Shown: positions 1-64,000 of the stretch, piece by piece | How the letters are laid out: every line of letters begins with the position of its first letter | How positions within the stretch are numbered: position 1 is the first letter of the stretch | Origin: Nocardioides sp. S5 | GTDB lineage: Bacteria; Actinomycetota; Actinomycetes; Propionibacteriales; Nocardioidaceae | Assembly (NCBI RefSeq): GCF_017310035.1 | Contig: NZ_CP022296.1 | Span: 3,534,001-3,598,000 of the forward strand | Reading direction: 5' to 3' | Length of the DNA stretch: 64,000 bases | Notes under the pieces: generated by a model | The model's input: only the letters and a program-made list of their open reading frames with translations | What the model was told of the DNA's origin: nothing | Database searches by the model: none | Program-made: the position numbers and the translations under genes

Positions 1-132
1 GGAGACTGCGCGACCTACCTCGCGCCGGGCCTCTATGCCGACGTGGACGGCGGCTACGGGCAGCGCTGGGGGATGCGCGCCGCCACGCTCGACGAGGCCA
101 AGCGCCGCGCCGTCGAGGACGTCCTGCGATGA
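1..132 (+). CDS. Hypothetical protein, C-terminal part only
   Basis: An open frame runs from the first base to a TGA at 130-132 and gives the last 43 residues of a protein that begins outside the window. The visible part has a Gly/Tyr/Asp-rich stretch followed by a basic, helical-looking end. Its stop overlaps the start of the next gene (ATGA), so it is the upstream member of a tightly coupled run of small genes. No family is recognised. Confidence 0.55.
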   Translation, partial: GDCATYLAPGLYADVDGGYGQRWGMRAATLDEAKRRAVEDVLR

Positions 133-380
133 GCCAGCCGACCACCACCGCCGCTGACGCCGAGGCCAGCGCCGACCCCACCAGCACTCGGGACCGGCAC
201 ACCCTCAGCGAGACGGCCTGCGACCTGATCGTCATCGAGCACCGGCTGCGCGATGTGCGCCGGTGGACCCCCGAGCCCGCCCGCGCCCAACTGGACGCGG
301 CCCTGTCCAGCGTCGCCACGGCGCTGGACGCCCTGCACGCCGAGTACGCCCACCGCACCACCGAACAGGAGCAGTCATGA
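129..380 (+). CDS. Small hypothetical protein (83 aa)
   Basis: The ATG overlaps the preceding stop by 4 nt and the TGA overlaps the next ATG, which indicates translational coupling. The protein has a Thr/Ala-rich N-terminus and then a helical region with regularly spaced Ala, Leu and Arg (residues 25-75), consistent with a short helical bundle or coiled coil. No cysteines, membrane segment or known motif was seen. It sits among small accessory genes typical of phages and conjugative elements. Function unknown. Confidence 0.6.
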   Translation: MSQPTTTAADAEASADPTSTRDRHTLSETACDLIVIEHRLRDVRRWTPEPARAQLDAALSSVATALDALHAEYAHRTTEQEQS

Positions 381-679
381 CGAACCACGACGCAGCTTCA
401 ACCATGACGGTGATCAGCGAGCGCGACCAGCGCCGCATCCGAGCCGCCATGTCCGCGATGCCCTACGCCGCCACCGAGCGGGTGCCCAAGCCGTGGGTTG
501 CCATGGGCGATGTCGTCGACGCCGACGCCGTCGTGGCCTTCATGGAGGGCCTCGCGGAAGTCCTGGGCGAGGTCGCGGCCGAGAGCGACAAGCACCGGCG
601 CCGCCTGTTCTCCCTCGAGGCCGACGTGGAGGCGTTCCGCCGCCTCCTCGGCACCGCGCCCGCCGAGGTGACCCCGTGA
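377..679 (+). CDS. Small hypothetical protein (100 aa)
   Basis: I chose the ATG at 377 because it overlaps the preceding stop as ATGA; the frame is open further upstream, but that part is in shadow of the previous gene. The product is acidic and helical, with a conserved-looking YAATERVPKPW segment near residue 34 and a final region predicted to be helical. Its end overlaps the next gene's GTG start (GTGA). Part of the same polycistronic cluster. Function unknown. Confidence 0.6.
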   Translation: MTNHDAASTMTVISERDQRRIRAAMSAMPYAATERVPKPWVAMGDVVDADAVVAFMEGLAEVLGEVAAESDKHRRRLFSLEADVEAFRRLLGTAPAEVTP

Positions 680-918
680 GCGCGCACATCGAGTGGCTAG
701 CCGCTCGGGAGACCAGCGTCCAGGTGTTCACCCCCGGCGAGGACTGGGTGGGTGCCGGTGAGCATCGTCAGCCGGTGCTGACGCTGGCCGGTGACGACGT
801 GGTGGCGATCCAGGGCACGCCCGCCGAGTTGCGGGCGCTGGCCGCCCGGATCACCGCCGTGGCGACCGCCGCATCCGGGCGGCTCGACCTCGCCGCCCGG
901 GAGGACCAACCCGCATGA
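676..918 (+). CDS. Small hypothetical protein (80 aa)
   Basis: Starts at GTG 676, overlapping the preceding TGA, and ends overlapping the next ATG at 915. The short protein alternates a beta-rich N-terminal half (residues 10-45) with a C-terminal helix containing PAELRALAARI, a pattern common in small actinobacterial phage and plasmid proteins. No catalytic motif is visible. Fourth gene of the coupled small-gene cluster. Function unknown. Confidence 0.55.
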   Translation: MSAHIEWLAARETSVQVFTPGEDWVGAGEHRQPVLTLAGDDVVAIQGTPAELRALAARITAVATAASGRLDLAAREDQPA

Positions 919-1265
919 GCGACGACCCCGCCCTGCGTGCTCTGGCGGCACGCGCCACCCCCGGCCCCTGGACACCGGACGGTGACAAGATCCGCGCCGC
1001 CGCCGCCGATGCCCTGCTGCCCGACACCATCGTGGTGGCCTACTACACCGGGCACGACCACCGGCTCGGCCTCAAGACCACCGGCCATGCCGCCGATGTC
1101 GAGTTCATCGCCGCCGCCCGTGACGCGCTCCCCGACCGCCTCGACCGACTCGACCGCATCCGCGATCTTCACGCCAAGTGGGGCGAGCAGTCGCCGGTTG
1201 ATGCTGACGGCTACGTCGACCTTTGGGAGACGCTCGGTGGACTCCTCGACGGCGAGCTCGCCTGA
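915..1265 (+). CDS. Phage/plasmid-type small protein with TPGPW motif
   Basis: A 116-residue protein whose N-terminus reads LRALAARATPGPW, a motif that recurs in many small phage- and plasmid-encoded proteins, followed near residue 60 by ADVEFIAAARDALP, which is also characteristic of that group. The biochemical role of the group is not established. It is the last gene of the overlapping small-gene run and is followed within 11 nt by a strong hairpin terminator. Confidence 0.65.
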   Translation: MSDDPALRALAARATPGPWTPDGDKIRAAAADALLPDTIVVAYYTGHDHRLGLKTTGHAADVEFIAAARDALPDRLDRLDRIRDLHAKWGEQSPVDADGYVDLWETLGGLLDGELA

Positions 1266-1275
1266 CCCGGCAGCC

Positions 1276-1316
1276 AGAAGGCCGCCCGTAGCGCTGTCCG
1301 CTGCGGGCGGCCTTCT
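1276..1316. terminator. Bidirectional hairpin terminator
   Basis: Two 18-nt arms (1276-1293 and 1299-1316) are complementary with one mismatch around a 5-nt loop. The hairpin lies between convergent transcription units: the + small-gene cluster ending at 1265 and the minus HNH gene ending at 1331. There is no long T tract, as is common in high-GC actinobacteria. Confidence 0.8.
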
Positions 1317-1330
1317 GCGTCGGCACGCTC

Positions 1331-1885
1331 TCACCAGAGCGTCAGTTGCTCGCCCAGCAGTTCCTGGAGCCGCGCGAGGTCGTCGGCCACCAGCTGCGGG
1401 TCCTCACGCGCCAGGTCGCGCAGTTCCCGCGCACGCCGACGCGGTCCGCGCGGGTCGGCCAGCGGGCTGTAGGGCAGCCGTCGCTGCACCGACCACTCCC
1501 GGCGATTCTGCGCCGCGCTCGACACCACGACGTGGTCCGGCGAGATCCGCTGACACAGCGGGTTGTGACAGCGGTGCCCGAGCAGCCGCGCCTCCGCGAG
1601 CGCCTCCACGCCGTGCATCACCGCGAACGCGAATCGGTGCGCGATGATGACCCGCCCCGGCGCGTACCAGAACCGGCCATGGCCACCACCGTCCGTGCGC
1701 TCGCGCTCAGACCGACCGGACACCGCGCCGGTCCACCACAGGCACTCACTGCCCGGAACCGTGGCGACCTTCGCCCGGTACCGTACGAGCACCCCCGGAT
1801 CGCTGATCGCGGCCGCGACCGCCGTGAGGCCGGCGTTATCCAGCCGACGAACCGGCACCCGCTCCCCCACTCCCAGCGGTCGCAA
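1331..1885 (-). CDS. HNH-like endonuclease family protein
   Basis: The protein contains a WxWTG-type strand segment, a GHGRFW motif, an AHRFAFAV helix and a Cys/His zinc-loop segment, GHRCHNPLCQ, followed by a helix with an Asn-Arg pair. This order is typical of HNH nucleases of phages and mobile elements. The start is uncertain: TTG at 1885 gives 184 residues, and GTG codons at 1870 and 1858 are alternatives; all overlap the end of the upstream coiled-coil gene. A DNA-nicking role in the element is plausible, but the catalytic residues cannot be assigned with certainty. Confidence 0.65.
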   Translation of the reverse strand: MRPLGVGERVPVRRLDNAGLTAVAAAISDPGVLVRYRAKVATVPGSECLWWTGAVSGRSERERTDGGGHGRFWYAPGRVIIAHRFAFAVMHGVEALAEARLLGHRCHNPLCQRISPDHVVVSSAAQNRREWSVQRRLPYSPLADPRGPRRRARELRDLAREDPQLVADDLARLQELLGEQLTLW

Positions 1886-2219
1886 GCACCGCGCCGTCGC
1901 CGCCCTGGTCGCCGTCGTCGGCCTGGGGCTCGCTAGCGAGCCGCCGCAGCCGCGTCGCCTCGCGCACGGTGACGGTCTCGCCGCACCACTCGACGGCCTC
2001 GCCCAGCGACAGGCCCTCAGCCTCGGTCAACTCTCGCAGCGCCTCACCGGCGCGCTTCTCGGTCTCGGCCACCGCCGCGTCGCGCTCACCGATCGCGACC
2101 ATGACCTGCTCGGCCAGGTCGATCACCCGGCGCTCTCGCTCTTCGCGCTCCTTGCGCCGCTTCTCGGCCATCTCCCGCGCCGTACGCCGCGCCTGCTGCT
2201 TGATCGTCTGCTGACTCAT
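1836..2219 (-). CDS. Coiled-coil protein divergent from the relaxase
   Basis: I chose the ATG at 2219, which has a GAGGA-type ribosome site about 8 nt upstream. The frame stays open to 2258. The 127-residue product has a highly charged Arg/Lys/Glu heptad region (roughly residues 5-60), then a short region around EAVEWCGETVTVREATRLRRLA and a low-complexity Gly/Ala tail. It is transcribed divergently from the relaxase and probably together with the HNH gene, so a relaxosome accessory or DNA-binding role is possible. That is inference from position only. Confidence 0.6.
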   Translation of the reverse strand: MSQQTIKQQARRTAREMAEKRRKEREERERRVIDLAEQVMVAIGERDAAVAETEKRAGEALRELTEAEGLSLGEAVEWCGETVTVREATRLRRLASEPQADDGDQGGDGAVLATAGSGGAGAGSSAG

Positions 2220-2253
2220 CCGGTCCTCACTCGTGTCGACATGGACTCTGACA

Positions 2254-2265
2254 GTCACCTACGAC
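2254..2265 (-). promoter_or_regulatory. Shared upstream motif, copy 1
   Basis: Read on the minus strand this is GTCGTAGGTGAC, a variant of the CACRTAGGYGA motif found near six gene starts in this window. It lies 34 nt upstream of the coiled-coil gene start at 2219. Confidence 0.4.
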
Positions 2266-2391
2266 ATTTCCCGGACCCCGAGCGATCACCGAACCCCCAA
2301 AACCTTCAAACCGCTCCCCCAGCCGATCCAGCGCAGCCCGTCCAGCCACCTGATCCGAACCCGACGCCCCAGCCGTCACCGACGCCCCTCA

Positions 2392-2414
2392 GCGTCCCCC
2401 CGGTTTTCCGCGAA
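2392..2414 (+). repeat. GCGTCCCCCC motif, copy 1
   Basis: The segment begins GCGTCCCCCCGG and continues with a TTTTCCGC block. The same GCGTCCCCCC core followed or preceded by a TTTCCGC-like block occurs at 20153-20250 and 39459-39560. This copy sits in the 300-nt divergent region between the coiled-coil gene and the relaxase, where the nicking site of the element could also lie. The rest of 2220-2518 shows no gene. Confidence 0.4.
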
Positions 2415-2511
2415 CTCCCAAGTGCCACACACCTCTTGCATTCTCGGTCTGCCGAATAGAAAGAACAGAGCAGAAATCTGGCCGGAAGTGATCGCACAGC
2501 CCGCCCGCGCG

Positions 2512-2523
2512 CACGTAGGTGAC
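2512..2523 (+). promoter_or_regulatory. Shared upstream motif, copy 2, at the relaxase start
   Basis: The sequence CACGTAGGTGAC overlaps the presumed relaxase ribosome site (AGGTGA) and the possible GTG start at 2519, and precedes the ATG at 2531 by 7 nt. If it is a protein-binding site, it would control translation or transcription of the relaxase directly. Confidence 0.4.
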
Positions 2524-5500
2524 CGTGACGATGAGCCTCCACAAGCTGACGGCGGGGTCGGGGTACGACTACCTGACCCGCCAGGTCGCAGCGATGGACG
2601 CCACGGACAAGGGCCACACCGGCCTCGCGAGCTACTACACCGAGAAGGGCGAGACTCCCGGCGTGTGGGTCGGCTCCGGCATGGAGGGACTCGAAGGGCT
2701 CGACGCCGGCGACGTCGTCACCGCTGACCACATGCAGAGCCTGTTCGGCTCCGGTCACCACCCGCTGGCCACCCAGCGGACCAAGGACCTGGACCTACGC
2801 ATCGGCCGCGACGGCGTCGACCGGCCGACCGACGCGGTCTACAAGACGGCCCGCCAACTCGGCACGCCGTACAAGGTCTACGAGAACGACATCAGCCCGT
2901 TCCGGATCGAGGTCGCCAAGCGCATCGCGGCCCTCAACGAGGCCGCCGGCCTGCCGGGTGACTGGCCGGTCCCCGCGGCCAACCGGGCCAAGGTCCGCAC
3001 CGGGGTCGGCACCGAGTTCTTCCGTGCTGAGCACGGCCGCGAACCCGCCGACGCACGCGAGCTGGCCGCCGCGATCGCCAAGCACTCCCGACCGAAGACC
3101 AACGCGGTGGCCGGCTACGACCTGACCTTCTCCCCGGTCAAGAGCGTCTCGGTGCTGTGGGCGATCTCCGACCCGAAGACCGCCGCGGTGATCGAGCGGG
3201 CCCACCAGGCGGCGATCAAGGACGCGCTGGGCTTCATCGAATCCAAGGCACTGTTCACCCGCCGGGGCACCAACGGCGTCCGCCAGGTTGACGTCCGCGG
3301 CCTGGTCGCCACGGCGTTCACCCACCGCGACTCCCGCGCGGGAGACCCTGACTTGCATACGCACGTCGCCGTGGCGAACAAGGTCCAGACGCTCGACGGC
3401 AAGTGGCTGGCCATCGATGGCCGGCCGCTGCACAAGGCGGTGGTCTCGGCCTCGGAGACCTACAACACCGCGCTCGAGCGGCACCTGGTCGACGCCCTCG
3501 GCGTGCGGTTCGAGGAGCGGCCGAACGAGGACGCCCGCAAGCGGCCGGTGCGCGAGATCGTCGGCGTCGACCCCGAGCTGAACCGCCGCTTCTCTAAGCG
3601 CCGCGCCAGCGTCGAGGACCGCCGCAAGGTCCTCGCGGCCGCGTTTCAGGCCACCCACGGCCGCCCGCCGACGCCGGTGGAGACCATCCAGCTGTCCCAG
3701 CAGGCGACGCTGGAGACCCGCGAGGCCAAGCACGAGCCGCGCTCGCTGGCCGAGCAGCGCGAGACCTGGAGCCGTGAGGCCATCGAGGTGCTGGGCACCC
3801 CTCAGCGGGTCAAGCAGATGGTCCACGGCGCACTGAACCCGAAGGGCGCAGCGCGGTCGCTGGCCGACTCGGCCTGGTTCGCCAAGACGACCGACCGGAT
3901 CGTGGCGACGATGGAGGGAGCTCGGAGCACCTGGCAGTTCTGGCACGTCTACGCCGAGGCCCAGAGGCAGGTCCGGGGCGCCAACGTGCCCACCAACCAG
4001 GTCCCCCACGTCGTCGACCTGCTCGTCAGCGAGGTCCTCGACGGCCGCTCGGTGAGCATGGCTCGACACTGGGACGCCATCAGCGAGCCGGTCGAACTGC
4101 GGCGCGCGGACGGGGCCTCGGTCTACACCCAGAGCGGCGCCGTGCTGTTCACCTCGGGCAAGGTACTCGCCGCCGAGCAGCGCCTGGTCGAGGTCGCCGG
4201 CCGGCACGACGGGTACGCCGTCACGACCGACTCGGTCGACCTGGCGCTGCTCGAGTCGACCGCCAACGGCATCACCCTCAACGCCGGACAGGCCACGCTG
4301 GTCCGCGAGATGGCCACCTCCGGCGCCCGGCTACAGCTGGCGATCGCGCCCGCCGGATCCGGCAAGACCACCGCGATGCGAGCCCTGGCCAGCGCCTGGG
4401 CTGATGGCGGCGGCACCATCATCGGCCTGGCTCCCTCAGCAGCGGCCGCGGACGCGCTGCGCTCCCAAATCGACACCCAGACCGACACCCTGGCCAAGCT
4501 GACCCATTCGCTCGAGCAGGCCCGCGAGTCCGGCGCCGCGATGCCCGCCTGGGTCGCCAACATCGACTCCTCCACCCTCGTGGTCATCGACGAGGCGGGG
4601 ATGGCCGACACCCTCTCGCTGGACGCGGCGGTCTCCTACATCCTCGAGCGCGGCGGCAGCGTCCGACTGATCGGCGACGACCAGCAGCTCTCCGCGATCG
4701 GCGCCGGCGGCGTGCTGCGCGACATCCGCGCCACCCACGGGGCACTGCAGCTGACCGAGCTCGTCCGGTTCAAGGACCCCGCCGAGGGCGCCGCCTCGCT
4801 CGCGCTGCGCGAGGGCAAGCCCGAGTCGCTCGGCTTCTACCTCGACCGCGACCGCGTCCACGTAGGCGACCTGGCCACCATGACCGAGGACGTCTTCGCG
4901 GCCTGGCAGGCCGACCGTGCCGCCGGCCTGGACTCGATCATGCTCGCCCCTACCCGCGACCTGGTCAGCGAGCTGAACCAGCAGGCCCGCGCCCACCGGC
5001 TCGAAGGAATCGACCCGGCCGACGTTGCCGCCAGCGGGCCGGGCCGCCGGCTCGCCGACGGCAACGAGGCCTCGATCGGCGAACTGATCATCACCCGCGA
5101 GAACGACCGCCGGCTGCGTACTTCGGCCACCGACTGGGTGAAGAACGGCGACCGCTGGAACGTGCTGGAGATCCACGACGGCGGCGACCTGACCGTCCAG
5201 CACACCCAGCACGGCCGCACCGTGCGGCTGACCGCTGACTACGTCGCCCGATCCTCCGAGCTCGGCTACGCGTGCACCGTGCACACCGCCCAGGGCGTCA
5301 CCGCCGACACGATGCACGGCCTGGCCACCGGCAGCGAGTCGCGCCAGCAGCTCTACACGATGATGACCCGCGGCGCGCACGCGAACCACGTCTACCTCGA
5401 GGTCGTCGGCGACGGCGACCCGCACTCGGTGATCCACCCGACGCTGGTCCGGCCGCTCACGCCGACCGACATCCTCGAGTCGATGCTGGCGCGCGACAAC

Positions 5501-8440
5501 ACGCAGCGGTCCGCGACCAGCCTGCTGCGCGAGCAGGCCGATCCGGCCACCCGGCTCGGCGAGGCCGCACAGCGCTACCTCGACAGCCTCTACGTCGCCG
5601 CGGAGGACCTCCTGGGCCATGACCACGTCGGCCAGGACGCCAACGGCGCCCCGATCAACGTGGTCAGCGCCCTGGACAACGCGGTCGAAACGCTCGTCCC
5701 CGGGCTCTCGGAGGAGGCCGCCTGGCCAACCTTGCGTGCCCATCTGCTGCTGCTCGGCGCGGCCGGCGAGAACCCCGTCGACGCGCTCCGGGCGGCCGCC
5801 GGCGACCGGGAGCTGGAGACCGCGCACGACCGCGCCGCGGTCCTCGACTGGCGACTGGACGCCTCCGGCCTGCGCAACGCCGGCGCAGGGCCGCTGCCGT
5901 GGATGCCCGCGGTCCCGGCCCGCCTGGTTGAGGACCCGCACTGGGGCGCCTACCTCTCCCAGCGCGCTCACCTGGTCGAGCAGCTCGCCGACCATGTCGG
6001 AACGCGGGCGACCGACCAGGCAGCACTGCCGGCGTGGGCACAGAACGGCCTCCGGCCCGAGGCCGCCACGGTCGCCAACGTCGAGGTCTGGCGGGCCGCC
6101 ATGCAGGTCCCGGTCGACGACCGGCGACCGACCGGTGCACCGCAGCTGCAGAAGGCCTCCGCGACCTGGCAGCGACGGCTCAACCGCGCCGTCACCGGCG
6201 ACCACACGCCGGCGCTCAAGGAATGGCGCCAGCTGCTCTACTCGCTGGCCCCGCAGGTCCGCGACGACGAGTTCACTCCGCTGCTCGCCGAGCGGCTGGC
6301 CGCGATGTCCCGCGCGGGCGTCACCGCCCACGAGCTGCTGCGCACCGCCACTGCGGCCGATCACCCGGCCGGGCCGCTGCCCGATGAGCACGCCGCGGCG
6401 GCCGTGTGGTGGCGCATGGCCCGTCAGCTCACCCCGGCCGTTGCCTCCCAGATCGGCGACGGTTCCCACGGTGAGAGCGTCACCACCGAGTGGACTCCGC
6501 GGCTCGCGGATCTGCTCGGTCCCGAGCGCGCCGCGAGCATCCAGGCCAGCACCTGGTGGCCCGCGCTCGTCGCGAACGTGGACCACGGCGTGCAGCGCGG
6601 CTGGCAGGTCGAGGCTCTGCTGGGTGCCGGGCGGGCGATGCCGAGCGACGGCTGGGAGGGCGTCGACGAGTGCCAGGCGCTGGTCTGGCGGACCTCGATC
6701 GCGCTGGAGACCGCTCCCGACGAGCACGCGCACGAGTACCACTTCGACGAGCCGCCCGCAGACCTGTGGGACGGGATCGAGCCGGACCCGGCGACGCTCG
6801 TCGACCACGCCGCAGACACCGACTGGGCCGACTGGCCGCTCGCCGAGGACCCCGGCCCGAACGACGAGCACGCGGCCGACGAGCACGTGGTCGACGCCGT
6901 CGCTGGCGACCTGGTCGACGTCGACGAGGACCAGTTCGTCGAGCCCGACCTGACGCTGGCCGCCTACATCCGCGACCTCGGCGGCAGCCGACTGGAGCGC
7001 ACCGACGCCGACCTCCGGGTCATGTACCAGCGGGCCGACGAGTGGCACTCCTCCCCCGTCTCGCGTGAGCGCATGCTCGAGATCAACGACATGGCACAGG
7101 CCTTCTTCGAGGCCCGGTTCACCGACTCGTGGGGCCGCGACTACCTCACCGGACGGTTCGGCTTCGACCTCGCCGGCGACGAGCGGTTCCGTCCCGGTCA
7201 GGCGCCAGCCGGGTGGACCAACCTGGTCGACCACCTGCGCTGCCACGGTGTCAGCGACGCCGAGATGGTGGCCACCGGCGTCGCCACCGAGGCCAGCACC
7301 GGTCGCCTCATCGACCGGTTCCGCGATCGGGTGATGTTCCCGGTGATCCACCAGGGCGAAGTGCTCGGATTCGTCGGCCGCCGCCGGCCCGACCTCACCG
7401 ACGCCGACAAGGGCGGCCCGAAGTACCTCAACACAGCCGACACCCCGCTGTTCCACAAGGGCGCCCAGCTATTCGGTGTCGTCGACGAACTGCTCGCCGA
7501 GGGTGCGGTCCCGGTGATCGTCGAGGGCCCGACGGACGCCATAGCGGTCACGCTGGCCAGCGCTGGCCTCTACCTCGGCGTGGCGCCGCTCGGCACGTCG
7601 CTGACCGATGAGCAGGCCGCCCAGCTGGCTGGCGTCGGCCGCGACCCGATCCTGGCCACCGACGCCGACCTCGCTGGCCAGGTCGCGGCCGAGCGGGGCT
7701 TCTGGATGCTCACCCCGCACGGCCTCGACCCCGGCTTCGCGCGGTTCCCCGACGGCCTCGACCCCGCCGACCTGCTCGCCCAGCGTGGGCCCGCCGCGCT
7801 CACTGCCGCGGTGGCCAGCGGCCAGCCCGCCTTCCGCTCGCTCGGTGACCAATTGCTCACCGAGCGGCTGGACAACCTCGCCCCGGAGCAGGCACATCTG
7901 GCCGCCATGCGGGTCATCTCGGCACGTCCCAGCCGCGCCTGGGAGCCGGGCGTCAACCAGGTCCGGGCCCGGCTGCAGCTCTCCCATTTGCAGGCACGAC
8001 GCGACCTGCGCGACGCGATCAAGACCTGGGATGCCGACCCGCGGAAGGCGGCACTGGCCGAGCTCCACAAGAGCAGCGAGGTTCGCGCACGGCTCTCGGC
8101 CGCGGCCGAGAAGACCCCGGCCGAGCGGTGGGCCACCTTGGCTCGCGAGCTCGACCCGCGGCTGCTCGAGCAGGGCGACTGGCCGACCACCGCCGCGATG
8201 CTGCAGCAGGCCCACGAGCAGGGTCACGACGTCGGCGCCGCCACGCGCGGCCTGGTCGCTGAGAAGCCCCTGGGCGACAGCCCTGCGCGTGACCTGCGCT
8301 ACCGGATCGTGTCCCGCCTCGAGATCCCGATCGACACCGGCGAAGGCCCCCCGGCGCCGACCCAGTCGCCGGGCGTGGCACGAGATCGGCAGGACGTGAA
8401 CCGTCCGGGGCCGCCCCGCCGCGGTACCCCACGCCGCTGA
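2519..8440 (+). CDS. TrwC/TraA-like relaxase-helicase fused to a Toprim primase module
   Basis: A 1973-residue conjugative relaxase. The N-terminal domain (about residues 5-330) carries the opening KLTAGSGYDYLTRQVA with candidate nucleophile tyrosines Y16 and Y18, and the metal-binding HUH triad (H269, H280, H282 in DPDLHTHV). A RecD-like helicase follows, with Walker A APAGSGKTT near residue 611 and Walker B VVIDEAG near 688. The C-terminal part (about 1520-1780) matches a DnaG-type primase core: YLxxRFGF-like start, a GPKYLNTADTPLFHKG segment, Toprim EGPTDA near 1664 and DAD near 1714. It would nick at oriT, pilot and unwind the strand, and perhaps prime synthesis. The start may be GTG 2519 or ATG 2531, which has the better-placed ribosome site. 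Confidence 0.93.
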   Translation: MTVTMSLHKLTAGSGYDYLTRQVAAMDATDKGHTGLASYYTEKGETPGVWVGSGMEGLEGLDAGDVVTADHMQSLFGSGHHPLATQRTKDLDLRIGRDGVDRPTDAVYKTARQLGTPYKVYENDISPFRIEVAKRIAALNEAAGLPGDWPVPAANRAKVRTGVGTEFFRAEHGREPADARELAAAIAKHSRPKTNAVAGYDLTFSPVKSVSVLWAISDPKTAAVIERAHQAAIKDALGFIESKALFTRRGTNGVRQVDVRGLVATAFTHRDSRAGDPDLHTHVAVANKVQTLDGKWLAIDGRPLHKAVVSASETYNTALERHLVDALGVRFEERPNEDARKRPVREIVGVDPELNRRFSKRRASVEDRRKVLAAAFQATHGRPPTPVETIQLSQQATLETREAKHEPRSLAEQRETWSREAIEVLGTPQRVKQMVHGALNPKGAARSLADSAWFAKTTDRIVATMEGARSTWQFWHVYAEAQRQVRGANVPTNQVPHVVDLLVSEVLDGRSVSMARHWDAISEPVELRRADGASVYTQSGAVLFTSGKVLAAEQRLVEVAGRHDGYAVTTDSVDLALLESTANGITLNAGQATLVREMATSGARLQLAIAPAGSGKTTAMRALASAWADGGGTIIGLAPSAAAADALRSQIDTQTDTLAKLTHSLEQARESGAAMPAWVANIDSSTLVVIDEAGMADTLSLDAAVSYILERGGSVRLIGDDQQLSAIGAGGVLRDIRATHGALQLTELVRFKDPAEGAASLALREGKPESLGFYLDRDRVHVGDLATMTEDVFAAWQADRAAGLDSIMLAPTRDLVSELNQQARAHRLEGIDPADVAASGPGRRLADGNEASIGELIITRENDRRLRTSATDWVKNGDRWNVLEIHDGGDLTVQHTQHGRTVRLTADYVARSSELGYACTVHTAQGVTADTMHGLATGSESRQQLYTMMTRGAHANHVYLEVVGDGDPHSVIHPTLVRPLTPTDILESMLARDNTQRSATSLLREQADPATRLGEAAQRYLDSLYVAAEDLLGHDHVGQDANGAPINVVSALDNAVETLVPGLSEEAAWPTLRAHLLLLGAAGENPVDALRAAAGDRELETAHDRAAVLDWRLDASGLRNAGAGPLPWMPAVPARLVEDPHWGAYLSQRAHLVEQLADHVGTRATDQAALPAWAQNGLRPEAATVANVEVWRAAMQVPVDDRRPTGAPQLQKASATWQRRLNRAVTGDHTPALKEWRQLLYSLAPQVRDDEFTPLLAERLAAMSRAGVTAHELLRTATAADHPAGPLPDEHAAAAVWWRMARQLTPAVASQIGDGSHGESVTTEWTPRLADLLGPERAASIQASTWWPALVANVDHGVQRGWQVEALLGAGRAMPSDGWEGVDECQALVWRTSIALETAPDEHAHEYHFDEPPADLWDGIEPDPATLVDHAADTDWADWPLAEDPGPNDEHAADEHVVDAVAGDLVDVDEDQFVEPDLTLAAYIRDLGGSRLERTDADLRVMYQRADEWHSSPVSRERMLEINDMAQAFFEARFTDSWGRDYLTGRFGFDLAGDERFRPGQAPAGWTNLVDHLRCHGVSDAEMVATGVATEASTGRLIDRFRDRVMFPVIHQGEVLGFVGRRRPDLTDADKGGPKYLNTADTPLFHKGAQLFGVVDELLAEGAVPVIVEGPTDAIAVTLASAGLYLGVAPLGTSLTDEQAAQLAGVGRDPILATDADLAGQVAAERGFWMLTPHGLDPGFARFPDGLDPADLLAQRGPAALTAAVASGQPAFRSLGDQLLTERLDNLAPEQAHLAAMRVISARPSRAWEPGVNQVRARLQLSHLQARRDLRDAIKTWDADPRKAALAELHKSSEVRARLSAAAEKTPAERWATLARELDPRLLEQGDWPTTAAMLQQAHEQGHDVGAATRGLVAEKPLGDSPARDLRYRIVSRLEIPIDTGEGPPAPTQSPGVARDRQDVNRPGPPRRGTPRR

Positions 8441-8467
8441 GCCGTTCCGGAAGCCCGCAGGCTGGCG

Positions 8468-8770
8468 TCACGGTAAGACCAGCTGCACGATCCTGTGGTC
8501 GCGGTGACAGCGGCCTCCGCAGCCGGTCTCGTCGATCAACGTCTTGGCCCCCAACGCACTATCAGCCGTCTGGTGCAGGGACACGGCTCCGTGCCGGTAC
8601 CTGACAGGCCCAGAAGGTCTGCACGCCACCAACGCGATAGCTCCTTCGCCGGAGACCCACGGAGCGTCGTTCCAGATGCACTTCGCCATCGTCAGATAGG
8701 TCCTGTGCTTACGTGAGCAATTGTGCTGCCGCCAAACTGGTCCCAGATCGGTTGGAGTCACGATCGTCAT
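8468..8770 (-). CDS. Small Cys/His-containing conserved-type protein (100 aa)
   Basis: From the ATG at 8770 the product has the pattern CSRKHRTYLTMAKCIW near residue 18, a central beta-rich segment, and CGGRCHRDHRIV near the end. The paired Cys and His clusters suggest metal binding. I recall similar short proteins beside conjugation genes of actinobacteria, but no function is known to me. The frame stays open upstream to 9262, but that extension only shadows the M48 gene. The gene is convergent with the relaxase, 27 nt from its stop. Confidence 0.55.
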   Translation of the reverse strand: MTIVTPTDLGPVWRQHNCSRKHRTYLTMAKCIWNDAPWVSGEGAIALVACRPSGPVRYRHGAVSLHQTADSALGAKTLIDETGCGGRCHRDHRIVQLVLP

Positions 8771-8904
8771 CCTCACGCAGCGAAGAAGCCAGGGTCTACC
8801 CAGGCCGCGGCCGACCGGATGGACAACGTCGGCTGCCAGCCGCTGAACGGGCCAACGGGTCGGCCCGGCTGCTACCAGAGGTGTTCGCCGCCGCGTTCGA
8901 GAAG

Positions 8905-9708
8905 TCACCCAAGGCGACGGCGCATGGCTGCGAGTCGCGCCTGCGGCTCGGGGTGGGTTGCGAACCACCGCCGCTCCAGCCGCGACCATGCGGGGCCGCC
9001 GTCGGGCGTCGGCCGCGCCAGGCTTTTCTCGTAGAACCGCATCAGCTCGGCGGCCGCGTCCAGGTCGCGAGTCAGGTCGATGGCGAAGAGATCGGCGGCG
9101 GCCTCCTCGCGTCGGTCGAAGGTGAAGCGGAGACCGAGAAACGCCACGGCCGCACTCATCGTGGCCAGCAACGAGGGGCCGGCCAGCTGGGGCGAGGCCG
9201 CAAGTGCAGCTGCAGTGAGACCAGCGCCTGCCAACACGAGGAGTAGGTAACCGACCAGCCACGAGTACCGCGCCGCGGCCGAACTGCGTTCGCGGCGGAT
9301 GACGTGGCCGAGCTCGTGGGCGGCCAGGCTCTGCACTGCGCCGGCGCTGAGGCCGGTGAGCGCGGCCCGCGCGAACACCACGGTGGGGGGACGACCAGCC
9401 CGGAAGCGGGTCACCGCGAGACCACCATCGCCCACGGTCCCATCGGCTTCCCCGGCGACCGGGGCGCCCAGGATCGCAACGACGTCGGTTGCCGGAGGCG
9501 GGACGTTCGCGACTGCGGCGACGGCGGCCATCGCCGCGGCGGCCCGCTGCTGCAGCACGACGTCGACCGGGCTTGTTTGCCCGCTGGCGCGCCAGCTGAC
9601 CGACCAGGCGAGCAGGACCTTTGCAAGCGCCACGACCAACAGAACGGCTCCGCCGAGGTAGGCGATAGCCACCACGATGAGGAGCGCTGAGGTCAGCTGA
9701 TCCGGCAT
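8905..9708 (-). CDS. M48 family membrane metallopeptidase
   Basis: The 267-residue protein has an N-terminal membrane segment (about residues 7-30), the zinc motif HELGH near residue 130, a second hydrophobic segment pair right after it (about 145-190), and the third zinc-ligand region EEAAADLFA near 200. The end reads THPEPQARLAAMRR, typical of M48 (HtpX/BlaR-like) peptidases. It probably cleaves membrane or envelope proteins. ATG 9708 was preferred over upstream extensions because it starts just before the first membrane helix. Its relation to conjugation is unknown. Confidence 0.85.
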   Translation of the reverse strand: MPDQLTSALLIVVAIAYLGGAVLLVVALAKVLLAWSVSWRASGQTSPVDVVLQQRAAAAMAAVAAVANVPPPATDVVAILGAPVAGEADGTVGDGGLAVTRFRAGRPPTVVFARAALTGLSAGAVQSLAAHELGHVIRRERSSAAARYSWLVGYLLLVLAGAGLTAAALAASPQLAGPSLLATMSAAVAFLGLRFTFDRREEAAADLFAIDLTRDLDAAAELMRFYEKSLARPTPDGGPAWSRLERRWFATHPEPQARLAAMRRRLG

Positions 9709-9850
9709 CAGTTCTACGCCTGGGAGGTCGAAGGGGCGAGAACGCTCAGAATGGCTCTCCCACAACGAAGCGGTGTCTGACTACCCGCTGGCAGGGGTTT
9801 CCGTTCTCTCAGCGGCGTTCTAACGCCGTCTTGAGCCCGTCGTGCCCACT

Positions 9851-10207
9851 TCATCGCGATGCAGTGGGCGCGAGCTCCACGTCTGGGGTCGACCCCGTCG
9901 ACGGGACTGCGCGGTCCTCCGCCGCTCGGCCGCGGGCGGCTGTCGCAGGCTCCTCGAGGTCCTCGGTCGCCTCGACCAGCTGACGCTGCTCCTCTGTGCT
10001 CGATACGCCGTAGCGGCGTTCGGCCATCGCCTCGACCTGTGCAACGGCGTTCCACACGTACTCACCCGAGCCGTGGGAGTAGCAGGCGTTGACGTGTTCG
10101 CGGGCGTGGCCGAGCTCCCTTTTGCTTGAGCGCGGGTGCTCGCCGAGAGCCTTGAGGGCGCGCTGGGCTCGGCCGATGGCCTCGGAGCGTTCGTTCACCT
10201 GCATCAT
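9851..10207 (-). CDS. Hypothetical protein (118 aa), end of the coupling-protein operon
   Basis: The ATG at 10207 overlaps the upstream stop as ATGA. The N-terminal 80 residues are helical with several His and Tyr residues (SSKRELGHAREHVNACY), and the tail is low-complexity Ala/Pro/Ser-rich. No known family is recognised. It is the last gene of the run 13257 to 9851, so it probably has an accessory role in transfer. About 140 nt without a gene separate it from the M48 gene; a 7-bp hairpin (9813-9828) lies there. Confidence 0.6.
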   Translation of the reverse strand: MMQVNERSEAIGRAQRALKALGEHPRSSKRELGHAREHVNACYSHGSGEYVWNAVAQVEAMAERRYGVSSTEEQRQLVEATEDLEEPATAARGRAAEDRAVPSTGSTPDVELAPTASR

Positions 10208-10905
10208 TCGCGGGGTCCCTTCTCGGTGCGGGTGCGCGGCTGAGCGCCGCCCCGCTCGTCGTCGTGGATTTCGCCGGTGTCGAGGTCGACGAGGCCGAGC
10301 CGCGGTGGACCGGCCGGGGGTTGTTCGTGTGCCCGCCGGTTGACGGGCAGAGCGTCGATGTCGTGGGCGAACGTGTTCTCGCGGCGCTGGCGGCTGGTGT
10401 CGGCCAGGTGCTCACTGTGGCGCGGCTTGGCCGGCCAGCTCTTGTGCTCGTCGTCGCAGTGGGTGCGCAGCCTGTTGCGCATCCGGTCCGTGAACCCCGG
10501 CAGGGAGTAGCGGTGCCACTCCTCGAGCGCGTCGCTGGTCATCGCCAGGCCGGCCCGCCGGCGCTGGTCGGCCAGGACGGCGATCTCGTGGACCAGGTGC
10601 GGGTGCAGAGGCCAGCAACTGGGGATGAGCCCGGAGACGTCCCAGGTGTACTCGCGGTTGAGCCAGATCACGACGTCCTCGAGCCACTCCCACAGGTCGT
10701 GACGCAGCTCGGGGTCCAGGCAGGTCGCCGGCTCCCAGGGCCGCGACAGCAGCGCGTGGTGGCCGAGGGCCTTCTTCTCCTCCTCGGTGCCGTTGATGGC
10801 GATGTGGAGCTCGCGGTAGGCGAGCCGGACGTGGTCCCCGGGGACGGGGAACGGGAAGACCATCAGCGTGGGTGCCGCCCGGCCGGTCTGTTGCTCGGTG
10901 GTCAC
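10204..10905 (-). CDS. Conserved-type Trp/His-rich protein next to the coupling protein
   Basis: Starts at GTG 10905 (overlapping the coupling-protein stop as GTGA) with an AAGGAG ribosome site 7 nt upstream. The 233-residue product is rich in Trp and His, with WEWLEDVVIWLNREYTWD near residue 75 and CWPLHPHLVHEIA near 97, followed by EEWHRYSLPGF. This pattern is familiar from actinobacterial conjugative elements, where the gene follows the coupling protein, but no function has been assigned to my knowledge. No membrane segment was seen, so it is probably cytoplasmic. Confidence 0.7.
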   Translation of the reverse strand: MTTEQQTGRAAPTLMVFPFPVPGDHVRLAYRELHIAINGTEEEKKALGHHALLSRPWEPATCLDPELRHDLWEWLEDVVIWLNREYTWDVSGLIPSCWPLHPHLVHEIAVLADQRRRAGLAMTSDALEEWHRYSLPGFTDRMRNRLRTHCDDEHKSWPAKPRHSEHLADTSRQRRENTFAHDIDALPVNRRAHEQPPAGPPRLGLVDLDTGEIHDDERGGAQPRTRTEKGPRE

Positions 10906-12380
10906 AGTTCACTCCTTGCGTGGTCGGTCTCGTCGTCGACGAAGCCGAGACGGCGTGCCTCGACGAGCGCGGCGGTGGCTCGGGCCTCGGGGGTGATGAC
11001 CATGCGCCGGTCGTTGGTGAGGCGCTCGCGCAGCGCCCGCTGGTCGGCCAGCAGTCGTTCGCCCGCCTTGCCTTCGACGCAGCGGTGCAACTTGGCGATG
11101 ATCGGCTTGCCGTTCTCGGCGACGACCAGAGCTTGGCGTTCGGGCAGTTGCCGGACTTCCTCGGGCCGCATGATCGGGATGTCGTCGCCGGAGAAGCTCC
11201 GGCCGCCGCCGTTGAACCCGCCTGAGGAATGGGTGACCCGGCCGATGCGGACGGTTCCGAGGAGGTCGGAGATCTCCTGGTTGAAGGCGACGTCCTTGGA
11301 GCCGCCGAACATCACCAGGGCGTTGGTGAGGCCGAGCAGTGCTCGTGCCTCGTGCTCGCCGAAGATGCTGGTCAGCTGGGGCCGAGTCTGGGCGGCCCAG
11401 ATGAACGACAGCCCCTGGGCGCGTTCGTTGGCCATCCGGGTGCGCAGCGTAGGCAGCGGTGCGGTCGAGGGCAGCTCATCGAGCACCGAGACCAGGGGCG
11501 GGCACAGGCGGCCTCCCCACGAGGAGCTGTTGGCCAGCAGCAGGCCGGTGTCCAAGACGTGCTCGGCGACGGCGGTCATCAGCGGGCTCGCCGAGGCGTA
11601 GGGGTCTTCGCGGCCGAGCAGGTAGATGGTGCCGCGGCGCCGGATGGCGTCGGCCAAATCGGTGGCTGGCCGTCCGGGGCTGGGAGTGCAGCGTCGTCGA
11701 ATGTCGGCCTGGAAGAACAGCGAGACCGACTGCTGGACCGTGGTGACGGTGTTTCCGGCGGTGCGGTCGTCACCGTTCAGCGCCCCGTGCAGGAGGCCGT
11801 GCCAGAACGCCTCGGCGTGCGGGTGCCGCCGCAGGATCTCCATCGGCTGGGTGGCTGCCGTGGGGTTGGCGACCCACTGCAGCACGTCCTCGAGCGTCCT
11901 ACCGGTCAGCGCCGCGGCGTGGAAGTAGCCCTGCAGCACCTTCGCGGACTCGGCGGCGTAGAACCGCGCAGCATCGTCGCCGGTGCCGCCGTTGATCGCG
12001 CCCTTGACGGTGCCGGCGGTGAAAGCCTTGGCGCGCCGCTCGGCGACCTTCGGGTCCACGCAGCCGGCGATCGGGTCCCAGATCAGCTCGTCGATGACGC
12101 CCTCGGCCAGGCCGAAGGGGTCCAGCACCACGCAGGGCCGGTCGTCGCGGGAGCGCTCGGTGAGGCTGAGCAGGAGGTCCTCGACCTTCGTCAGTGTCAC
12201 CAGGGCGGCACCCGGCGCGCCGAGCAGCGCAGGGGTGAGCAGGTCGAGGGTCTTTCCGGATCCCTGCGGGCCGATTACGCCGGCGGTGCGGTCCCACGGC
12301 ACCCACAGCTCGCCGCCTCGCGGCTCGTGGGCATCACCGATGCGCCAGCCCACGTCCCAGGGGTCGAACCTCAGCTTCAT
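10902..12380 (-). CDS. TraG/VirD4-like type IV coupling protein
   Basis: A 492-residue ATPase with Walker A GPQGSGKT at residues 37-44, Walker B SVLDELPS near 297, and the AQTRPQLTSIFG segment typical of VirD4/TraG proteins about 45 residues later. It would connect the relaxosome to the secretion channel and pump DNA. It has no membrane helix of its own, whereas VirD4 proteins normally begin with two; the gene two places upstream (12655-13257) encodes a separate two-helix protein that could supply the anchor. ATG 12380 overlaps the preceding stop as ATGA. Confidence 0.92.
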   Translation of the reverse strand: MKLRFDPWDVGWRIGDAHEPRGGELWVPWDRTAGVIGPQGSGKTLDLLTPALLGAPGAALVTLTKVEDLLLSLTERSRDDRPCVVLDPFGLAEGVIDELIWDPIAGCVDPKVAERRAKAFTAGTVKGAINGGTGDDAARFYAAESAKVLQGYFHAAALTGRTLEDVLQWVANPTAATQPMEILRRHPHAEAFWHGLLHGALNGDDRTAGNTVTTVQQSVSLFFQADIRRRCTPSPGRPATDLADAIRRRGTIYLLGREDPYASASPLMTAVAEHVLDTGLLLANSSSWGGRLCPPLVSVLDELPSTAPLPTLRTRMANERAQGLSFIWAAQTRPQLTSIFGEHEARALLGLTNALVMFGGSKDVAFNQEISDLLGTVRIGRVTHSSGGFNGGGRSFSGDDIPIMRPEEVRQLPERQALVVAENGKPIIAKLHRCVEGKAGERLLADQRALRERLTNDRRMVITPEARATAALVEARRLGFVDDETDHARSEL

Positions 12381-12658
12381 CCCGCCACCTCGGGAACGGT
12401 GTCCCCGCACGGGGCGAGGCATCGACGGCAGATCACCGCACTGCCGCGGCGTTCTTCTGCTCGGCGACCGAGGAGCAGGAAAGAGGCGTCGGACAGCAGG
12501 TCGCGCGCCTCGCAGAGGAGTTCCACCTGGCCGGCAGCCACGTAGTGGCGCTCGACGAGGACCGGCCAGTGTCCGCGGCGGCGACAGCGGCTGCCGCCCA
12601 GGCGCCGGCCGCGAGTGCGAAGTGTCGGGTTGCCGTGCAGTGGGGTCTCGTTGCTCAT
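12377..12658 (-). CDS. Small basic Cys-containing protein (93 aa)
   Basis: The ATG at 12658 overlaps the upstream stop, and the TGA overlaps the coupling-protein start. The product begins with a very basic Arg/Gly-rich segment (residues 14-30), continues with a helical region and ends with CRRCLAPCGD; together with Cys49 this could bind a metal. It could contact nucleic acid. No family is recognised; the operon position suggests a transfer accessory protein. Confidence 0.6.
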   Translation of the reverse strand: MSNETPLHGNPTLRTRGRRLGGSRCRRRGHWPVLVERHYVAAGQVELLCEARDLLSDASFLLLGRRAEERRGSAVICRRCLAPCGDTVPEVAG

Positions 12659-13257
12659 CGGTCTTCCTTCGTTCGCCGGCCGTGCAGGAGCCACGGGCTG
12701 AGGCCGTGGCCCAGATGCGGGCCGGGTTGTTCGGTGAGGTCGCCGGCGGTGCGCTGGACCGGTGCTGGTGTCGCAGCGGCGTGCTTGCCGTAGAGGTCCG
12801 GGCGGACGATGCCGGCGACCTTGCGGAGCCGGGTGACGCCGAGCAGCTTCTCGGCCTCGGCTGCGGTCGCCATGCCGCGCATGCGGCCCGGGCCCCAGCG
12901 CTGGTAGGCCCACGCGCCGAGCCAGACGGTCGCGGTAAGCAGCGCGATCTCAGTCAGGGCGAGGCTGACCCAGACCAGGCCGCGACCGGCCAGACCGTCG
13001 GGAGTGGGGCTGGGCAGCCCGGCGTCGGCGTGTCCGCCGAGGACGCCGGGAAGGCTGGTCCAGAAGGCGGTGCCGATGGGTGAGGGGAACGCGCCGGCGT
13101 TGGCGTCGGGCCATGTCCATCCGGCGCGGGCGAGCAGATTGGCGACTGATCGTCCGAGTTGGATGCCGATGACGATGACGAACAGGGTCGCCAGGGCTAC
13201 CGCGACTGGGATCTCCCAGGTCCACGGGTAGGGGTCTCGTCGTCGCTCACGCTGCAT
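12655..13257 (-). CDS. Membrane protein of the conjugation operon, possible coupling-protein anchor
   Basis: The 200-residue product has a basic N-terminus and two membrane segments (about residues 14-38 and 94-115) separated by an extracytoplasmic Trp/Pro/Gly loop, then a basic cytoplasmic domain with RWGPGRMRGMATAAEAEKLLG. This matches the N-terminal part of VirD4-like proteins that carry the anchor and the stretch just before the ATPase. I infer that the coupling protein may be split into this protein and the ATPase at 10902-12380. ATG 13257 was chosen because a GGAGG lies upstream at usable distance; GTG 13269 is an alternative. Confidence 0.7.
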   Translation of the reverse strand: MQRERRRDPYPWTWEIPVAVALATLFVIVIGIQLGRSVANLLARAGWTWPDANAGAFPSPIGTAFWTSLPGVLGGHADAGLPSPTPDGLAGRGLVWVSLALTEIALLTATVWLGAWAYQRWGPGRMRGMATAAEAEKLLGVTRLRKVAGIVRPDLYGKHAAATPAPVQRTAGDLTEQPGPHLGHGLSPWLLHGRRTKEDR

Positions 13258-13302
13258 CGGTCTGGCCACCTCCAGGCGGTCGTGGGTCGTTGGGCCTCGC
13301 TG

Positions 13303-13314
13303 GTCACCTATGTG
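13303..13314 (-). promoter_or_regulatory. Shared upstream motif, copy 3
   Basis: On the minus strand this reads CACATAGGTGAC, 45 nt upstream of the start at 13257 and downstream of the hydrolase stop at 13335. It suggests a separate promoter or operator for the coupling-protein run. Confidence 0.4.
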
Positions 13315-13334
13315 CTGTCAGGGGTCCGGTGCGA

Positions 13335-16300
13335 TCACACGGCGTGACTCGGGCGTGATGCGTTCTCTGCGAGCCAGGTCGAGGGGTCGACGTTGTCGGG
13401 GCCGTAGATGGAGCCGTTCTTGAGGTGGACCTCGAAGTGGAGGTGGCAGCCGGAGACGTTGCCCTCCTTGCCGACCTGGCCGATCGGCTCGCCGGCTGCG
13501 ACGGTCTGGCCGCGGCTGACGCTGACGGTCGCCATGTGGGCGTACCAGGTGGTCAGGGACCCGGCGCCGGTGGTGACCTTGACCAGCTGTGGCCCAGCCC
13601 AACGCTGGGTGGTGTCGATCTCGATGGTGCCGGCGTGGGCGGCGTAGACGGTGGTTCCGCAGGGTGCGGAGAAGTCGGTGCCGGTGTGCCACTTGGACCA
13701 GTAAGGGCCGGTCTCGTGCCAGTTGTGGTTGTCGGTCCCGACGTACTGCGCGGGCACCGGATAGACGACCTCGTCGCAGGAGGCGCCCTCGAGGCCGACC
13801 GGCTGGACGGAGGCGCCGGGCTTGACGTTGATGTGGACATGGTCGAGGTGGTTCTCGGTAGCGCTACCGCGGTCCTCCATCGGCCGCCAGCCCTCGCCTG
13901 CGCGGGCGACCGACCAGATCCGCTGGTACCAGATGATGTAGTCGATGCCGAGCTTCTGGGCATTGGCCTTGGCGTAGGCGGCGAGACGGTCGCCCTGCGC
14001 GCGGCCCGCCGCGGTGAGTGGCACCATGAAGTCGGCCGCGAGCCCGGCCGGGTGGCCGTTGGGGTCGGTGGCGCTCTCGCGGTAGCCGCCGACGGTCTTG
14101 ATGTCGAACATGGGGCCGAGGATGTTGACCAGCTGGGTCAGCTGCGGCTTGACCGGGCCGAGGTTGTACTTGGCCTCCGCGGTGCCGGAGTCAACTGCGC
14201 ACCCGGCGCTGCTACCGGCGGTGGTGGCGATCACCAGCGGGTGGTCGGCGATCTTGCTGGCCTGGGTGCTGGTGTCGACCGCGGCGCTGGCCCAGGTGAG
14301 GTTGGCACCGTAGACGTGGTCGATCGGCGCGTCCTGCTTGGGCTTCTTGCAGGGCTCGGCAGAGCCGCCGAAGGCGTTGCTCAGCTCAGGGGTCAGTGCG
14401 CAGTGCGAGGAGTTGGTGCCGTCCTTGCCGTCGTTGAAGTCGCCCAGGATCACCGCAGGGGTGCCGGCGCCTGCGAGCTCGGTCATCGTGGCCAGCTGGC
14501 GGCGCAGCGCCTCCTGGCGGTGCCCGGCGGCGTTTCCTTGAGTGTTGGCCGGGTTGTGGATGCTCCAGACCCAGATCACCTGCCCGGTGGTCGTCGAGGT
14601 CAGTTGCACCAGGGGCATGCCGACGTCCTTGCCGCCGAAGTAGGGGATGTCGACGAGGCGGCCGTCGGTCTGCTCCCACTCGTTGCGGTCCCAGATCACC
14701 CGGTTCTGTGCCTTCCCGCTGGCCGGGTACATCCCCCACTTGGCCGCGTACTGGTTCTCCAGCGCTTGGGCCTGCGGGCCATGCACCTCCTGGAGGCCGG
14801 CGATCGAGATGTCGGCGTTCTCGATCGTGCGCATGGCGCCGGGCAGTCGCTTGTCCCAGGTGTCGTACCCCGGCCGCTCCCCCGGCTTGTCGGTGTGGCC
14901 GGCGCCGAGCAGGTTGAGGGTGCCGACGGTGATCGGGTTGACTGTCTCGCCCTGGCAGTTGGCCACGTTCGTGGTGGAGCCGTCGTCGGGCAGGTCCGGC
15001 AGGTCGCCGCCGAGCAGATCGGTGATGTCGCCGGCGACGTCCTCCCACTGGGCGTAGGCGTCTGGGTAGCCCGAGCGCTGGACGGCCTGCGCGGCCTGGG
15101 TGAGCGGCATGTTCTGCCAGCCGGGGATGTCGAGGAGGCCGGGGTTGCCGGTTTGCTGGGCCTGGCCGAAGAACGCGCGGGCCGCGAGGACGGGGTTGGT
15201 GATCTCGGCCCGGCTTCCCCAGCCGGCCGAGGGGCGCTGCTGGAACAGGCCGCCGGAGTCGCGGTCACCTCCGGTGAGGTTGACGAGCTTGGACTCCTGG
15301 ATCGCGGCGGCGATCGCGATCTGCAGCCCGTAGCGGGGAATCTCGAGGTCGCGGGCGACCTGGGCGATGGTGATCGCGTTGCGGGCCTGGTCGGCGGTCA
15401 TGGTCGGGTAGCTGGACGCGAACCGCAGGCGCATCAGCTGGGCGAGCACGTCGCCGGCCGGCGGCTCGGCGGACGTCCGGGCGGTGGTCGCCGCGGGCAC
15501 GATCCCGTCGGTCGTGGTGGTGGTCTCGGGCGCGCTCTCCGGGCCGGCGCCGTTCATGGCGATGCGTGCCGAGAGCCAGTGGTGGTCCGACACCATCGTG
15601 CCGTCCCAGCCTTGCTCGAGGCGGGCGCCCTGGTGGTGCGGGAAGAAGATGAAGTCGACTCCGTGGTTGTGCCGTCCGTAGCCGGCGGCCTTCATCTTCG
15701 CGGCCGCTGTCCAGGGGATGTCGGTGTAGGAGGCTTGGGTGTTCATGTCGCCGCCGATCAGCACCGGACCGTGGGCGGTCAGTGAGTTGCGCAGCTGCAG
15801 CAGGATGTCCATTCCGGCGCCGTACTGCTGGGGCCGGGTCAGCGGCGGGTTGCCGTGCTGCTTCGGCCAACGGTGCGGGTTGGTCATGTGGTGGGTGGAG
15901 ACCACCGAGACCACGGAGCCGTCGGCGCGGCGCAGCATCACCCATGTCGCGAAGCGGTCCCACGTGACCGGACGCCCGTCGTAGAAGGTCTTGTCGTCGT
16001 CGACGAGTTGGACCCGGCCGCCGTTGACCTTCGTCCAGGTCGCGTTCTTCCAGAGGACGACGTTGCCCATGGCCTGCTCGGCGCCGGTGCCGGTGCCCGC
16101 CGGGGCTTCCACCCGGAAGGCTGAGTAGCCCGGCGCGGCGGCTTCGATCTGCTCCAGGCTCCAGCCGCTGGCCTCGTTGAGGGTGACGAACTCGGGGTTC
16201 TTGGACAGGACCTTGGGCATGGAGGCCCGGAACCCGTCGAGGCCGGAGCGGCGCGGGATGTTGGCCTGCGCCATGGTGATCTTGCCGTTGACCGGGCCGC

Positions 16301-16478
16301 CCACCGGGCCGTCGATGGCTCCGAGGTCACCGAGCTCGGTAGGCACGGTGCCTTGGCTGCTCTGGGTGCGGCACTCGGCGGCCGCGGTGGTCGTCATCAC
16401 CACCATCAGCGTCACTAGGAATGGCAGCCCCATGAAGATGATCAGGACGGGCAGTCCCGCGAGCAGCAGCTTCTTCAT
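13335..16478 (-). CDS. Secreted multidomain conjugation hydrolase: two DNase I-like domains, transglycosylase-like, M23 peptidase
   Basis: A 1047-residue protein with an N-terminal signal anchor (residues 1-32). Domain order as read: endonuclease/exonuclease/phosphatase fold 1 (about 65-310: LNEAS, GGDMN, SDHHW); a lysozyme/transglycosylase-like segment (about 345-470: AAIQESKLVN, SGGLFQQRPS); a second such fold (about 525-770: LQEVHG, LGDFND, IDHVYG, ADHPL); a Zn-peptidase-like or VldE-type region (about 785-890: HPAGLAADF, HLDHVHI); and a C-terminal M23/LytM endopeptidase (about 920-1035: HTGTDFSAP, HLHFEVH). It probably opens peptidoglycan for the transfer channel. Both nuclease-like domains keep apparently complete catalytic sets, which is unusual; they could also be phosphoesterases. 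It is cut off from its upstream operon partners by the 16.5-30.25 kb block. Confidence 0.9.
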   Translation of the reverse strand: MKKLLLAGLPVLIIFMGLPFLVTLMVVMTTTAAAECRTQSSQGTVPTELGDLGAIDGPVGGPVNGKITMAQANIPRRSGLDGFRASMPKVLSKNPEFVTLNEASGWSLEQIEAAAPGYSAFRVEAPAGTGTGAEQAMGNVVLWKNATWTKVNGGRVQLVDDDKTFYDGRPVTWDRFATWVMLRRADGSVVSVVSTHHMTNPHRWPKQHGNPPLTRPQQYGAGMDILLQLRNSLTAHGPVLIGGDMNTQASYTDIPWTAAAKMKAAGYGRHNHGVDFIFFPHHQGARLEQGWDGTMVSDHHWLSARIAMNGAGPESAPETTTTTDGIVPAATTARTSAEPPAGDVLAQLMRLRFASSYPTMTADQARNAITIAQVARDLEIPRYGLQIAIAAAIQESKLVNLTGGDRDSGGLFQQRPSAGWGSRAEITNPVLAARAFFGQAQQTGNPGLLDIPGWQNMPLTQAAQAVQRSGYPDAYAQWEDVAGDITDLLGGDLPDLPDDGSTTNVANCQGETVNPITVGTLNLLGAGHTDKPGERPGYDTWDKRLPGAMRTIENADISIAGLQEVHGPQAQALENQYAAKWGMYPASGKAQNRVIWDRNEWEQTDGRLVDIPYFGGKDVGMPLVQLTSTTTGQVIWVWSIHNPANTQGNAAGHRQEALRRQLATMTELAGAGTPAVILGDFNDGKDGTNSSHCALTPELSNAFGGSAEPCKKPKQDAPIDHVYGANLTWASAAVDTSTQASKIADHPLVIATTAGSSAGCAVDSGTAEAKYNLGPVKPQLTQLVNILGPMFDIKTVGGYRESATDPNGHPAGLAADFMVPLTAAGRAQGDRLAAYAKANAQKLGIDYIIWYQRIWSVARAGEGWRPMEDRGSATENHLDHVHINVKPGASVQPVGLEGASCDEVVYPVPAQYVGTDNHNWHETGPYWSKWHTGTDFSAPCGTTVYAAHAGTIEIDTTQRWAGPQLVKVTTGAGSLTTWYAHMATVSVSRGQTVAAGEPIGQVGKEGNVSGCHLHFEVHLKNGSIYGPDNVDPSTWLAENASRPSHAV

Positions 16479-16526
16479 GACAGGTCAGTCCCGAGGTCGC
16501 GCGCGCTCAGGCGGAATCTCTAGGAA

Positions 16527-16536
16527 CTCAGGTTCG
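16527..16536 (+). repeat. Left copy of 10-bp direct repeat (possible attachment core)
   Basis: CTCAGGTTCG occurs here and again at 30239-30248 in the same orientation. The two copies flank the block that interrupts the conjugation operon. This copy lies 49 nt upstream of the hydrolase start and about 150 nt before the recombinase gene. Confidence 0.4.
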
Positions 16537-16612
16537 ATCAGACGTCCATGCGCTCCGATCTGCGTTTGTGCAGGGGGCGTTGGTTGAATCCCCGGAAGAG
16601 CCTGAATCGACG

Positions 16613-16635
16613 AACCGTCACCCCAAATGACGGTT
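16613..16635. promoter_or_regulatory. Perfect inverted repeat upstream of the recombinase
   Basis: Arms AACCGTCA and TGACGGTT (8 bp, perfect) surround a 7-nt spacer, 47 nt before the recombinase start. A 10-bp palindrome (GCATCGATGC, 16644-16653) follows. These could be recombinase or HTH-protein binding sites. GAACCGTCA, part of the left arm, also occurs at 30254-30262 beside the right direct repeat. Confidence 0.4.
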
Positions 16636-16682
16636 TGGCTGTAGCATCGATGCATGATCGCCTCGCTTGAAGATGGTGACTG

Positions 16683-17768
16683 ATGGGTTTGGTGGCGCTG
16701 CCGGGTGGCAGCGCTGTTGATCCGGCACTGATAGGTGCGCAGGCGGCCCAGGACTTCGAGCAGGAGCTGGTGGACCAGTACGCGCTGGCGATGTCGGCGG
16801 CAGGTCTGACGGACCGCCACATCGGCGGGACTCGGGCGATCGTCATCGAGTTCGCTCGCTCGCTGTCGACTCCGCTGTGGGAGGCCACCTGTGCGGACGC
16901 GGACGCGTTCTTGGCCCAGCAGCGGCGGCTGGGGCTCAGCGTGTCGACCCGGGCCGGCAAGGCCGGAGCACTGGCGGGCTTCTACGAGTTCGTGATCGCC
17001 CGCTACGAGGGCACGATCCGCCGCACGACCGGTGTCTTGGTCGAGCAGCCGATCGATGAGTTCAATCGCCAGTCCGGGGCATCGCTGGGCAAGGTCCGGG
17101 TGCCGCCGTCGGATGAGGAGATCGACTCGCTGTTCACCGCCTGGCGCGGGTCGGTCACCCAAGCGCGCAAGTACCTTCCCGCGGCCCGCGACTACTTCGC
17201 CGCCTCGCTGTGGCGCCGACTCGGGCTGCGCATCAACGAGACCGTCATGCTCGACATCCGCGACTGGCGCCCCGATCTGGGCGAGTTCGGCAAGCTCCAC
17301 GTCCGCCACGGCAAGGGCTCCGGCGGCCGCGGACCCAAGCCACGGCTGGTGCCCGGAATCAACGGCGCGAACCAGTTGATCGACTGGTGGCTGGCCGAGG
17401 TCCGCCCCCAGTACGGCCACGACTGGGCCGACCCGGACGCGCCACTGCTCCCCTCCGAGCGGTTCGACCGCGACTTGGACCGCTGTGGACGCGTCGGTGC
17501 GAACGCGCTGCGCCGAGCGCTGGGAATCCAGGTCGACCAGTGGCTCCCGGCGTGGTCGGGGCGAATGACCCCACACGTGCTGCGGCACTACTGCGCCTCG
17601 TCGCTGTACGCGGCCGGGATGGACATCAAGGCCCTCCAAGAGCTCCTTGGCCACCAGTGGCTGGCCACGACCTCGGGCTACCTCCACGTCCGCAGTGACC
17701 ACATCGAACGCGCCTGGAACACCGCGAGCGGCCGCGTTGAAGCCCGCCTGGGCCTTCGTACCGACTGA
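16683..17768 (+). CDS. Tyrosine recombinase/integrase (active-site complete)
   Basis: A 361-residue site-specific recombinase with an N-terminal SAM-like DNA-binding domain (about residues 22-115) and a catalytic domain whose conserved residues are all visible: R183 in GLRINE, K211 in the beta-hairpin, H298 and R301 in PHVLRH, H324 in LLGH, and the nucleophile Y333 in SGYLHV. It is the first gene of a three-gene set with the HTH gene (17818) and the zinc-ribbon protein (18222). It is transcribed away from the hydrolase gene and sits at the left edge of the inserted block, so it is the likely agent of that insertion. Confidence 0.92.
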   Translation: MGLVALPGGSAVDPALIGAQAAQDFEQELVDQYALAMSAAGLTDRHIGGTRAIVIEFARSLSTPLWEATCADADAFLAQQRRLGLSVSTRAGKAGALAGFYEFVIARYEGTIRRTTGVLVEQPIDEFNRQSGASLGKVRVPPSDEEIDSLFTAWRGSVTQARKYLPAARDYFAASLWRRLGLRINETVMLDIRDWRPDLGEFGKLHVRHGKGSGGRGPKPRLVPGINGANQLIDWWLAEVRPQYGHDWADPDAPLLPSERFDRDLDRCGRVGANALRRALGIQVDQWLPAWSGRMTPHVLRHYCASSLYAAGMDIKALQELLGHQWLATTSGYLHVRSDHIERAWNTASGRVEARLGLRTD

Positions 17769-17817
17769 TTGAACTGACCAGACCGAATCGACTGACGAAT
17801 CGAAGGAGAGGATCCAG

Positions 17818-18174
17818 ATGCAGTGGAGCCTGCGGCTGCGGGCCGCCGAACGAGGGATCTGGAAGTCCGCAGAACTGCGCCGGATGCTGGCAGATGCCGG
17901 GCTCGAGATCTCCGCCGGGAAGATGTCGTCGTGGTGGGCCGGGACCCCGCCGACGATGCGCCTCGAAGAGCTCGACGTGCTGTGCGCCGTGCTCGAATGC
18001 ACCCCGAACGACCTGATGACCCCCGAGCCGGACAAGGTCGCCGCGCGCCGTCCCCGCAACACCGACGCCGCCAACGGCGGAAACGGGGATGGCGATCCGA
18101 ACGGCAACGGCGGCGGCACGCCACCCGCGGTCACACCACGGCTCGGCAAGCCCCGCTCGACCCCGCCGCTGTAG
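17818..18174 (+). CDS. Xre-type helix-turn-helix protein of the recombinase trio
   Basis: A 118-residue protein: an HTH of the Cro/C1 type fills residues 5-75 (WKSAELRRMLADAGLEIS, then MSSWWAG, then LEELDVLCAVLECTPNDLM), followed by a low-complexity Gly/Asn/Pro tail. A GGAGAGGA ribosome site precedes the ATG. It lies 49 nt downstream of the active recombinase and 47 nt upstream of the zinc-ribbon partner, so it is probably the regulator or directionality component of that trio. Confidence 0.8.
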   Translation: MQWSLRLRAAERGIWKSAELRRMLADAGLEISAGKMSSWWAGTPPTMRLEELDVLCAVLECTPNDLMTPEPDKVAARRPRNTDAANGGNGDGDPNGNGGGTPPAVTPRLGKPRSTPPL

Positions 18175-18221
18175 CCCGCACCGCCACCGCTGACGGACAC
18201 GACGAGCTGGAGAGGATCGGG

Positions 18222-20015
18222 ATGCCCGCGCCCGGCCCCAACGCGGCGTTGCGGCTGCCGCCCAAGTGCAACGCCTGCCAGAGCAACCGCGTCGCGTGGA
18301 CCAGCCCCAGAGTCGACTTCTGCTATCAGTGCCTGCCCGGCGGCCCATTCGCGGCTCCACCGTGCAACCGCTGCCGCGCCCGCACCGACTACTTCAGCCA
18401 GGGGCTGTGCAGCCGGTGCCATCCCCGCAGCCCCCAGCACATCGGATCCTGCAAGGGCTGCCTGGCCTGGGGCGTCTACCCCCGCCACAACTGGACCTGC
18501 TGGTCGTGTCGCTGGTGGCAGAGCCACTACCCGAAGGGCACCTGCGCCTACTGCGGCCGCGCCAGCCACGTCAGCGACCGCCAAGCCTGTCGCCTGTGCC
18601 TCGAGAACGCCCGACTCGAACAGAAGCCCGGCCGAGCACCCGACGTCGGCGCGACGAACCAGCACAGCCAGCAGCTGTTCTTCGCCAACATGGTCTTCAA
18701 GCGGCGCGCGACACCGGTGCCCGACTACGTCCGCTGGGATGGCCGGTGGTCGACGAAGAACAAGAACCAGCTGCCCTACGAACCTGGCACCAGCTTCGAC
18801 GACGATGCGCTCGAACAGCTGACCCTGTTCGACATGGACCCCGACCCCGAGGTGCTGCGCCAACGCCTCCTGGTCGAGGACAGCGAACTGACCCGGTACT
18901 GCGCGGCCATCGTCGCCGACCACGCCCGCCGCTACGGCTGGAGCGTCAGGCAGCGCAATGCCGTGATCCAGTCCCTGCGGCTGCTGCAGATCCTGCGGCC
19001 CACTCCCACCGCGAAGGTCCGCGCCAGTGACGTCGTGGCGTTGCGCCGCTACGACGGCACCATCACCTCCACCCTCGACGTCCTCGCCGAAGCCGGACTC
19101 CTGATCGAGGACGTCCCCACCCGGGTCGAGCGGTACTTCAACGCCAAGTTCATCGCGTCCGGAGCCCTCCCGGACACCATGCGCGAGCACCTCCAGCAGT
19201 GGCTTCAGATCATGCTCGGCGGATCCCGCCATGCACCACGCCAGCTGCCCCGCGAACCCGAGACCGTCGAGCTCCACATCGAAGGTCTCGCGCCCGTCGT
19301 GCAGACGTGGGTCGAAGCCGGGCGCCAGTCGTTCGCCGAGATCAGCAAGCACGACATCCTGGCCGCCCTCGCGGCCCTGCCCGCCGGCACCAGCCAACGC
19401 CACTTCGCCGAGAACGGCCTGAAGTCTCTGTTCAAGATCCTCAAAGGACGACGCCTCGTCTTCACCAACCCCATGCGCGGCATCGACCTCACCCGCGTCG
19501 CCACCAACATTCCACTCCCGCTGGACACCGAGTTGATCCGCGCCGAGCTCGACTCGCCGAACCCGGCGGTCGCGCTCGCTGTCGCTTTGGTGGCCTTCCA
19601 TGGACTGACCGGCAAGCAGGTCCGGGAGCTGCAGCTGACTGACATCGTCGACGGCCGGCTCCACCTCGACGGTCGCGACATCCCGCTCGCCGCACCCGTG
19701 AGGACCCGGCTCAGCGCCTGGCTCGACCACCGCAACCGAACCTGGCCGTCCACCGCGAACCCACACCTGCTCATCAACCGACGCACCGCGCCGCGCCTCG
19801 TCCCCAGCGGCCCATCCTTTCCCTGGAAGGAGAGCCGCATCCGCCCGCGCGCCCTGCGCGAAGACCGCATCCTGCACGAGATCCACGCCACCGGCGGCGA
19901 CGTACGCCGCATCTACGACCTCTTCGGACTCAGCGTCGAAGGCGCCACCCGCTACCTCAAGACCGTCGAGCACCCCGACCTGAGGAACGAAGACCAGCCT
20001 GGCACCCGGCCATGA
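18222..20015 (+). CDS. Zinc-ribbon protein with degenerate tyrosine-recombinase domain
   Basis: From ATG 18222 (GGAGAGGA just upstream) the product has 597 residues. Residues 10-140 hold a string of Cys pairs (CNACQ, CYQC, CNRC, CSRC, CKGC, CWSC, CAYC, CRLC), that is, several zinc ribbons. The C-terminal 200 residues follow the tyrosine-recombinase outline (FHGLTGKQVRELQL, then RALRED, then GATRYL), but the first catalytic Arg position is Gln, the HxxR His is Arg, and the GH box reads FGL. Only a candidate Arg and Tyr survive. It probably binds DNA as a non-catalytic partner of the upstream recombinase. The start could lie slightly upstream, since the frame is open. Confidence 0.75.
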   Translation: MPAPGPNAALRLPPKCNACQSNRVAWTSPRVDFCYQCLPGGPFAAPPCNRCRARTDYFSQGLCSRCHPRSPQHIGSCKGCLAWGVYPRHNWTCWSCRWWQSHYPKGTCAYCGRASHVSDRQACRLCLENARLEQKPGRAPDVGATNQHSQQLFFANMVFKRRATPVPDYVRWDGRWSTKNKNQLPYEPGTSFDDDALEQLTLFDMDPDPEVLRQRLLVEDSELTRYCAAIVADHARRYGWSVRQRNAVIQSLRLLQILRPTPTAKVRASDVVALRRYDGTITSTLDVLAEAGLLIEDVPTRVERYFNAKFIASGALPDTMREHLQQWLQIMLGGSRHAPRQLPREPETVELHIEGLAPVVQTWVEAGRQSFAEISKHDILAALAALPAGTSQRHFAENGLKSLFKILKGRRLVFTNPMRGIDLTRVATNIPLPLDTELIRAELDSPNPAVALAVALVAFHGLTGKQVRELQLTDIVDGRLHLDGRDIPLAAPVRTRLSAWLDHRNRTWPSTANPHLLINRRTAPRLVPSGPSFPWKESRIRPRALREDRILHEIHATGGDVRRIYDLFGLSVEGATRYLKTVEHPDLRNEDQPGTRP

Positions 20016-20933
20016 CCGTGTCCTTACGTACCGCGCGGCGCGGCTCGAGAGTTGTCGCAACATCCTCACGCCACCGATAAGCAACCACGGCGCGCACGAT
20101 TCGGACACTCGGGCCCTGCTGACTCTGGTCACGGCCGCAGCGTGGCGGCTCAGCGTCCCCGCATCCGTCCCCCCGAACCGCCGAACGCCGGGAGGACGTG
20201 GCGCCCCGAGCCGCATTTACGCAGGTCAGGCAGCGTCCCCCCCAAACTTCAAAGAGATTCCGAGCCGGTGGCTCGAGTTGTGGAAGAGACGTCTCGCAAG
20301 CGGATCCCTTTTCGGCGATGAGGACTGACGGCCGCGGCAAGTGACGACCTGCGGCCGGGGGCGCCGCACGCCGTCCGGCTTCCGAGAATGTTGCACAGGG
20401 TCGGGAGCTGGCACCTGTCTTCGTTCAAGTCCGGGCGCCACGCGGAAGGTTGATCGCTGGCCCGGTCGGAGGAGAGAGTGCCCCAGCAGTTCAGCGGTGC
20501 TTCATGTGCTTCTTCCTCTGTAGGCACTCGGGCGCGCCCTAGCGTCGATCGTGCCGCCGGTCTGCGAGCCAATGCTCGCTCCCTACGCCGGGGGCGAGGG
20601 GACGCTCGGCGAGCTCGACCGGGCGCACCTCAAGCAAGTGTCGTCGTGATCTCCGGCGTGGCGTCCTCGCGTGTTTCAGATCGGAGGGAAAGGGGGGCCA
20701 GCAACACCACCCGTCCGGTCACGATGCCAGCATCCGCGGTGACACCCTCGTGTCGAGGCCTGAGGGGCGGCCGATCTCACGGATCTGCGCCCTGAGCGGT
20801 CAACCTGGTCGGCGCACTGGGCGTATGTCGACGAGGCAGCCAGTAATAGAGGTCGACCCGTCGGCGACTCGCGCGGTTCAAGAGGCTCCGTCGCTACGTC
20901 ACCGAGCACCTGTTGAGCGACGGCGAGTTCATC
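20016..20933. other. Non-coding stretch of about 0.9 kb
   Basis: No credible gene was found between the recombinase trio and the TetR gene; all frames give low-complexity Arg/Ser-rich translations. The stretch contains the second copy of the GCGTCCCCCC repeat block (20153-20250). It could be decayed DNA left by the recombination that joined the trio to the catabolic genes. Confidence 0.5.
20153..20250 (+). repeat. GCGTCCCCCC repeat block, copy 2
   Basis: It begins with a 20-nt match to the block at 39459 (GTCCCCGCATCCGTCCCCCC) and ends with the shared elements GCAGGTCAG and GCGTCCCCCC; the middle has diverged. The motif core occurs twice here. It is an imperfect 100-bp repeat of the region upstream of the conjugation operon and is found just after the recombinase trio. 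Confidence 0.6.
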
Positions 20934-21533
20934 TCAGGCGCCGTCTTGGTCAATTGCCGGAAGGGGACCCGACAGCATCGCCAGCACGTGGCGGGCTAGG
21001 TCCTCGGGAGTGGTAGATCCCAGTGGGTCGTACCACCGGAAGAGGCTGGTGAGCATGGTCAGGGTTAGGTTTGCCACGACCGTGACATCCGCTTTCGGCT
21101 GGAGTTTCTCGGTCTTGCGGTAATCATCGAGGAGCTCGGCGAAATCGTGGGTAACGGTGTGGGACCAGGATCGGAAGGACTGGAGCGTGACCTCCGAGAG
21201 TTCCGGTTGTTCACCCCAGACGGTGGCGTAGAAGACACGTTTGCTGGTCGCTGACTCGATATGGAGGTTTACGACCGCCCGAACCTTCTCGCGGGGCGAG
21301 AGGGTGCTGGTGAGCAGGTCCTGCAGCTTCTCGCCGAGCTCCTCCGTGACGTGCGCCACCATCTGGTCCAGGAGCCACGCCTTGCTCTCGATGTACTTGT
21401 AGATCGTCGGACGGGAGATCCCGGCCTCGAGGCAGATGTCGTCGATGGTCGAGCTTCGGTAGCCCTTGGTCTGGAATACGCGAGCGGCGGCTTCAATGAC
21501 GTCAGCCGTGGTCGTCGCCCGTTGCCTGGCCAC
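20934..21533 (-). CDS. TetR family regulator of the acyl-CoA cluster
   Basis: A 199-residue repressor: the N-terminal HTH (residues 8-55) reads VIEAAARVFQTKGYRSSTIDDI, then AGISRPTIYKYIESK, which is characteristic of TetR proteins. The C-terminal helical domain has an RWYDPLG segment typical of the fatty-acid/acyl-CoA-responsive subgroup. It lies downstream of the MaoC gene (32 nt gap), divergent from the acyl-CoA ligase operon, and probably binds one of the inverted repeats at 22075-22146, with an acyl-CoA as effector (inference). Confidence 0.88.
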   Translation of the reverse strand: MARQRATTTADVIEAAARVFQTKGYRSSTIDDICLEAGISRPTIYKYIESKAWLLDQMVAHVTEELGEKLQDLLTSTLSPREKVRAVVNLHIESATSKRVFYATVWGEQPELSEVTLQSFRSWSHTVTHDFAELLDDYRKTEKLQPKADVTVVANLTLTMLTSLFRWYDPLGSTTPEDLARHVLAMLSGPLPAIDQDGA

Positions 21534-21565
21534 ACGTGCTCCCTCCAGATCCGGACCGCTGTAGG

Positions 21566-22051
21566 TTACTCGACCGGTGCCTCAGGGCCCGTGCGGGTGC
21601 GAACATAACTGTCGAGGCGCAGAGTGAGGACCGTCTTGCCGTGCTGATTCTCCAGGTGGCCCTCCACCTCGAGTTGCGCCATGCCGTTGCGCGGGGGAGA
21701 TGCGCCGTTGACGCGGACCCAGCCGGTCAGGACGTCCCCAGGGAAGACCGGCTGCGGCAGCACCATCTCCCGGATGGCACGTCCCGCGACGACGGCCCAG
21801 GAGCAGTACGCCGCGTCGACGGCGAGCCGCTGGAACACTGCAAAAGTGTGGAGCCCGCTGGCGATGACACCGCCGAAAGGCCCCCCGTCGCCGACGTGGA
21901 TTGGAAGCGGGTCCCACCGCTGCGCGAAAGCGCGGATCTCCGCCTCGGTCATGGTGGCGGGGCCGAGCGAAGTCAGTACTCCGACCCGCGCAGCGAGGTC
22001 TTCGGCGTATAGCAGACCGCCCTCGATCGGAACTGGGCCTTCACTGCTCAT
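21566..22051 (-). CDS. MaoC-like hot-dog enoyl-CoA hydratase/dehydratase
   Basis: A 161-residue single hot-dog domain. The segment AQRWDPLPIHVGD near residue 43, followed by GGVIASGLHTFAVFQRL, is the hydratase/dehydratase signature of MaoC proteins (Asp and His catalytic pair within DPLPIH), and VFPGDVLTGWVRV near 105 is also characteristic. It would hydrate enoyl-CoA or dehydrate hydroxyacyl-CoA in the pathway encoded next door. It shares the divergent promoter region with the acyl-CoA ligase gene. Confidence 0.88.
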   Translation of the reverse strand: MSSEGPVPIEGGLLYAEDLAARVGVLTSLGPATMTEAEIRAFAQRWDPLPIHVGDGGPFGGVIASGLHTFAVFQRLAVDAAYCSWAVVAGRAIREMVLPQPVFPGDVLTGWVRVNGASPPRNGMAQLEVEGHLENQHGKTVLTLRLDSYVRTRTGPEAPVE

Positions 22052-22074
22052 CGACGTGACACCCTTCTCGAACT

Positions 22075-22090
22075 AGGTCGTACTCGACCT
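22075..22090. promoter_or_regulatory. Palindrome in the divergent promoter (candidate TetR site 1)
   Basis: AGGTCG and CGACCT, perfect 6-bp arms around TACT, between the MaoC and ligase genes. The position suits an operator for the TetR protein at 20934-21533. Confidence 0.4.
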
Positions 22091-22125
22091 TGACGCACGC
22101 GGACACTCGACTATGCTGGCGATCA

Positions 22126-22146
22126 AACTACACTCACTGGGTAGTT
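22126..22146. promoter_or_regulatory. Inverted repeat near the ligase promoter (candidate TetR site 2)
   Basis: AACTAC and GTAGTT, perfect 6-bp arms with a 9-nt spacer, 33 nt before the ligase start. Size and placement resemble operators of fatty-acid-type TetR repressors. Confidence 0.45.
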
Positions 22147-22179
22147 ACGATACCACGAGCACCAGCGGAAGGCGTCGAC

Positions 22180-23763
22180 ATGGCAGACACCCTCGACCTC
22201 CTAGCCTCGCGTGGAGCGACCTATAGCGACCTCATCGTCGAGGCGTTTCAGCGCTTCGCGGACAACGAGGCGTTCGTGCTCGGCGAGCAACGCATGACGT
22301 TCGCCGAAGCGGCCGACTCCATGAGTCGCATACAGCAGCTGCTCGTCGACCGCGGCATCACTCATGGGTCTTCTGTGGGGGCGCTCAGTGTCAACATCCC
22401 CGAGGTCTGGCTGACCCAGGCGGCGACCTATCTCACCGGCGCCCACTACACCGGCCTGCACCCAATGGGGTCCGTCGAGGATCACGTCTGGATCTGCGAC
22501 GACGCCGAGATCGAGGTCCTCGTTGTGCATCCGACGTTCGCGGAGGTGGGAGCCGCTGTCGCCGAGCGCTCCAAGACGGTGAAGCACCTGCTCGTATTCG
22601 GTGAGTCCGACGCTGGGCAAAACCTGTTCGAGCTGATCGAGGGCTACAGCCCGAAGCCGCTCGAGCCGGGCCCGGCCGGAGAGGAGGACATTGCTTGGCT
22701 GCAGTACACCGGCGGCACCACCGGCACGCCAAAGGGCGTCATGCTCTCGCACCGAGCGATGGTCGAGCAGTGCAAGGGGGTGCTGACGAGCTGGCAAATG
22801 CCCACCAAGCCCCGCTACCTGGTCGCACCGCCGATCACGCACGCCGGGGTGCTGCCCCTCTTCCCAACCCTGGCCCGCGGCGGCACGGTCATCCTGCTCC
22901 AAGGCTTCGAGCCAAAGTCCTTCGTGCAGGCGATCGAAAAGGAGCGGGCCAACTGCACCTTCGCGGTGCCGACGATGATCAACGCCCTGCTCGACCACAC
23001 CACACCGGAGGAGGCGGACCTGAGCTCTCTCGAGACCTTCATTTATGGGGCAGCACCGATCTCGCCCTCCCGGCTCGCCCAAGCCTTGAACCGGTTCGGG
23101 CAGAAGTTCGTCCAGTGCTTTGGTCAAACGGAGTGCATAGGCCTTACGACGAGCCTCCTGCGTGAGGAGCACGACCCGGTTGGGCGTCCGGACCTGCTTA
23201 CTTCTTGCGGGCGTCCGGCCATCGGCACCATGACGAGGATCGTCGACGAAGCCGACCAGCCGGTCCCTGACGGGACCCCCGGTGAGCTCTGTGTCCGCTC
23301 ACGAGCCGTCATGTCCGGCTACTGGAAACTGCCCGAGCTGACCGAGGAGACTCTGCGCAATGGGTGGCTGCATACCGGCGATATGGCGATCCGTGACGAG
23401 CAGGGCTACCTCCACATCGTGGACCGCAAGAAGGACATGGTGATCTCAGGCGGATTCAACGTCTATCCGAAGGAAGTCGAGGACGTGATCGCGGCGCATC
23501 CCGACGTCGCCGCGGTGGCGGTCGTAGGCATGGCTGACGACAAGTGGGGCGAGGCGGTCACCGCGTTCGTTGTGCCCCATGCGGGAGCCACCATCGACAA
23601 GACCGAGCTCAAGCGGCTCGTGCGCGACGCGAAGGGCGCGCACCAGGCACCCAAGGTGATCCACCTCGTCGACGCGCTGCCCGCCACCCTCGTCGGGAAG
23701 ATCGACAAGAAGCGTCTGCGTGCCATGGGTGCAGAGATCGGCGCGGAGGGTGGGGATCGATGA
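22180..23763 (+). CDS. Acyl-CoA synthetase (AMP-forming, FadD-like)
   Basis: A 527-residue member of the ANL superfamily. It has the phosphate-binding motif YTGGTTGTPKG at about residues 176-186, the FGQTE motif near 313, HTGDMAI near 400, and the hinge VDRKKDMVISGGFNVYP near 417; a C-terminal catalytic Lys lies in VGKIDKK. It activates a carboxylic acid to its CoA thioester, the entry step of the downstream beta-oxidation enzymes. I chose ATG 22180, preceded by a GGAAGG ribosome site, over the upstream in-frame start at 22090, which would overlap the operators. Its stop overlaps the crotonase start. Confidence 0.92.
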   Translation: MADTLDLLASRGATYSDLIVEAFQRFADNEAFVLGEQRMTFAEAADSMSRIQQLLVDRGITHGSSVGALSVNIPEVWLTQAATYLTGAHYTGLHPMGSVEDHVWICDDAEIEVLVVHPTFAEVGAAVAERSKTVKHLLVFGESDAGQNLFELIEGYSPKPLEPGPAGEEDIAWLQYTGGTTGTPKGVMLSHRAMVEQCKGVLTSWQMPTKPRYLVAPPITHAGVLPLFPTLARGGTVILLQGFEPKSFVQAIEKERANCTFAVPTMINALLDHTTPEEADLSSLETFIYGAAPISPSRLAQALNRFGQKFVQCFGQTECIGLTTSLLREEHDPVGRPDLLTSCGRPAIGTMTRIVDEADQPVPDGTPGELCVRSRAVMSGYWKLPELTEETLRNGWLHTGDMAIRDEQGYLHIVDRKKDMVISGGFNVYPKEVEDVIAAHPDVAAVAVVGMADDKWGEAVTAFVVPHAGATIDKTELKRLVRDAKGAHQAPKVIHLVDALPATLVGKIDKKRLRAMGAEIGAEGGDR

Positions 23764-24575
23764 GCGCAGTGACGCAAGCCGCCGTCACTCGTATCGACAA
23801 GGGCCCCGTGGCCTGGTTGTCGCTCAACCGGGCCGAGGCGATGAACGCCCTTAACGAACGCATGCTGGATGATCTTGCCGCCCATCTGTCTGACATCAAG
23901 GACGAGCGAGACGTGCGTGTCGTCGTCGTCACGGCCACGGGCCGTGCCTTCTGCGCCGGCGCAGATCTCAAGGAGGTCCTCGGCCCGGACGGCAAGGTGG
24001 ATCCCGCTCGACTGCTGGCCTTCGAGAAGGGGGCGGCCGAGACCTTCGACACCCTCGCCTCGCTGCCGAAGCCAGTCATCGCTGCGCTGAACGGGATCAC
24101 GATGGCGGGTGGACTGGAGCTTGCGCTTCACTGCGATCTAGTCGTCGCCTCGGCCGAAGCGCGCCTCGGCGACGGCCACATCAACTACGGCCTCCTCCCC
24201 GGCGCCGGCGGGGCAGCCCGGCTGCCACGGGTGGTCGGCCCCACCCGCGCCAAGTACCTCGCCTTCACCGGTGAGCTGGTCACTGCGGAGGAGGCGCAGG
24301 CGATGGGCCTGGTCAACGAGGTCGTCCCGGCCGACCAGCTTGTGGCGCGAACCGAAGAGCTTGCCACGACGATCGCGCGGCGCAGCCCGAGCGCATTGCG
24401 CCTGTTCAAGCAGGCGATCGACGACGGCCTCGACCAGCCGCTCGCCAGCGCCTTGCGCCTCGAGCGACTCGTCACCGCCGAGCACCTGCACAGCGGCGAT
24501 GTCGACGAGGGGCTCAGAGCCTTCGCCGAGAAGCGTGCGCCGCTGTTCAATACGACCTCAGGAGGCACGCGATGA
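23760..24575 (+). CDS. Enoyl-CoA hydratase/isomerase (crotonase family)
   Basis: A 271-residue crotonase with the oxyanion-hole segments AFCAGADLKE (about residue 62) and the TMAGGLELAL loop (about 115), then GLLPGAGGAARLPR near 142. It would hydrate or isomerise the enoyl-CoA produced by the dehydrogenase. ATG 23760 overlaps the ligase stop (ATGA), and its own stop overlaps the dehydrogenase start, so translation of the three genes is coupled. Confidence 0.9.
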   Translation: MSAVTQAAVTRIDKGPVAWLSLNRAEAMNALNERMLDDLAAHLSDIKDERDVRVVVVTATGRAFCAGADLKEVLGPDGKVDPARLLAFEKGAAETFDTLASLPKPVIAALNGITMAGGLELALHCDLVVASAEARLGDGHINYGLLPGAGGAARLPRVVGPTRAKYLAFTGELVTAEEAQAMGLVNEVVPADQLVARTEELATTIARRSPSALRLFKQAIDDGLDQPLASALRLERLVTAEHLHSGDVDEGLRAFAEKRAPLFNTTSGGTR

Positions 24576-25708
24576 CGGACCATGACGAGCTCGCTGACTT
24601 CCGCGACAGCGTTCGCGCGTTTGCCCGCAAATCCTTCCTCGAGGGGTATCTCGAGCGCGCTCACGGTGGCCCCTACCCGCGGGATACCCTTAGGGACCTC
24701 GGAAGGAACGGGCTACTCGGCCTTTGCGTCCCCGAGGAGCAGGGAGGTCAGGGATCGGACCTGCAAGCCCTCGGAATCGCCTGCGAAGAAGTCAGCTACG
24801 CCGACGCTGCCTGCGGCTACCAGGTGTTCGCCACCAACGTCACGGCCGACCTGCTGGTCAAGTCCGCTTCGGAAGAGGCAGTCCGTCGCTGGCTCGGACC
24901 GGTGATCGCAGGGGAAGCAGTCTGCGCCATCGCACTCACCGAGCCCGGGTCCGGGTCCGACGCCCAAGCGCTGAGCGCCAAGGCCGTTCCCGTGGACGGC
25001 GGCTGGGAGCTGTCGGGTGAGAAGACCTCGATCACCCAGGGGCCCGATGCAGACCTCGCGATCATCGTCGCGCGTCAGACCGACACGGGAGGCATCAGTG
25101 CGTTCCTCGTGCCCATGGACTCACCCGGCCTCTCCGGCCAGCGCTTCGCCGACCCTGGATTCCGGCCGGTCGGCCGCGGTTCGATCGCCATGGAGGGTGT
25201 CTTCGTTCCACACTCGCACCAACTCGGTCAGGGCGGCGCGGGGTTCGCAATGATCATGAACGAGTTCGACCTGACGCGCACCCTCATCGCGTTCATGGTC
25301 GTCGGCATCGCCCAGCGGGCCATCGACCTGACCATCGAGCACATCAAGACCCGCACGAGCTTCGGCAAGCCGCTGAGCCACTACCAGGGCGTGACCTTCC
25401 CGATCGCCGAACACCTGACGTACCTCACTGCCATCCGAGCCCTGGCCACGTCCTCGCTCGAGGCACGCAGCAACGGAAGGCCGCACACCGTCGAGGCGGC
25501 AATGCTCAAGTGGTGGGCACCCCAGGTCGGCTTCCAGGCGGTGCAGGACTGCATCGTGCTCCACGGCCATGTCGGCTGGTCGGAGGAGATGCCGCTGCAG
25601 GCATTGCTGCGCGACGTGTCCGGCTTCCAAATCGGTGACGGCACGCCACAGATCCAGAAGCTCATCATCGCCCGGTCCGCCATCGGCCGCGAGGTCATGG
25701 GCCGATGA
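24572..25708 (+). CDS. Acyl-CoA dehydrogenase
   Basis: A 378-residue flavoenzyme of normal family length. It has the N-terminal helical domain, the substrate/FAD motif ALTEPGSGSDAQ (about residue 122), the beta-domain GEKTSITQGPDAD, the SFGKPLSHYQG segment (about 265) and the C-terminal VLHGHVGWSEEMP and GDGTPQIQKL segments. It would introduce the alpha,beta double bond into the acyl-CoA made by the ligase. It is third in the overlapping operon; 37 nt separate it from the SDR gene. Confidence 0.92.
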   Translation: MTDHDELADFRDSVRAFARKSFLEGYLERAHGGPYPRDTLRDLGRNGLLGLCVPEEQGGQGSDLQALGIACEEVSYADAACGYQVFATNVTADLLVKSASEEAVRRWLGPVIAGEAVCAIALTEPGSGSDAQALSAKAVPVDGGWELSGEKTSITQGPDADLAIIVARQTDTGGISAFLVPMDSPGLSGQRFADPGFRPVGRGSIAMEGVFVPHSHQLGQGGAGFAMIMNEFDLTRTLIAFMVVGIAQRAIDLTIEHIKTRTSFGKPLSHYQGVTFPIAEHLTYLTAIRALATSSLEARSNGRPHTVEAAMLKWWAPQVGFQAVQDCIVLHGHVGWSEEMPLQALLRDVSGFQIGDGTPQIQKLIIARSAIGREVMGR

Positions 25709-25745
25709 CCCGGCACCGAGAACCACAACGCTCCCAGGAGAAGCC

Positions 25746-26516
25746 GTGAAGATAGAGAACGCCGTGGCCATCGTGACCGGTGGCGCCTCCGGCCTAGGTG
25801 AGGCCGCCGCCCGCCGCCTGCTCGAGCTCGGAGCCCGGGCAGTCGCCGCGTTCGACCTCAACGACGAGCGCGGCGCCGCCCTCCGCGCCGAGATGGGGGA
25901 GCGCTACCGCTACCACAACGTTGACGTCAGCCAACTCGACCAGGTCGAGACGGCCGTGGCGGCCGTCGAGTCCGAGCACAGTGCCGTCCAGGTCGTGGTG
26001 AACGCCGCCGCCGTCGCCGCCCCCGCCAAGCTCCTGTCCAGCCGCGGACCGCTGCCAATGGAGGTCTTCGACAAGGGGATCAAGGTGAACCTCTACGGCC
26101 CGATCCATGTGATGCGCAGTGTCGTCCCCGGCATGGCGACCAACGAGCCTACCGCCGACGGGGAACGTGGTGTCATCATCAACGTCGCCTCCGGCGCGGC
26201 GTGGGAGGGCCAGATCGGGCAGATTGCCTACAGCGCCTCCAAAGCCGCCCTCGTCGGCCTGACGATGCCGCTGTTCCGTGAGCTCGCCCAGCACGGAATC
26301 CGTGTCATGACCGTAGCGCCCGGTGCCTTCGACACGCCGATCTACGACCAGGTCCCTCCCGCACTGAAGGAGGAGCTCGCCGCCCAGTCACTCTTCCCAC
26401 GGCGCATGGGCGAGCCCGCGGAGTTCGCGATGTTGATCGAAGAGATCGTCCGAAACCCCATGCACAACGGCCGTTCGATCCGGCTGGACGCCGGGATGAT
26501 CCTCCCGCCGAGCTGA
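25746..26516 (+). CDS. Short-chain dehydrogenase (3-hydroxyacyl-CoA dehydrogenase-like)
   Basis: A 256-residue SDR beginning at GTG 25746 with an AGGAG ribosome site just upstream. It shows the cofactor motif TGGASGLG at residues 11-18, NAAAVAAP, and catalytic YSASK at about 162-166. The overall pattern, including an insertion after the NAA motif and the PFPRRMGEP-like end, resembles type-10 17-beta-hydroxysteroid/3-hydroxyacyl-CoA dehydrogenases. In this operon it would oxidise the hydroxyacyl-CoA before thiolysis. Confidence 0.88.
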   Translation: MKIENAVAIVTGGASGLGEAAARRLLELGARAVAAFDLNDERGAALRAEMGERYRYHNVDVSQLDQVETAVAAVESEHSAVQVVVNAAAVAAPAKLLSSRGPLPMEVFDKGIKVNLYGPIHVMRSVVPGMATNEPTADGERGVIINVASGAAWEGQIGQIAYSASKAALVGLTMPLFRELAQHGIRVMTVAPGAFDTPIYDQVPPALKEELAAQSLFPRRMGEPAEFAMLIEEIVRNPMHNGRSIRLDAGMILPPS

Positions 26517-26559
26517 CCCGTCCTCCCATGGACCGCGACCTAGAACCAGGAGCATCGAC

Positions 26560-26979
26560 GTGACCAACCCCGTTCCCCTGCGCGAAGGACTCTTCCGCGA
26601 GACAGCGGCAGGTCCGACCCTGCTCGCGAGCTGCTGCACCGCCTGCGGCCACACGTCGTATCCGCCCGCCCCTCGCTGCCTCGACTGCGGCAGCGAAGCG
26701 CAGGAGCCCGTGGAACTCGGCTCGGACGGCGAGCTACTCTGCGCGACCGTCGTGCACATGGGCAACAACCGCTACCCACCTGGCTACACCGTCGGCTACG
26801 TGACCATGCCCCACGGCGTGAGGGTCTTCGCCCAACTCGCGATCTCCGCCGGCGAGGACCTCCCGGCGCCCGGCACACCGATGACGCTCGAGATCGTGCC
26901 GATGTGGCGTGAGCAGGAGCAGGACGTGCTCGCCTACCGCTTCGTCCCTGCGCCCGGAAAGGAATCCGCCCATGCGTGA
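26560..26979 (+). CDS. DUF35 zinc-ribbon/OB-fold partner of the thiolase
   Basis: A 139-residue protein starting at GTG 26560 with AGGAG upstream. A zinc ribbon with four cysteines fills residues 25-50 (CCTACGHTSY, then CLDCG), and an OB-fold follows with YTVGYVTMPHGVRVFAQL. Proteins of this family form complexes with SCP-x type thiolases or aldolases and, in some systems, with hydratases. Its stop overlaps the thiolase start by 8 nt, which fits a stable two-subunit enzyme. Confidence 0.88.
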   Translation: MTNPVPLREGLFRETAAGPTLLASCCTACGHTSYPPAPRCLDCGSEAQEPVELGSDGELLCATVVHMGNNRYPPGYTVGYVTMPHGVRVFAQLAISAGEDLPAPGTPMTLEIVPMWREQEQDVLAYRFVPAPGKESAHA

Positions 26980-28117
26980 GGTCTTCGTCCTCGGAGTGGG
27001 ACAGAGCGACTTCGGCAAAATGCCCGAGCGCAGCATCGCCGACCTGGGAGGCCAGGCCGCCCGTGCCGCGATCGCCGACGCAGGCATTAACTCCGCCCAA
27101 ATACAGGCCGTCTTCTCCTCCCGGGTCTACGACGCCATGATCACCAGCCAGACCATCATGAAGGACCTCGGCGTCACCCGCGTCGAGATGGTCAACGTGG
27201 AGAATGCGTGCGCGGGTGGATCGACAGCGATCCGCAGCCTCTATAAGGACATCGCCGCCGGCTTCGTCGACCTCGGCATCGCCATCGGCGTCGAGTCGAT
27301 GACCACAAGTCCGATCGCCGGGAAGCTGATCCCGCCGGACAGGGACGACCTCGACGGTCAGCTCGGACTCAGCATGCCCGTGCTGTTCGCGCTTCAGGCG
27401 CAACGTCTCATGGAGACCCACGGCGCGACACCTGAGGACTTCGCCCAGGTCTCGGTCAAGGCGCATGACTTCGGCGCCCTGAACCCGCGGGCGCAGTACC
27501 AGAGGCGCTTCACCGTCGAAGAAGTACTGGCCTCCCGGATGATCGCCGACCCCATCACGCTGCTCCAGTGCTGCCCCAACACCGACGGAGCCGCCGCCGT
27601 GGTCATGGCGTCCGCCGACGTGGCGAAGAAGTACTCCGAAGCACCGGTCCGCATCGCAGGATCAGCGCTAGTCTCCGGCGACTACGATTTCCGGCGCTCC
27701 GACATCACGACCCTCGAGCTCGGCGCGCGGGCGGCGGCCCGCGCCTACGAGCAGGCCGGTGTGGCACCCTCCGACGTGGACGTCGTCGAGTTGCACGACG
27801 CCTTCGCGAGCGAAGAGATCGTCCACTACGAGGACCTAGGGCTGTGCGCGCGCGGTGATGGCGTGGGTCTGCTCCGCTCCGGCGCCACCTCGATAGGCGG
27901 GCGCATCCCCGTGAACCCGAGCGGTGGGCTACTGTCCCTCGGCCACCCACTGGCCGCATCCGGCGTCCGAGTCATCTGCGACATCACCGACCAGCTGCGC
28001 GGGCGCAGCGGAGCCAGCCAGGTACCTGGCGCCAAGGTCGGCCTTGCCCAGATGCTGGGCGGCGTCGCCACCGGGCTGGACGCGGCAGCCGGCAGCGTCC
28101 ACATCCTGACGGTCTAG
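26972..28117 (+). CDS. SCP-x/lipid-transfer type thiolase
   Basis: A 381-residue thiolase-fold enzyme. The nucleophile Cys80 lies in VENACAGGS, the His region is ELHDAFASEEI, and the final GHPLAASG segment is intact. The conserved Cys argues for a true beta-ketothiolase rather than a retro-aldolase, though substrate cannot be told. It would release acetyl- or propionyl-CoA, acting with the adjacent DUF35 protein. It is the last intact gene of the catabolic operon; a rearrangement junction follows within about 80 nt. Confidence 0.88.
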   Translation: MREVFVLGVGQSDFGKMPERSIADLGGQAARAAIADAGINSAQIQAVFSSRVYDAMITSQTIMKDLGVTRVEMVNVENACAGGSTAIRSLYKDIAAGFVDLGIAIGVESMTTSPIAGKLIPPDRDDLDGQLGLSMPVLFALQAQRLMETHGATPEDFAQVSVKAHDFGALNPRAQYQRRFTVEEVLASRMIADPITLLQCCPNTDGAAAVVMASADVAKKYSEAPVRIAGSALVSGDYDFRRSDITTLELGARAAARAYEQAGVAPSDVDVVELHDAFASEEIVHYEDLGLCARGDGVGLLRSGATSIGGRIPVNPSGGLLSLGHPLAASGVRVICDITDQLRGRSGASQVPGAKVGLAQMLGGVATGLDAAAGSVHILTV

Positions 28118-28200
28118 TGTCCTATGTCTGTAGTTGGGTGAACAAGTTGTCCGAGCGAGCGATTCGAGGATCTGTTCGGCGCTCTTGGTCAGGGTGGGCG

Positions 28201-28545
28201 CGGGACCGGGAGACGTTCGGGCGACCGCTGTCCTCGCGTCAGGTCATCCGGCACAAGCTCGCCGAGATGGCCCGCCAGGTCGACGTCGCGCGGTGCTACA
28301 CCCGGGCCGTGACGCAGGGGTTCCTCGCCGGCGAGGACGTCGTCACCGAGGTGTCGATGGCGAAGAACACGGCCGTGTACGCGTGCGACTTCGTGGTGAA
28401 CGAGGCCGTGCAGATCTTCGGCGGCATGGGCTACATGCGCGAGTCCGAGGTCGAGCGGCACTACCGGGACGCGCGGATCCTGGGCATCGGCGGCGGGACG
28501 AACGAGATCATGAACGAAGTCATCAGCAAGAGGATCGGTCTGTGA
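28201..28545 (+). pseudogene. Acyl-CoA dehydrogenase, C-terminal fragment
   Basis: From about 28201 the frame reads as the C-terminal third of an acyl-CoA dehydrogenase: RETFGRPLSSRQVIRHKLAEM, IFGGMGYMRESEVERHYRDAR, then GIGGGTNEIMNEVI. The FAD-binding and N-terminal domains are missing. The 60-80 nt before the homology are unrelated; on the minus strand they encode LTKSAEQILESLA, which resembles the start of some transposases. The frame is open back to a GTG at 28117, so a short chimeric product could still be made. Confidence 0.8.
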
Positions 28546-29606
28546 CTGCCGAGCCGGCCCGCCCGTTTCGGGTCACCGGCACCGAGCAGAAGCGGGCGTG
28601 GGCGGAGAAGCTCCTGCCCCCGGTGGAACAGGTGCAGCCTGGGCTGTGGTCGATCCCCGTCCCCATCCCCGACAACCCGCTGCGCTACGTCCTGGTCTAC
28701 TCACTCGAGATGGACGACGGGGTGGCGCTCATCGACGCCGGGTGGGACACCGATGAGGCGTGGCAGGCCTTGACCGACGGGTTGGCGACGGCCGGGCACG
28801 CCATCGGCGACGTCCGCGGCGTGATGGTGACGCACATCCATCCCGACCACTACGGCCTGGCTGGACGGATCCGCGAGGCATCGGGTGCCTGGGTGGGACT
28901 CCACCCCGACGACGCGGCCCTGCTTCCCGCCCGGTACGGGGCGGGGATGACCGACCTGCTCGACGACATGGCCAGACTGTTGCAGAACTGCGGGATACCC
29001 GACGACGAGTTGCAGACCCTGTCGCGCGCTTCGCTGCCGATCGCGGCCTACGTCCGCCAGACCGAGCCCGACCGCCTCATCCGAGACGGCGACCGGCTGC
29101 CGTTGCCCGGCTGGGATCTGCGAGCGGTCCACACGCCCGGCCACTCGCCCGGCCACCTGTGCTTCCACGAGCACCGGCGTCGCGTCCTCTTCTCCGGGGA
29201 CCACGTCCTTCCTCGCATCACACCCAACATCGGGGTGCACGCGCAGTCGAGCGGCAACCCGCTTGCAGACTTCGTCGACTCCCTGGCACGTGTCGGCGGA
29301 CTGGACCACGAGCTGGACGAGGTGCTGCCCGCGCACGAGTACCGCTTCGCCGGCCTCGCGGCGCGCGTGTCGACGCTGCTGGGCCACCACGACGCACGGT
29401 TGGAGGAGATTCACGCCGCCCTCACCACGGCACCGACGACCTGGGAGCTGACCGCGGCGCTGACCTGGTCGCGCCCCTGGGACCAGGTCTCCGGCTTCAT
29501 GCGCAGAGCGGCTGTGGCGGAGACCCTGGCGCACCTGGTCCTGCTGGAGAGCAGGGGACGGGTGGCGCGCACCAGCGACACCCCGTGGCGCTGGGAGCAG
29601 CGCTGA
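28542..29606 (+). CDS. Metallo-beta-lactamase fold hydrolase
   Basis: A 354-residue MBL-fold protein starting at GTG 28542, overlapping the preceding stop. It carries the metal-binding motif THIHPDHYGLAG near residue 98, HTPGHSPGHLC near 195, the Asp ligand in FSGDHVLP near 215, and HEYRF near 265. The extra C-terminal helical region (about 270-340) fits the glyoxalase II/thioesterase-like subgroup often found beside acyl-CoA dehydrogenases. It was carried in with the truncated dehydrogenase; a CoA thioester substrate is likely but not proven. Confidence 0.87.
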   Translation: MTAEPARPFRVTGTEQKRAWAEKLLPPVEQVQPGLWSIPVPIPDNPLRYVLVYSLEMDDGVALIDAGWDTDEAWQALTDGLATAGHAIGDVRGVMVTHIHPDHYGLAGRIREASGAWVGLHPDDAALLPARYGAGMTDLLDDMARLLQNCGIPDDELQTLSRASLPIAAYVRQTEPDRLIRDGDRLPLPGWDLRAVHTPGHSPGHLCFHEHRRRVLFSGDHVLPRITPNIGVHAQSSGNPLADFVDSLARVGGLDHELDEVLPAHEYRFAGLAARVSTLLGHHDARLEEIHAALTTAPTTWELTAALTWSRPWDQVSGFMRRAAVAETLAHLVLLESRGRVARTSDTPWRWEQR

Positions 29607-29624
29607 CGGGGCATCGTGTGCCGC

Positions 29625-29885
29625 TCACTCGAGGAGCGCCTCGGTGGCCGTGGCCGCTGCGCCCGCTCGGTCTCCCCCTGGCCAGGCTTGCGGCGCGAGG
29701 CCGATCGCCCCGGCCCACAACCGAGTAAGGACGTCGACGGCCTCCGCCTCGTCCAACCCCTCGACCGGGTCCTGCCACAGGTGGGCGAAGGACTCGACCA
29801 TGGCGCCCAGGGCGCTTGCCGTCGCCCGCGGCGGCAGCAGCGGATCCGCCTGGCCCAGCTCCTGTAGTCGGATGAGGCCGTCCAT
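29625..29885 (-). pseudogene. TetR regulator, C-terminal fragment
   Basis: The 86 codons match the ligand-domain end of a TetR regulator (RLQELGQADPLLPPRATASALGAMVESFAHLW). The DNA-binding HTH is absent. Homology seems to extend two codons upstream of the ATG at 29885 and then runs into a TAG, so the gene was cut near 29891. With the dehydrogenase fragment at the other side, this delimits a captured segment of roughly 28200-29890. Confidence 0.75.
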
Positions 29886-30095
29886 ACCGCGCTAGGGAAG
29901 CGCTGATCAACGGGCCAGTCGGCGCGCCTCCCGCGCGGCGCGCGTCAATCAGTGGACAGACAGGTACCTCTACCCCGTTGCGCGCTATTCCCAATCGGCG
30001 GTCGGCCCTGTCCTGATGTTCACATTCGTCCCTGAAGGCCAACCCGCAACGGTGAAGCCGCAGGCCGGCACACCCGTCGCTCCTCATGCGTCCCG

Positions 30096-30140
30096 GATGC
30101 CACGCCCAAAGATGCCACGCCCGGTGATGCCACGCCCGGA
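30096..30140 (+). repeat. Tandem 15-bp repeat, three units
   Basis: GATGCCACGCCC plus three variable bases is repeated three times without gaps (30096, 30111, 30126). The unit length is a multiple of three, but no credible gene covers it. Confidence 0.75.
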
Positions 30141-30198
30141 GAGGTTCTCGGTGACGGCTGCCTATTCGGAACGCGACGCGTCTCCCCCACGCACTCTC

Positions 30199-30248
30199 CG
30201 AACCTGAGTGCGCTCCTCGGTCGAGGCCGTTGCGTATGCTCAGGTTCG
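30199..30248. repeat. Inverted 10-bp repeats including the right direct-repeat copy
   Basis: CGAACCTGAG (30199-30208) and CTCAGGTTCG (30239-30248) are perfect inverted copies 30 nt apart. The second copy is the direct repeat of 16527-16536. The spacing and symmetry resemble a tyrosine-recombinase crossover or arm site at the right end of the inserted block. Confidence 0.45.
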
Positions 30249-30278
30249 TCGCAGAACCGTCAAAATTCGCGCGAACTT

Positions 30279-31814
30279 CTAAGAGGCGGACTCGATGGCC
30301 TCGTTGGTGTAGTAGAGCTTCTTCTCCAGCGGGTGGAGCACCGTCTGGACCTTGTAGGTGGCGTCGCCGATGCACCACAGGGCGCGGCCCTTGTCCTGCA
30401 TGGCCCACCCGGAGACGAGGTCTTGGGCGATCGGGCCGAGCCCGAGCATGGAGTCGAGCTCTCGGGCGACACGGGGCTTCTGGGCACCGAGGATCTTGAT
30501 GTCGGCCAGCTCGAGGAGGTCCTTGGCGATCATCGCGGCCTGGGAGTCGGCGTCGCCAACCGAGAGCAGGTCGGAGGGCTTGTGGAGGTTGCAGAACTGG
30601 ATGTCGCCGCCCTTGCCGGCCATGCCGCGTGAGAGCCGCAGGTCGGCGTCGAAACTCGCCACTGCGGCGGTTCCGAGGCGCATCTGCTTCCAGACCTCGT
30701 CGCGCACCACGATGCGCAGGTCGCCTGGCTCGGCGATCTCCCGCAGACCACGCCCCCAGGAGTTCATGCACAGCAGCGCGATGCCCACGGCCTCATCGCC
30801 CAGGCCGTCGAGCCGGGAGAGGCTGAACGACTGGATCGGGGCCCGCCAGTCGACCTCGATGTTGGTGAAGTCGTCGAAGAGGCCGGCGAGGGTGCCGGTG
30901 ACCAGCTCGCCGAGCGCGTTGCGCAGCAGCCGGGTCTGGTCGAGGAACTGGCGGGTGTTCGCGTATTCGCAGGCCCGGACGAGCTCCTCGGTGGGGTTAC
31001 GGAGCAGGTCCCACAGGCGCGGGATGGTCGTCTCCTGCAGGACGCTGTTGCCGGCGGCGTAGCCGGTGAGGATCGCCAGCGCGTTGCGCACGACGTCGCT
31101 CTCGTCGGGGCCGAACGGCACCCGGCGCTCGTCGTCGATCTTCATGCTGCCGACCAGGCCTCGGACCAGGACGAGCCACCGCTTGAAGATGATCGTGGCG
31201 CGGCGCTGCGCCTCCTCGGCCGAGAGCTTCTCCCACCCGTCGCCGAGCGGCCCCATGGACAGCGGGTTGACCCGGGCCCAGAAGCCGGGGGCGATGACGA
31301 AGGGTTCGACACCGAGCGCGCGGCACAGCGACTCGTACTCGTCCTTGACGTCGCCAGTGACCAGGGTGCGGTAGCCGAACGGCATCATCCGGGTGCAGAA
31401 CGCCTTGGTGGTGCCGGACTTGCCACTTCCCGGCTTGGCGAACTGGAAGATGTTGGGGTTAGTCGCGGGCACGTCGTCGCGCAGCACCCAACCGAACGGG
31501 TCGCAGTAGAAGCTGCCGCCGGAGAGCTGGTCGACGCCCATCTGGGCGCCCGTCGGGGGCAGCGCGGGAGCGGAGACGAAGGGCCAGAACACCGGGGCCT
31601 GGTCGCTGGTCATCCGCCAGGCCATCGCCGGGGCGGTGGCGGCGGCCCAGCCTCGGCCCCGGCGGGTGGCACCGCGGCGCGGCGCGTAGCGGAAGAGCCG
31701 GGGCTCCTTGGCCTCCGGGGCGAGCGTGGGGATCGTGGGCAGGTCGTGCCCGAAGTCGGAGAGCAGGGCAGCCATGTCGCGGCCGCCACGGCGGTTCCGG
31801 CGGGTGGTGGTCAT
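30279..31814 (-). CDS. VirB4-like conjugation ATPase
   Basis: A 511-residue ATPase with Walker A AKPGSGKSGTTK at about residue 133 and a Walker B-like VVRDEVWKQM near 370. It lacks the usual VirB4 N-terminal domain; that part corresponds to the separate upstream SCO6880-type protein, whose TGA overlaps this ATG. It would energise assembly of the transfer channel. In this layout the hydrolase now at 13335-16478 would be expected to follow directly, but the 13.7-kb block intervenes. Confidence 0.88.
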   Translation of the reverse strand: MTTTRRNRRGGRDMAALLSDFGHDLPTIPTLAPEAKEPRLFRYAPRRGATRRGRGWAAATAPAMAWRMTSDQAPVFWPFVSAPALPPTGAQMGVDQLSGGSFYCDPFGWVLRDDVPATNPNIFQFAKPGSGKSGTTKAFCTRMMPFGYRTLVTGDVKDEYESLCRALGVEPFVIAPGFWARVNPLSMGPLGDGWEKLSAEEAQRRATIIFKRWLVLVRGLVGSMKIDDERRVPFGPDESDVVRNALAILTGYAAGNSVLQETTIPRLWDLLRNPTEELVRACEYANTRQFLDQTRLLRNALGELVTGTLAGLFDDFTNIEVDWRAPIQSFSLSRLDGLGDEAVGIALLCMNSWGRGLREIAEPGDLRIVVRDEVWKQMRLGTAAVASFDADLRLSRGMAGKGGDIQFCNLHKPSDLLSVGDADSQAAMIAKDLLELADIKILGAQKPRVARELDSMLGLGPIAQDLVSGWAMQDKGRALWCIGDATYKVQTVLHPLEKKLYYTNEAIESAS

Positions 31815-33319
31815 CAGGCGTCTCCGCTCCGGGTCAGGCTCGTGCCGAGGGGGATGGTGGACGCGGCGAACCCGACGTCCTGGGCGAGGTCGAGGCGCAG
31901 CGGTGCGAACCCGGCGCGTCGGACCGAGGCGTCCAGGCGGCGCCCGAACTCGGTGATCCGCATCGACTTGGGGACGGTGACCGTGCACACGCCGTAGGGC
32001 CGGGTCAGCGAGTTGCCGCGGGCCAGCTTGGCGTCCAGGCCGCGGGCCTTGTGGGCTTCGTCGCGCTGCTTGGCGCGGGTCTTGCGGCCGAGCTTCTCGT
32101 TCATCCCCTCGGCCAGGTCGGCGGCCCACTCGGCGTTGCCGGACTGCCGGTCGGCCTTGGTCTGGGAAACGATCGGGTACGCGACGACGAACGATCGCCG
32201 CTCACCGAACTCGCTGGGGGTGAGGATCGGTGCCAGGGCACCCATCGCGACGCCGCGGGTCGGCAGCCTGATGGTGGCGCTGACCGAGTTCCAGGCGTCG
32301 TGGCTGTAGTGCCGCACTGTGGCGTCGGCACCCGAGGGGCCGGCCATCGCCCACGGGACGTCGGCGTTGACGCTTGGGTCCTTCTCCCGCAGCGAGAGGG
32401 CCTCGACGATGCCGGCGCGGTCGCCGGGGGCGAATCCGGTCCGGCAGGCCAGCGCGAGCTCGGGGCTGGTGAGCCAGCGCACCGTCGTCATCCCCATCGG
32501 GCCGCGCAGCTGGGCCTCGATCTCGGCCATGAGCAGGTAGAGCTCGCGGCAGCGGCCCTCGAAGCCGCCCCCGGACTCTTTGGCCGACCTCGCGATCCGG
32601 GTCTCCGGGACCAGGATCGTCACGAACTGCTCGGTGCGCACCGATGCCTGGGTGAGGCCGTGGGCCAGGTCGCTGTTGACGACCTCCGACAGCTCCGGGG
32701 CGTTGGGGCGGCGGTGGCGGTTGACCCACAGGTCGCGCTCGGCGCCGTCCTCGGGGACGGTGCGCACCATGAAGAGGATCTCGTCGACCTTCTCTGTGCG
32801 ACCGGCGACGTCGAGCAGCCCGGCCAGGGCCTCGCCGTAGCGGGCGCGCTCTTCGGTGTCCTTCATGCCGATGCCGGGGTGCACGATCGAGGCCGTGACC
32901 GCCCAGGTCTTCATGGCGTGGTCCTCGATGATCGCTACGCGCTGCAGCTGCGAGCCGTGTGGCGGGCCGTCGTGGATCTGGACGCCCTGGAGGACCCCGG
33001 GCAGGTCCGGGGTGTCGAGGTCGTCGCCGCGGCCCTGGGTGGCCTTGGCGCGGAACGAGGTCCAGCCGAAGAGGCCGCCGACGGCGTACATCGTCGAGGC
33101 GAACACCCAGCCGGTGGCCGAGCGGCCGCGCACCGGGATCACGGTGATGGCCAGCAGGAACACCCAGACCAGGGCGAACAGGAACGCGGAGAACCACGCT
33201 CCGCGGCTGATTGCCCAGAACGCCGGCAGGCTGGCCAGCGCCAGGAACATCAGCTGGCCTCCGGAGAGGCCGAAGAACCAGCCGATACGGTCGCGCTGGT
33301 AGTCGGCGTAGGTGGTCAT
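31814..33319 (-). CDS. SCO6880 family conjugation protein
   Basis: A 501-residue protein with two adjacent N-terminal membrane helices (about residues 22-60) and a further hydrophobic stretch near 70-85, followed by a large cytoplasmic domain. The sequence (opening YADYQRDRIGWFFGLSGGQ, later RRPNAPELSEVVNSDL and YSHDAWNSVSATIRLP) matches the SCO6880 family, which pairs with a VirB4-like ATPase in actinobacterial transfer systems. It overlaps the ATPase gene by one base. Probable inner-membrane part of the channel. Confidence 0.88.
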   Translation of the reverse strand: MTTYADYQRDRIGWFFGLSGGQLMFLALASLPAFWAISRGAWFSAFLFALVWVFLLAITVIPVRGRSATGWVFASTMYAVGGLFGWTSFRAKATQGRGDDLDTPDLPGVLQGVQIHDGPPHGSQLQRVAIIEDHAMKTWAVTASIVHPGIGMKDTEERARYGEALAGLLDVAGRTEKVDEILFMVRTVPEDGAERDLWVNRHRRPNAPELSEVVNSDLAHGLTQASVRTEQFVTILVPETRIARSAKESGGGFEGRCRELYLLMAEIEAQLRGPMGMTTVRWLTSPELALACRTGFAPGDRAGIVEALSLREKDPSVNADVPWAMAGPSGADATVRHYSHDAWNSVSATIRLPTRGVAMGALAPILTPSEFGERRSFVVAYPIVSQTKADRQSGNAEWAADLAEGMNEKLGRKTRAKQRDEAHKARGLDAKLARGNSLTRPYGVCTVTVPKSMRITEFGRRLDASVRRAGFAPLRLDLAQDVGFAASTIPLGTSLTRSGDA

Positions 33320-33393
33320 CGTCGGCTTCCCTTCTGGTCAGTGAGGTCGGTGGGTGTCGATCGGTGCTCGAGGTGGGGCGGTCGGCGCATCGG

Positions 33394-35355
33394 TTACACC
33401 GCCACCGGTGGGATGCCGCCAGCTGCCGCGCCGGCGCCGCCGGCGCCGCCGGCCGCTCCCCCACCGCCGGCGGCCGGGGTCTTGGGAGCTGCGTCAGCTC
33501 CTCCGCCGCCTTGGCCGCCTGAACCGCCGCCGGGGCCGCCGGTGGGCAGCGTCGGCGGGGTGGGCGGCGCAGGAGGCGTGGGCGGGGTCGGCATCGACGA
33601 GTCCTCGTCGCTCTGGTCGCCGTTCTGCGACCCGGGGTGGGTCCCGCCCTGGCCGCCGGACTGGCCACCGGACTGCCGTCCACCCAAGCCGCTGAAGTCG
33701 GGGCCGTAGGTGCTCTGGCCGACACCGACCTGATTGGTCTCGTCCGACATCAGAGAGGTTGCCTTCGCGCCGGCGGAGTTGATCCAGCCCATGCCGGTCG
33801 ACAGGGCCTGGCCGACTGGGCCGAAGCTGCCCAGGGCGCCCTGGGTCGACTTGCTGAACCGGTCGCCGGTCGAGGCTTCGGCGCTCTGCTCGCCCGAGGA
33901 GCGGCCGTTGGCGTCGGTGGTCGACGCAGCGGACGAGCCGCCACCTGCGCCGCCGCTGCCGCTGAGCAGGCCCTGGAGGCCGCCCTGGATGGCCATGCCC
34001 TGGCGGAACGACGCGCCGCTGGGGGTGCCGGGCTCGACGAAGGCCAGGAGCTTGAACAGGGACAGCGGGGCGACGACGCTGATCAGGATTGTCATCACGG
34101 CCGGCAGCGCGGTGCCGAACGCCTTGGCCGTGTCTTCGGCCAGGTGGGCGGCGACTCCGTTGGCGAACTGCACGCCGATGCCCAGCACCATCACCATCAG
34201 CACCGGGGTGAACGCCGCGGCGTGGAACCAGCGCAGCGACTTCCAGAACCAGGAACGGGTGAACTCCGAGACCAGGCCGGCGGCCGCGAGCGGCCCCGTG
34301 GCGGTGAGCACCAGCAGGGACGCCGCGCGTGCCAGGTAGACCAGGACGTGCCCGATGGCGGCCAGCCACAGGAAGATCCCGAGGAAGGCAAGAGCGGTGG
34401 CCACGCCGGCGTCGGTGATGTCGTCGATGCCGAGTCCGCCGAGCGGGTCCCAGTCGGGCCAGGTCTGCACCTTGAGCAGCGACTTCATCAGCGCCTTGGT
34501 CAGCGCCCCGCAGGCCGCGATGATCATGACGCAGTACCCGAACCAGCATGCGCACACCAAGACGAACTGGCCGGACCCGATGAAGGCCCGGACGAGGCTC
34601 TTGCCCTCGCGCTTGAAGGCCGCGGCGCCGAGCTGGATCATCGCCAAGATGACCACCAGGGCCAGCGCCAGCCACAGGGTGAAGGCGTAGACGCCCTTGC
34701 CCGGGCCGTCGGCGCTCAGGTCCGGAGTCAAGAACAGCTCACTGAACGTGAGCACGATGCGCAGCACGAACAGGCCGGAGTTCCAGATCGCGAGCATGGC
34801 CGCGGTCCAGGCGTCGGCCGCGGCCTTGGCGATGACGTCGCCGATGGCCTCGAACGGGTTGGGGATGTCGCCCAGCCGGGGGATGCCGCCGCCGAAGAGG
34901 TCACCGACGTTCGGCAGACCGGGGATCCCGGGCAGCCCAGGGACGCCCGGAAGCCCGGGCAGCCCGCCGATGTTGCCGCAGATCGCGTCGAGGATCCCGC
35001 AGCCGTCGGGGAGCAGATCTCCTGCGCCGTCGAGCAGGTCGCCGGCACCGTCCTTCACGTCGCCGGCGGCGTCCTTGCCGCAATCGATCGGGTCCTTGGC
35101 GCAGTCGACGGCGTCGCCGCCGAGGTCGCACAGGGCGTCGGGCCCCGGGCAGCCCATCTTGACGTTGCGGGTCGGCAGGGTGCCGCTGGTCGCCACCGGG
35201 GCGAGGTGCGCCGCGCTGACGGCCGGCTCGCTGGCTGCTGCGGCGGGAGGCTGGAGGGTCGAGGCAGCTCCGAGGAGCGTGGTGAGTACCAGGAGCGCCA
35301 GGGCGGCGATGCCGAGTCGGCTCGCCCGGCGCACGGCGGTGATGACGGTGCTCAC
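33394..35355 (-). CDS. VirB6/TrbL-like channel membrane protein
   Basis: A 653-residue protein: a signal-like N-terminus (residues 8-32), an extracytoplasmic Asp/Cys/Gly repeat region (about 65-160, with CPGPDALCD and a GLPGLPG run), at least six membrane helices (about 185-425) and a long Gly/Ser/Pro-rich hydrophilic tail to the end. This arrangement of polytopic core and disordered tail is typical of VirB6/TrbL components. Its ATG overlaps the stop of the VirB8-like gene. It probably forms the inner-membrane channel with the SCO6880 protein. Confidence 0.82.
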   Translation of the reverse strand: MSTVITAVRRASRLGIAALALLVLTTLLGAASTLQPPAAAASEPAVSAAHLAPVATSGTLPTRNVKMGCPGPDALCDLGGDAVDCAKDPIDCGKDAAGDVKDGAGDLLDGAGDLLPDGCGILDAICGNIGGLPGLPGVPGLPGIPGLPNVGDLFGGGIPRLGDIPNPFEAIGDVIAKAAADAWTAAMLAIWNSGLFVLRIVLTFSELFLTPDLSADGPGKGVYAFTLWLALALVVILAMIQLGAAAFKREGKSLVRAFIGSGQFVLVCACWFGYCVMIIAACGALTKALMKSLLKVQTWPDWDPLGGLGIDDITDAGVATALAFLGIFLWLAAIGHVLVYLARAASLLVLTATGPLAAAGLVSEFTRSWFWKSLRWFHAAAFTPVLMVMVLGIGVQFANGVAAHLAEDTAKAFGTALPAVMTILISVVAPLSLFKLLAFVEPGTPSGASFRQGMAIQGGLQGLLSGSGGAGGGSSAASTTDANGRSSGEQSAEASTGDRFSKSTQGALGSFGPVGQALSTGMGWINSAGAKATSLMSDETNQVGVGQSTYGPDFSGLGGRQSGGQSGGQGGTHPGSQNGDQSDEDSSMPTPPTPPAPPTPPTLPTGGPGGGSGGQGGGGADAAPKTPAAGGGGAAGGAGGAGAAAGGIPPVAV

Positions 35356-36125
35356 TGGGGAGCTCCGTTGATCCGGATCCAGCCGGCCTTCTCGAACCCG
35401 GGGGTGCCGGGCGCCACCGCCTGCGGCTGGCCCTCCGAGACCAGGTGCTCGATGTCCGCTTCGCTGCCCTGGACCAGTCGCCAGTCACCGTCGAGCCACC
35501 GCATCAGCTGGGTGCCGGCGTAGAGGCTGTCCTTGACCTGGCCGTCGGCGGTGGTGAGGGTGACGTAGCTGAGCAGGTTCACCGAGTAGTAGCCGGTGTC
35601 GAGCTCCTCGAGGGTGTAGGCGACCGGGGTGACGGCGTACGATGCGGGGGCGGGCACGTCGCCCTCCTTCGCGACGCCGGCCTGCTGGCGGCGCAGCGCG
35701 ACTGCGGCGCGGGAGCGCTCCTCGAAGACGGCCTTGTCCTCGGGGTTGGCGTAGAGGCGGGCGACGGTGACGGCCTGGTCGTAGTCGAACCCGAGCTGTG
35801 CCTTGGCCAGCTCGACCTGCAGCGCCACGGCGCCCAGGTCGGTGGCCGGAAATCCGGTCGGGTAGCCGTCGACCTGGTCGTCGCCGGTTGGGATCACGAC
35901 GCCGTCGGCCGGCGCGGTGTCCGGTGCGACCTGCTCGACCGATGCGTTCTCGACCGTCTGGCTCGAGTTGTCCCCGCCGGTGGTGTCGAGGCCGCCGGAG
36001 TCGTCGGCCCGGGTGCGAGCACCGAGCCAGACGACGGTGGCCACCATGCAGGCGATCGCCACCAGGATGCCGATGCGCACCAGGGTGGCCCGCGAGTCGT
36101 CGTTGCCGCTTGTCAGGTTCTTCAT
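35352..36125 (-). CDS. VirB8-like conjugation protein (bitopic)
   Basis: A 257-residue protein with a short cytoplasmic N-terminus, a single membrane helix (about residues 16-37), a disordered Asp/Ser/Thr linker and a C-terminal domain whose strands (SYAVTPVAYTLEELDTGYYSVNLLSYVTL, taken as two parts) suit the NTF2-like fold of VirB8/TcpC proteins. It overlaps both neighbours by 1-4 nt. The following gene product has the same architecture; two related VirB8-like paralogues side by side are likely. Confidence 0.7.
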   Translation of the reverse strand: MKNLTSGNDDSRATLVRIGILVAIACMVATVVWLGARTRADDSGGLDTTGGDNSSQTVENASVEQVAPDTAPADGVVIPTGDDQVDGYPTGFPATDLGAVALQVELAKAQLGFDYDQAVTVARLYANPEDKAVFEERSRAAVALRRQQAGVAKEGDVPAPASYAVTPVAYTLEELDTGYYSVNLLSYVTLTTADGQVKDSLYAGTQLMRWLDGDWRLVQGSEADIEHLVSEGQPQAVAPGTPGFEKAGWIRINGAPQ

Positions 36126-36991
36126 CAGTGGTCCCCTTCGATGTGGTCAGGGTCAGTGGTGTCGTCGGTCGACCAGGTGCGCCAGCCGGCCTCGGTGGCC
36201 AGCTGCGTGCCGGGCCAGGTCGCGGGGGCGGGTGCGGGCGGGGCGCCGGGGGCGACCATCCAGCGACCGCCGATCCACTGCATGCGCTCGCAGTGGGCGA
36301 AGGCGATCTGGCCTTCCTGCTTGTAGGAGGCGGTGACCTTCATCAGCACGCAGACGGTGGTCCAGTCGGGCCCGTCGGTGCCCTTCACGAGCGCGGCGGC
36401 CGGCTCGAGGGAGACCGAGGAGCTTGGGTCCTTGACCTCGCCCATTCCGGTGCTGGTCAAGAAGGCCTGGACGCTGGCGGTGATCCACCACTCCTCGGCG
36501 CGGACCCCGCCGGGCAGTGCCCAGGCGTTGTAGACCTCCGCCGCCGTGGTCAGGCTCATCGACTGCAGCACCGCGAGGTCGATTTGCGCGAGCTGCCCGA
36601 TCGCGCCCTCGGGGGTGTGCGGGAACCCGGTCATCACGAACGCCGGTCCGTTCACACCGGTGCCAGCCGGGATCTTGATGACGGGCGCCTTGGCGCTGGT
36701 GGTCTCGGCCGGGAAGGCGGCGCTCTCGGGAACGGCCAGCATCGGCTCGGCCGCTACCTCGTCGCGGTGAACGGCACCCTGGGCAACCGTCGAGCGATCG
36801 GTCTCGCCGGTGGCGACGTCGGTGTTGGCGCTAGCTTCCTCGCCGATCCCGGCGACGGCCAGGTAGACCGCGTAGGCGAGGCCACCGAGCAGGAGCGCAG
36901 CCACGACGACGGCGGCGACCAGGATTCCGAGCAGGCGGCGCCGGCCCCACTCCATGGCGCCTTCGGCCTTCTTCGTGGCTGCGCGCCGCAT
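36125..36991 (-). CDS. Second VirB8-like/TcpC-like conjugation protein
   Basis: From ATG 36991 the product has 288 residues: a basic N-terminus, a membrane helix (about 20-47), a Thr/Ala-rich linker and a C-terminal globular domain with TTAAEVYNAWALPGG and AEEWWITASVQAFL. The layout suggests an NTF2-like domain outside the membrane, as in TcpC/VirB8. It overlaps the pilin-like gene upstream and the 257-residue protein downstream by single bases. Its role in the channel is inferred from position and topology. Confidence 0.65.
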   Translation of the reverse strand: MRRAATKKAEGAMEWGRRRLLGILVAAVVVAALLLGGLAYAVYLAVAGIGEEASANTDVATGETDRSTVAQGAVHRDEVAAEPMLAVPESAAFPAETTSAKAPVIKIPAGTGVNGPAFVMTGFPHTPEGAIGQLAQIDLAVLQSMSLTTAAEVYNAWALPGGVRAEEWWITASVQAFLTSTGMGEVKDPSSSVSLEPAAALVKGTDGPDWTTVCVLMKVTASYKQEGQIAFAHCERMQWIGGRWMVAPGAPPAPAPATWPGTQLATEAGWRTWSTDDTTDPDHIEGDH

Positions 36992-37284
36992 CAGATGCAG
37001 CCCTTGCCGAGGATCCCGTTGAGCATGCCGGGCAGGACCAGGTAGGCGATCGCGCAGGCGAACACGACCACCACCGAGATCACCCCGACCTTGGAGGCGT
37101 GCGGCAGGGAGAACACGCGGCCGGCGATGATCGCGCCGATGGCGATCACGATGCCGAGGCCGAACAGGACGATGACGCCCCACAGCACGTAGCTGGTGAT
37201 CTCGTTGGTGGGTCCGACGGCACCCGGCGGCGCCTTCGGGCAGACCTGGGCGGCCATCGGGAGGAGAGCGGTCATGACGTCCAT
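36991..37284 (-). CDS. VirB2/TrbC-like small membrane protein
   Basis: A 97-residue protein with two hydrophobic helices (about residues 30-52 and 66-90) and a short hydrophilic loop between them (RVFSLPHASKVG), preceded by a Cys/Pro-containing segment and ending in Cys. Size and two-helix hairpin resemble VirB2/TrbC pilin-type subunits. Its position just before the VirB8-like genes fits. There is no clear cleavable signal peptide; the start could be the second Met (codon 4). Confidence 0.65.
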   Translation of the reverse strand: MDVMTALLPMAAQVCPKAPPGAVGPTNEITSYVLWGVIVLFGLGIVIAIGAIIAGRVFSLPHASKVGVISVVVVFACAIAYLVLPGMLNGILGKGCI

Positions 37285-37323
37285 GGGTGGACTTCCCTTC
37301 TGGGTTTCCTGACCCGGTGCGGA

Positions 37324-38172
37324 TCAGGCGCTTTCGCTGGTGTCGGTGGGCAGGTGGGCGGGCTCGAGCAGCTGACGGGCTGCCGAGATGAGGGGGGCCG
37401 GGACGGGCCGGGAGTCCAGGCCGTTGACCGCGAGCTCGCGGTCCTCGGGGATCTCCACGCATCGGTCCGCGACCAGGGCGCGACGTACGGCGGAGCCGCC
37501 GGCGTGCTCGAGACCGCGGGGCCACTTCTTGCGGCGCGGCCCGCGCACGGCGAGGGCGATCTGCTCGGGCTGCCAGTGGTTAGCCAGCAGCTCGAGGGCG
37601 ACCGAGGCGCGGCGCATCCCGGGGACGGTGGCGGTGGTGACCAGGACGACCTGGTCGGCGGTGCGGACGGCCTCGGCGAGCCAGCAGTCGGTGGCCAGCA
37701 GCTGACCGGCTTCCCAGCCGACGTCGAGGATCGTCAGCTGGGTCTCGTTCTCTGCGTCGATCGGCAGCGGGATCTCGTCGACGCCGGCGAGGACCTCGCT
37801 GGCCCGCTCGAGCAGGACGTGGTCGCGCTTGCCCTGACGCCAGTCGGTCGGGTGAAGGCCGAGCTCGGCGGTGCTCGCAGCGGCGAGACCAGAGGCGGTG
37901 ACCGAGCAGCACTCGATCACCCGGACCGGGGCGGCGGCGGCCAGGCCGGCTGCTAGGGCGATGGTGCTGGCACCTGCGGACCCGGCGCATCCGATCACGG
38001 CGATGGTGTGCTCCCCCGCGGCTGGCGACCAGTCGCCCGCGGCGGCGGTGCCGCGGCCGCGGGGTCCCTTGTCGGCGGCGGCGCCGGCGCGGAACTCGCC
38101 GGCGTTCACGGCGTCCCAGGCTCGCTTGAGCTCGTCGACGCCGACCGGGCGGCTCGAGGTCTGGGTGCTCAC
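37324..38172 (-). CDS. ParA/MinD-like protein lacking the Walker A lysine
   Basis: A 282-residue protein with a disordered N-terminus and then a P-loop-like core: IAVIGCAGSAGASTIALAAGLA near residue 58, VRVIECC, LTILDVGWEAG near 148 and TADQVVLVTTATVPG near 172. The fold order is that of ParA/MinD ATPases, but the loop GCAGSAGAST has no lysine, so normal ATP hydrolysis is doubtful. It resembles what I recall as the DUF6668 group. It may position the transfer apparatus. It overlaps the small gene upstream by 4 nt. Confidence 0.7.
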   Translation of the reverse strand: MSTQTSSRPVGVDELKRAWDAVNAGEFRAGAAADKGPRGRGTAAAGDWSPAAGEHTIAVIGCAGSAGASTIALAAGLAAAAPVRVIECCSVTASGLAAASTAELGLHPTDWRQGKRDHVLLERASEVLAGVDEIPLPIDAENETQLTILDVGWEAGQLLATDCWLAEAVRTADQVVLVTTATVPGMRRASVALELLANHWQPEQIALAVRGPRRKKWPRGLEHAGGSAVRRALVADRCVEIPEDRELAVNGLDSRPVPAPLISAARQLLEPAHLPTDTSESA

Positions 38173-38390
38173 TTGGCCTCCCCGATACTGCCGCGGCGGA
38201 ACTCGAGTGCGGCACGGACCTCAGCCGGGGTCAGGCTTGCCAGCTCTGCCTTGGCGGCCTGGACTTCGTGCAGCTGGGCGACGCAGCCGGTGAGCTGCTC
38301 GATCGCCTCGATCTCGCGGCCGGCGATCGCGAACAGCTCGGAGATCTTCTCGGGCGTCCGGCGCTCGCCGTCGTCCTGGGTGTTTGTCAT
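38169..38390 (-). CDS. Small helical protein (73 aa) of the conjugation operon
   Basis: The ATG at 38390 has a GGAGGTGG ribosome site, and a copy of the shared upstream motif ends 17 nt before it. The product is fully helical and acidic with one Cys (AIEQLTGCVAQL) and a short basic end; it could be a coiled-coil adaptor for the ParA-like protein, whose start overlaps its stop. No family recognised. Confidence 0.6.
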   Translation of the reverse strand: MTNTQDDGERRTPEKISELFAIAGREIEAIEQLTGCVAQLHEVQAAKAELASLTPAEVRAALEFRRGSIGEAK

Positions 38391-38407
38391 GGGCTTCACC
38401 ACCTCCA

Positions 38408-38419
38408 GTCGCCTATGTG
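38408..38419 (-). promoter_or_regulatory. Shared upstream motif, copy 4
   Basis: On the minus strand CACATAGGCGAC, immediately before the ribosome site of the 73-residue gene. It marks the head of the conjugation gene run 38390 to 30279. Confidence 0.4.
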
Positions 38420-38451
38420 TCGTGGGGCGGTGGGAGCGATCACGGTTGCGC

Positions 38452-39405
38452 TCATTCGTCACGGCCGAACTTCCTCGGGACGGCGGCGGCGAGGGCGCGC
38501 ATGCTGCGCGAGCCGTGGCGACGGACGGTTGCCTCGGACAACCCGACCCGCGGTGCGACCCGGCTGGACACCTCGTTGCTGAGCAGGCCGCCATATCCGC
38601 GGGCGAGGTTGCGGGTCTCGACCCGGTCGGCCTCGTCGACCAGGCAGAGCAGCAGGTAGCGGTCGGCCGCGCTGATCACCTGGTTCTCGCAGGCCCACGC
38701 CAGCAGCTCCAGCAGCTCCTCGGTGGCCGATGGCTCCTCCTGCTCCGGTCCGGCGTCGGCGAGGATCTCGGGCCGGTGGAATAGGACGCCGGCAACCCGT
38801 TCGGTCGGCATCGCGGTGGCGCTCCACGTTCCTGCGTCGCCGTCGGCCAGGTCGCCGGAGGAGAAGGACTCCACGAGGGTGGTGTTCGCCCACGTGCGGT
38901 CGGCGCGGGAGACGTAGAAGAAGTCCCCGACCTCGCGGAGGACGCCGACGCGGGTGTTGATCAGGATGTTCGCGGCGACCTTGCGCAGCCGGCGCCACTT
39001 GAAGGTCCGGACTTCGATCCACAGCTGGGAGGCCACCAGCTCGTCGATCCGCTCGACGGCCGACCAGGAGCCGGCTGCGACGGGCTGGCTGTCGCGGAAG
39101 ACCTCGCGGGGAGGGAGGGTGCTGAGCCAGCCGGCGAGCCGGCACGCGCCGGGCAGCAGGCACTTGGCGAGCGCGGCAGCGGCGGCGATGTCGTCACCGC
39201 CATCGGGAGCCGCCAGCATGGCCAGCGCCAGGAGGACCTCGTCAGAGGCTGCGCTGTCCACCGAGGGCAGCCAGGCCCGGAGATCGTCGAGCTCCTCGAC
39301 GGCTCCAAGCCGCGGATCAGCGGCCACCCAAGTCGGCCACTTCTGGCGGGCCTGGTCGAGCAGTTCGCTGTTGTCGTCGAGGCCGAGCTGGTCGCCCACA
39401 CTCAT
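38452..39405 (-). CDS. Sigma-factor-like/HTH regulator at the head of the conjugation locus
   Basis: A 317-residue protein starting at ATG 39405 with AAAGGAG upstream. The C-terminal 75 residues (VISAADRYLLLCLVDEAD, then GLSEATVRRHGSRSMRALAAAV) look like a sigma region-4-type HTH; the middle (WIEVRTFKWRRLRKVAANILINTRVGVLREVG) recalls regions that follow in such regulators of actinobacterial elements. The N-terminal third is unlike known sigma domains. It probably controls the conjugation genes directly downstream and may recognise the shared CACRTAGGYGA motif; this is inference. Confidence 0.65.
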   Translation of the reverse strand: MSVGDQLGLDDNSELLDQARQKWPTWVAADPRLGAVEELDDLRAWLPSVDSAASDEVLLALAMLAAPDGGDDIAAAAALAKCLLPGACRLAGWLSTLPPREVFRDSQPVAAGSWSAVERIDELVASQLWIEVRTFKWRRLRKVAANILINTRVGVLREVGDFFYVSRADRTWANTTLVESFSSGDLADGDAGTWSATAMPTERVAGVLFHRPEILADAGPEQEEPSATEELLELLAWACENQVISAADRYLLLCLVDEADRVETRNLARGYGGLLSNEVSSRVAPRVGLSEATVRRHGSRSMRALAAAVPRKFGRDE

Positions 39406-39848
39406 CGCACTCGCTCCTTTCGTCCGTGGCTGTGCACGGCAGAAAGGTCGCGAGCGGGCGTCCCCGCATCCGTCCCCCCAAACCCCCGATTTGGAGGGGG
39501 GACGCAGAGGGGGGACGCGCGTTTCCGCAGGTCAGAGGGCGTCCCCCCGAAAGTTGCAGAAAACTTCTTGACCAGGGCGGCGCGGGGCCTGTTGTCGAGA
39601 TGCAGCCAAAGCGAGGCGTCAGAACTTTCGCCTCAAGAGCACTGGCTCGGTAGACATTCAGACAGGCGGCGCGCGGGGCGCTCGGCCTCCCCGAGGCGCC
39701 GAGCCTGAGCAGAGCACCTGGTGGCGATGTCCGGGGAAACCGAGGGGTTCGAAACTTGTCGGGGGGCGGGTTGGAATCACTCGCGTACGAGCCTGTTGAG
39801 CAGGCTCAGGTGGCACGCGCTCAACCGCGTCGTGTGCGCCGCCAATCT
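39406..39848. other. Non-coding region between conjugation locus and helicase gene
   Basis: About 440 nt upstream of the sigma-like gene. It holds the GCGTCCCCCC repeat block (39459-39560) and otherwise no credible gene. It should contain the promoter of the sigma-like gene; no clear -10/-35 pair was recognised. Confidence 0.5.
39459..39560. repeat. GCGTCCCCCC repeat block, copy 3, with inverted copies
   Basis: Contains CGTCCCCCC twice in direct orientation (about 39471 and 39540) and GGGGGGACGC twice in inverted orientation between them, plus GCAGGTCAG. It matches the block at 20153-20250 over both ends. The symmetrical clusters upstream of the sigma-like gene look like multiple binding sites for one protein. 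Confidence 0.65.
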
Positions 39849-42794
39849 CTAGGACGGCACGTGCGGGCCGCGGTCGAGGCGGGCACCTGCGCGGTGGATG
39901 ACGCGTTGGTCTTCGTCGCGCACCTCGATGAGTCGTGGGCCGATGAAGGAGAGGACGCTACGCACGACCTGGAAGTCGAACCCGTCCGCGGGGCGAAAGG
40001 CGTACCAGGTCTTGTTCGACTCGTCGTACTTGAACCCGAACGCGTCCTTGAGCGTCTGGCGGACGTCGTAGCCGTCGTAAATGCGGACCTCGACTTCGGC
40101 GTCGGTGTTGGTGACCGCGACAGGGAGTGTTTCCCAGCGGACGGGATCGCCGGTGGCCATGATCACTCCGAGGAAGGGCGAGGGGTCCTCGGTAGTGACG
40201 AGGTAGCAGAGCGAGGCTTCCGCGCGCGTGGTGGCGACGTAGAACAGGCGCCGTTCGGCGTCGGTGAGGCTGTCTACGGTGTCGCCGAACACTTCGAAGA
40301 GTTCGGTGGTGGGGTGAATCAGCGGATAGGACTTCTTGTCCGCGTCGGCGACGATGACGAAGCCAGCTTCCCTACCCTTGTACTTGTGGGAGGTACTGAC
40401 CTCAAGGCGCTTGCCTTCCTCCTCGGTGAAGTGTCCTCGGAGGTGGGTGAGATAGCCGTCGAGCTTCCGCCCGAACGCCCCTTGGCCGGTGTTGGTGAAC
40501 CACGGGACCGTGTTGCGCCTGAACAAGACTGCGACCGTGCCCTCAGTCTCGGTGAGCGCGTGCTTGATCAGCCGAAGCAGCGCTGGTGTGCCGGCGTCGC
40601 CCTCGAAGACGCGGCGCTCAGTCGGTGATGGGTCGAAGGTAGTCAGCCGGGCGATCTGGATGCGGCCGGGTGCCGATTGGAAGGAGCGAGCGGGTTCGCC
40701 GAACCCGTCCATTACCGCGTTGCCAGCCGACACGATCCGGCTGCCTGAGCGGTAGTTGGTCACCAACTGGTGGGTGGTTGAGGACGGGAAGTCAGTCTCG
40801 AAGTTCTCGAAGAACCGCAGGTCGGCTCCGGCGAACCCGTTGATGGCCTGCCAGTCATCGCCGACGCAGCCCAGGACTGCGCTGGGCGCTTGGCTGCGGA
40901 TTGCCCGGATGAACTCCATGAACATCAAGGAGAAGTCCTGGAACTCGTCGACATGGATAAACCTGAGGTCGCGGAGGTCGCCGCGCTCCTTCCCACCCGC
41001 TCGGGTCCACGTGACTCGTCCATTACGTACCTCGGCAGCTGCTCGCCACATGACGCCACTGAAGTCCTCGAAGCCTTCGCGATGACTGCGGACGAGGTAC
41101 TCCTCGTGTACGTCAGCTGCGAGTTCGAGGAACGCGACGACGTTTTCGTTTGGATCTTCCAGCGCGTACATACGCTGCCGAATGTCTTCTGGGCTGAGGT
41201 TCAGCTGCCGTGCCCGGTTCACGAAGCCCCGCAAGGCCTTGCTGAATGTGTCGATTGCCCGCTGCCGGACGCGTTCCCAGATCTCGTCCTCGCTCAGGCG
41301 GCGGTACGGGATCTCGGCCTGATCAAGCGCCGCTAGCACGACGCGGCGGAAGCCGTCTTCGCCGAGGGAGACGATCTGGGAGGGGTTGAACTCGACGAAC
41401 GCCACGTCGGTCTGCGTGCTCCAGAACTCCCGCTTGCGGTCGGCGTTGCGCTGGTATTGCGGGTCGCCAACGATGCCGAAGTACTCGATGACCACGCGGG
41501 GTTTCCGGCTGGCCAGGACTGTGAAGTCGGGTCGGTAGTTGAACCCGCCACGGGTGAAGTTGCGCTCGTACTTGTAGTCGACGCCGTGTTCGAAGAGCAC
41601 GTTTGCGATCAGCCGCTCTCCGAAGGACTTCACGTACTCCCCGCCTAGCGTCACTCGGGTGACTTCGGCGCGGCTGGCGAAGAACTCTTCGCGCGTCGTG
41701 TGTAGCCCGCGCTGTTGGATTCGCTTCCAGTCATCGGTGAAGTGGCCGAGCATGGCCCGTCGCACGTCGTCCTTTCGCTCCACGAGCAGGTCGTTGACGA
41801 CCGCCTGGACCTTCTTGGACTGGGCGAGGGACTCCGAGTCCTCGTCGTCGAAGACGAGCTCCTCCTCGGGGCGCAGCAGGGCGTAGGCCAGGGCATGGAA
41901 TGTGACGACGTGCGGCAGCCGGACACCGGGTGGGAGGGCTGCGCGGAGGCGGTTGCTGATCTCCTCGACCGCTTTGCGGTTGAAGGCGACCAGCACGATC
42001 GCGCCAGGGTCGACTCGGCAGTGCAGTTGCAGGAAGAGGGCGCGGGTGACGATCGTGCGGGTCTTGCCGCTGCCTGCCCGCGCAACGAGCCTCAGGTCGT
42101 TCGACGTGGTGGCGACTGCCCGAGCCTGCTGGATGTCGAACTTGTCGTCGCCGAGGGCGTTGCGGACCCACTGTCGGACGAAGGCGGCCTTCCAGTCCTC
42201 GAAGTCGCTCCGCGTGACCTGGCCGTCGGTCTTCCAGGAGTCGAACCAGGCGTCGGCGGCGAGAAAGTCGCGCTGGAACGTCGCCTCGGCCTCGACCCGG
42301 AACCGCTCCAGAGCAGCAGCCCGCTGGGCTCTCCGGAGGGCTTCTGCCTCGGCTTCCGCGACCCTGCGGGCCTCTGCGGCGGCGAGCCGCTCGGCCTCTG
42401 CAGCGAGCCGGGCGGCCTCCTGCTCGGCGGCCAGCCGCGCCGCCTCCTCCCGCTCCTTGGCCGCCCGTTGTGCACGAGCCGCAGCAGCCAGCAGCGACCG
42501 CGCGACCTCCACCCGGCGCTCAGGACGCGCCCAGCGGCGCGCCGTCTCACCCACCGCGTCTCTGTCGCGAGGAGCGATGTTCGCGATGCCCGCCACCAGG
42601 TTCGTATGGGCGTAAGCCGGTAGGTACCGCTTCAGGACCGCGTACGCACGCTTGCCCTTCTCTCCCGTCACGGAGTCGGGCGCCGCTGCCATGCCGTTGA
42701 CGCGTGCGAGCGCGGCCTTATCCCGCTCGACCCACGTCTCGATGATGTGGAGAACAGCCATGAGGAGCGCCTTGTTGACGTCCTCGCCCTCCAT
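39849..42794 (-). CDS. UvrD-like helicase with inserted PD-(D/E)XK-like nuclease
   Basis: A 981-residue superfamily 1 helicase from ATG 42794. The N-terminal 200 residues include a long Ala/Glu/Arg coiled coil (about 95-170). Helicase motifs: ARAGSGKT near residue 238, DEFQD near 612, GDDWQAINGF, NYRSG, STSHKYKGRE and YVATTRAE. Between the first motifs (about 385-450) there is a restriction-endonuclease-like insert: ERLIANVLFEHGVDYKYE, then YRPDF and VIEYFG. The end (about 925-970) resembles a HARP/DUF5710-like DNA-binding module (TLKDAFGFKYDESNKTWYAF). Such helicase-nuclease fusions are frequent in defence and repair loci. Confidence 0.88.
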   Translation of the reverse strand: MEGEDVNKALLMAVLHIIETWVERDKAALARVNGMAAAPDSVTGEKGKRAYAVLKRYLPAYAHTNLVAGIANIAPRDRDAVGETARRWARPERRVEVARSLLAAAARAQRAAKEREEAARLAAEQEAARLAAEAERLAAAEARRVAEAEAEALRRAQRAAALERFRVEAEATFQRDFLAADAWFDSWKTDGQVTRSDFEDWKAAFVRQWVRNALGDDKFDIQQARAVATTSNDLRLVARAGSGKTRTIVTRALFLQLHCRVDPGAIVLVAFNRKAVEEISNRLRAALPPGVRLPHVVTFHALAYALLRPEEELVFDDEDSESLAQSKKVQAVVNDLLVERKDDVRRAMLGHFTDDWKRIQQRGLHTTREEFFASRAEVTRVTLGGEYVKSFGERLIANVLFEHGVDYKYERNFTRGGFNYRPDFTVLASRKPRVVIEYFGIVGDPQYQRNADRKREFWSTQTDVAFVEFNPSQIVSLGEDGFRRVVLAALDQAEIPYRRLSEDEIWERVRQRAIDTFSKALRGFVNRARQLNLSPEDIRQRMYALEDPNENVVAFLELAADVHEEYLVRSHREGFEDFSGVMWRAAAEVRNGRVTWTRAGGKERGDLRDLRFIHVDEFQDFSLMFMEFIRAIRSQAPSAVLGCVGDDWQAINGFAGADLRFFENFETDFPSSTTHQLVTNYRSGSRIVSAGNAVMDGFGEPARSFQSAPGRIQIARLTTFDPSPTERRVFEGDAGTPALLRLIKHALTETEGTVAVLFRRNTVPWFTNTGQGAFGRKLDGYLTHLRGHFTEEEGKRLEVSTSHKYKGREAGFVIVADADKKSYPLIHPTTELFEVFGDTVDSLTDAERRLFYVATTRAEASLCYLVTTEDPSPFLGVIMATGDPVRWETLPVAVTNTDAEVEVRIYDGYDVRQTLKDAFGFKYDESNKTWYAFRPADGFDFQVVRSVLSFIGPRLIEVRDEDQRVIHRAGARLDRGPHVPS

Positions 42795-42865
42795 GGCGGA
42801 CCACGCTAGCGACCAGTGCCGACGAACGCCGGGCAAACCCGAAGACCAACCTGCTGTGGTGCCTG

Positions 42866-43744
42866 TCAGCGGTCTCGACTGAGCTGGAGCGCTGCCTGCA
42901 ACGTTGGGGCAACCACCTGAGAGACGTACGGAGCATCCGGTCGATCTCCCCATCTGACTGAGCCGTGAGCGGAAGGGTGGGAGAAGGTGCAGACTGCAAC
43001 CCGGCGACCATCGTGCATGGCCTCATACAGGTAGTCCGTCTGGTGTCGCGCCGGGGAAAGAACACCGGCCGCCCACTTGGCGAGCTTGGCGCCCTGCAAG
43101 ATCACGATTGTTGGTTCGAGGATCGACAGTGTGGCGGCGAAGTGGATGCCGCAGTTCCGAGCCATGGTGCTCGTTGGGCGCCCTTGGCTGCCTCCGGGTG
43201 GCCCGGCAGAGCAGAGCAGCCGATTCACGAGGGCGAAGCCGTCGAAGATGTGGAAGGGTCGTCCCTTGATCGGGCGGACGAACTCACCCTCGTAGTCCGT
43301 TCCGAGCCCGGTTCCCAGGAGCAACCTCAGCGCTGTCGTCGTGCCTCGCATATGGGGATTGCGTCCGCGGTGGCCGTCCTGCGCGTAGTAGCGGCGCTCG
43401 AGCCCCGCCCCGTTCAACGTCTGCCGGTACCGGACTTGCAACGTGACCCTGCGGCCAAAGGTGGCAACCGAAGGACCTTTGGGAAGCCCCGATTCCTGAC
43501 CCACGACCACGATGCGCAACGGCTGCCCGTCGAGCGTCAGATCGAACCGTCGTCCGACGTGGCTCATGATGCCCTCCCGGAAGTCATCGCCCACGCGCCG
43601 CGACTCGACGCATTGCTGGAAGTGCCGACAGATGAACTCACCATCCGCCAAAAGATTGCCCGCGACGTACTGCTGCAGCCTCGTGGTGCGCCTTCTCGTT
43701 GCCGACAGATCGACCCCAAGCTGCTGATCTCGCGAATCAGGCAC
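42866..43744 (-). CDS. Uracil-DNA glycosylase superfamily-like protein
   Basis: A 292-residue protein starting at GTG 43744, overlapping the small gene upstream by 8 nt. The motif IVVVGQESG near residue 78 occupies the place of the UDG active-site motif GQDPY, NPHM lies near 130, a hydrophobic strand (TIVILQG) near 210, and HPSA near 255 corresponds to the C-terminal HPSP loop. These suggest a divergent UDG fold; the general-base Asp is replaced by Ser or Glu, so ordinary uracil excision is doubtful. It lies between a helicase-nuclease gene and a small gene, pointing to nucleic-acid surveillance. Confidence 0.6.
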   Translation of the reverse strand: MPDSRDQQLGVDLSATRRRTTRLQQYVAGNLLADGEFICRHFQQCVESRRVGDDFREGIMSHVGRRFDLTLDGQPLRIVVVGQESGLPKGPSVATFGRRVTLQVRYRQTLNGAGLERRYYAQDGHRGRNPHMRGTTTALRLLLGTGLGTDYEGEFVRPIKGRPFHIFDGFALVNRLLCSAGPPGGSQGRPTSTMARNCGIHFAATLSILEPTIVILQGAKLAKWAAGVLSPARHQTDYLYEAMHDGRRVAVCTFSHPSAHGSVRWGDRPDAPYVSQVVAPTLQAALQLSRDR

Positions 43745-44048
43745 GGCTGCCTGCGGCTCTGGCGATCAACAGTGGGATGAGCCGATCCCTCCAGGTCGGA
43801 ATGTGGATCTGCCCACTCGACATCCCTCCGTGCGCGAACTGCTCCCGATACACCGCCTCCTGTCGTTCCAACAGGATGTCGACGTCCGCCAGGTCCTTGA
43901 TGCGGTCGACAAGCAGGCTGGCGACAGCGTCTTCCGTCGCCGGGATCGACGTTTCCTCGAGCGCCTCGCGAAGTGCTCGCCAGAGGTGGGAGTCACCGCG
44001 CAGTCCCCACTGCTCCGGCTCCGGAGTGAACAAAGACCCCATCCGCAC
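43737..44048 (-). CDS. Small protein with WGLRGDSHLW motif (103 aa)
   Basis: First gene of the three-gene minus-strand unit, overlapping the UDG-like gene by 8 nt. The motif PEPEQWGLRGDSHLW near residue 9 is one I have seen in short actinobacterial proteins of unknown function. The middle is helical, and the C-terminal part (GQIHIPTWRDRLIPLLIARA) is basic and hydrophobic. It has no membrane helix or Cys. It may be an adaptor or specificity subunit of the helicase/UDG module; that is inference from gene order. Confidence 0.6.
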   Translation of the reverse strand: MRMGSLFTPEPEQWGLRGDSHLWRALREALEETSIPATEDAVASLLVDRIKDLADVDILLERQEAVYREQFAHGGMSSGQIHIPTWRDRLIPLLIARAAGSRA

Positions 44049-44402
44049 GATGTCAGGCTACGGGCTCCTGTGGCGGTCGCTCCTACTTCACTTCACCGGC
44101 CTACCGATTTCAGCCGCAAGCGAGGGTGCCACGTTGACGGCCGCTGACCAGAAGGGCGTCTTCGTCAAACTACCCTGCGGGAGGCACGCCAATCTTCACT
44201 GCATCTCAACACCTGTTGCTTCTATTCTCCGGCCTCTGGACGTCGTGCGCGCGAGGGGTCACCTGGGGGTGCGCGCTACGTCAGCGCCCCGCCTCCTCTT
44301 CCGTGCACGCCGCGACAGTCGCAGGCGTACGACTAATCGAGCGGCGCAAGTCGGACGGTTTTTCCATATGGTTCGCGGCCCTGCTGGCATACCGTCGAGA
44401 CC
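44049..44402. other. Non-coding divergent region
   Basis: About 350 nt between the minus-strand helicase module and the plus-strand HTH gene. It should contain both promoters. No repeat, operator or small gene could be supported. Confidence 0.5.
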
Positions 44403-45245
44403 ATGACCGAGAACGCCACCGATCACTTGCCTGACGACCACCTCGAGGTCCGCGACCTGTCGTACGACTTCACGCGGACGCGCCAGATGTACGACCTGTT
44501 CAAGCAGTCTCTTTTCGATCCCGGCTTTGAGGACTCTCCCGGCGACGCGCCGCCGCCGGATCGCCTCGAGCTCTACATGAAGAGCCGCGCGCGCGGCGCC
44601 GGCTACGTGGCGGACTTCGTCTACACGTCGCGAGACCTCCCGGTCCGGGTCTACGGGATCCTGGTCAACCGCGGCCGCGGCCTGGAGGTTGCGGAGCTCG
44701 AGCTCTTCAAACTGACCTGGCGATACGAGGACGGCGGCGACGAGGACCGCGCTGCAACCGACCACGATCGCGGCGCGGAGCCTGGCCAGCTCATCACGAG
44801 CGATCTCCTTCGCCGCATCCCTCTCGGCAAGATCGTCGCTCGCGCTCAGGCGACTCTCGCCCAAGACGACTGGCGGAGTGAGGGCGTCACCCAGCTCGGC
44901 CTCGATGGCCGGCGGGACATCGCGGTAGAGGATCTCCTGCCCGAGGAACTCAGCGCATTGCAGACTGCGACGAGCTCCGCGGCAGGCAAGCGCCGCGGCC
45001 GACCGGGCCTACCGGACACGCTGCTCGAGGACGTAGCGCGCGCGTACCTCCAGGAAGCCGCCAACGGGCCGGGGCTAACGGGTCGGCTCGCCACGAAGTT
45101 CGGGCGCCCCGAGCCGACAGTGCGGGACTGGATCGGCACAGCACGAAGGCGCGGCTTCCTCTCGCCGGGCCAACCAGGTCGGCGCGGCGCTGGCCCGGGT
45201 CCCCGCCTCGTCGACCGCCAGGAGGGCGGCACCCAGGTCACGTGA
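44403..45245 (+). CDS. Hypothetical protein with C-terminal HTH
   Basis: A 280-residue protein. Residues 1-115 form a beta-rich domain (YDFTRTRQMYDLFKQSLF, then YVADFVYTSRDLPVRVYGILV). The C-terminal part (about 205-260) is a basic helix-turn-helix (LEDVARAYLQEAANGPGLTGRLATKFGRPEPTVRDWIGTARRRGFL, read in pieces), of the kind seen in actinobacterial replicon and phage proteins that sense a ligand or DNA end. A basic Gly/Arg tail follows. It is a monocistronic unit followed by a hairpin terminator. Function unknown. Confidence 0.65.
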   Translation: MTENATDHLPDDHLEVRDLSYDFTRTRQMYDLFKQSLFDPGFEDSPGDAPPPDRLELYMKSRARGAGYVADFVYTSRDLPVRVYGILVNRGRGLEVAELELFKLTWRYEDGGDEDRAATDHDRGAEPGQLITSDLLRRIPLGKIVARAQATLAQDDWRSEGVTQLGLDGRRDIAVEDLLPEELSALQTATSSAAGKRRGRPGLPDTLLEDVARAYLQEAANGPGLTGRLATKFGRPEPTVRDWIGTARRRGFLSPGQPGRRGAGPGPRLVDRQEGGTQVT

Positions 45246-45338
45246 CGGGCCAGCTGGCACCACGAATGCGAGCGTTTAGGTCTGCGCGATTTCCTATTCA
45301 TCTGCGCGGGCGAGCCACCCCATGCTCTACTTCTCGCG

Positions 45339-45372
45339 AGCCCCAGGTGACCCGAGACGCCTGGGGCTCTTT
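45339..45372. terminator. Hairpin terminator between convergent units
   Basis: AGCCCCAGG and CCTGGGGCT form a perfect 9-bp stem with a 12-nt loop, followed by CTTT. It lies between the HTH gene (+) and the end of the Tad operon (minus). Confidence 0.8.
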
Positions 45373-45512
45373 CACGTCCAGCAGCGGCAGCATGAGCAGC
45401 TCAGCTCGGCGGGCCCGGTGCCTCCGGGCGCGCTCGGGCAGCGAACGACACAGGTCCCCTACCTGCTGCGAGTACGGAGACCGGCGTCGGTGGTCGGTCA
45501 GCTAATACAGCG

Positions 45513-46409
45513 TCACTGGGTCAGCACCTGGGCCTCCCCGATGCGGATCGGGAGGGGCTCGGTGGCCAGGTCGAACTCGATGGTTCCGGACTGGCCGCCA
45601 CCGGTCCACTCGACCACCCAGTGACTGGCCGCGGTGACCTGGTACGCACCCTCGGGCTGGTCGGTCGACATCTTCGCGTAGCGGTGCCCGCAGGTCGGGG
45701 AGTCCTGCTTGCCGTAGTGATCGGCGTACGGCGTCCCCTTGCCGGTGCATGTCACCTTGGTGCCGTCGCCCATGTTCCACACGATGCTGGAGACGCTGGC
45801 GGTGGCGCTGACCGAGACCGGCCCTTCGCTGGCGGACGCGGTGATCGGTCCGAACGTGTCATCGGTCGGGCTGTCGACCCACATCCACACCGGCAGACCA
45901 ACGATTCCGACCCGGTTGGGGCCGGGCTCGGGAACGATGCCGATCCTGATCGGATCCAGGTCCATCGACGCGATCGCGCGGTTGGCGAGAACCACCGGAT
46001 CGATCGTGACCGTGCCGTTCTGGATCCAGACCGGATCCCATGAGGAGCCTGGGGGCGGCCAGTAGCAGATGTGCCACGCACCGTCCTCGTTGGTCTGTCC
46101 AGGGGGCGGCAGTGGGCCCTCCCCACCCGGATCCCAGACGTCGCCGACCCAGCACTGATGGCTGCTGCTCCATACCGACCCGCCCGGGCCAGTGCACGGG
46201 ATCTCCGTACCGTCCGAGGTCGAGCAAGTCGACGAGCCACCGGTGTCACCGCCGCCGCCGCCGTCGTTGCCGCCATCCTCGTCGTCACAGACAACTTCGC
46301 CGGTCACCGGGTCTGCTGTGCAGTCAGCGCTCGCGGCGGAGGCGGTGACGAACACGATGACGAGCGACCCTGCCAACGCCACCATGAGAGCAATAAGTCT
46401 CCTCAGCAT
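45513..46409 (-). CDS. Secreted protein at the end of the Tad operon
   Basis: From ATG 46409 the product has 298 residues: a signal peptide (residues 1-27, ending ASAASA), an Asp/Gly-rich linker, several Cys and Trp residues (CWVGDVWDP, CYWPPPGSSWDP) and a C-terminal immunoglobulin- or PKD-like beta domain (SVSATASVSSIVWNMGDGT near 205). WxxGDGT is typical of PKD folds. It overlaps the lipoprotein gene by 7 nt. Probably an extracellular structural or adhesive component of the pilus system. Confidence 0.7.
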   Translation of the reverse strand: MLRRLIALMVALAGSLVIVFVTASAASADCTADPVTGEVVCDDEDGGNDGGGGGDTGGSSTCSTSDGTEIPCTGPGGSVWSSSHQCWVGDVWDPGGEGPLPPPGQTNEDGAWHICYWPPPGSSWDPVWIQNGTVTIDPVVLANRAIASMDLDPIRIGIVPEPGPNRVGIVGLPVWMWVDSPTDDTFGPITASASEGPVSVSATASVSSIVWNMGDGTKVTCTGKGTPYADHYGKQDSPTCGHRYAKMSTDQPEGAYQVTAASHWVVEWTGGGQSGTIEFDLATEPLPIRIGEAQVLTQ

Positions 46410-46969
46410 GGTTGGTCCCAAAGCAGGTCCGAGTCGGAGACCTTCCACGCACCCTTGTCCTTGGCGAGCGTGTACTCAACCGGGGCGGGGTTGCGGAGCG
46501 GGTTTCCGTTGGGGTCGGTGAAGTCCGGTTGCCGGATCGCCCCGTCGTTCTTCCAGGTGACCTTGGTGCGGTCCTCGCAGTCGATGATCAGAATCGAGGT
46601 CCCGCGATTCCGCGGCTCGTCGAGCGTGTGTGCGTAATCCCCGGTCACCGTGACGTTTTCATTCATCATGCTCGCGACGGTGTGCTGCAACTGCAGAAAC
46701 TCCTCACCGGTCGCGACCGGATTGAGCGTCTTGAAGTTGATATCCCGCTTCCGGTAAGCGAGGTCGCGTACCTCGAGGTACATCGCCAGCTGGGCCGCCG
46801 CTCTCTCCTCGGGAGTCTGCGGCGTCGGCGCAGTGCTCGTCGGGCTCGAGCTCGGCGTAGCGGTCGGCGTGTCCTCGGCCTCGGGGTCAGTGCCGTCGTC
46901 CGAGCAGCCCGTGAGGATGAGGGCGAGGGCGAGGGCCACTCCCCCGAGTGCGGAGTGGTGCTTCCTCAT
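46403..46969 (-). CDS. Putative lipoprotein of the Tad operon
   Basis: A 188-residue protein with a lipobox, LILTGC, so Cys22 would be the lipidated residue. A Thr/Ser/Pro-rich linker (residues 25-55) leads to a domain with an N-terminal helix and strands at 100-180 (ILIIDCEDRTKVTW), an NTF2-like pattern. It overlaps the 91-residue gene upstream by 4 nt. It would be anchored on the outside of the cytoplasmic membrane; role unknown, possibly pilus-related. Confidence 0.75.
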   Translation of the reverse strand: MRKHHSALGGVALALALILTGCSDDGTDPEAEDTPTATPSSSPTSTAPTPQTPEERAAAQLAMYLEVRDLAYRKRDINFKTLNPVATGEEFLQLQHTVASMMNENVTVTGDYAHTLDEPRNRGTSILIIDCEDRTKVTWKNDGAIRQPDFTDPNGNPLRNPAPVEYTLAKDKGAWKVSDSDLLWDQPC

Positions 46970-47241
46970 GCGGTGTCTCCTCCTGTGTTGGGCGGCGCCA
47001 TGACTGATCGCTGGCTGACGTCGGTGGCAATGTGCTCGAGGTGTTCTTCGGCGGCGTCGACGAGCTCGGCGAGAGAGCCGTTGTCGGCGGGGTCGATGCC
47101 GAACTGCTTGTCGGCGTTGTAGAGGGCGCGGATGGTGTCGCGCACGAAGACGGCCCTGCCCACGCGTCGGGCGTCGAGGTCGGGGCGGTCGGCGCCGGCC
47201 GCGACGTAGCGGCCGGTGACCTCCTGGTCGAACGTGGTCAT
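46966..47241 (-). CDS. Small hypothetical protein (91 aa) of the Tad operon
   Basis: An all-helical acidic protein (RRVGRAVFVRDTIRALYNADKQFG near residue 25; LAELVDAAEEHLEHIA near 57) without membrane segment or Cys. It follows the LysM/BTAD-like gene by 22 nt and overlaps the lipoprotein gene. The operon position suggests an accessory role; the family is not recognised. Confidence 0.55.
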   Translation of the reverse strand: MTTFDQEVTGRYVAAGADRPDLDARRVGRAVFVRDTIRALYNADKQFGIDPADNGSLAELVDAAEEHLEHIATDVSQRSVMAPPNTGGDTA

Positions 47242-47263
47242 GTGCTGGTGCTCCCTTCCCGAG

Positions 47264-50200
47264 TCAGCTCGCGAGCCAGCCGTGGGTACTGATGATGGTC
47301 TTCGTGCGCTCCGACAGTTCCATGGGGGCGTCGCCGTCGTCGGACCGGTTGCAGATCTCCTCGCGCAGGATCCGGTCGGCCTCGAGCTGGTCGCCCTCGG
47401 CCTTCATGACGTGCGCCAGGCACAGGCGGGTGCTCTCGCCGTCAGGGTCGGCCCGGTTGGCGACGAAGGCGGCGGAGCGGGCCTTGACCAGGTCGCCGGC
47501 GGCGAGAGCCTCGGTGACAACGATGAGGGCGACGTCGGCGATCCAGCCGGACGCCATGAGGTCGACCCGGTCGGGCTCGTTGACAAGCCAAGACCATCCC
47601 TCTTCACGCAGTTGGCTGAAGGGCTTCGCCTCGCCGACCAGCTCAAGCGCAGTGCAGAGGTCGGCGACGCCTTCCGCTCCGCCACGGGCCTGCCCGCGCT
47701 TGCGCAGCCGGAGGAAGAGCTGGAGATCGACCAGGAGACCGTCGTCGACCTGGTAGACGTTGACGCCGCGGAGCTTGGTGGCAGGGGCCTTGTCGGCGTG
47801 GGGCAGGTGGGGCTCTCCAGTGGTGGGGTTGGCGCCCAGCCACTCGCGGACGGTGTTGGTGTAGTCGCGCACCTTGCCCGGGGTGATCCCGAATGCCTCG
47901 CCGATTTCCTCGCGGGTGGCTCCGTGCTTGCGGTGTATGGCCAGGTACGCGAGCAGCTCGGTGAAGTAGGGCTTGCGCTTGGCCAGCGCCTTGCCGTGGG
48001 TGCGCGCTGTGACCGGGCCGAGCAGGCTGAGCCGTGGACGCTCGCAGTTGGTCGAGAACCAGTCGGCGATGTCTCGGTCGAGAGTGGGGTCGCTCTGTTC
48101 GACCTCGGCTCGGACGTGCTCGGGCACCTTCGGCGCCAGCGTCTCGAGGTCCTCCTGCACGATCGCGCTCTGCCGGATGTAGTCCTCGTCGTCGCCCTCC
48201 AGGAGGGAGGACAGCGGCTCGTCGACGGTGTCCGCGGGGGTGTTGCGCGGCAGGGTGTACTCGCGGCGCAGTGCCCCGGACTGGTCGGTGTAGGCCTCCC
48301 AGCCGTCGGTGGCGGTCTCGTCGACCGGAACAGGTACGTCCTCGGCGACCTCGCTCTGTGCGTAGACCAGTGCGCAGCCGCGGGCTTCGTCGCTGGTGAG
48401 GCCGACGGCGATGAGGTTGAGGCCGACGTGCTCGAGGACGACGCGGCCGGTGTTCGTCATGTGCAGAACGGCGCCCGGTGTGTTGGGTCGCTCGCCGGCA
48501 ACAACGATGGATGTGGCGGACTGCCCGACGTGGTCGTTGACCAGCTGCAGCAGCTGCTCGAGGTCCTCGGGGTCTCCGGCAGCCGCGTCGAGCAACAGCA
48601 TGCGGGCGGGCCAGGTGTCGTCGTCGACGCTGCCGGTGCGCGCCGTGGACGCGTCGGTGTCGTGTCGCTTCGCCCGGTCGACCGTGGTGACGGCGGCCGC
48701 GAGGGCATCCGCGGTCGCGGGTGACCCGGCTGCTCCGGTCGGGTAGTAGCTGATCCGCTCGTCCATGCCGACGGCTTCCTCAGCCACGCCGATGCAGTCG
48801 ACCTGGACGCGGCGCGACCACGGGTTGACGGCGAGCTGCGCCGCGAGGTGGCGAGCGAAGTCCCGGCCGTAGGTCGGATCGCCGCTGATGGTGAGTGTGG
48901 ACAGCTCCTCGCAGTTGAGCAGCCACGTCTCCCCTGTGTCGCTCATGCCGATGGTGGCCAGGAGCGGGTAGGGCGGCTCGACATTCCCTGTGTCGGGGCC
49001 GAGCTCATCGACGGCGGTGTCCGTGCTGACGTGCCAGTGGGTCTGATCCGGGCTGCCCACCCAGGGCGCCGGGACTGCGGCCGGCGCGCTCAGGTGCAGG
49101 GTCAGCTTGCCGTGCGCGAACTCCACGGCAGCGAGCGGCGGCATCGTGGCGCCCTGCGCGCCGACGGCGGCCGCGAGGCGACGCAGCGCCTCGTCGGCGA
49201 ACTCCACGGTCGCCGCGGCCGCGGCACCGGTGGCGTTCAGGGTCATCTCGACCGGCGCGAGCTCCGGAGGCGGCGCGGCGATCGCGCGGCCGGGTGTCCG
49301 GTTCCGGTAGCCGGCGCGGCGGCGGGACCGCAGGGCCATGAGCAGCGCCCCGGACAGCAGGACGCCCCCGCCGGTCAGACCGGCGAGGACCCACGGCGCG
49401 TCGAGGATCGAGTCGTCAGCGTCGTCGACCTGGTCGACGTCGGCGGCCGGCGCCGCCGGCTCCTCGGCTTGGGGCGGCGCGTCGGGCACGGCCGTCTCGG
49501 GTACCTCGGGCACCTCAGGCTCGTGGGCGACCGGCGGCTCCTCCTCGGCCGGCGGGTCGACGGGCCGCTGGTCCTCGGGGCTGGCGGGCGTCTCGGGCTC
49601 GACGTCGCGCGGCTGCTGGTGTCGGGTGTCGTCGTGACTGCCCCCCTGCTCGGCGCCGGGGATGCTGAGCTTCCAGCCGACGTCGATGACGTCGGGGTCG
49701 GTCAGCTGGGCCCCGCCGGGCTGGGTGATGCCGGTGGAGGCCTGGTAGATCTCGGGCCAGCGGTCGGCGTCGCCGAGCTGCTCTTGGGCGATCTCGCTGA
49801 GGGTGTCGGTGGGCTGCACCGTGTAGTCGTGCGCCGGTGCCCCGCCGTTGACCGCGGGCAGTTTGAGTACCCAACCGGGCTCGAGGAAGCTCGGCTGCGC
49901 GCCGAGGAGGTCGCGGTTGAGCTCGACGAGCTCCTTGTAGCGGGCACCGTCGCCGAAGTGGTCGTCGGCGATCGACCACAGGCTCTCCCCCGGCTTCACA
50001 GCGTGGTCGACGGTCTTGCGCTGGCGCTCCTGCTTCGTCTCGACCTTGACGTCCTGCTGGGCGGGTGCCTGGTCGGCGGCACCGGCGTTGACATGTCCCA
50101 CCGTCACCGGCGCCCCGGCGGCCGTGGTGATCGTGGCTGTCTGGGCGGCGATGGGCGCGGCGATGAACAGCAGAGCGGCGAGGCCGATGAGGCCGCGTGC

Positions 50201-50524
50201 TGCAGCCTGCGGCCGGCCCAGGCCCGGCAGCCGGGGCGCCTGGACCTTGCGGAGCCGTGCGATGGCCTCCACGACCAGGCTCAGCGCCATGAAGGCCCAC
50301 GCGACCCAGCCGATCACCTTGAACAGGCCGAGGACGAGGGTGCCGTCGTCGGGCGCCATGAGCGCATTCTTGATGCCGTCCAGGGTCGGGACGTGGTCCG
50401 GGATTGGGCTGGCACTGATCGCGAGGAATAGTGCGGGCAGCCCGAGGACGATGCCGAGTACGGCGACCAAGGCTGCGAGGCCGGTGAGCCGCTGGCCCAG
50501 GGTGGGATGGGTGGGCGTGGTCAT
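47264..50524 (-). CDS. LysM-domain membrane protein with C-terminal BTAD/winged-helix-like region
   Basis: A 1086-residue protein. Three N-terminal membrane helices (about residues 12-34, 66-88, 108-130) precede two LysM repeats (VKPGESLWSIADDHFG near 177; VQPTDTLSEIAQEQLG near 235). A disordered Pro/Glu linker and another membrane helix (about 378-400) lead to a large cytoplasmic part that ends in a winged-helix segment (LLAYLAIHRKHGATREEIGEAFGITPGKVRDYTNTVREWLG, in pieces, near 875) and a TPR/BTAD-like end. It joins cell-wall binding with a transcription-regulator-like domain. It overlaps the TadG-like gene by 4 nt. Confidence 0.82.
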   Translation of the reverse strand: MTTPTHPTLGQRLTGLAALVAVLGIVLGLPALFLAISASPIPDHVPTLDGIKNALMAPDDGTLVLGLFKVIGWVAWAFMALSLVVEAIARLRKVQAPRLPGLGRPQAAARGLIGLAALLFIAAPIAAQTATITTAAGAPVTVGHVNAGAADQAPAQQDVKVETKQERQRKTVDHAVKPGESLWSIADDHFGDGARYKELVELNRDLLGAQPSFLEPGWVLKLPAVNGGAPAHDYTVQPTDTLSEIAQEQLGDADRWPEIYQASTGITQPGGAQLTDPDVIDVGWKLSIPGAEQGGSHDDTRHQQPRDVEPETPASPEDQRPVDPPAEEEPPVAHEPEVPEVPETAVPDAPPQAEEPAAPAADVDQVDDADDSILDAPWVLAGLTGGGVLLSGALLMALRSRRRAGYRNRTPGRAIAAPPPELAPVEMTLNATGAAAAATVEFADEALRRLAAAVGAQGATMPPLAAVEFAHGKLTLHLSAPAAVPAPWVGSPDQTHWHVSTDTAVDELGPDTGNVEPPYPLLATIGMSDTGETWLLNCEELSTLTISGDPTYGRDFARHLAAQLAVNPWSRRVQVDCIGVAEEAVGMDERISYYPTGAAGSPATADALAAAVTTVDRAKRHDTDASTARTGSVDDDTWPARMLLLDAAAGDPEDLEQLLQLVNDHVGQSATSIVVAGERPNTPGAVLHMTNTGRVVLEHVGLNLIAVGLTSDEARGCALVYAQSEVAEDVPVPVDETATDGWEAYTDQSGALRREYTLPRNTPADTVDEPLSSLLEGDDEDYIRQSAIVQEDLETLAPKVPEHVRAEVEQSDPTLDRDIADWFSTNCERPRLSLLGPVTARTHGKALAKRKPYFTELLAYLAIHRKHGATREEIGEAFGITPGKVRDYTNTVREWLGANPTTGEPHLPHADKAPATKLRGVNVYQVDDGLLVDLQLFLRLRKRGQARGGAEGVADLCTALELVGEAKPFSQLREEGWSWLVNEPDRVDLMASGWIADVALIVVTEALAAGDLVKARSAAFVANRADPDGESTRLCLAHVMKAEGDQLEADRILREEICNRSDDGDAPMELSERTKTIISTHGWLAS

Positions 50525-50973
50525 CTCTCGATGCCTCCTTCGGCGCGGATGAGCCGCGCGGACGCCTCCCCGGTGACCTGCATCGTGTCCAGGCCGATGA
50601 TCCCGAGGAACTTGCTGGTGTATGTGTCGGTGGTGGTGACAATCAGGGTGTCGCCGTCGACGACGCGGACGGTTCCCTCCACGCCGGCGGCGCGGAGATA
50701 GTCCATGGCGGCCGTCTTGGCGGCGGTGAGGTCGACGCGGAGGTCCTCGCCGCGGACTGCGGTCGAGCCCTGAACCTCCTGGGCGCCGGTGCGGGCGGCC
50801 TGGGCGGCAGCGCTGCGGGCTTGCTGCTGGGTGTGGACCTTGCCGCCGAGGTCGACGGCCATCCCGACGAGGATGATCATCGCCAGTGCTGCGGTAGCGA
50901 ACCAGACGCTGATGGAGCCGCGCTCATCACGCGAGCGCCGCGTCGTGCGACTTCGGATGCGGGCGGTCATCAT
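50521..50973 (-). CDS. TadE/TadG-like pilus assembly protein
   Basis: A 150-residue protein with the basic leader RRSRDERGSISVWFATAA; the RG-S junction before a membrane helix (about residues 22-44) matches the pseudopilin-like cleavage region of TadE/TadG. The rest is an extracytoplasmic domain with a short beta segment (VRVVDGDTLIVTTTDTY). It starts at ATG 50973 (ATGATG), overlapping the preceding gene by 4 nt. A minor pilin or assembly role is inferred from the family pattern. Confidence 0.78.
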   Translation of the reverse strand: MMTARIRSRTTRRSRDERGSISVWFATAALAMIILVGMAVDLGGKVHTQQQARSAAAQAARTGAQEVQGSTAVRGEDLRVDLTAAKTAAMDYLRAAGVEGTVRVVDGDTLIVTTTDTYTSKFLGIIGLDTMQVTGEASARLIRAEGGIER

Positions 50974-51428
50974 CGGCGCTCCCGGTAGGCGTCGACGGGG
51001 CTGCTGGCGGTGGCGGTGATCGTCCGGGTGCCGGGCAGGCCGGGGATGCTCAGGTCCGCCACGTCGACCTTGCAGGTCACGGTGGCGGTGACCTGGGCGG
51101 TGGTTCCCAGCGGGGCGTTGAAGGCCGCAGCGTTGATCGTGATGTTGGTGGTCGTGCACTGCAGGCCCTGGTCGTGCAGGCTGCTGGTGGCCGCGGACTT
51201 GCCGGAGGTGATGGCCTCGCTCTGGGTCCGCTCGATGGAGGCCGCTCGCGCCGCCTCGTAGGCGGCTGCGTCCACGGACTGCTTGGCGATCTCCACGCGG
51301 CCGCCGAGGATGATCATCGCCACGAACAGGCCGAAGGCCGGGACGCCGATCGCGGCCTCAATGGCCACCGACCCGCGCTCGTCCCGGCGCCGGCGGCGTG
51401 CGCTGGTCCGCCTCGTCTGCCTGGTCAT
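50970..51428 (-). CDS. TadE-like minor pilin
   Basis: A 152-residue protein with leader RRRRDERGSVAIEAAIGVP, including the Glu at +5 after the Gly-Ser junction that is typical of TadE-type prepilins, one membrane helix (about 22-43) and a C-terminal extracytoplasmic domain with two cysteines (CTTTN and CKVDV). It overlaps both neighbours as ATGA. Processed by a prepilin peptidase that is not encoded in this window. Confidence 0.82.
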   Translation of the reverse strand: MTRQTRRTSARRRRRDERGSVAIEAAIGVPAFGLFVAMIILGGRVEIAKQSVDAAAYEAARAASIERTQSEAITSGKSAATSSLHDQGLQCTTTNITINAAAFNAPLGTTAQVTATVTCKVDVADLSIPGLPGTRTITATASSPVDAYRERR

Positions 51429-51820
51429 TCGGTGAGCCTCTCGACCGGGACGCTGGCGCTCTGGGTGACGGTCACGTGCCAGCCGGGGATGACGCTCATG
51501 GACTTGCCCGTGACGGTGATCGTGGCGGTGGTCGTGGTCCGTGATCCGGAGACGCTGGTGGAGGTCATCACGTCGGAGCCTCCGGCGTCGTGGAGGAACG
51601 TGTTCGCCGTGGCCACACCGGCGTCGCGGGTGCCGGTCTCGCTGCCTGCCTCGCGGGCGCCCTCCTGCGCGGCCGCGAGCGCTACCTGCTTCGCGTGGTA
51701 GTAAAGGGCGCCTTGGAGGCCGAGGAACATCAGCAGGAACAGCGCGGGCATCAGGAAGACCATCTGGATGGTCACCGACCCGCGCTCGTCCCGGCTGCGG
51801 CGGTGGAGGCTGGCGAACAT
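51425..51820 (-). CDS. TadE-like minor pilin
   Basis: A 131-residue protein beginning FASLHRRSRDERGSVTIQMVFLMP; the class III-like junction is followed by a membrane helix (about residues 18-40) and then ALYYHAKQVALAAAQEGAREAG, which matches TadE, and a beta-rich extracytoplasmic end. The +5 residue is Gln, not Glu. It overlaps the downstream TadE-like gene. With 50521, 50970 and 51827 it forms a group of four small proteins with the same leader motif. Confidence 0.82.
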   Translation of the reverse strand: MFASLHRRSRDERGSVTIQMVFLMPALFLLMFLGLQGALYYHAKQVALAAAQEGAREAGSETGTRDAGVATANTFLHDAGGSDVMTSTSVSGSRTTTTATITVTGKSMSVIPGWHVTVTQSASVPVERLTE

Positions 51821-51826
51821 GGCGGC

Positions 51827-52030
51827 CTACTTGATCTTGGCGGACTCGCTGGTCACGAAGAACTTGATGGCCGCGACGACGATGCCGACGATGACGATCA
51901 CGGCGCCGGCCCACAGGACCTGCTCGATCGTGACGGAGCCGCGCTCGTCGCGCTGCCGGGTGACGCGGTCCTCGAGGGAGGCGAGCGAGGTCAGCGCCGC
52001 CATCTGGAGGGCGATGAAGAGCTTCAACAT
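51827..52030 (-). CDS. Flp-like major pilin candidate
   Basis: A 67-residue protein. After the leader comes DERGSVTIEQVLWAGAVIVIVG, with cleavage expected after the Gly and a Glu at +5, then a single hydrophobic helix (about residues 38-58) and a short Lys-containing tail. Size and pattern fit the Flp pilin, the structural subunit of Tad pili, although the leader of about 30 residues is longer than usual. The gene stands between TadC and the TadE-like genes. A GGAAGGAAG ribosome site precedes the ATG. Confidence 0.75.
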   Translation of the reverse strand: MLKLFIALQMAALTSLASLEDRVTRQRDERGSVTIEQVLWAGAVIVIVGIVVAAIKFFVTSESAKIK

Positions 52031-52104
52031 CGGGGTTCTTCCTTCCTTGTTGTTCGGTTTGCGGTCTGGGTGACCCTGGTTCTTTGGGGTCGGTGTTAGG
52101 TCGG

Positions 52105-53022
52105 TCAGGTGGTGAAACGGAGCAGGGAGGGGGTGACGAGGATCGCCATGAAGACGATGCCGAGCAGGCTGGCGGGGATGTACATGCGCTCGGAGACGGC
52201 GTTGGCCTTCCCGAGTTCGGCGCTGAGCATCGCCGAGCGAAGGGCGGCGGCGCGGGCGCGGAGGTTGTTGTAGATCTGGGCGCCGTCCTGGCCGGACTGC
52301 TGCATGATGTCGGCGAGGTCGTCGAGCTCGGGGACGCCGAGGTCATCGGCTAGCCCGTGCAGGAAGTCCCAGGGGGCGCGGGTCATGTAGCGGGCGCGGC
52401 GCAGCTCGCTCTCGATTCGCTTGAACACCCACTTGTCGCCGACCTCGGCCGCGGAGCGCAGCGCCTGCTGGCCGCTGGAGCCGTCGCGGACTCCGGTGGC
52501 GACCATGTCGATGTAGGCGCCCAGGGCCCGGCTGAACTCGATGCGGGCCTTCTTGGCGTCGTCAGTGGCGTTGTAGTTGGGCATGAACCAGAACAGTGCG
52601 GCGAGCCCGAGCGACCCGAAGGTGGGGATCACGAACGGGAGCGGGAGCCCGATCAGCGCGAAGAACGCCGCGAACAGCGGCGGCATGGCCAGGCCGAGCA
52701 GCGCCCAAACGACCTTCTCGCCGTAGAACCTGGTCTCGCTGATCTGGAGGATGGCCAGGTCCTTGCGCGGTGTGTGTGCCCACGCTCCCCCGGGCAGGTT
52801 CTTGATCGCCCACACGCCGATCCGGTCGACGAACGATCCGGATTCGGTGCTCTCCTCGACGTCGAGCGGGCCGGCGCTGCGTCGGGGTACGACGTGGCCG
52901 GGCGAGAGCCGGTCCAGGGCGTCGGCGAGGTCGGGGTCGGACGGGGCCAGGCGCCACACGAGCAGGGCAACGGCGAGCCCGAGGAGGGTGCCGCTGGCGA
53001 GCGCGAGCTGGAGGCCCGTCAT
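52105..53022 (-). CDS. tadC: TadC-like pilus assembly membrane protein
   Basis: A 305-residue member of the type II secretion F (GspF/TadC) family: an N-terminal helix (about residues 5-24), a second helix pair (about 100-150), the cytoplasmic loop (AGALGAYIDMVATGVRDGSSGQQALRSAAE, in pieces, near 175) and a C-terminal helix (about 275-297). It works with TadB as the inner-membrane platform on which TadA drives pilus extension. ATG 53022 overlaps the TadB stop by 4 nt. Confidence 0.88.
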   Translation of the reverse strand: MTGLQLALASGTLLGLAVALLVWRLAPSDPDLADALDRLSPGHVVPRRSAGPLDVEESTESGSFVDRIGVWAIKNLPGGAWAHTPRKDLAILQISETRFYGEKVVWALLGLAMPPLFAAFFALIGLPLPFVIPTFGSLGLAALFWFMPNYNATDDAKKARIEFSRALGAYIDMVATGVRDGSSGQQALRSAAEVGDKWVFKRIESELRRARYMTRAPWDFLHGLADDLGVPELDDLADIMQQSGQDGAQIYNNLRARAAALRSAMLSAELGKANAVSERMYIPASLLGIVFMAILVTPSLLRFTT

Positions 53023-53948
53023 GCGAGTGCTCCTTCCTTCTCCCCGCGCGCCGCTCCGTGCGCCGCTCGGTGCGCGTTGCGGGCCTGGAGGTCGAGGAAG
53101 CGCGGGAGCGGCTTGGCTACCGCCATCCGGCGCATCCACAGCAGCGTGGCCACGTAGGCGGTCAGCAGGACGGCGAGGATGACCTGGCCGAGCGGGCTGC
53201 CGTACGGCTCGATGTAGTCGCCGGTGAGGGCGAGCATGCCCAGGACGCCGAGGGTGATCACGGTGACCGTGCGGGCGGTGGTGCGCGGCTTGGCCTGGTC
53301 GGCGGCGATCTGGCGGCGGGCGCGCACGTCGGCCGCGACGGTCTCGGCGAGGGCGTCCAGCGCCTTGGCCAGGCCGGCCTGCCCGCGACCGCTGGCGGCG
53401 AGGATCAGCTGGCTGGCCACCACGTCTCCGGTGGAGTCGTTGAGGTCCTCAGCGAAGGCGCGCAGCACGTCCTCGGTGGTGGCGGTGTTGTTCCAGAGCC
53501 GGGAGACCATCAGGCCGACCTCGCGCTCGATGGGCGCCGGCACCGACTGCAGCGACTTGATGAGCGCCGAGCGCAGCGACTGTCCGGCCGTCAGCTTGCC
53601 GGACAGTGACCGGGTCCACTCCTCGAGCGCCTCGAGCTTCTCGACGCTCGCGGCCGCCGGCGGGGGCGTGAGCAGCAGCGGGATGCCGACGATCGCGGCC
53701 GGGACGAGCACGATCGCGATCACCCAGCCGGTCAGCAGCGCGACCAGGAGGCCGGCGACAGCGCCGCCGATGACCAGCATCCGGGTGCGCGGGTTGAGCC
53801 GGGTGAACCAGCCACCCGCCCGGCCGAACGGGGTGACGGTCCGGGCGGGCCGCGGCGGCTTCGGAGGTGCGGGGATCAGCGCGTAGACCATGCCGATCAG
53901 GCCGATGACGATGAGCGCCCCGAAGACGGCGGGCAGGAAGGCGGTCAT
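53019..53948 (-). CDS. tadB: TadB-like pilus assembly membrane protein
   Basis: A 309-residue GspF/TadB-family protein with membrane helices at about 5-25, 57-92, 228-245 and 255-270 and the conserved cytoplasmic domain between (LEEWTRSLSGKLTAGQSLRSALI near 110; ASQLILAASGRGQAGLAKALDALAETV near 182). It overlaps TadA and TadC genes by 4 nt each. Platform protein of the Tad secretion machine. Confidence 0.9.
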   Translation of the reverse strand: MTAFLPAVFGALIVIGLIGMVYALIPAPPKPPRPARTVTPFGRAGGWFTRLNPRTRMLVIGGAVAGLLVALLTGWVIAIVLVPAAIVGIPLLLTPPPAAASVEKLEALEEWTRSLSGKLTAGQSLRSALIKSLQSVPAPIEREVGLMVSRLWNNTATTEDVLRAFAEDLNDSTGDVVASQLILAASGRGQAGLAKALDALAETVAADVRARRQIAADQAKPRTTARTVTVITLGVLGMLALTGDYIEPYGSPLGQVILAVLLTAYVATLLWMRRMAVAKPLPRFLDLQARNAHRAAHGAARGEKEGALA

Positions 53949-55624
53949 GAGATCGCCACCCCCGGGTTTGCCTGGGACTCGGCCTTGTACGCCTCGAGGT
54001 CGAACCCGTGGCGCGCGAGCTCCTGGGCGAGGAAGTTGTCGAGCTTCCCGGTCGCGACGGCCTGGCCGAGCTGGTTCGGGGCGAAGATCGGGGTGGTCGC
54101 ATACCCGCGGGCCGCGTCGATGCTGGGCTGGACGACCAGGACCTCCTCGACCCAGCGCTGCTTGCGGAAGGTGCCGTCGGGATTGGCGACGACCTCCGAG
54201 CGCAGGTACATCACGATGTCGATCGCGGCGGCCAGCTTGCTGATTGCCAACTCGCGGGTGACCTGCGGGCCCTTCTCCATGGCGCAGGAGACGAGCTTCT
54301 CGATCGTGTGCTCGGCACTGCGGGCATGGGTGGTGCTGATCGAGCCCGGCCCGGACTCCATGGCCTTGAGCATGTTCCAGACCTCCGGGCCGCGGACCTC
54401 ACCGACGATCTGGCGGGCGAGGTTGAACCGGAAGGAGTGGTGGATGGCCTCCTCGAGGCTGAACTCACCGGCCTGGCGGCCGTCGATGCCGACCTCGCCG
54501 GATCCGGGCCGGTGCTCCCACGCGTGGACGATCTTGTGCCGGTCGACCAGCTCGTGCAGGTGCAGCTCGAACTCGGTCTCGAAGGTGCCGATCATCTCCC
54601 AGGGCGGGATGCACGAGCACAGGGCCCGGACCCAAGTGGTCTTGCCGCTGCCTTGGACCCCGGAGACGACGATGCTCTTGCCCGCGCGCACGCAGGTTGC
54701 GACGAAGTCGGCCAAGACCGCGCCGCACGCCTTGCGGTCGTAGACCATCTCGTCCATCGACACCTCGCGCATCCCGTGGCGACGGATCACGACGGAGGTG
54801 TAGGCCATCACCCAGGAGCCGGCCGCGAGCCGCGCTCCCCCGGGCAGCCGGAGGTCCAGGTGCGGCCGGGCCTCGGTGAAGGGCCGGTTCTGCCGGGAGC
54901 CGAGGTCGGAGAGGAACTCGCGCAGCTCGTCCTCGGAGTCGGCGATCGGGGCGGCCTCCACAAGGGTGCCGTCGACCAGCTCCAGCCACACCGAGCAGAC
55001 CGGGCCGCGGGCAATTACGATGATGTTCTCGACGTCCTCGCGCTCGACCAGGGGCTGCAGGCGGCCCAGACCGAACAGGGCGGCGTGGAGGGCGGACTTG
55101 AGTGCCTTCTCGTGGTCCTTCGTCCACGGCGGACGGCCGGTCGAGACCAACGTCTCGGCCTCGGATTTGATGAGCTCCTCGATGACGTCGAGGCCCATCT
55201 GCTCGCGGTCCTCCTCAGTGACCCGACCACCTTCCTTGTCGAGCCGGGCGGTTAGTCGCGACGAGATCTCAGCGCGGTACTGCGCGATCAGCTCCCAGTC
55301 CAGCTCGACCTCGCCATCCGTGCCGCGGGTGTCTTGGTGCTCCTCCGGTGCGGGCGCCACAAGCGGGCGCAGGCTGAACTCCGAGCGGGCGCGGCCAGGC
55401 AGCTGGCCCTCGCCTTCGCTGGTCCAGGCGCCGGCGAAGATCGGCAGCGAGGTCGGGTCGTCGTCCTCGACGACCGGCGGGGGCGGCGGGGTGCCGTTGG
55501 AACCGCGTCCTCGGGCGAACGGCGAGGTCTGCTCACGGTTCGCGGCATGGCGGGCCTCAAGCCACTCGTCTGCGCGCAGCGGGTCGCGGCCGTTGGTCTC
55601 CGGGTGGTGTCCGTTGGTGCTCAT
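53945..55624 (-). CDS. tadA: TadA/CpaF-like secretion ATPase
   Basis: A 559-residue type II/IV secretion ATPase. After a disordered N-terminal 100 residues come the CpaF core elements: NIIVIARGP near 215, the RLPGGARLAA region near 258, Walker A VSGVQGSGKTTWVR near 325, the Asp/Glu-box GTFETEFELHL near 348, Walker B IVGEVRGPEVWN near 407, and STTHARSAEHTIEKL near 425. It powers pilus polymerisation together with TadB and TadC. ATG 55624 overlaps the TadZ stop by 4 nt. The first 100 residues are longer than usual for the family. Confidence 0.92.
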   Translation of the reverse strand: MSTNGHHPETNGRDPLRADEWLEARHAANREQTSPFARGRGSNGTPPPPPVVEDDDPTSLPIFAGAWTSEGEGQLPGRARSEFSLRPLVAPAPEEHQDTRGTDGEVELDWELIAQYRAEISSRLTARLDKEGGRVTEEDREQMGLDVIEELIKSEAETLVSTGRPPWTKDHEKALKSALHAALFGLGRLQPLVEREDVENIIVIARGPVCSVWLELVDGTLVEAAPIADSEDELREFLSDLGSRQNRPFTEARPHLDLRLPGGARLAAGSWVMAYTSVVIRRHGMREVSMDEMVYDRKACGAVLADFVATCVRAGKSIVVSGVQGSGKTTWVRALCSCIPPWEMIGTFETEFELHLHELVDRHKIVHAWEHRPGSGEVGIDGRQAGEFSLEEAIHHSFRFNLARQIVGEVRGPEVWNMLKAMESGPGSISTTHARSAEHTIEKLVSCAMEKGPQVTRELAISKLAAAIDIVMYLRSEVVANPDGTFRKQRWVEEVLVVQPSIDAARGYATTPIFAPNQLGQAVATGKLDNFLAQELARHGFDLEAYKAESQANPGVAIS

Positions 55625-56460
55625 GCGTGGCCTCCGTTCGTGGGAGCGAGGGCGGCCTGGTTGGCGCCGAGGATGGACTCGATTGCGGCGGTGCTGCCCC
55701 GGTAGCCGCGCCGCAGTCCGGAGGACTCGAACTTGCGTGGCTTGCGGGCGCCGTGGGAGTAGACCTCGGCCACCTCGGGCTCCCAGTCCACGGAGGCGAC
55801 CACGGGGATCTGGAGGGCCTTGGCGATGTGGCGTGCGGTGTAGGGCCGGACTCGGGCGCCGGTGGGAAGCGAGGGCCAGCGTCGCTCCTCGTCGACGAGG
55901 AATCCCCCGAGACGGGAGAGCCCACCGACCGCGGCGAACTGTGCCCGCAGGGTCTTGGCCCAGCTGGTGGCACCGGCCAGGGCCGGCAGCGAGCTGCGGG
56001 TGACGAGCAGGGTCAGGTCGGAGGCAGCGATCAGCGGCTGGGGCCAGCCCGCGAGGCCGAGTCGTCCGGCGTCGACGATGACGTCCTGGCCGTTGCGGTC
56101 GAGGGCGCGCAGTTGCTCGGTGAGCGGTTCCCACAGGGGCAGCAGGCTGGGGGCCTGCTCGTGGGCCCGGATGCCGGGTAGGAACCAAGCAGACCGCTCG
56201 GCCGGCGCCTCGGGGTCCAGCAGCAGCGTCTCCCGGGGCAGTGCGTCCGCCAGCGTTCCCTCGCGCAGGGAGAGAGCGAGGTTGATCAGGCCGCCGGTCG
56301 GCTCCTGGGCGCCCTGGAAGTAGCCAGCGAAGACCGAGGAGGATCCGGTCGGGTCTGCGTCGACCAGGAGCACGGGTCGGTGCCAGTTGAGGGTTAGCCC
56401 GAGCGCCGTGGTGGACACGCCGGGCGAACCGCTCGCGGAGGCCAGGACGATCACCGCCAT
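55621..56460 (-). CDS. TadZ/CpaE-like ParA-type protein, Walker A lysine missing
   Basis: A 279-residue ParA/MinD-like protein in the position of TadZ. The N-terminal loop IVLASASGSPGVSTTALGL shows the P-loop outline, but no Lys, and is followed by VLLVDADPTGSSS. TadZ proteins localise the Tad machine at a pole, and several of them have atypical P-loops; a weakened ATPase is therefore believable. It overlaps TadA by 4 nt and follows the SAF protein gene by 3 nt. Confidence 0.82.
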   Translation of the reverse strand: MAVIVLASASGSPGVSTTALGLTLNWHRPVLLVDADPTGSSSVFAGYFQGAQEPTGGLINLALSLREGTLADALPRETLLLDPEAPAERSAWFLPGIRAHEQAPSLLPLWEPLTEQLRALDRNGQDVIVDAGRLGLAGWPQPLIAASDLTLLVTRSSLPALAGATSWAKTLRAQFAAVGGLSRLGGFLVDEERRWPSLPTGARVRPYTARHIAKALQIPVVASVDWEPEVAEVYSHGARKPRKFESSGLRRGYRGSTAAIESILGANQAALAPTNGGHA

Positions 56461-56463
56461 GCC

Positions 56464-57144
56464 TCAGCGCTGCCGGGCGTCCAGGACGAGTGCGACCCGT
56501 CCGGTGGCAGCCCGGGCAGCCAGTTCGGCCGCCTCGGCTTCGGGCACCGCGACGTCGACGACGGTCTCCCCCGTCTCCTCGACCCGGTTAACACCAACGA
56601 CGGTGGCCTCGATGGTGACCGGCTCCCTGTCGGTGACCTCGCCCTGGTCGCCGGGCGTGGTGACGATCCGGACGACGTCGCCGCCGTAGAGCGGCTCTGA
56701 CGGCATCTGCGCGGGAGTAAGGCTGATGCCCACCAGGGACTCTCCCTCCCCCGGCACCAGGTTGTCGGTGACTGCCTGCGCGGTGAGCAGAGTGCCGGCC
56801 CACAGGTCGACGGCAGCGCGGCTGCCCTCGAGCTCGGCCTTCTGGCTGCCGGGGACCGGGGTCAACGCCGGGTCGACGCTGACCCGCACGACGGCGAGGT
56901 CGCCGGCCTCGATGGTCTCGCCACGCTTGATGTCGTTGCTGACGACCAGGACCTCTTGGGTGTCGTTAACCGAGGTGAACGCGAACGCGGTCCCCAGGCC
57001 GCCGGCAGCGACAAGAGCCGCGCAGAGTGCCAGGACCCAACGCCTGCGGCGGCGCCTCAGCCGTGGGAAATGGTTGTGGTCGGGAGGTGCCTTGATACTG
57101 GCGCCAACCTCGTCCCGTGCATGTTGAGCAGTGTTCATCGACAT
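56464..57144 (-). CDS. SAF-domain/CpaB (RcpC)-like pilus protein
   Basis: From ATG 57144 the product has 226 residues: an Arg-rich cytoplasmic start, one membrane helix (about 34-56), and an SAF domain (VLVVSNDIKRGETIEAGDLAVVRVSVDP near 72; LLTAQAVTDNLVPG near 122), then a second beta domain. CpaB/RcpC proteins are periplasmic or cell-wall stabilisers of the Flp pilus base. It is the first gene of the Tad operon; a copy of the shared motif and a large palindrome lie in its upstream region. A second ATG at 57138 is an alternative start. Confidence 0.85.
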   Translation of the reverse strand: MSMNTAQHARDEVGASIKAPPDHNHFPRLRRRRRRWVLALCAALVAAGGLGTAFAFTSVNDTQEVLVVSNDIKRGETIEAGDLAVVRVSVDPALTPVPGSQKAELEGSRAAVDLWAGTLLTAQAVTDNLVPGEGESLVGISLTPAQMPSEPLYGGDVVRIVTTPGDQGEVTDREPVTIEATVVGVNRVEETGETVVDVAVPEAEAAELAARAATGRVALVLDARQR

Positions 57145-57170
57145 GGATCCCCGAGTCCTCTCTTGTCTCA

Positions 57171-57182
57171 ATCACCTACGTG
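57171..57182 (-). promoter_or_regulatory. Shared upstream motif, copy 5
   Basis: On the minus strand this reads CACGTAGGTGAT directly after TTGA, 26 nt upstream of the first Tad gene. It ties the Tad operon to the same motif family as the relaxase and conjugation genes. Confidence 0.45.
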
Positions 57183-57218
57183 TCAAGACGTGCCGGGAGC
57201 GGTCATCGCGAGCCCGAC

Positions 57219-57250
57219 TCGATAGAAACACACTAGTGCATTTCTATCGA
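57219..57250. promoter_or_regulatory. Near-perfect 32-bp palindrome upstream of the Tad operon
   Basis: Arms TCGATAGAAA (57219-57228) and TTTCTATCGA (57241-57250) enclose CACTAGTG (57231-57238), itself a palindrome. Only two base pairs per half fail to match. It lies about 75 nt upstream of the first Tad gene and downstream of the HTH gene at 57472. It is a strong candidate operator. The remaining 57251-57471 show nothing recognisable. Confidence 0.6.
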
Positions 57251-57471
57251 GAGAATCGGTATCCACAGCTGACCGATTCCGAGATGTCATCGCCCGAGTC
57301 CTGACCGGAAGTGGTTGCGTGGCCCAATCCCCCCGATGGGACTGAGCGCTCGCACGCACCGAACATCCAGGTCAATAGGACCACAAATCATGCGGACTTT
57401 TCGGGAGGAATATCTCCCTGTGGATTACGTTCAACTCGGCGCCAGGCGCGCCCCCATCTACGGCGCTAGAC

Positions 57472-57912
57472 CTACCCGCGCCGCAGACGCTGCTGCCGGG
57501 CTTCCTGGAAGGCCGCGGCGACGACGTCGACTGTGTCCCCCAACCCACGCGCGAGACTCTCAAGCTGCCTGGCTGCTGGGAGTCGGGTCCAACGGCCTTG
57601 CTCCCAGGCGTAGTAGGTCGGCACAGCCACGTTGACGGCCGCAGCCAACTCGGGCACCGTCAGCCCCGCCTTCAAACGCAGTGCTCTGAGATCAGGAACC
57701 TCACCCTCCATGTGAATTAGACGAAGGGTCGGGATGTCGAGCGCTCTAGCAAGCTTGACCAAGAAGTCCGGCCGAGGAACCGACGCGCCCAGCTCCCAAC
57801 GAGATATGCGCTCCCCACCGGCGGCACCAACTAGACGCGCCAACTCATGCTGGGTCAGGCCCGCCTTCTCGCGAGCGGCGCGCAGCACTGAGGGGTCGAT
57901 TCCGGAAACCAT
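57472..57912 (-). CDS. Xre-family regulator with two HTH domains
   Basis: A 146-residue protein carrying two Cro/C1-type HTH domains in tandem: residues 8-64 (LRAAREKAGLTQHELARLVG, then ERISRWELG) and residues 75-130 (LRALRLKAGLTVPELAAAVNVAVPTYYAWEQG, in pieces). The duplication would allow binding to paired sites. It is divergent from the DUF4365/Argonaute pair and faces the Tad operon from upstream, so it could repress either. A copy of the shared motif lies 61 nt upstream of its start. Confidence 0.85.
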   Translation of the reverse strand: MVSGIDPSVLRAAREKAGLTQHELARLVGAAGGERISRWELGASVPRPDFLVKLARALDIPTLRLIHMEGEVPDLRALRLKAGLTVPELAAAVNVAVPTYYAWEQGRWTRLPAARQLESLARGLGDTVDVVAAAFQEARQQRLRRG

Positions 57913-57973
57913 CGCTGACAGACACTAGTCGGAGCAAGCGGGAGCCCCCGCCGCGAATCTCCCCACAAGTTGA

Positions 57974-57985
57974 GCGACCTACGTG
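57974..57985 (-). promoter_or_regulatory. Shared upstream motif, copy 6
   Basis: On the minus strand CACGTAGGTCGC, the most divergent copy, in the region between the Xre gene and the Argonaute operon. About 225 nt of the divergent region (57986-58209) otherwise show no gene I would accept. Confidence 0.35.
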
Positions 57986-58209
57986 ATACCCGCGCTGGGC
58001 AGAGGGCGCTGGGACACGCCGCTGACTCGAGGTGGAGCGTGACAACGACGATGCCTACCGGTCCTCTCGAAAGGCGTGGGCCTCATCAAATCCGGACGCC
58101 CGCAGGTAGCACCGCCTCTGAACCGCGCCTGCCTCGTACTGTCGGTGGCGACTCGTACCCTCAAAGAGCCGAGGCTCTCCAGATTCCTCGGCAGAAGCGA
58201 GGTGACCGG

Positions 58210-59538
58210 GTGGGAAGCGGTAAGCAGGTCAGCCGCAGCGCGCACATCGGCGATGCTGGTATTGCCCTTATCCACCAGCGGGTCAGCGCCATGGATCACG
58301 TCTGGCACGAGCGCACAGTCGACGCCGGGATCGATGGCACGATCGAGCTGCGCGACCCTGCGACGGGCGAAGTCAGCAACTGCCACCTCCAGGTGCAAAG
58401 CAAGGCCAGCGACAACGACTTCCCCGGTGAAACCGCCGACCGGTTCCACTACGACTGCGACGAGCGCGACCTGGACTACTGGATGAAGTCTTCAATGCCC
58501 GTCCTGCTGGTCTGCTCACACCCCAAGCGGGGCGAAGCCTGGTGGGCGCACATCCAGTCCTACTTCGCGGATCCCGCCCGTCGCGCCAGCGGACGTGTGG
58601 ACTTCAACAAGATCACCATGTCCCTTGAAGGGGACGTCTCCGACCGGCTGTTCGCGGTTGCGGATCCTCACGGCCGCGCGCACACGCCCGTCGCTGATCT
58701 GCGTGATGAAACCCTGGAGTCGAACCTGCTGCCTGTGACGATGCCCGACGTGTTCTGGGCATACGACGCCGCGGTCACACTCCCCCGGAAGGTCTACGAC
58801 CTACAGCGCGAGAGCAGCCTCGACATCCGAGACGACTTCACCCTCTTCGGCGGCCGGCTGCTGACGTGGAGCCCCGTCGAGGACACCGCGCTGGCGGGCG
58901 CGGTGAACGGTGACCCGACGATCGAGGCCACCGGCGAACTGCTCCACGGCAGCCCGGACAGCGAGCGAATACTGGTGCGCTTGCTCAACAACGCCTTCCG
59001 GCAAGACCTCCGCGATGACTGCGCCTTCCACGGCAAGCGCCACATGCTCTACTTCCGCGCCACCGACGACCTGTCGCAACGGAGCTGGAACACCAGCGGC
59101 ACCCATTGGCGCTCCGTCTTCAAGCCGCACGCCAAGAAGACCAACCCATTGCAGGTCAGCTACTACAAGCACGCCGGCCTCAAGTGGCAGTTCCTCAACC
59201 TCGACGACGAGTGGTTCTGCGCCCTGACGCCCGACTACTACTACTCGATCGACGGCTACCGCGAGTCACGGTTCACAGCCCAGTACCTGAGCGGCATCAA
59301 GCGGCTCGAACGTAACCCCGCTGTGCTCGGCGAGACCCGCATGTGGGCCGCCATCCTCGCCGGTCGCGAGGGCGGCCATGACAGCTTGTTCAGCCAGAAC
59401 GAGCGCATCCTCGACTTCGGCAAACTCGTCACCTTCGACACCGACCGCGGCATCGACGAGGCGAAGTGGAAGCGAGCGGCAGAGGCGTCGGACCCGACCG
59501 ATCCTCTGGCTGACGGGGAGCTGGCGGAGACGGCATGA
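58210..59538 (+). CDS. DUF4365 (DREN) nuclease-APAZ protein, partner of the short Argonaute
   Basis: From GTG 58210 (GAGGTGA ribosome site upstream) the product has 442 residues. The N-terminal 160 residues match DUF4365: AHIGDAGIALI, then MDHVWHERTVDAGIDGTIEL with candidate metal ligands D42 and E46, and the QxK element VQSKA (Q63, K65) of PD-(D/E)XK nucleases. The rest (about 165-442) corresponds in length and position to the APAZ domain that replaces the N and PAZ domains missing in short Argonautes. It overlaps the Argonaute gene by 4 nt. In SPARDA systems this nuclease is activated when the Argonaute recognises guide-directed target DNA. The frame is open upstream to 57970, but that part looks non-coding. 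Confidence 0.85.
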   Translation: MGSGKQVSRSAHIGDAGIALIHQRVSAMDHVWHERTVDAGIDGTIELRDPATGEVSNCHLQVQSKASDNDFPGETADRFHYDCDERDLDYWMKSSMPVLLVCSHPKRGEAWWAHIQSYFADPARRASGRVDFNKITMSLEGDVSDRLFAVADPHGRAHTPVADLRDETLESNLLPVTMPDVFWAYDAAVTLPRKVYDLQRESSLDIRDDFTLFGGRLLTWSPVEDTALAGAVNGDPTIEATGELLHGSPDSERILVRLLNNAFRQDLRDDCAFHGKRHMLYFRATDDLSQRSWNTSGTHWRSVFKPHAKKTNPLQVSYYKHAGLKWQFLNLDDEWFCALTPDYYYSIDGYRESRFTAQYLSGIKRLERNPAVLGETRMWAAILAGREGGHDSLFSQNERILDFGKLVTFDTDRGIDEAKWKRAAEASDPTDPLADGELAETA

Positions 59539-60965
59539 AACTCACGTTCATCGAAGAACCGGACCTGGAATTCGGCAACGGCAGCCGCCACATCGACCCA
59601 CGTAGCGGCATCAACAACTACGGTCCGGCCGACCTGAGCAATACGGGAGTTCGGACGATCCAGATCGGCATCGTCGGCACCAAGGCGGCCATCGGTGGGG
59701 TCAAGGCATGGCTCGACCGCTGCCGCGAACCAATTGCACCCAAAGAAAGCCCGCTATCGCACCTCTACTTGCCGTTTCCTGGGTTTCACACCAGCGTCGG
59801 CTTCCGCTCGACGATCATCTGGAACGGGCGGCTGGAGCGCACACTCGACAAACGAGCCCTGGAGAACATCGCAACGCTGAGTCCGCTGCAGGCTGTGCAG
59901 AAGGGCGTCGAACTGTACGAGGCCGAGCTGAGAACGCTCGATGAGGAACCCAACTGCGACGTGATCATCGTCTGCCGTCCCGACGATCTGCCGGAACGCG
60001 AGGAGCCGAAGACCAACCCTGACCGACCGTGGGAGCAACCAAAAGCTGCGTCTATCGGCTTCGACTTCCACGAACTGCTGAAGGCACGCTCGCTGAGCGG
60101 TAGTCGTCCCATCCAAATTATCCGGCGCGAGACCTGGGACCCGACCTACAAGCCGAAGGGCCGCGACAGGCGACGCCAGCAGGACGAGGCAACCAAGGCC
60201 TGGAACCTGCACACGGCGCTGTACTACAAGGCCGGCGGCGTGCCATGGCGGATGACCCGCCATGTCCGGGACCTCACGACCTGCTACGTCGGCGTCGCCT
60301 TCTACCGGAGCACCGACAACGAAACACTGCAGACGAGCGTGGCGCAGGTTTTCAACGAGCGCGGCGACGGCGTGATCGTCCGTGGCACCCAGGCCACTCA
60401 GTCGAAGGACGACCGACAGCCACACCTCACCGGCGACGACGCCAAGGACCTCCTTGAGCAGTCGCTGGCCCGTTACCGCATCGAGCACAAGACGGCACCC
60501 GCACGCGTCATGCTGCACAAGACCTCTTCGTTCACGCCTGAAGAGTTGGAGGGCTTCCGGGCTGCCGCCGAGGCGGAGCGCCTGGCCATGCTCGAACTCG
60601 TCTGGATCCCACGCGAGGACTCCCCCCGGCTGTTTCGGCAAGGCGAGCAGACAACCCTACGAGGCACGCTCCTGTCGCTCACTGACACCCGGCACCTGCT
60701 CTACACCCGTGGGAGCGTTCCGTTCTACCGGACTTACCCAGGGATGTACGTGCCGTCGGCACTCCCCTTCCGCCTTGTCGAAGTGCAGTCGAGCGCGGCC
60801 GAGATCGCGACTGAGCTGCTCGCGCTCTCCAAGATGAACTGGAACGCCACCCAACTCGACGGACGGGTGCCCATCACGCTGCGCACAGCTGACTCGACCG
60901 GCCGGATCCTGAAGCACCTCGGCCCGAACGAACGCCCGGCGCCGCGATACGCCTACTACATGTGA
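59535..60965 (+). CDS. Short prokaryotic Argonaute (MID-PIWI)
   Basis: A 476-residue protein lacking N and PAZ domains. The MID domain (about residues 140-240) has FDFHELLKARSL and IQIIRRETW. The PIWI domain (about 245-476) shows YVGVAFYRS, QVFNERGDGVIVRG, ARVMLHKTSSFTPEELEGF and the very typical ending LALSKMNWNATQLDGRVPITLR ... YAYYM. The catalytic Asp/Glu tetrad is not recognisable (GVAFY where an Asp is needed), as in all short Argonautes, so it should bind guide and target without cutting. With the DUF4365-APAZ gene it forms a SPARDA-type abortive defence pair. Confidence 0.9.
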   Translation: MKLTFIEEPDLEFGNGSRHIDPRSGINNYGPADLSNTGVRTIQIGIVGTKAAIGGVKAWLDRCREPIAPKESPLSHLYLPFPGFHTSVGFRSTIIWNGRLERTLDKRALENIATLSPLQAVQKGVELYEAELRTLDEEPNCDVIIVCRPDDLPEREEPKTNPDRPWEQPKAASIGFDFHELLKARSLSGSRPIQIIRRETWDPTYKPKGRDRRRQQDEATKAWNLHTALYYKAGGVPWRMTRHVRDLTTCYVGVAFYRSTDNETLQTSVAQVFNERGDGVIVRGTQATQSKDDRQPHLTGDDAKDLLEQSLARYRIEHKTAPARVMLHKTSSFTPEELEGFRAAAEAERLAMLELVWIPREDSPRLFRQGEQTTLRGTLLSLTDTRHLLYTRGSVPFYRTYPGMYVPSALPFRLVEVQSSAAEIATELLALSKMNWNATQLDGRVPITLRTADSTGRILKHLGPNERPAPRYAYYM

Positions 60966-61155
60966 CTCGGCTCGGTGCTCGTAGCTCGGTTTGACCTGGT
61001 CGCTTCCGCGACTCGCATGGACAAGTCCCCCGACCAGCATGCGCGCCCGCACCTGTCCTGCACGAAGGCCCGGTCATTGCCTGGAAAGCCCTTCCGGCCG
61101 GAGCGCACGGAAGCCGCTTCCGCTGTCGATAACGTGCGGAGATCACTCCGGTTGG

Positions 61156-61776
61156 TCACTGGGGCTTGTCGTCAGCGCGACGGGGACGCGTCGCCAGGCC
61201 GTCGAAGATCAACTCGCTGATCGACGCAGACAAGCGCACTGCGTCTGCGGACGGGTCGTCAGATGGCCCCTCCACCGCCGCAGTGAGGCCGGCGACCGTG
61301 ATGGCACCGAAGACGCTCAAGGCCACGGCGCCCGGGTTGGGGACCTGGCGTAGCGACCCATCAGCCACGCCGTCGGCCAACAACTGCTCGATCGGTTCGT
61401 AGAACGCAGCCCGCAATGCCAGCGCCAGCTCGGGCAGCCGAGTCGCGCGCCCAAGGTCGCCGACCAGTGCCCGACACAGGAACGGGTGCTCGAGCATTAC
61501 CCCCAGCTGCGCCACGACAGCGGCCTCGAGTCGAGTCCGCGCATCCTCGGCGCTCAAGACGGCAACGCCGACGGCGCCGGCGATCATGTCCAGCAGGTCG
61601 CTGAGGAGAAACTCCAGCACGGCGTTCTTGCCGTCGAGGTGGTAGTAGATCGTGGCCTTCGGGATGCCGGTGGCCTCGGCGATGTCTTCGATCTTGGTGC
61701 CGTCCAGACCGCGCTCCGCGATCAGCTCGGCCGCGCCGTACAACTGGCTGGCCAGCTTCGCCGGCAGCTTCCTCAT
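61156..61776 (-). CDS. TetR family regulator (next to MMPL remnant and P450)
   Basis: A 206-residue TetR protein from ATG 61776. The HTH is LYGAAELIAERGLDGTKIEDIAEATGIPKATIYYHLDGK (read in pieces, residues 12-50), followed by an all-helical ligand domain with two hydrophobic segments. It is convergent with the Argonaute gene and divergent from the MMPL remnant and the P450. The palindrome at 61844-61860, 67 nt upstream, is its likely operator. Confidence 0.88.
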   Translation of the reverse strand: MRKLPAKLASQLYGAAELIAERGLDGTKIEDIAEATGIPKATIYYHLDGKNAVLEFLLSDLLDMIAGAVGVAVLSAEDARTRLEAAVVAQLGVMLEHPFLCRALVGDLGRATRLPELALALRAAFYEPIEQLLADGVADGSLRQVPNPGAVALSVFGAITVAGLTAAVEGPSDDPSADAVRLSASISELIFDGLATRPRRADDKPQ

Positions 61777-61843
61777 CACGCACCTCTGTTCTCTGCCGCC
61801 CGCCGGTGCGGCCGTGCGGTATCGACGTCGTGCACATCGTATG

Positions 61844-61860
61844 TTGTACTGGAAGTACAA
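61844..61860. promoter_or_regulatory. TetR operator candidate
   Basis: TTGTACT-GGA-AGTACAA is a perfect 7-bp inverted repeat with a 3-nt spacer, the right size for a TetR dimer, upstream of the TetR gene and in the former promoter of the MMPL gene. Confidence 0.65.
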
Positions 61861-61894
61861 ACCAGTGATCTAGACGATCGGTTGTGTTCAGTGA

Positions 61895-62119
61895 GTCGAG
61901 ACGATCGGGCCGGGACTGCTGTTCTCACCGGTCGAGGCGCTCGCCCAGACCGGCTTCGCTGTCGCGGCCGGGCTCCTTCTCGACACGTTCGTCGTGCGCA
62001 CTCTCGTCGTCCCGGCTTGCGCCGCGCTGTTCGAGGAGGGCAGCTGGTGGCCACACCCCCGGCCGGCCCACGCCCCGGCAGCCGTAGAGCCAGCCCCAAC
62101 ACCTCCCAGGCACCCGTGA
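61895..62119 (+). pseudogene. MMPL transporter, C-terminal remnant
   Basis: An open frame without a start reads ALAQTGFAVAAGLLLDTFVVRT, then LVVPACAALFEEGSWWPHP: the last membrane helix and Trp-Trp-Pro end of MMPL/RND lipid transporters. A TGA stands at 61892-61894 just before it. The remaining 90 percent or more of the gene has been lost between the operator and this point. The remnant ends 23 nt before the P450 gene. Confidence 0.8.
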
Positions 62120-62141
62120 ACCCGATGACCAGAGAGAAGTC

Positions 62142-63320
62142 ATGACTAGCCAGCAGCTCACCTACAGCCCGTTCGACCCCACAGTGATGGAGGATCCCTA
62201 CCCCGTCTATCGGCAGCTTCGCGATCACGCCCCGGCGCACTGGTCGCCGGAGGCAAGCACCTGGGTGCTCAGCAGGCACGAGGACGTCTCGGCGGCCCTG
62301 GCCGACCCAACGACGTACTCCTCGGCGTCCGGCATCTTCCCCACCCCACCCGGCGTGGACATGACCGAGCTGTTCCTGCCCATGCTCATCATGAGCGACC
62401 CACCCCGGCACACGCAGCTGCGCCAACTCGTCAGCAAGGCCTTTACCCCGCGTCGCATCGCAGGGCTCGAAGGACACATCCAGACCCTTGTCGACGACCT
62501 CCTGGACACAACCCCCGAGACCGGCCCCTGGGACTTCGTCTCTGAGTTCTCCGGACCTCTGCCCGCGATCGTGATCGCCGACATGCTCGGCGTGCCGCGT
62601 GAAGACCGCGACCGCTTTCGGACCTGGTCCACCACCCTGATCCAGTCCAACCCGGTGCGAGGCGAATTCGGCGCCGGGCTGGACGCCGCTGCAGCCCTCT
62701 ACGAGTACTTCTCCGCATTCCTCGCTGACCGACGCGCGCACCCACAAGACGACCTCATGACAGCGCTCGTCCAAGCCGAGGTGGACGGCGAGCACCTCAC
62801 CGAGGAAGAACTTCTCGGGTTCTGCCTGCTGCTGCTCGTCGCCGGGCACGAAACGACGACCAACCTGCTGTCCAACAGCGCTGTCATCCTCGCCCAACAC
62901 CCTGAGGACCGACGCGCTCTGGCCGACGAGCCCGAACTCGTGCCAGCAGCCGTCGAAGAGCTGCTTCGCTACGACTCACCGGTCCAGGGCCTGGCACGCA
63001 CCCTGACCCGACAGGTCGATCTGCACGGTCAGGCTATGGCAGCCGGCGACACCGTGCTGCTGCTCTTCGGCTCAGCCAACCGCGACGACCACGCGTTTCC
63101 CGACGCAGACCACTTCGACATCCACCGTGGCCCCGAACGACAAGTCGCGTTCGGGCGCGGCATCCACTTCTGTCTCGGCGCATCCCTGGCCCGCCTCGAA
63201 GCACGCATCGCTCTGCGAGCACTCCTCACCCGCCGCCGTGACTGGGATGTCGACATCGACTCCGCGGTCCGACTCCGCTCAGGCCCGATCCGCGGGTTCG
63301 CATCGCTACCCATTCAGTAG
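62142..63320 (+). CDS. Cytochrome P450
   Basis: A 392-residue bacterial class I P450. The heme-binding signature FGRGIHFCLGASLA has its Cys at 344; the I-helix AGHETT is at 234-239, with E273 and R276 forming the ExxR pair. The pattern (NRDDHAFPDADHFDIHR) fits soluble actinobacterial P450s that oxidise lipids, terpenes or xenobiotics; the substrate cannot be inferred. No ferredoxin or reductase gene follows. The gene lost its MMPL neighbour and probably depends on the TetR-controlled promoter upstream. Confidence 0.93.
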   Translation: MTSQQLTYSPFDPTVMEDPYPVYRQLRDHAPAHWSPEASTWVLSRHEDVSAALADPTTYSSASGIFPTPPGVDMTELFLPMLIMSDPPRHTQLRQLVSKAFTPRRIAGLEGHIQTLVDDLLDTTPETGPWDFVSEFSGPLPAIVIADMLGVPREDRDRFRTWSTTLIQSNPVRGEFGAGLDAAAALYEYFSAFLADRRAHPQDDLMTALVQAEVDGEHLTEEELLGFCLLLLVAGHETTTNLLSNSAVILAQHPEDRRALADEPELVPAAVEELLRYDSPVQGLARTLTRQVDLHGQAMAAGDTVLLLFGSANRDDHAFPDADHFDIHRGPERQVAFGRGIHFCLGASLARLEARIALRALLTRRRDWDVDIDSAVRLRSGPIRGFASLPIQ

Positions 63321-63358
63321 GTCAGCCACTCACCATCCAGTCCCACGAAGGAGTACCC

Positions 63359-63630
63359 GTGAAGGACCGACCCAAGCCGAGCCGCGCAACAGTCCTCCAC
63401 AATCTGATCGAGGCCATCCTCACCCGAAACGATGGGCACATCCCCACCAACATCGAAGGCACCGACACCTACTTCAACAATGTGGAGGACCTCGCGAACG
63501 CGCTCCTGCTCCGCTGGCACACCCGTCTCGTGGCATCCCTAGAACGCGGCCTCGTCGACGACCCTGAAGACCGCAGGGAGGCCGTCATCGAAGCCTGGCG
63601 GCACGCCTCCGGGACTGCTGCACGAGTAGG
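63359..63630 (+). pseudogene. Hypothetical protein truncated by an IS3 fragment
   Basis: Begins at GTG 63359 with a GAAGGAG ribosome site 38 nt after the P450. The first 90 residues look native (NLIEAILTRNDGHIPTNIEGTDTYFNNVEDLANALLLRWHTRL, in pieces), but after about codon 90 the frame runs into the IS3 end and stops at 63673. The family is not recognised by name; I recall similar proteins near actinobacterial P450 and TetR genes. The 3' part of the gene is missing. Confidence 0.6.
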
Positions 63631-64000
63631 TGACAGGTTGGTTACGCAGCCTGAGTGGCTGGTGTGGTCATGATGGTCTCGTACTCGATGGGGGTCAATC
63701 GGCCGAGCGTGGCTTGTCGGCGGCGTCGGTGGTAGGTCCGTTCGATCCACTGGACGATGGCGATGCGGAGCTCCTCGCGGGTGGCCCAGGAGCGCCGGTC
63801 GAGGACGTTCTTCTGCAGGAGCGCGAAGAAGCTCTCCATGGCCGCATTGTCGCCGGCTGCCCCGACGCGGCCCATCGATCCGACCATGGCGTGGCGGTTC
63901 AACGCGTGCACAAATTTCCTGCTGCGGAACTGCTTGGGTTCAACCAGTCGATGCAACACTGGGTTGTTGAAGCGAGCGTAGTTGCTCATCGAACACCTCG
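63631..64000 (-). mobile_element. IS3-family insertion sequence, 3' fragment
   Basis: The boundary near 63631 reads TGACAGGTTGG, an IS3-like end beginning with TGA, exactly where the preceding gene loses its frame. The transposase end follows at 63642 on the minus strand. Homology to IS3 transposases appears to stop near 63932; 63933-64000 look unrelated, so the element is incomplete or was itself interrupted. The other end is outside the window or lost. Confidence 0.65.
63642..63989 (-). pseudogene. IS3-family transposase (OrfB), C-terminal part
   Basis: The sequence QFRSRKFVHALNRHAMVGSMGRVGAAGDNAAMESFFALLQKNVLD (read in pieces), followed by WIERTYHRRRRQATLGRLTPIEYE, is the end of the DDE integrase core with its catalytic Glu in AMESFF. 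About two thirds of OrfB, including both Asp residues, are missing. The first 19 codons from the ATG at 63989 do not resemble the family, so the joined frame is a chimera, although a GAGGTG site happens to precede that ATG. Confidence 0.8.

Follow-up and report, generated by a model that had tools for sequence, protein, structure and literature searches.

The closest described relatives of the locus studied here are two short-Argonaute systems. According to the available excerpts of PMC10810196, TmuRE-Ago from Thermocrispum municipale DSM 44069 consists of a DUF4365-APAZ protein followed by a short prokaryotic Argonaute (pAgo), and RNA-guided, DNA-triggered collateral nuclease activity was shown for it in vitro. 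For NbaSPARDA from Novosphingopyxis baekryungensis (PDB 9jsb and others), the accessible part of PMC12205087 likewise describes an RNA-guided, DNA-triggered collateral nuclease, which causes cell death or dormancy. We analyzed a stretch of 64,000 nucleotides from Nocardioides sp. S5 (referred to as the window), which contains an operon with the same gene order as TmuRE-Ago. The window Argonaute shares 290 of 476 residues (61%) with TmuAgo and the DREN-APAZ protein 228 of 437 (52%) with TmuRE, and both chains of NbaSPARDA are homologous to the window proteins over nearly their full length. The best PDB matches for both proteins were 9qbp and 9qbl/9qbq/9qcc, each a DUF4365 protein with an Argonaute, which we know by their database names.

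The preliminary description had proposed a DUF4365-APAZ protein paired with a MID-PIWI Argonaute, and both family models and solved chains bear this out: the two genes are a SPARDA pair. The effector matched DUF4365 (E = 1.4e-24) and the PADLOC nuclease-APAZ model (E = 1e-139), while the Argonaute matched PADLOC pAgo_I (E = 4e-171) as well as Pfam Piwi (E = 1.2e-05), the latter with 25.1 bits and thus below the Pfam gathering score of 28.9. Against solved SPARDA-type chains, nearly the full length of both proteins was matched (Argonaute, E = 1.7e-94; DREN-APAZ, E = 3.7e-40, or 3.9e-64 with a profile). The effector profile aligned to residues 2-438 of 9jsb_D, and the C-terminal part alone, again as a profile, to 9qbl_A and 9om4_A; an APAZ domain is hence assigned to the C-terminal half of the effector by alignment. 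Using the domain limits of NbaSPARDA (excerpts of PMC12205087), homology places a PD-(D/E)XK-type nuclease at about residues 1-146 and APAZ at about residues 165-442. Short pAgo chains of 471-507 aa could be aligned with nearly the whole Argonaute, by which it comprises MID and PIWI only. The two reading frames, whose coordinates had been given exactly in the preliminary description, overlap by 4 nt, the GTG start of the effector is backed by homologues, and a ribosome-binding-like GGTGA was seen by eye directly 5' of it. The features of the window are compiled in Table 1.

Table 1 Features of the SPARDA operon, its surroundings and the carrier element (positions within the window).
Feature	Position	Strand	Remarks
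MobF (TrwC) relaxase-helicase-primase, 1973 aa	2519-8440	+	
TraD/TraG-type coupling protein	10902-12422	-	
T4SS arm	30145-39609	-	TrbL/VirB6-like by Pfam; SCO6880-type and ATP-binding proteins by pA-N39 synteny
Tad-type pilus operon and LysM gene	47264-57171	-	element backbone
TadA/CpaF ATPase	53945-55642	-	in Tad operon
SAF protein	56464-57171	-	in Tad operon
Two-HTH regulator gene	57472-57912	-	plasmid/element backbone
Divergent gap with presumed SPARDA promoter and ribosome-binding site	57913-58209	+	
DREN(DUF4365)-APAZ effector, 442 aa	58210-59538	+	GTG start, within a longer open frame; homology
Predicted catalytic residues D42, Q63, K65	58333-58404	+	coding stretch; alignment, invariant in 24/24 sequences
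Short prokaryotic Argonaute (MID-PIWI), 476 aa	59535-60965	+	ATG start; homology
Right edge of DNA shared with the N. terrigena, N. rubriscoriae and N. terrae copies	61018		53 nt after the Argonaute stop
TetR regulator	61156-61860	-	neighboring cargo
Cytochrome P450	62142-63320	+	neighboring cargo

The predicted catalytic residues of the effector correspond to D41/Q60/K62 of the NbaSPARDA DREN domain (excerpts of PMC12205087), and the Q and K of the TmuRE active site (Q62/K64; excerpts of PMC10810196) are kept as well. The guide-binding site of the Argonaute is conserved in part, at K183, Q216, N224 and K232. In contrast, W201 of NbaAgo, which holds A1, is replaced by R197 in all 18 aligned sequences, and further NbaAgo guide contacts are changed (R183 to H179, S447 to A438, N451 to D442). 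Because the pocket for the 5' end differs in this way from that of NbaAgo, the guide preference is probably nearer to that of TmuRE-Ago, i.e. RNA with 5'-OH and 5'-U. In the effector, N17 and R20 of the NbaSPARDA tetramer correspond to A19 and H22; of the remaining DREN contacts, E13 is D15 in the window protein and E45 is retained as E46. As N17 and R20 are not kept, activation by filaments may differ from that in NbaSPARDA, whose authors, in the accessible part of PMC12205087, themselves leave open whether filaments are conserved. The active Argonaute 1yvu_A matched the window Argonaute at 5e-4. As to whether the PIWI domain is catalytically dead, all 18 aligned sequences carry F256, within a GVAFYR motif, at the position where an active PIWI domain presumably carries Asp.

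The identity to TmuRE-Ago points to RNA-guided, DNA-triggered collateral DNA cleavage as the likely mechanism. The two-protein system would load small RNA guides and, once loaded, recognize matching invading DNA; this recognition would likely switch the DREN domain to indiscriminate DNA cleavage, by which the cell would be killed or stalled. That the window operon is active and beneficial, which guides it uses and that cells die from it are inferred. Taken together, the window very probably holds an intact two-gene SPARDA, carried on a chromosomal relative of MobF plasmids, in which a predicted guide-RNA sensor would likely trigger DNA cleavage by DREN.

Upstream of the operon, the preliminary description had noted a divergent two-HTH regulator. 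The divergence and the two HTH stretches stand, while a dedicated tie to SPARDA does not. A regulator that silences SPARDA could be suspected from its divergent orientation and the distance of 297 nt. However, the gene is also present in the plasmids pA-N39 and pCHL, and all of the 20 other element copies examined contain its start (not counting one copy, L007, in which the gene was seen separately). Eighteen of these copies are without a SPARDA match of at least 250 nt, and in other element copies the gene adjoins quite different cargo. Conversely, SPARDA is intact in N. terrae, even though the match to the HTH gene is limited there to window positions 57726-57912. Since the start recurs in every other copy examined, the gene is best taken, by comparison of copies, as element backbone and not as a dedicated SPARDA regulator, a role that we consider very unlikely and reject. 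Within the gap, similarity to other element copies is seen over the initial 16 nt (57913-57928), and about 115 nt recur in one SPARDA-less copy (G038). No sigma-70 consensus site was found in the gap, and no promoter or terminator consensus in 57800-61200. A search of 56000-64000 gave no RNA genes at E up to 0.1, and 57600-61200 contains only short, chance-like repeats. Distant relatives of the HTH gene on Rhodococcus and Gordonia plasmids were of no help, with no Tad-annotated neighbor in the two regions viewed.

That the operon rides on an element with genes for conjugation and a Tad pilus, also claimed at the outset, held up: MobF, coupling-protein and T4SS genes were located to the left of the Tad operon, in an order conserved with the pA-N39/pCHL type. 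To pA-N39 of Pimelobacter simplex, about 45 kb of DNA was matched in conserved order, and about 41 kb to pCHL of Nocardioides sp. QY071, in each case spread across some 62 kb; the matched DNA is 74-93% identical and includes MobF, T4SS, Tad and HTH genes. Both are free 111-kb Nocardioidaceae MobF plasmids, which the plasmid search showed to be without a window-type Argonaute, whereas the window element is part of a 4.75-Mb contig. In addition, both plasmids possess a ParA arm and a Rep region, neither of which is found at the window locus; a single close Rep exists elsewhere in the host genome, in a second element at 1.305 Mb, and no ParA match in that genome exceeds 36%. Because its own Rep and ParA arm are absent at the locus, the carrier is, judged by gene content, a chromosomal relative of these plasmids and not itself termed a plasmid. 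We infer transfer of the element by conjugation; MOB-suite labels pA-N39 and pCHL, the two closest plasmids, non-mobilizable although mobF is annotated. A search for an integration site revealed no tRNA, either within the window or in the 60 kb that flank it on each side, the ends of the element not being fixed.

DNA 98-100% identical to this SPARDA was found in five further genomes of the genus Nocardioides, four from named species and one labeled Nocardioides sp., which supports horizontal spread between species. Altogether, the lineage comprises five intact copies including the window, one copy with two single-base gaps and four remnants. The gaps, in N. alcanivorans, both fall in C runs, and this copy was treated as doubtful and not as broken. 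The five intact copies are fully open, with an uncorrected dN/dS of 0.08-0.29 for comparisons to L007, L008, L009 and L013, values built on few changes (e.g. 8 synonymous and 7 nonsynonymous in the L007 pAgo). As remnants, G165 keeps 535 nt of the 5' part, interrupted by a frame break, G020 a copy with 58246-61161 deleted, G071 no more than the final 141 nt of the operon, and Janibacter terrae a 3' part with an IS3; at least two broken copies occupy the same site beside the HTH gene. The T4SS arm accompanies SPARDA in four of the six genomes; in N. alcanivorans and N. terrae it was not found, and the relaxase occurs there only as fragments. TetR and P450 genes neighbor SPARDA in the window as well as in L010 and L013, and they also accompany the remnants of G020 and G071, but they do not adjoin SPARDA in N. 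terrigena or N. rubriscoriae. At the level of the element, SPARDA behaves as cargo that is exchanged next to the HTH gene; it was apparently gained a single time in this lineage, spread between species and lost repeatedly.

Beyond this lineage, a rule that SPARDA cannot live on plasmids was rejected, since plasmids recorded for Haematobacter, Mesorhizobium, Bradyrhizobium and Rhizobium have DUF4365-partnered relatives annotated on them. A phage origin was rejected with no Argonaute match in 50,697 phage records. IMG/VR yielded 11 loci, the best full-length ones being 38-39% identical.

What the operon is for can be read in different ways. The chances are roughly balanced that it is an ordinary host-protecting, mainly anti-phage system which rides on the element without any specific gain for the latter. 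The family occurs in many genomes, with a full DREN-APAZ partner in 42 of 78 GTDB loci by script (43 by eye; L026 was scored 'none' by the position rule of the script, though a full match is present). Sixty-three of these loci have none of 14 probed window proteins nearby, many of the contigs being shorter than the flanks sought. Within the genus, 12 of 196 genomes contain any match, a patchy presence that is usual for defense genes. However, sequence does not distinguish host protection from competition between elements, which the preliminary description had favored. In the latter case, the operon would serve the element by killing cells that take up a rival plasmid or element, thereby protecting the lineage of the resident one. 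It indeed shares its carrier with relaxase, T4SS and Tad genes; plasmids as well as phages are targets of defense by NbaSPARDA (excerpts of PMC12205087); and relatives of the window Argonaute were found in 96 plasmid records, of which 49 are called conjugative. Nevertheless, we consider this role unlikely, and competition is not supported, because two SPARDA genomes also hold a related element, 86-87% identical over the T4SS arm in the genus sample. Among genomes with a full-length T4SS arm, a second related element is present in two of the three with intact SPARDA versus 3 of 29 others, a count for which two first-look candidates were scored per genome, so that second copies may have escaped it in some genomes. 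Such elements also occur in two genomes whose Argonautes are more distant (G047 and G196, 55% and 62% identical), four genomes keep remnants of this SPARDA only, and protection of the host against phages is equally possible for the operon.

These remnants, with their different break points, could also indicate that the operon is ballast in decay, which carries a cost through self-activation and is being shed by this lineage. The five fully open copies, the window among them, and their dN/dS below 0.3 speak against this, and we regard decay as distinctly unlikely. More speculative still, and highly improbable in our view, SPARDA might be tolerated only in an integrated, non-replicating element, where it would act as a lock that penalizes the element's replicating relatives, lineages escaping the self-toxicity by breaking it. 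The SPARDA site is where the free plasmids keep their partition arm, and Rep was found in none of five copies with SPARDA or its scars versus 19 of 32 other full-length copies (Fisher p = 0.02), which is weak evidence, as all five copies belong to a single lineage, several contigs are short, one of the five (G115) is divided between two contigs, and the coordinates entered the count by manual transfer.

This single SPARDA lineage, whose copies in related genomes are intact in five cases, doubtful in one and broken in four, amounts to a natural experiment, to which genomes with a related SPARDA-free element add. It opens the cost of short Argonautes, their self-targeting and their exclusion of elements to testing in soil actinobacteria. 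The 13.8-kb TmuRE-Ago locus L019, which we equated with the genes described in the available excerpts of PMC10810196 by strain and gene order, matched none of the 14 window proteins probed except for a weak integrase match at 1e-4. As a system, the window operon is another SPARDA, near one already studied in vitro (TmuRE-Ago), and the unusual part of this lineage is its repeated loss.

The effector and Argonaute open reading frames overlap by four bases, and the limits given for both in the preliminary description proved exact. Its proposal that a DUF4365-APAZ protein is paired here with a PIWI protein was likewise borne out. The effector carries a DUF4365 domain (E = 1.4e-24) and matches the PADLOC nuclease-APAZ model over residues 4-431 (E = 1e-139); the Argonaute matches PADLOC pAgo_I (E = 4e-171), with Pfam Piwi scoring 25.1 bits, below its gathering score of 28.9. 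Among solved structures, the Argonaute matched 9qbp_B (E = 1.7e-94), 9qbl_B and 9jsb_A, and the effector 9qbp_A, 9qbq_A and 9jsb_D, the last being labelled DREN-APAZ; the profile-based alignments to solved chains run near end-to-end for both proteins. Among 7995 scored candidates, homologues of the Argonaute are plentiful (at least 3004 matches), and the effector has at least 480. The pair is a further SPARDA of an already known kind. In full-text literature searches, no title or abstract start among the matches listed described SPARDA in Nocardioides elements.

Features of the window and their coordinates
Feature	Position	Content or matches
Likely separate mobile module	16515-20307	
Acyl-CoA catabolic cargo	20307-30145	AMP-binding enzyme, acyl-CoA dehydrogenase, SDR, thiolase, metallo-beta-lactamase fold
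T4SS arm	30145-39609	
UvrD-like helicase (possible defence cargo)	39849-42953	
Tad operon	about 47.3-57.2 kb	
HTH gene (minus strand)	57472-57912	
DREN-APAZ effector ORF	58210-59538	DUF4365, PADLOC, PDB matches
Short Argonaute ORF	59535-60965	PADLOC pAgo_I, PDB matches
TetR-P450 flank	61156-63320	

The window (bases 3534001-3598000 of one 4.75-Mb contig) holds an element with a backbone of MobF relaxase, coupling protein, T4SS proteins and Tad operon. Its host belongs to Nocardioides as GTDB defines the genus, since genomes of the same-genus sample share contig and position with loci named Nocardioides rubriscoriae, N. terrae and N. sp. IC4_145. About 45 kb of DNA matches the plasmid pA-N39 (coordinates 44343 to 110939, on to 7842) at 74-90% identity; these matches start 3.8 kb ahead of the window and reach 57.9 kb, with cargo interspersed. 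About 41 kb matches pCHL at 76-93%. Rep and ParA arms were not found at the window locus. Where the window has its acyl-CoA catabolic cargo, pA-N39 has a heavy-metal cassette. The adjoining stretch, encoding a tyrosine recombinase and a 730-aa protein without Pfam match, is likely a separate mobile module; its DNA has an 87.8% identical counterpart on the Paenarthrobacter aurescens TC1 plasmid CP000475.1 and is unmatched in pCHL. The 1034-aa UvrD-like helicase, with partial PADLOC matches to GajB and RTasHel (best 6e-32), is possibly further defence cargo, and the three ORFs following it gave no PADLOC match. About 4-5.4 kb before the window (database locus L003:14624-16009), an ORF of 461 aa is likely a gene fragment: its best match, to the 1172-aa BrxC model, is confined to model residues 264-630.

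The host genome contains a second element (C1:1300510-1377011; loci L117-L119 and L149-L151), which is 82-89% identical to the window element over the main blocks, possesses Rep and lacks SPARDA. Its matched DNA starts about 2.2 kb from tRNA-Met 1298263-1298337.

The Tad arm was matched in 65 of 196 genus genomes, in some distantly only, and the 3-8 kb adjacent to the HTH gene were compared in 20 copies of the element. The HTH start was present in every copy; 5' of it, the copies resemble each other over about 16 bases and then continue into differing cargo. SPARDA is therefore one occupant of a variable site adjoining the HTH gene. On the plasmids pA-N39 and pCHL, an RHH or hypothetical gene and ParA come after the HTH gene. 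In four SPARDA-less copies the stretch shared with the window is longer: some 44 bases in genome G091, somewhat more in G137 and G040, and about 115 in G038. In N. terrae SPARDA is intact, yet the HTH gene is matched in part only.

DNA of this SPARDA lineage was found in ten genomes. Five of them carry it intact: the window's host, N. terrigena, N. rubriscoriae, N. sp. IC4_145 and N. terrae. Compared with the window, the intact copies of the other genomes give uncorrected dN/dS values of 0.08-0.29, on few changes. The N. alcanivorans copy is full length with two single-base gaps, both in C runs, which may be sequencing errors. Four of these six genomes have a full T4SS arm alongside; in N. alcanivorans and N. 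terrae the arm was not found, only relaxase fragments. The other four genomes hold remnants: the 3' part with IS3, joined to the T4SS arm, in Janibacter terrae; the final 141 bases of the operon together with the TetR-P450 flank, without a match to the T4SS or Tad arm, in G071; the 5' 535 bases of the operon, with a broken frame and D42 replaced by N, in G165; and a deletion of 58246-61161 in G020. As all break points differ, these are likely separate loss events. Their count is likely too low, because the G165 and G020 remnants gave no match in the genus protein search and were seen only via the DNA beside the HTH gene. What merits further study is the shared site together with the repeated loss.

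The preliminary description had further suggested that SPARDA works in competition between elements, and this the genome comparison did not support. The T4SS arm was matched in 46 of the 196 genus genomes; the comparison was made on the 37 copies that reach about 9 kb, which are spread over 32 genomes. Two of the three SPARDA-intact genomes in this set (the window's host and G115) hold a second copy that is full-length and 86-87% identical, compared to 3 of the remaining 29. Genomes G047 and G196, whose Argonautes are more distant (55% and 62%), also carry such elements. SPARDA therefore does not exclude close relatives, at least once integrated. In N. terrigena, outside the 196-genome sample, the second set is partial (65-73%). 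SPARDA may still act on incoming or multicopy DNA. Related Argonautes occur on 96 plasmid records, 49 of them called conjugative, so location on a conjugative element is no novelty in itself.

Other SPARDA loci were also seen. The Nocardioidaceae MAG contig JAUJOD010000004.1 (L012 and L028) bears two SPARDA operons that differ from each other. As in the window, a SAF/Tad gene set is found near the first, at a distance of about 4.5 kb, but the DNA of this operon is only 68% alike. In Miniimonas arenae and Actinoplanes sp. RD1 (L014, L025), SPARDA has a MobF relaxase gene within 10 kb.

The catalytic residues D41, Q60 and K62 given for NbaSPARDA in PMC12205087 correspond, in an alignment mapped by eye, to D42, Q63 and K65 of the window effector, which are invariant in 24 of 24 aligned sequences; the active-site pair Q62/K64 of TmuRE (PMC10810196) falls on the same Q and K. 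Relative to Thermocrispum municipale DSM 44069, 290 of 476 Argonaute residues and 228 of 437 DUF4365-APAZ residues are identical to the window's. NbaSPARDA N17 and R20 are A19 and H22 in the window effector, and details of the filament-driven DREN tetramer may not be kept in the window pair; for other SPARDAs, PMC12205087 itself leaves such conservation open. In vitro, TmuRE-Ago degrades DNA irrespective of sequence match after guide RNA has encountered target DNA, and it prefers 5'-OH guides with 5'-U (PMC10810196). In NbaAgo, K187 and K240 bind the phosphate while Q224 and N232 read the base (PMC12205087); the window Argonaute has K183, K232, Q216 and N224 at these positions, each in 18 of 18 sequences. 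However, W201, which holds A1 in NbaAgo, is replaced by R197 (18 of 18), R183 by H179 (R in 13 of 18), S447 by A438 and N451 by D442. The window Argonaute is therefore predicted, from its sequence, to have a guide preference like that of TmuRE-Ago.
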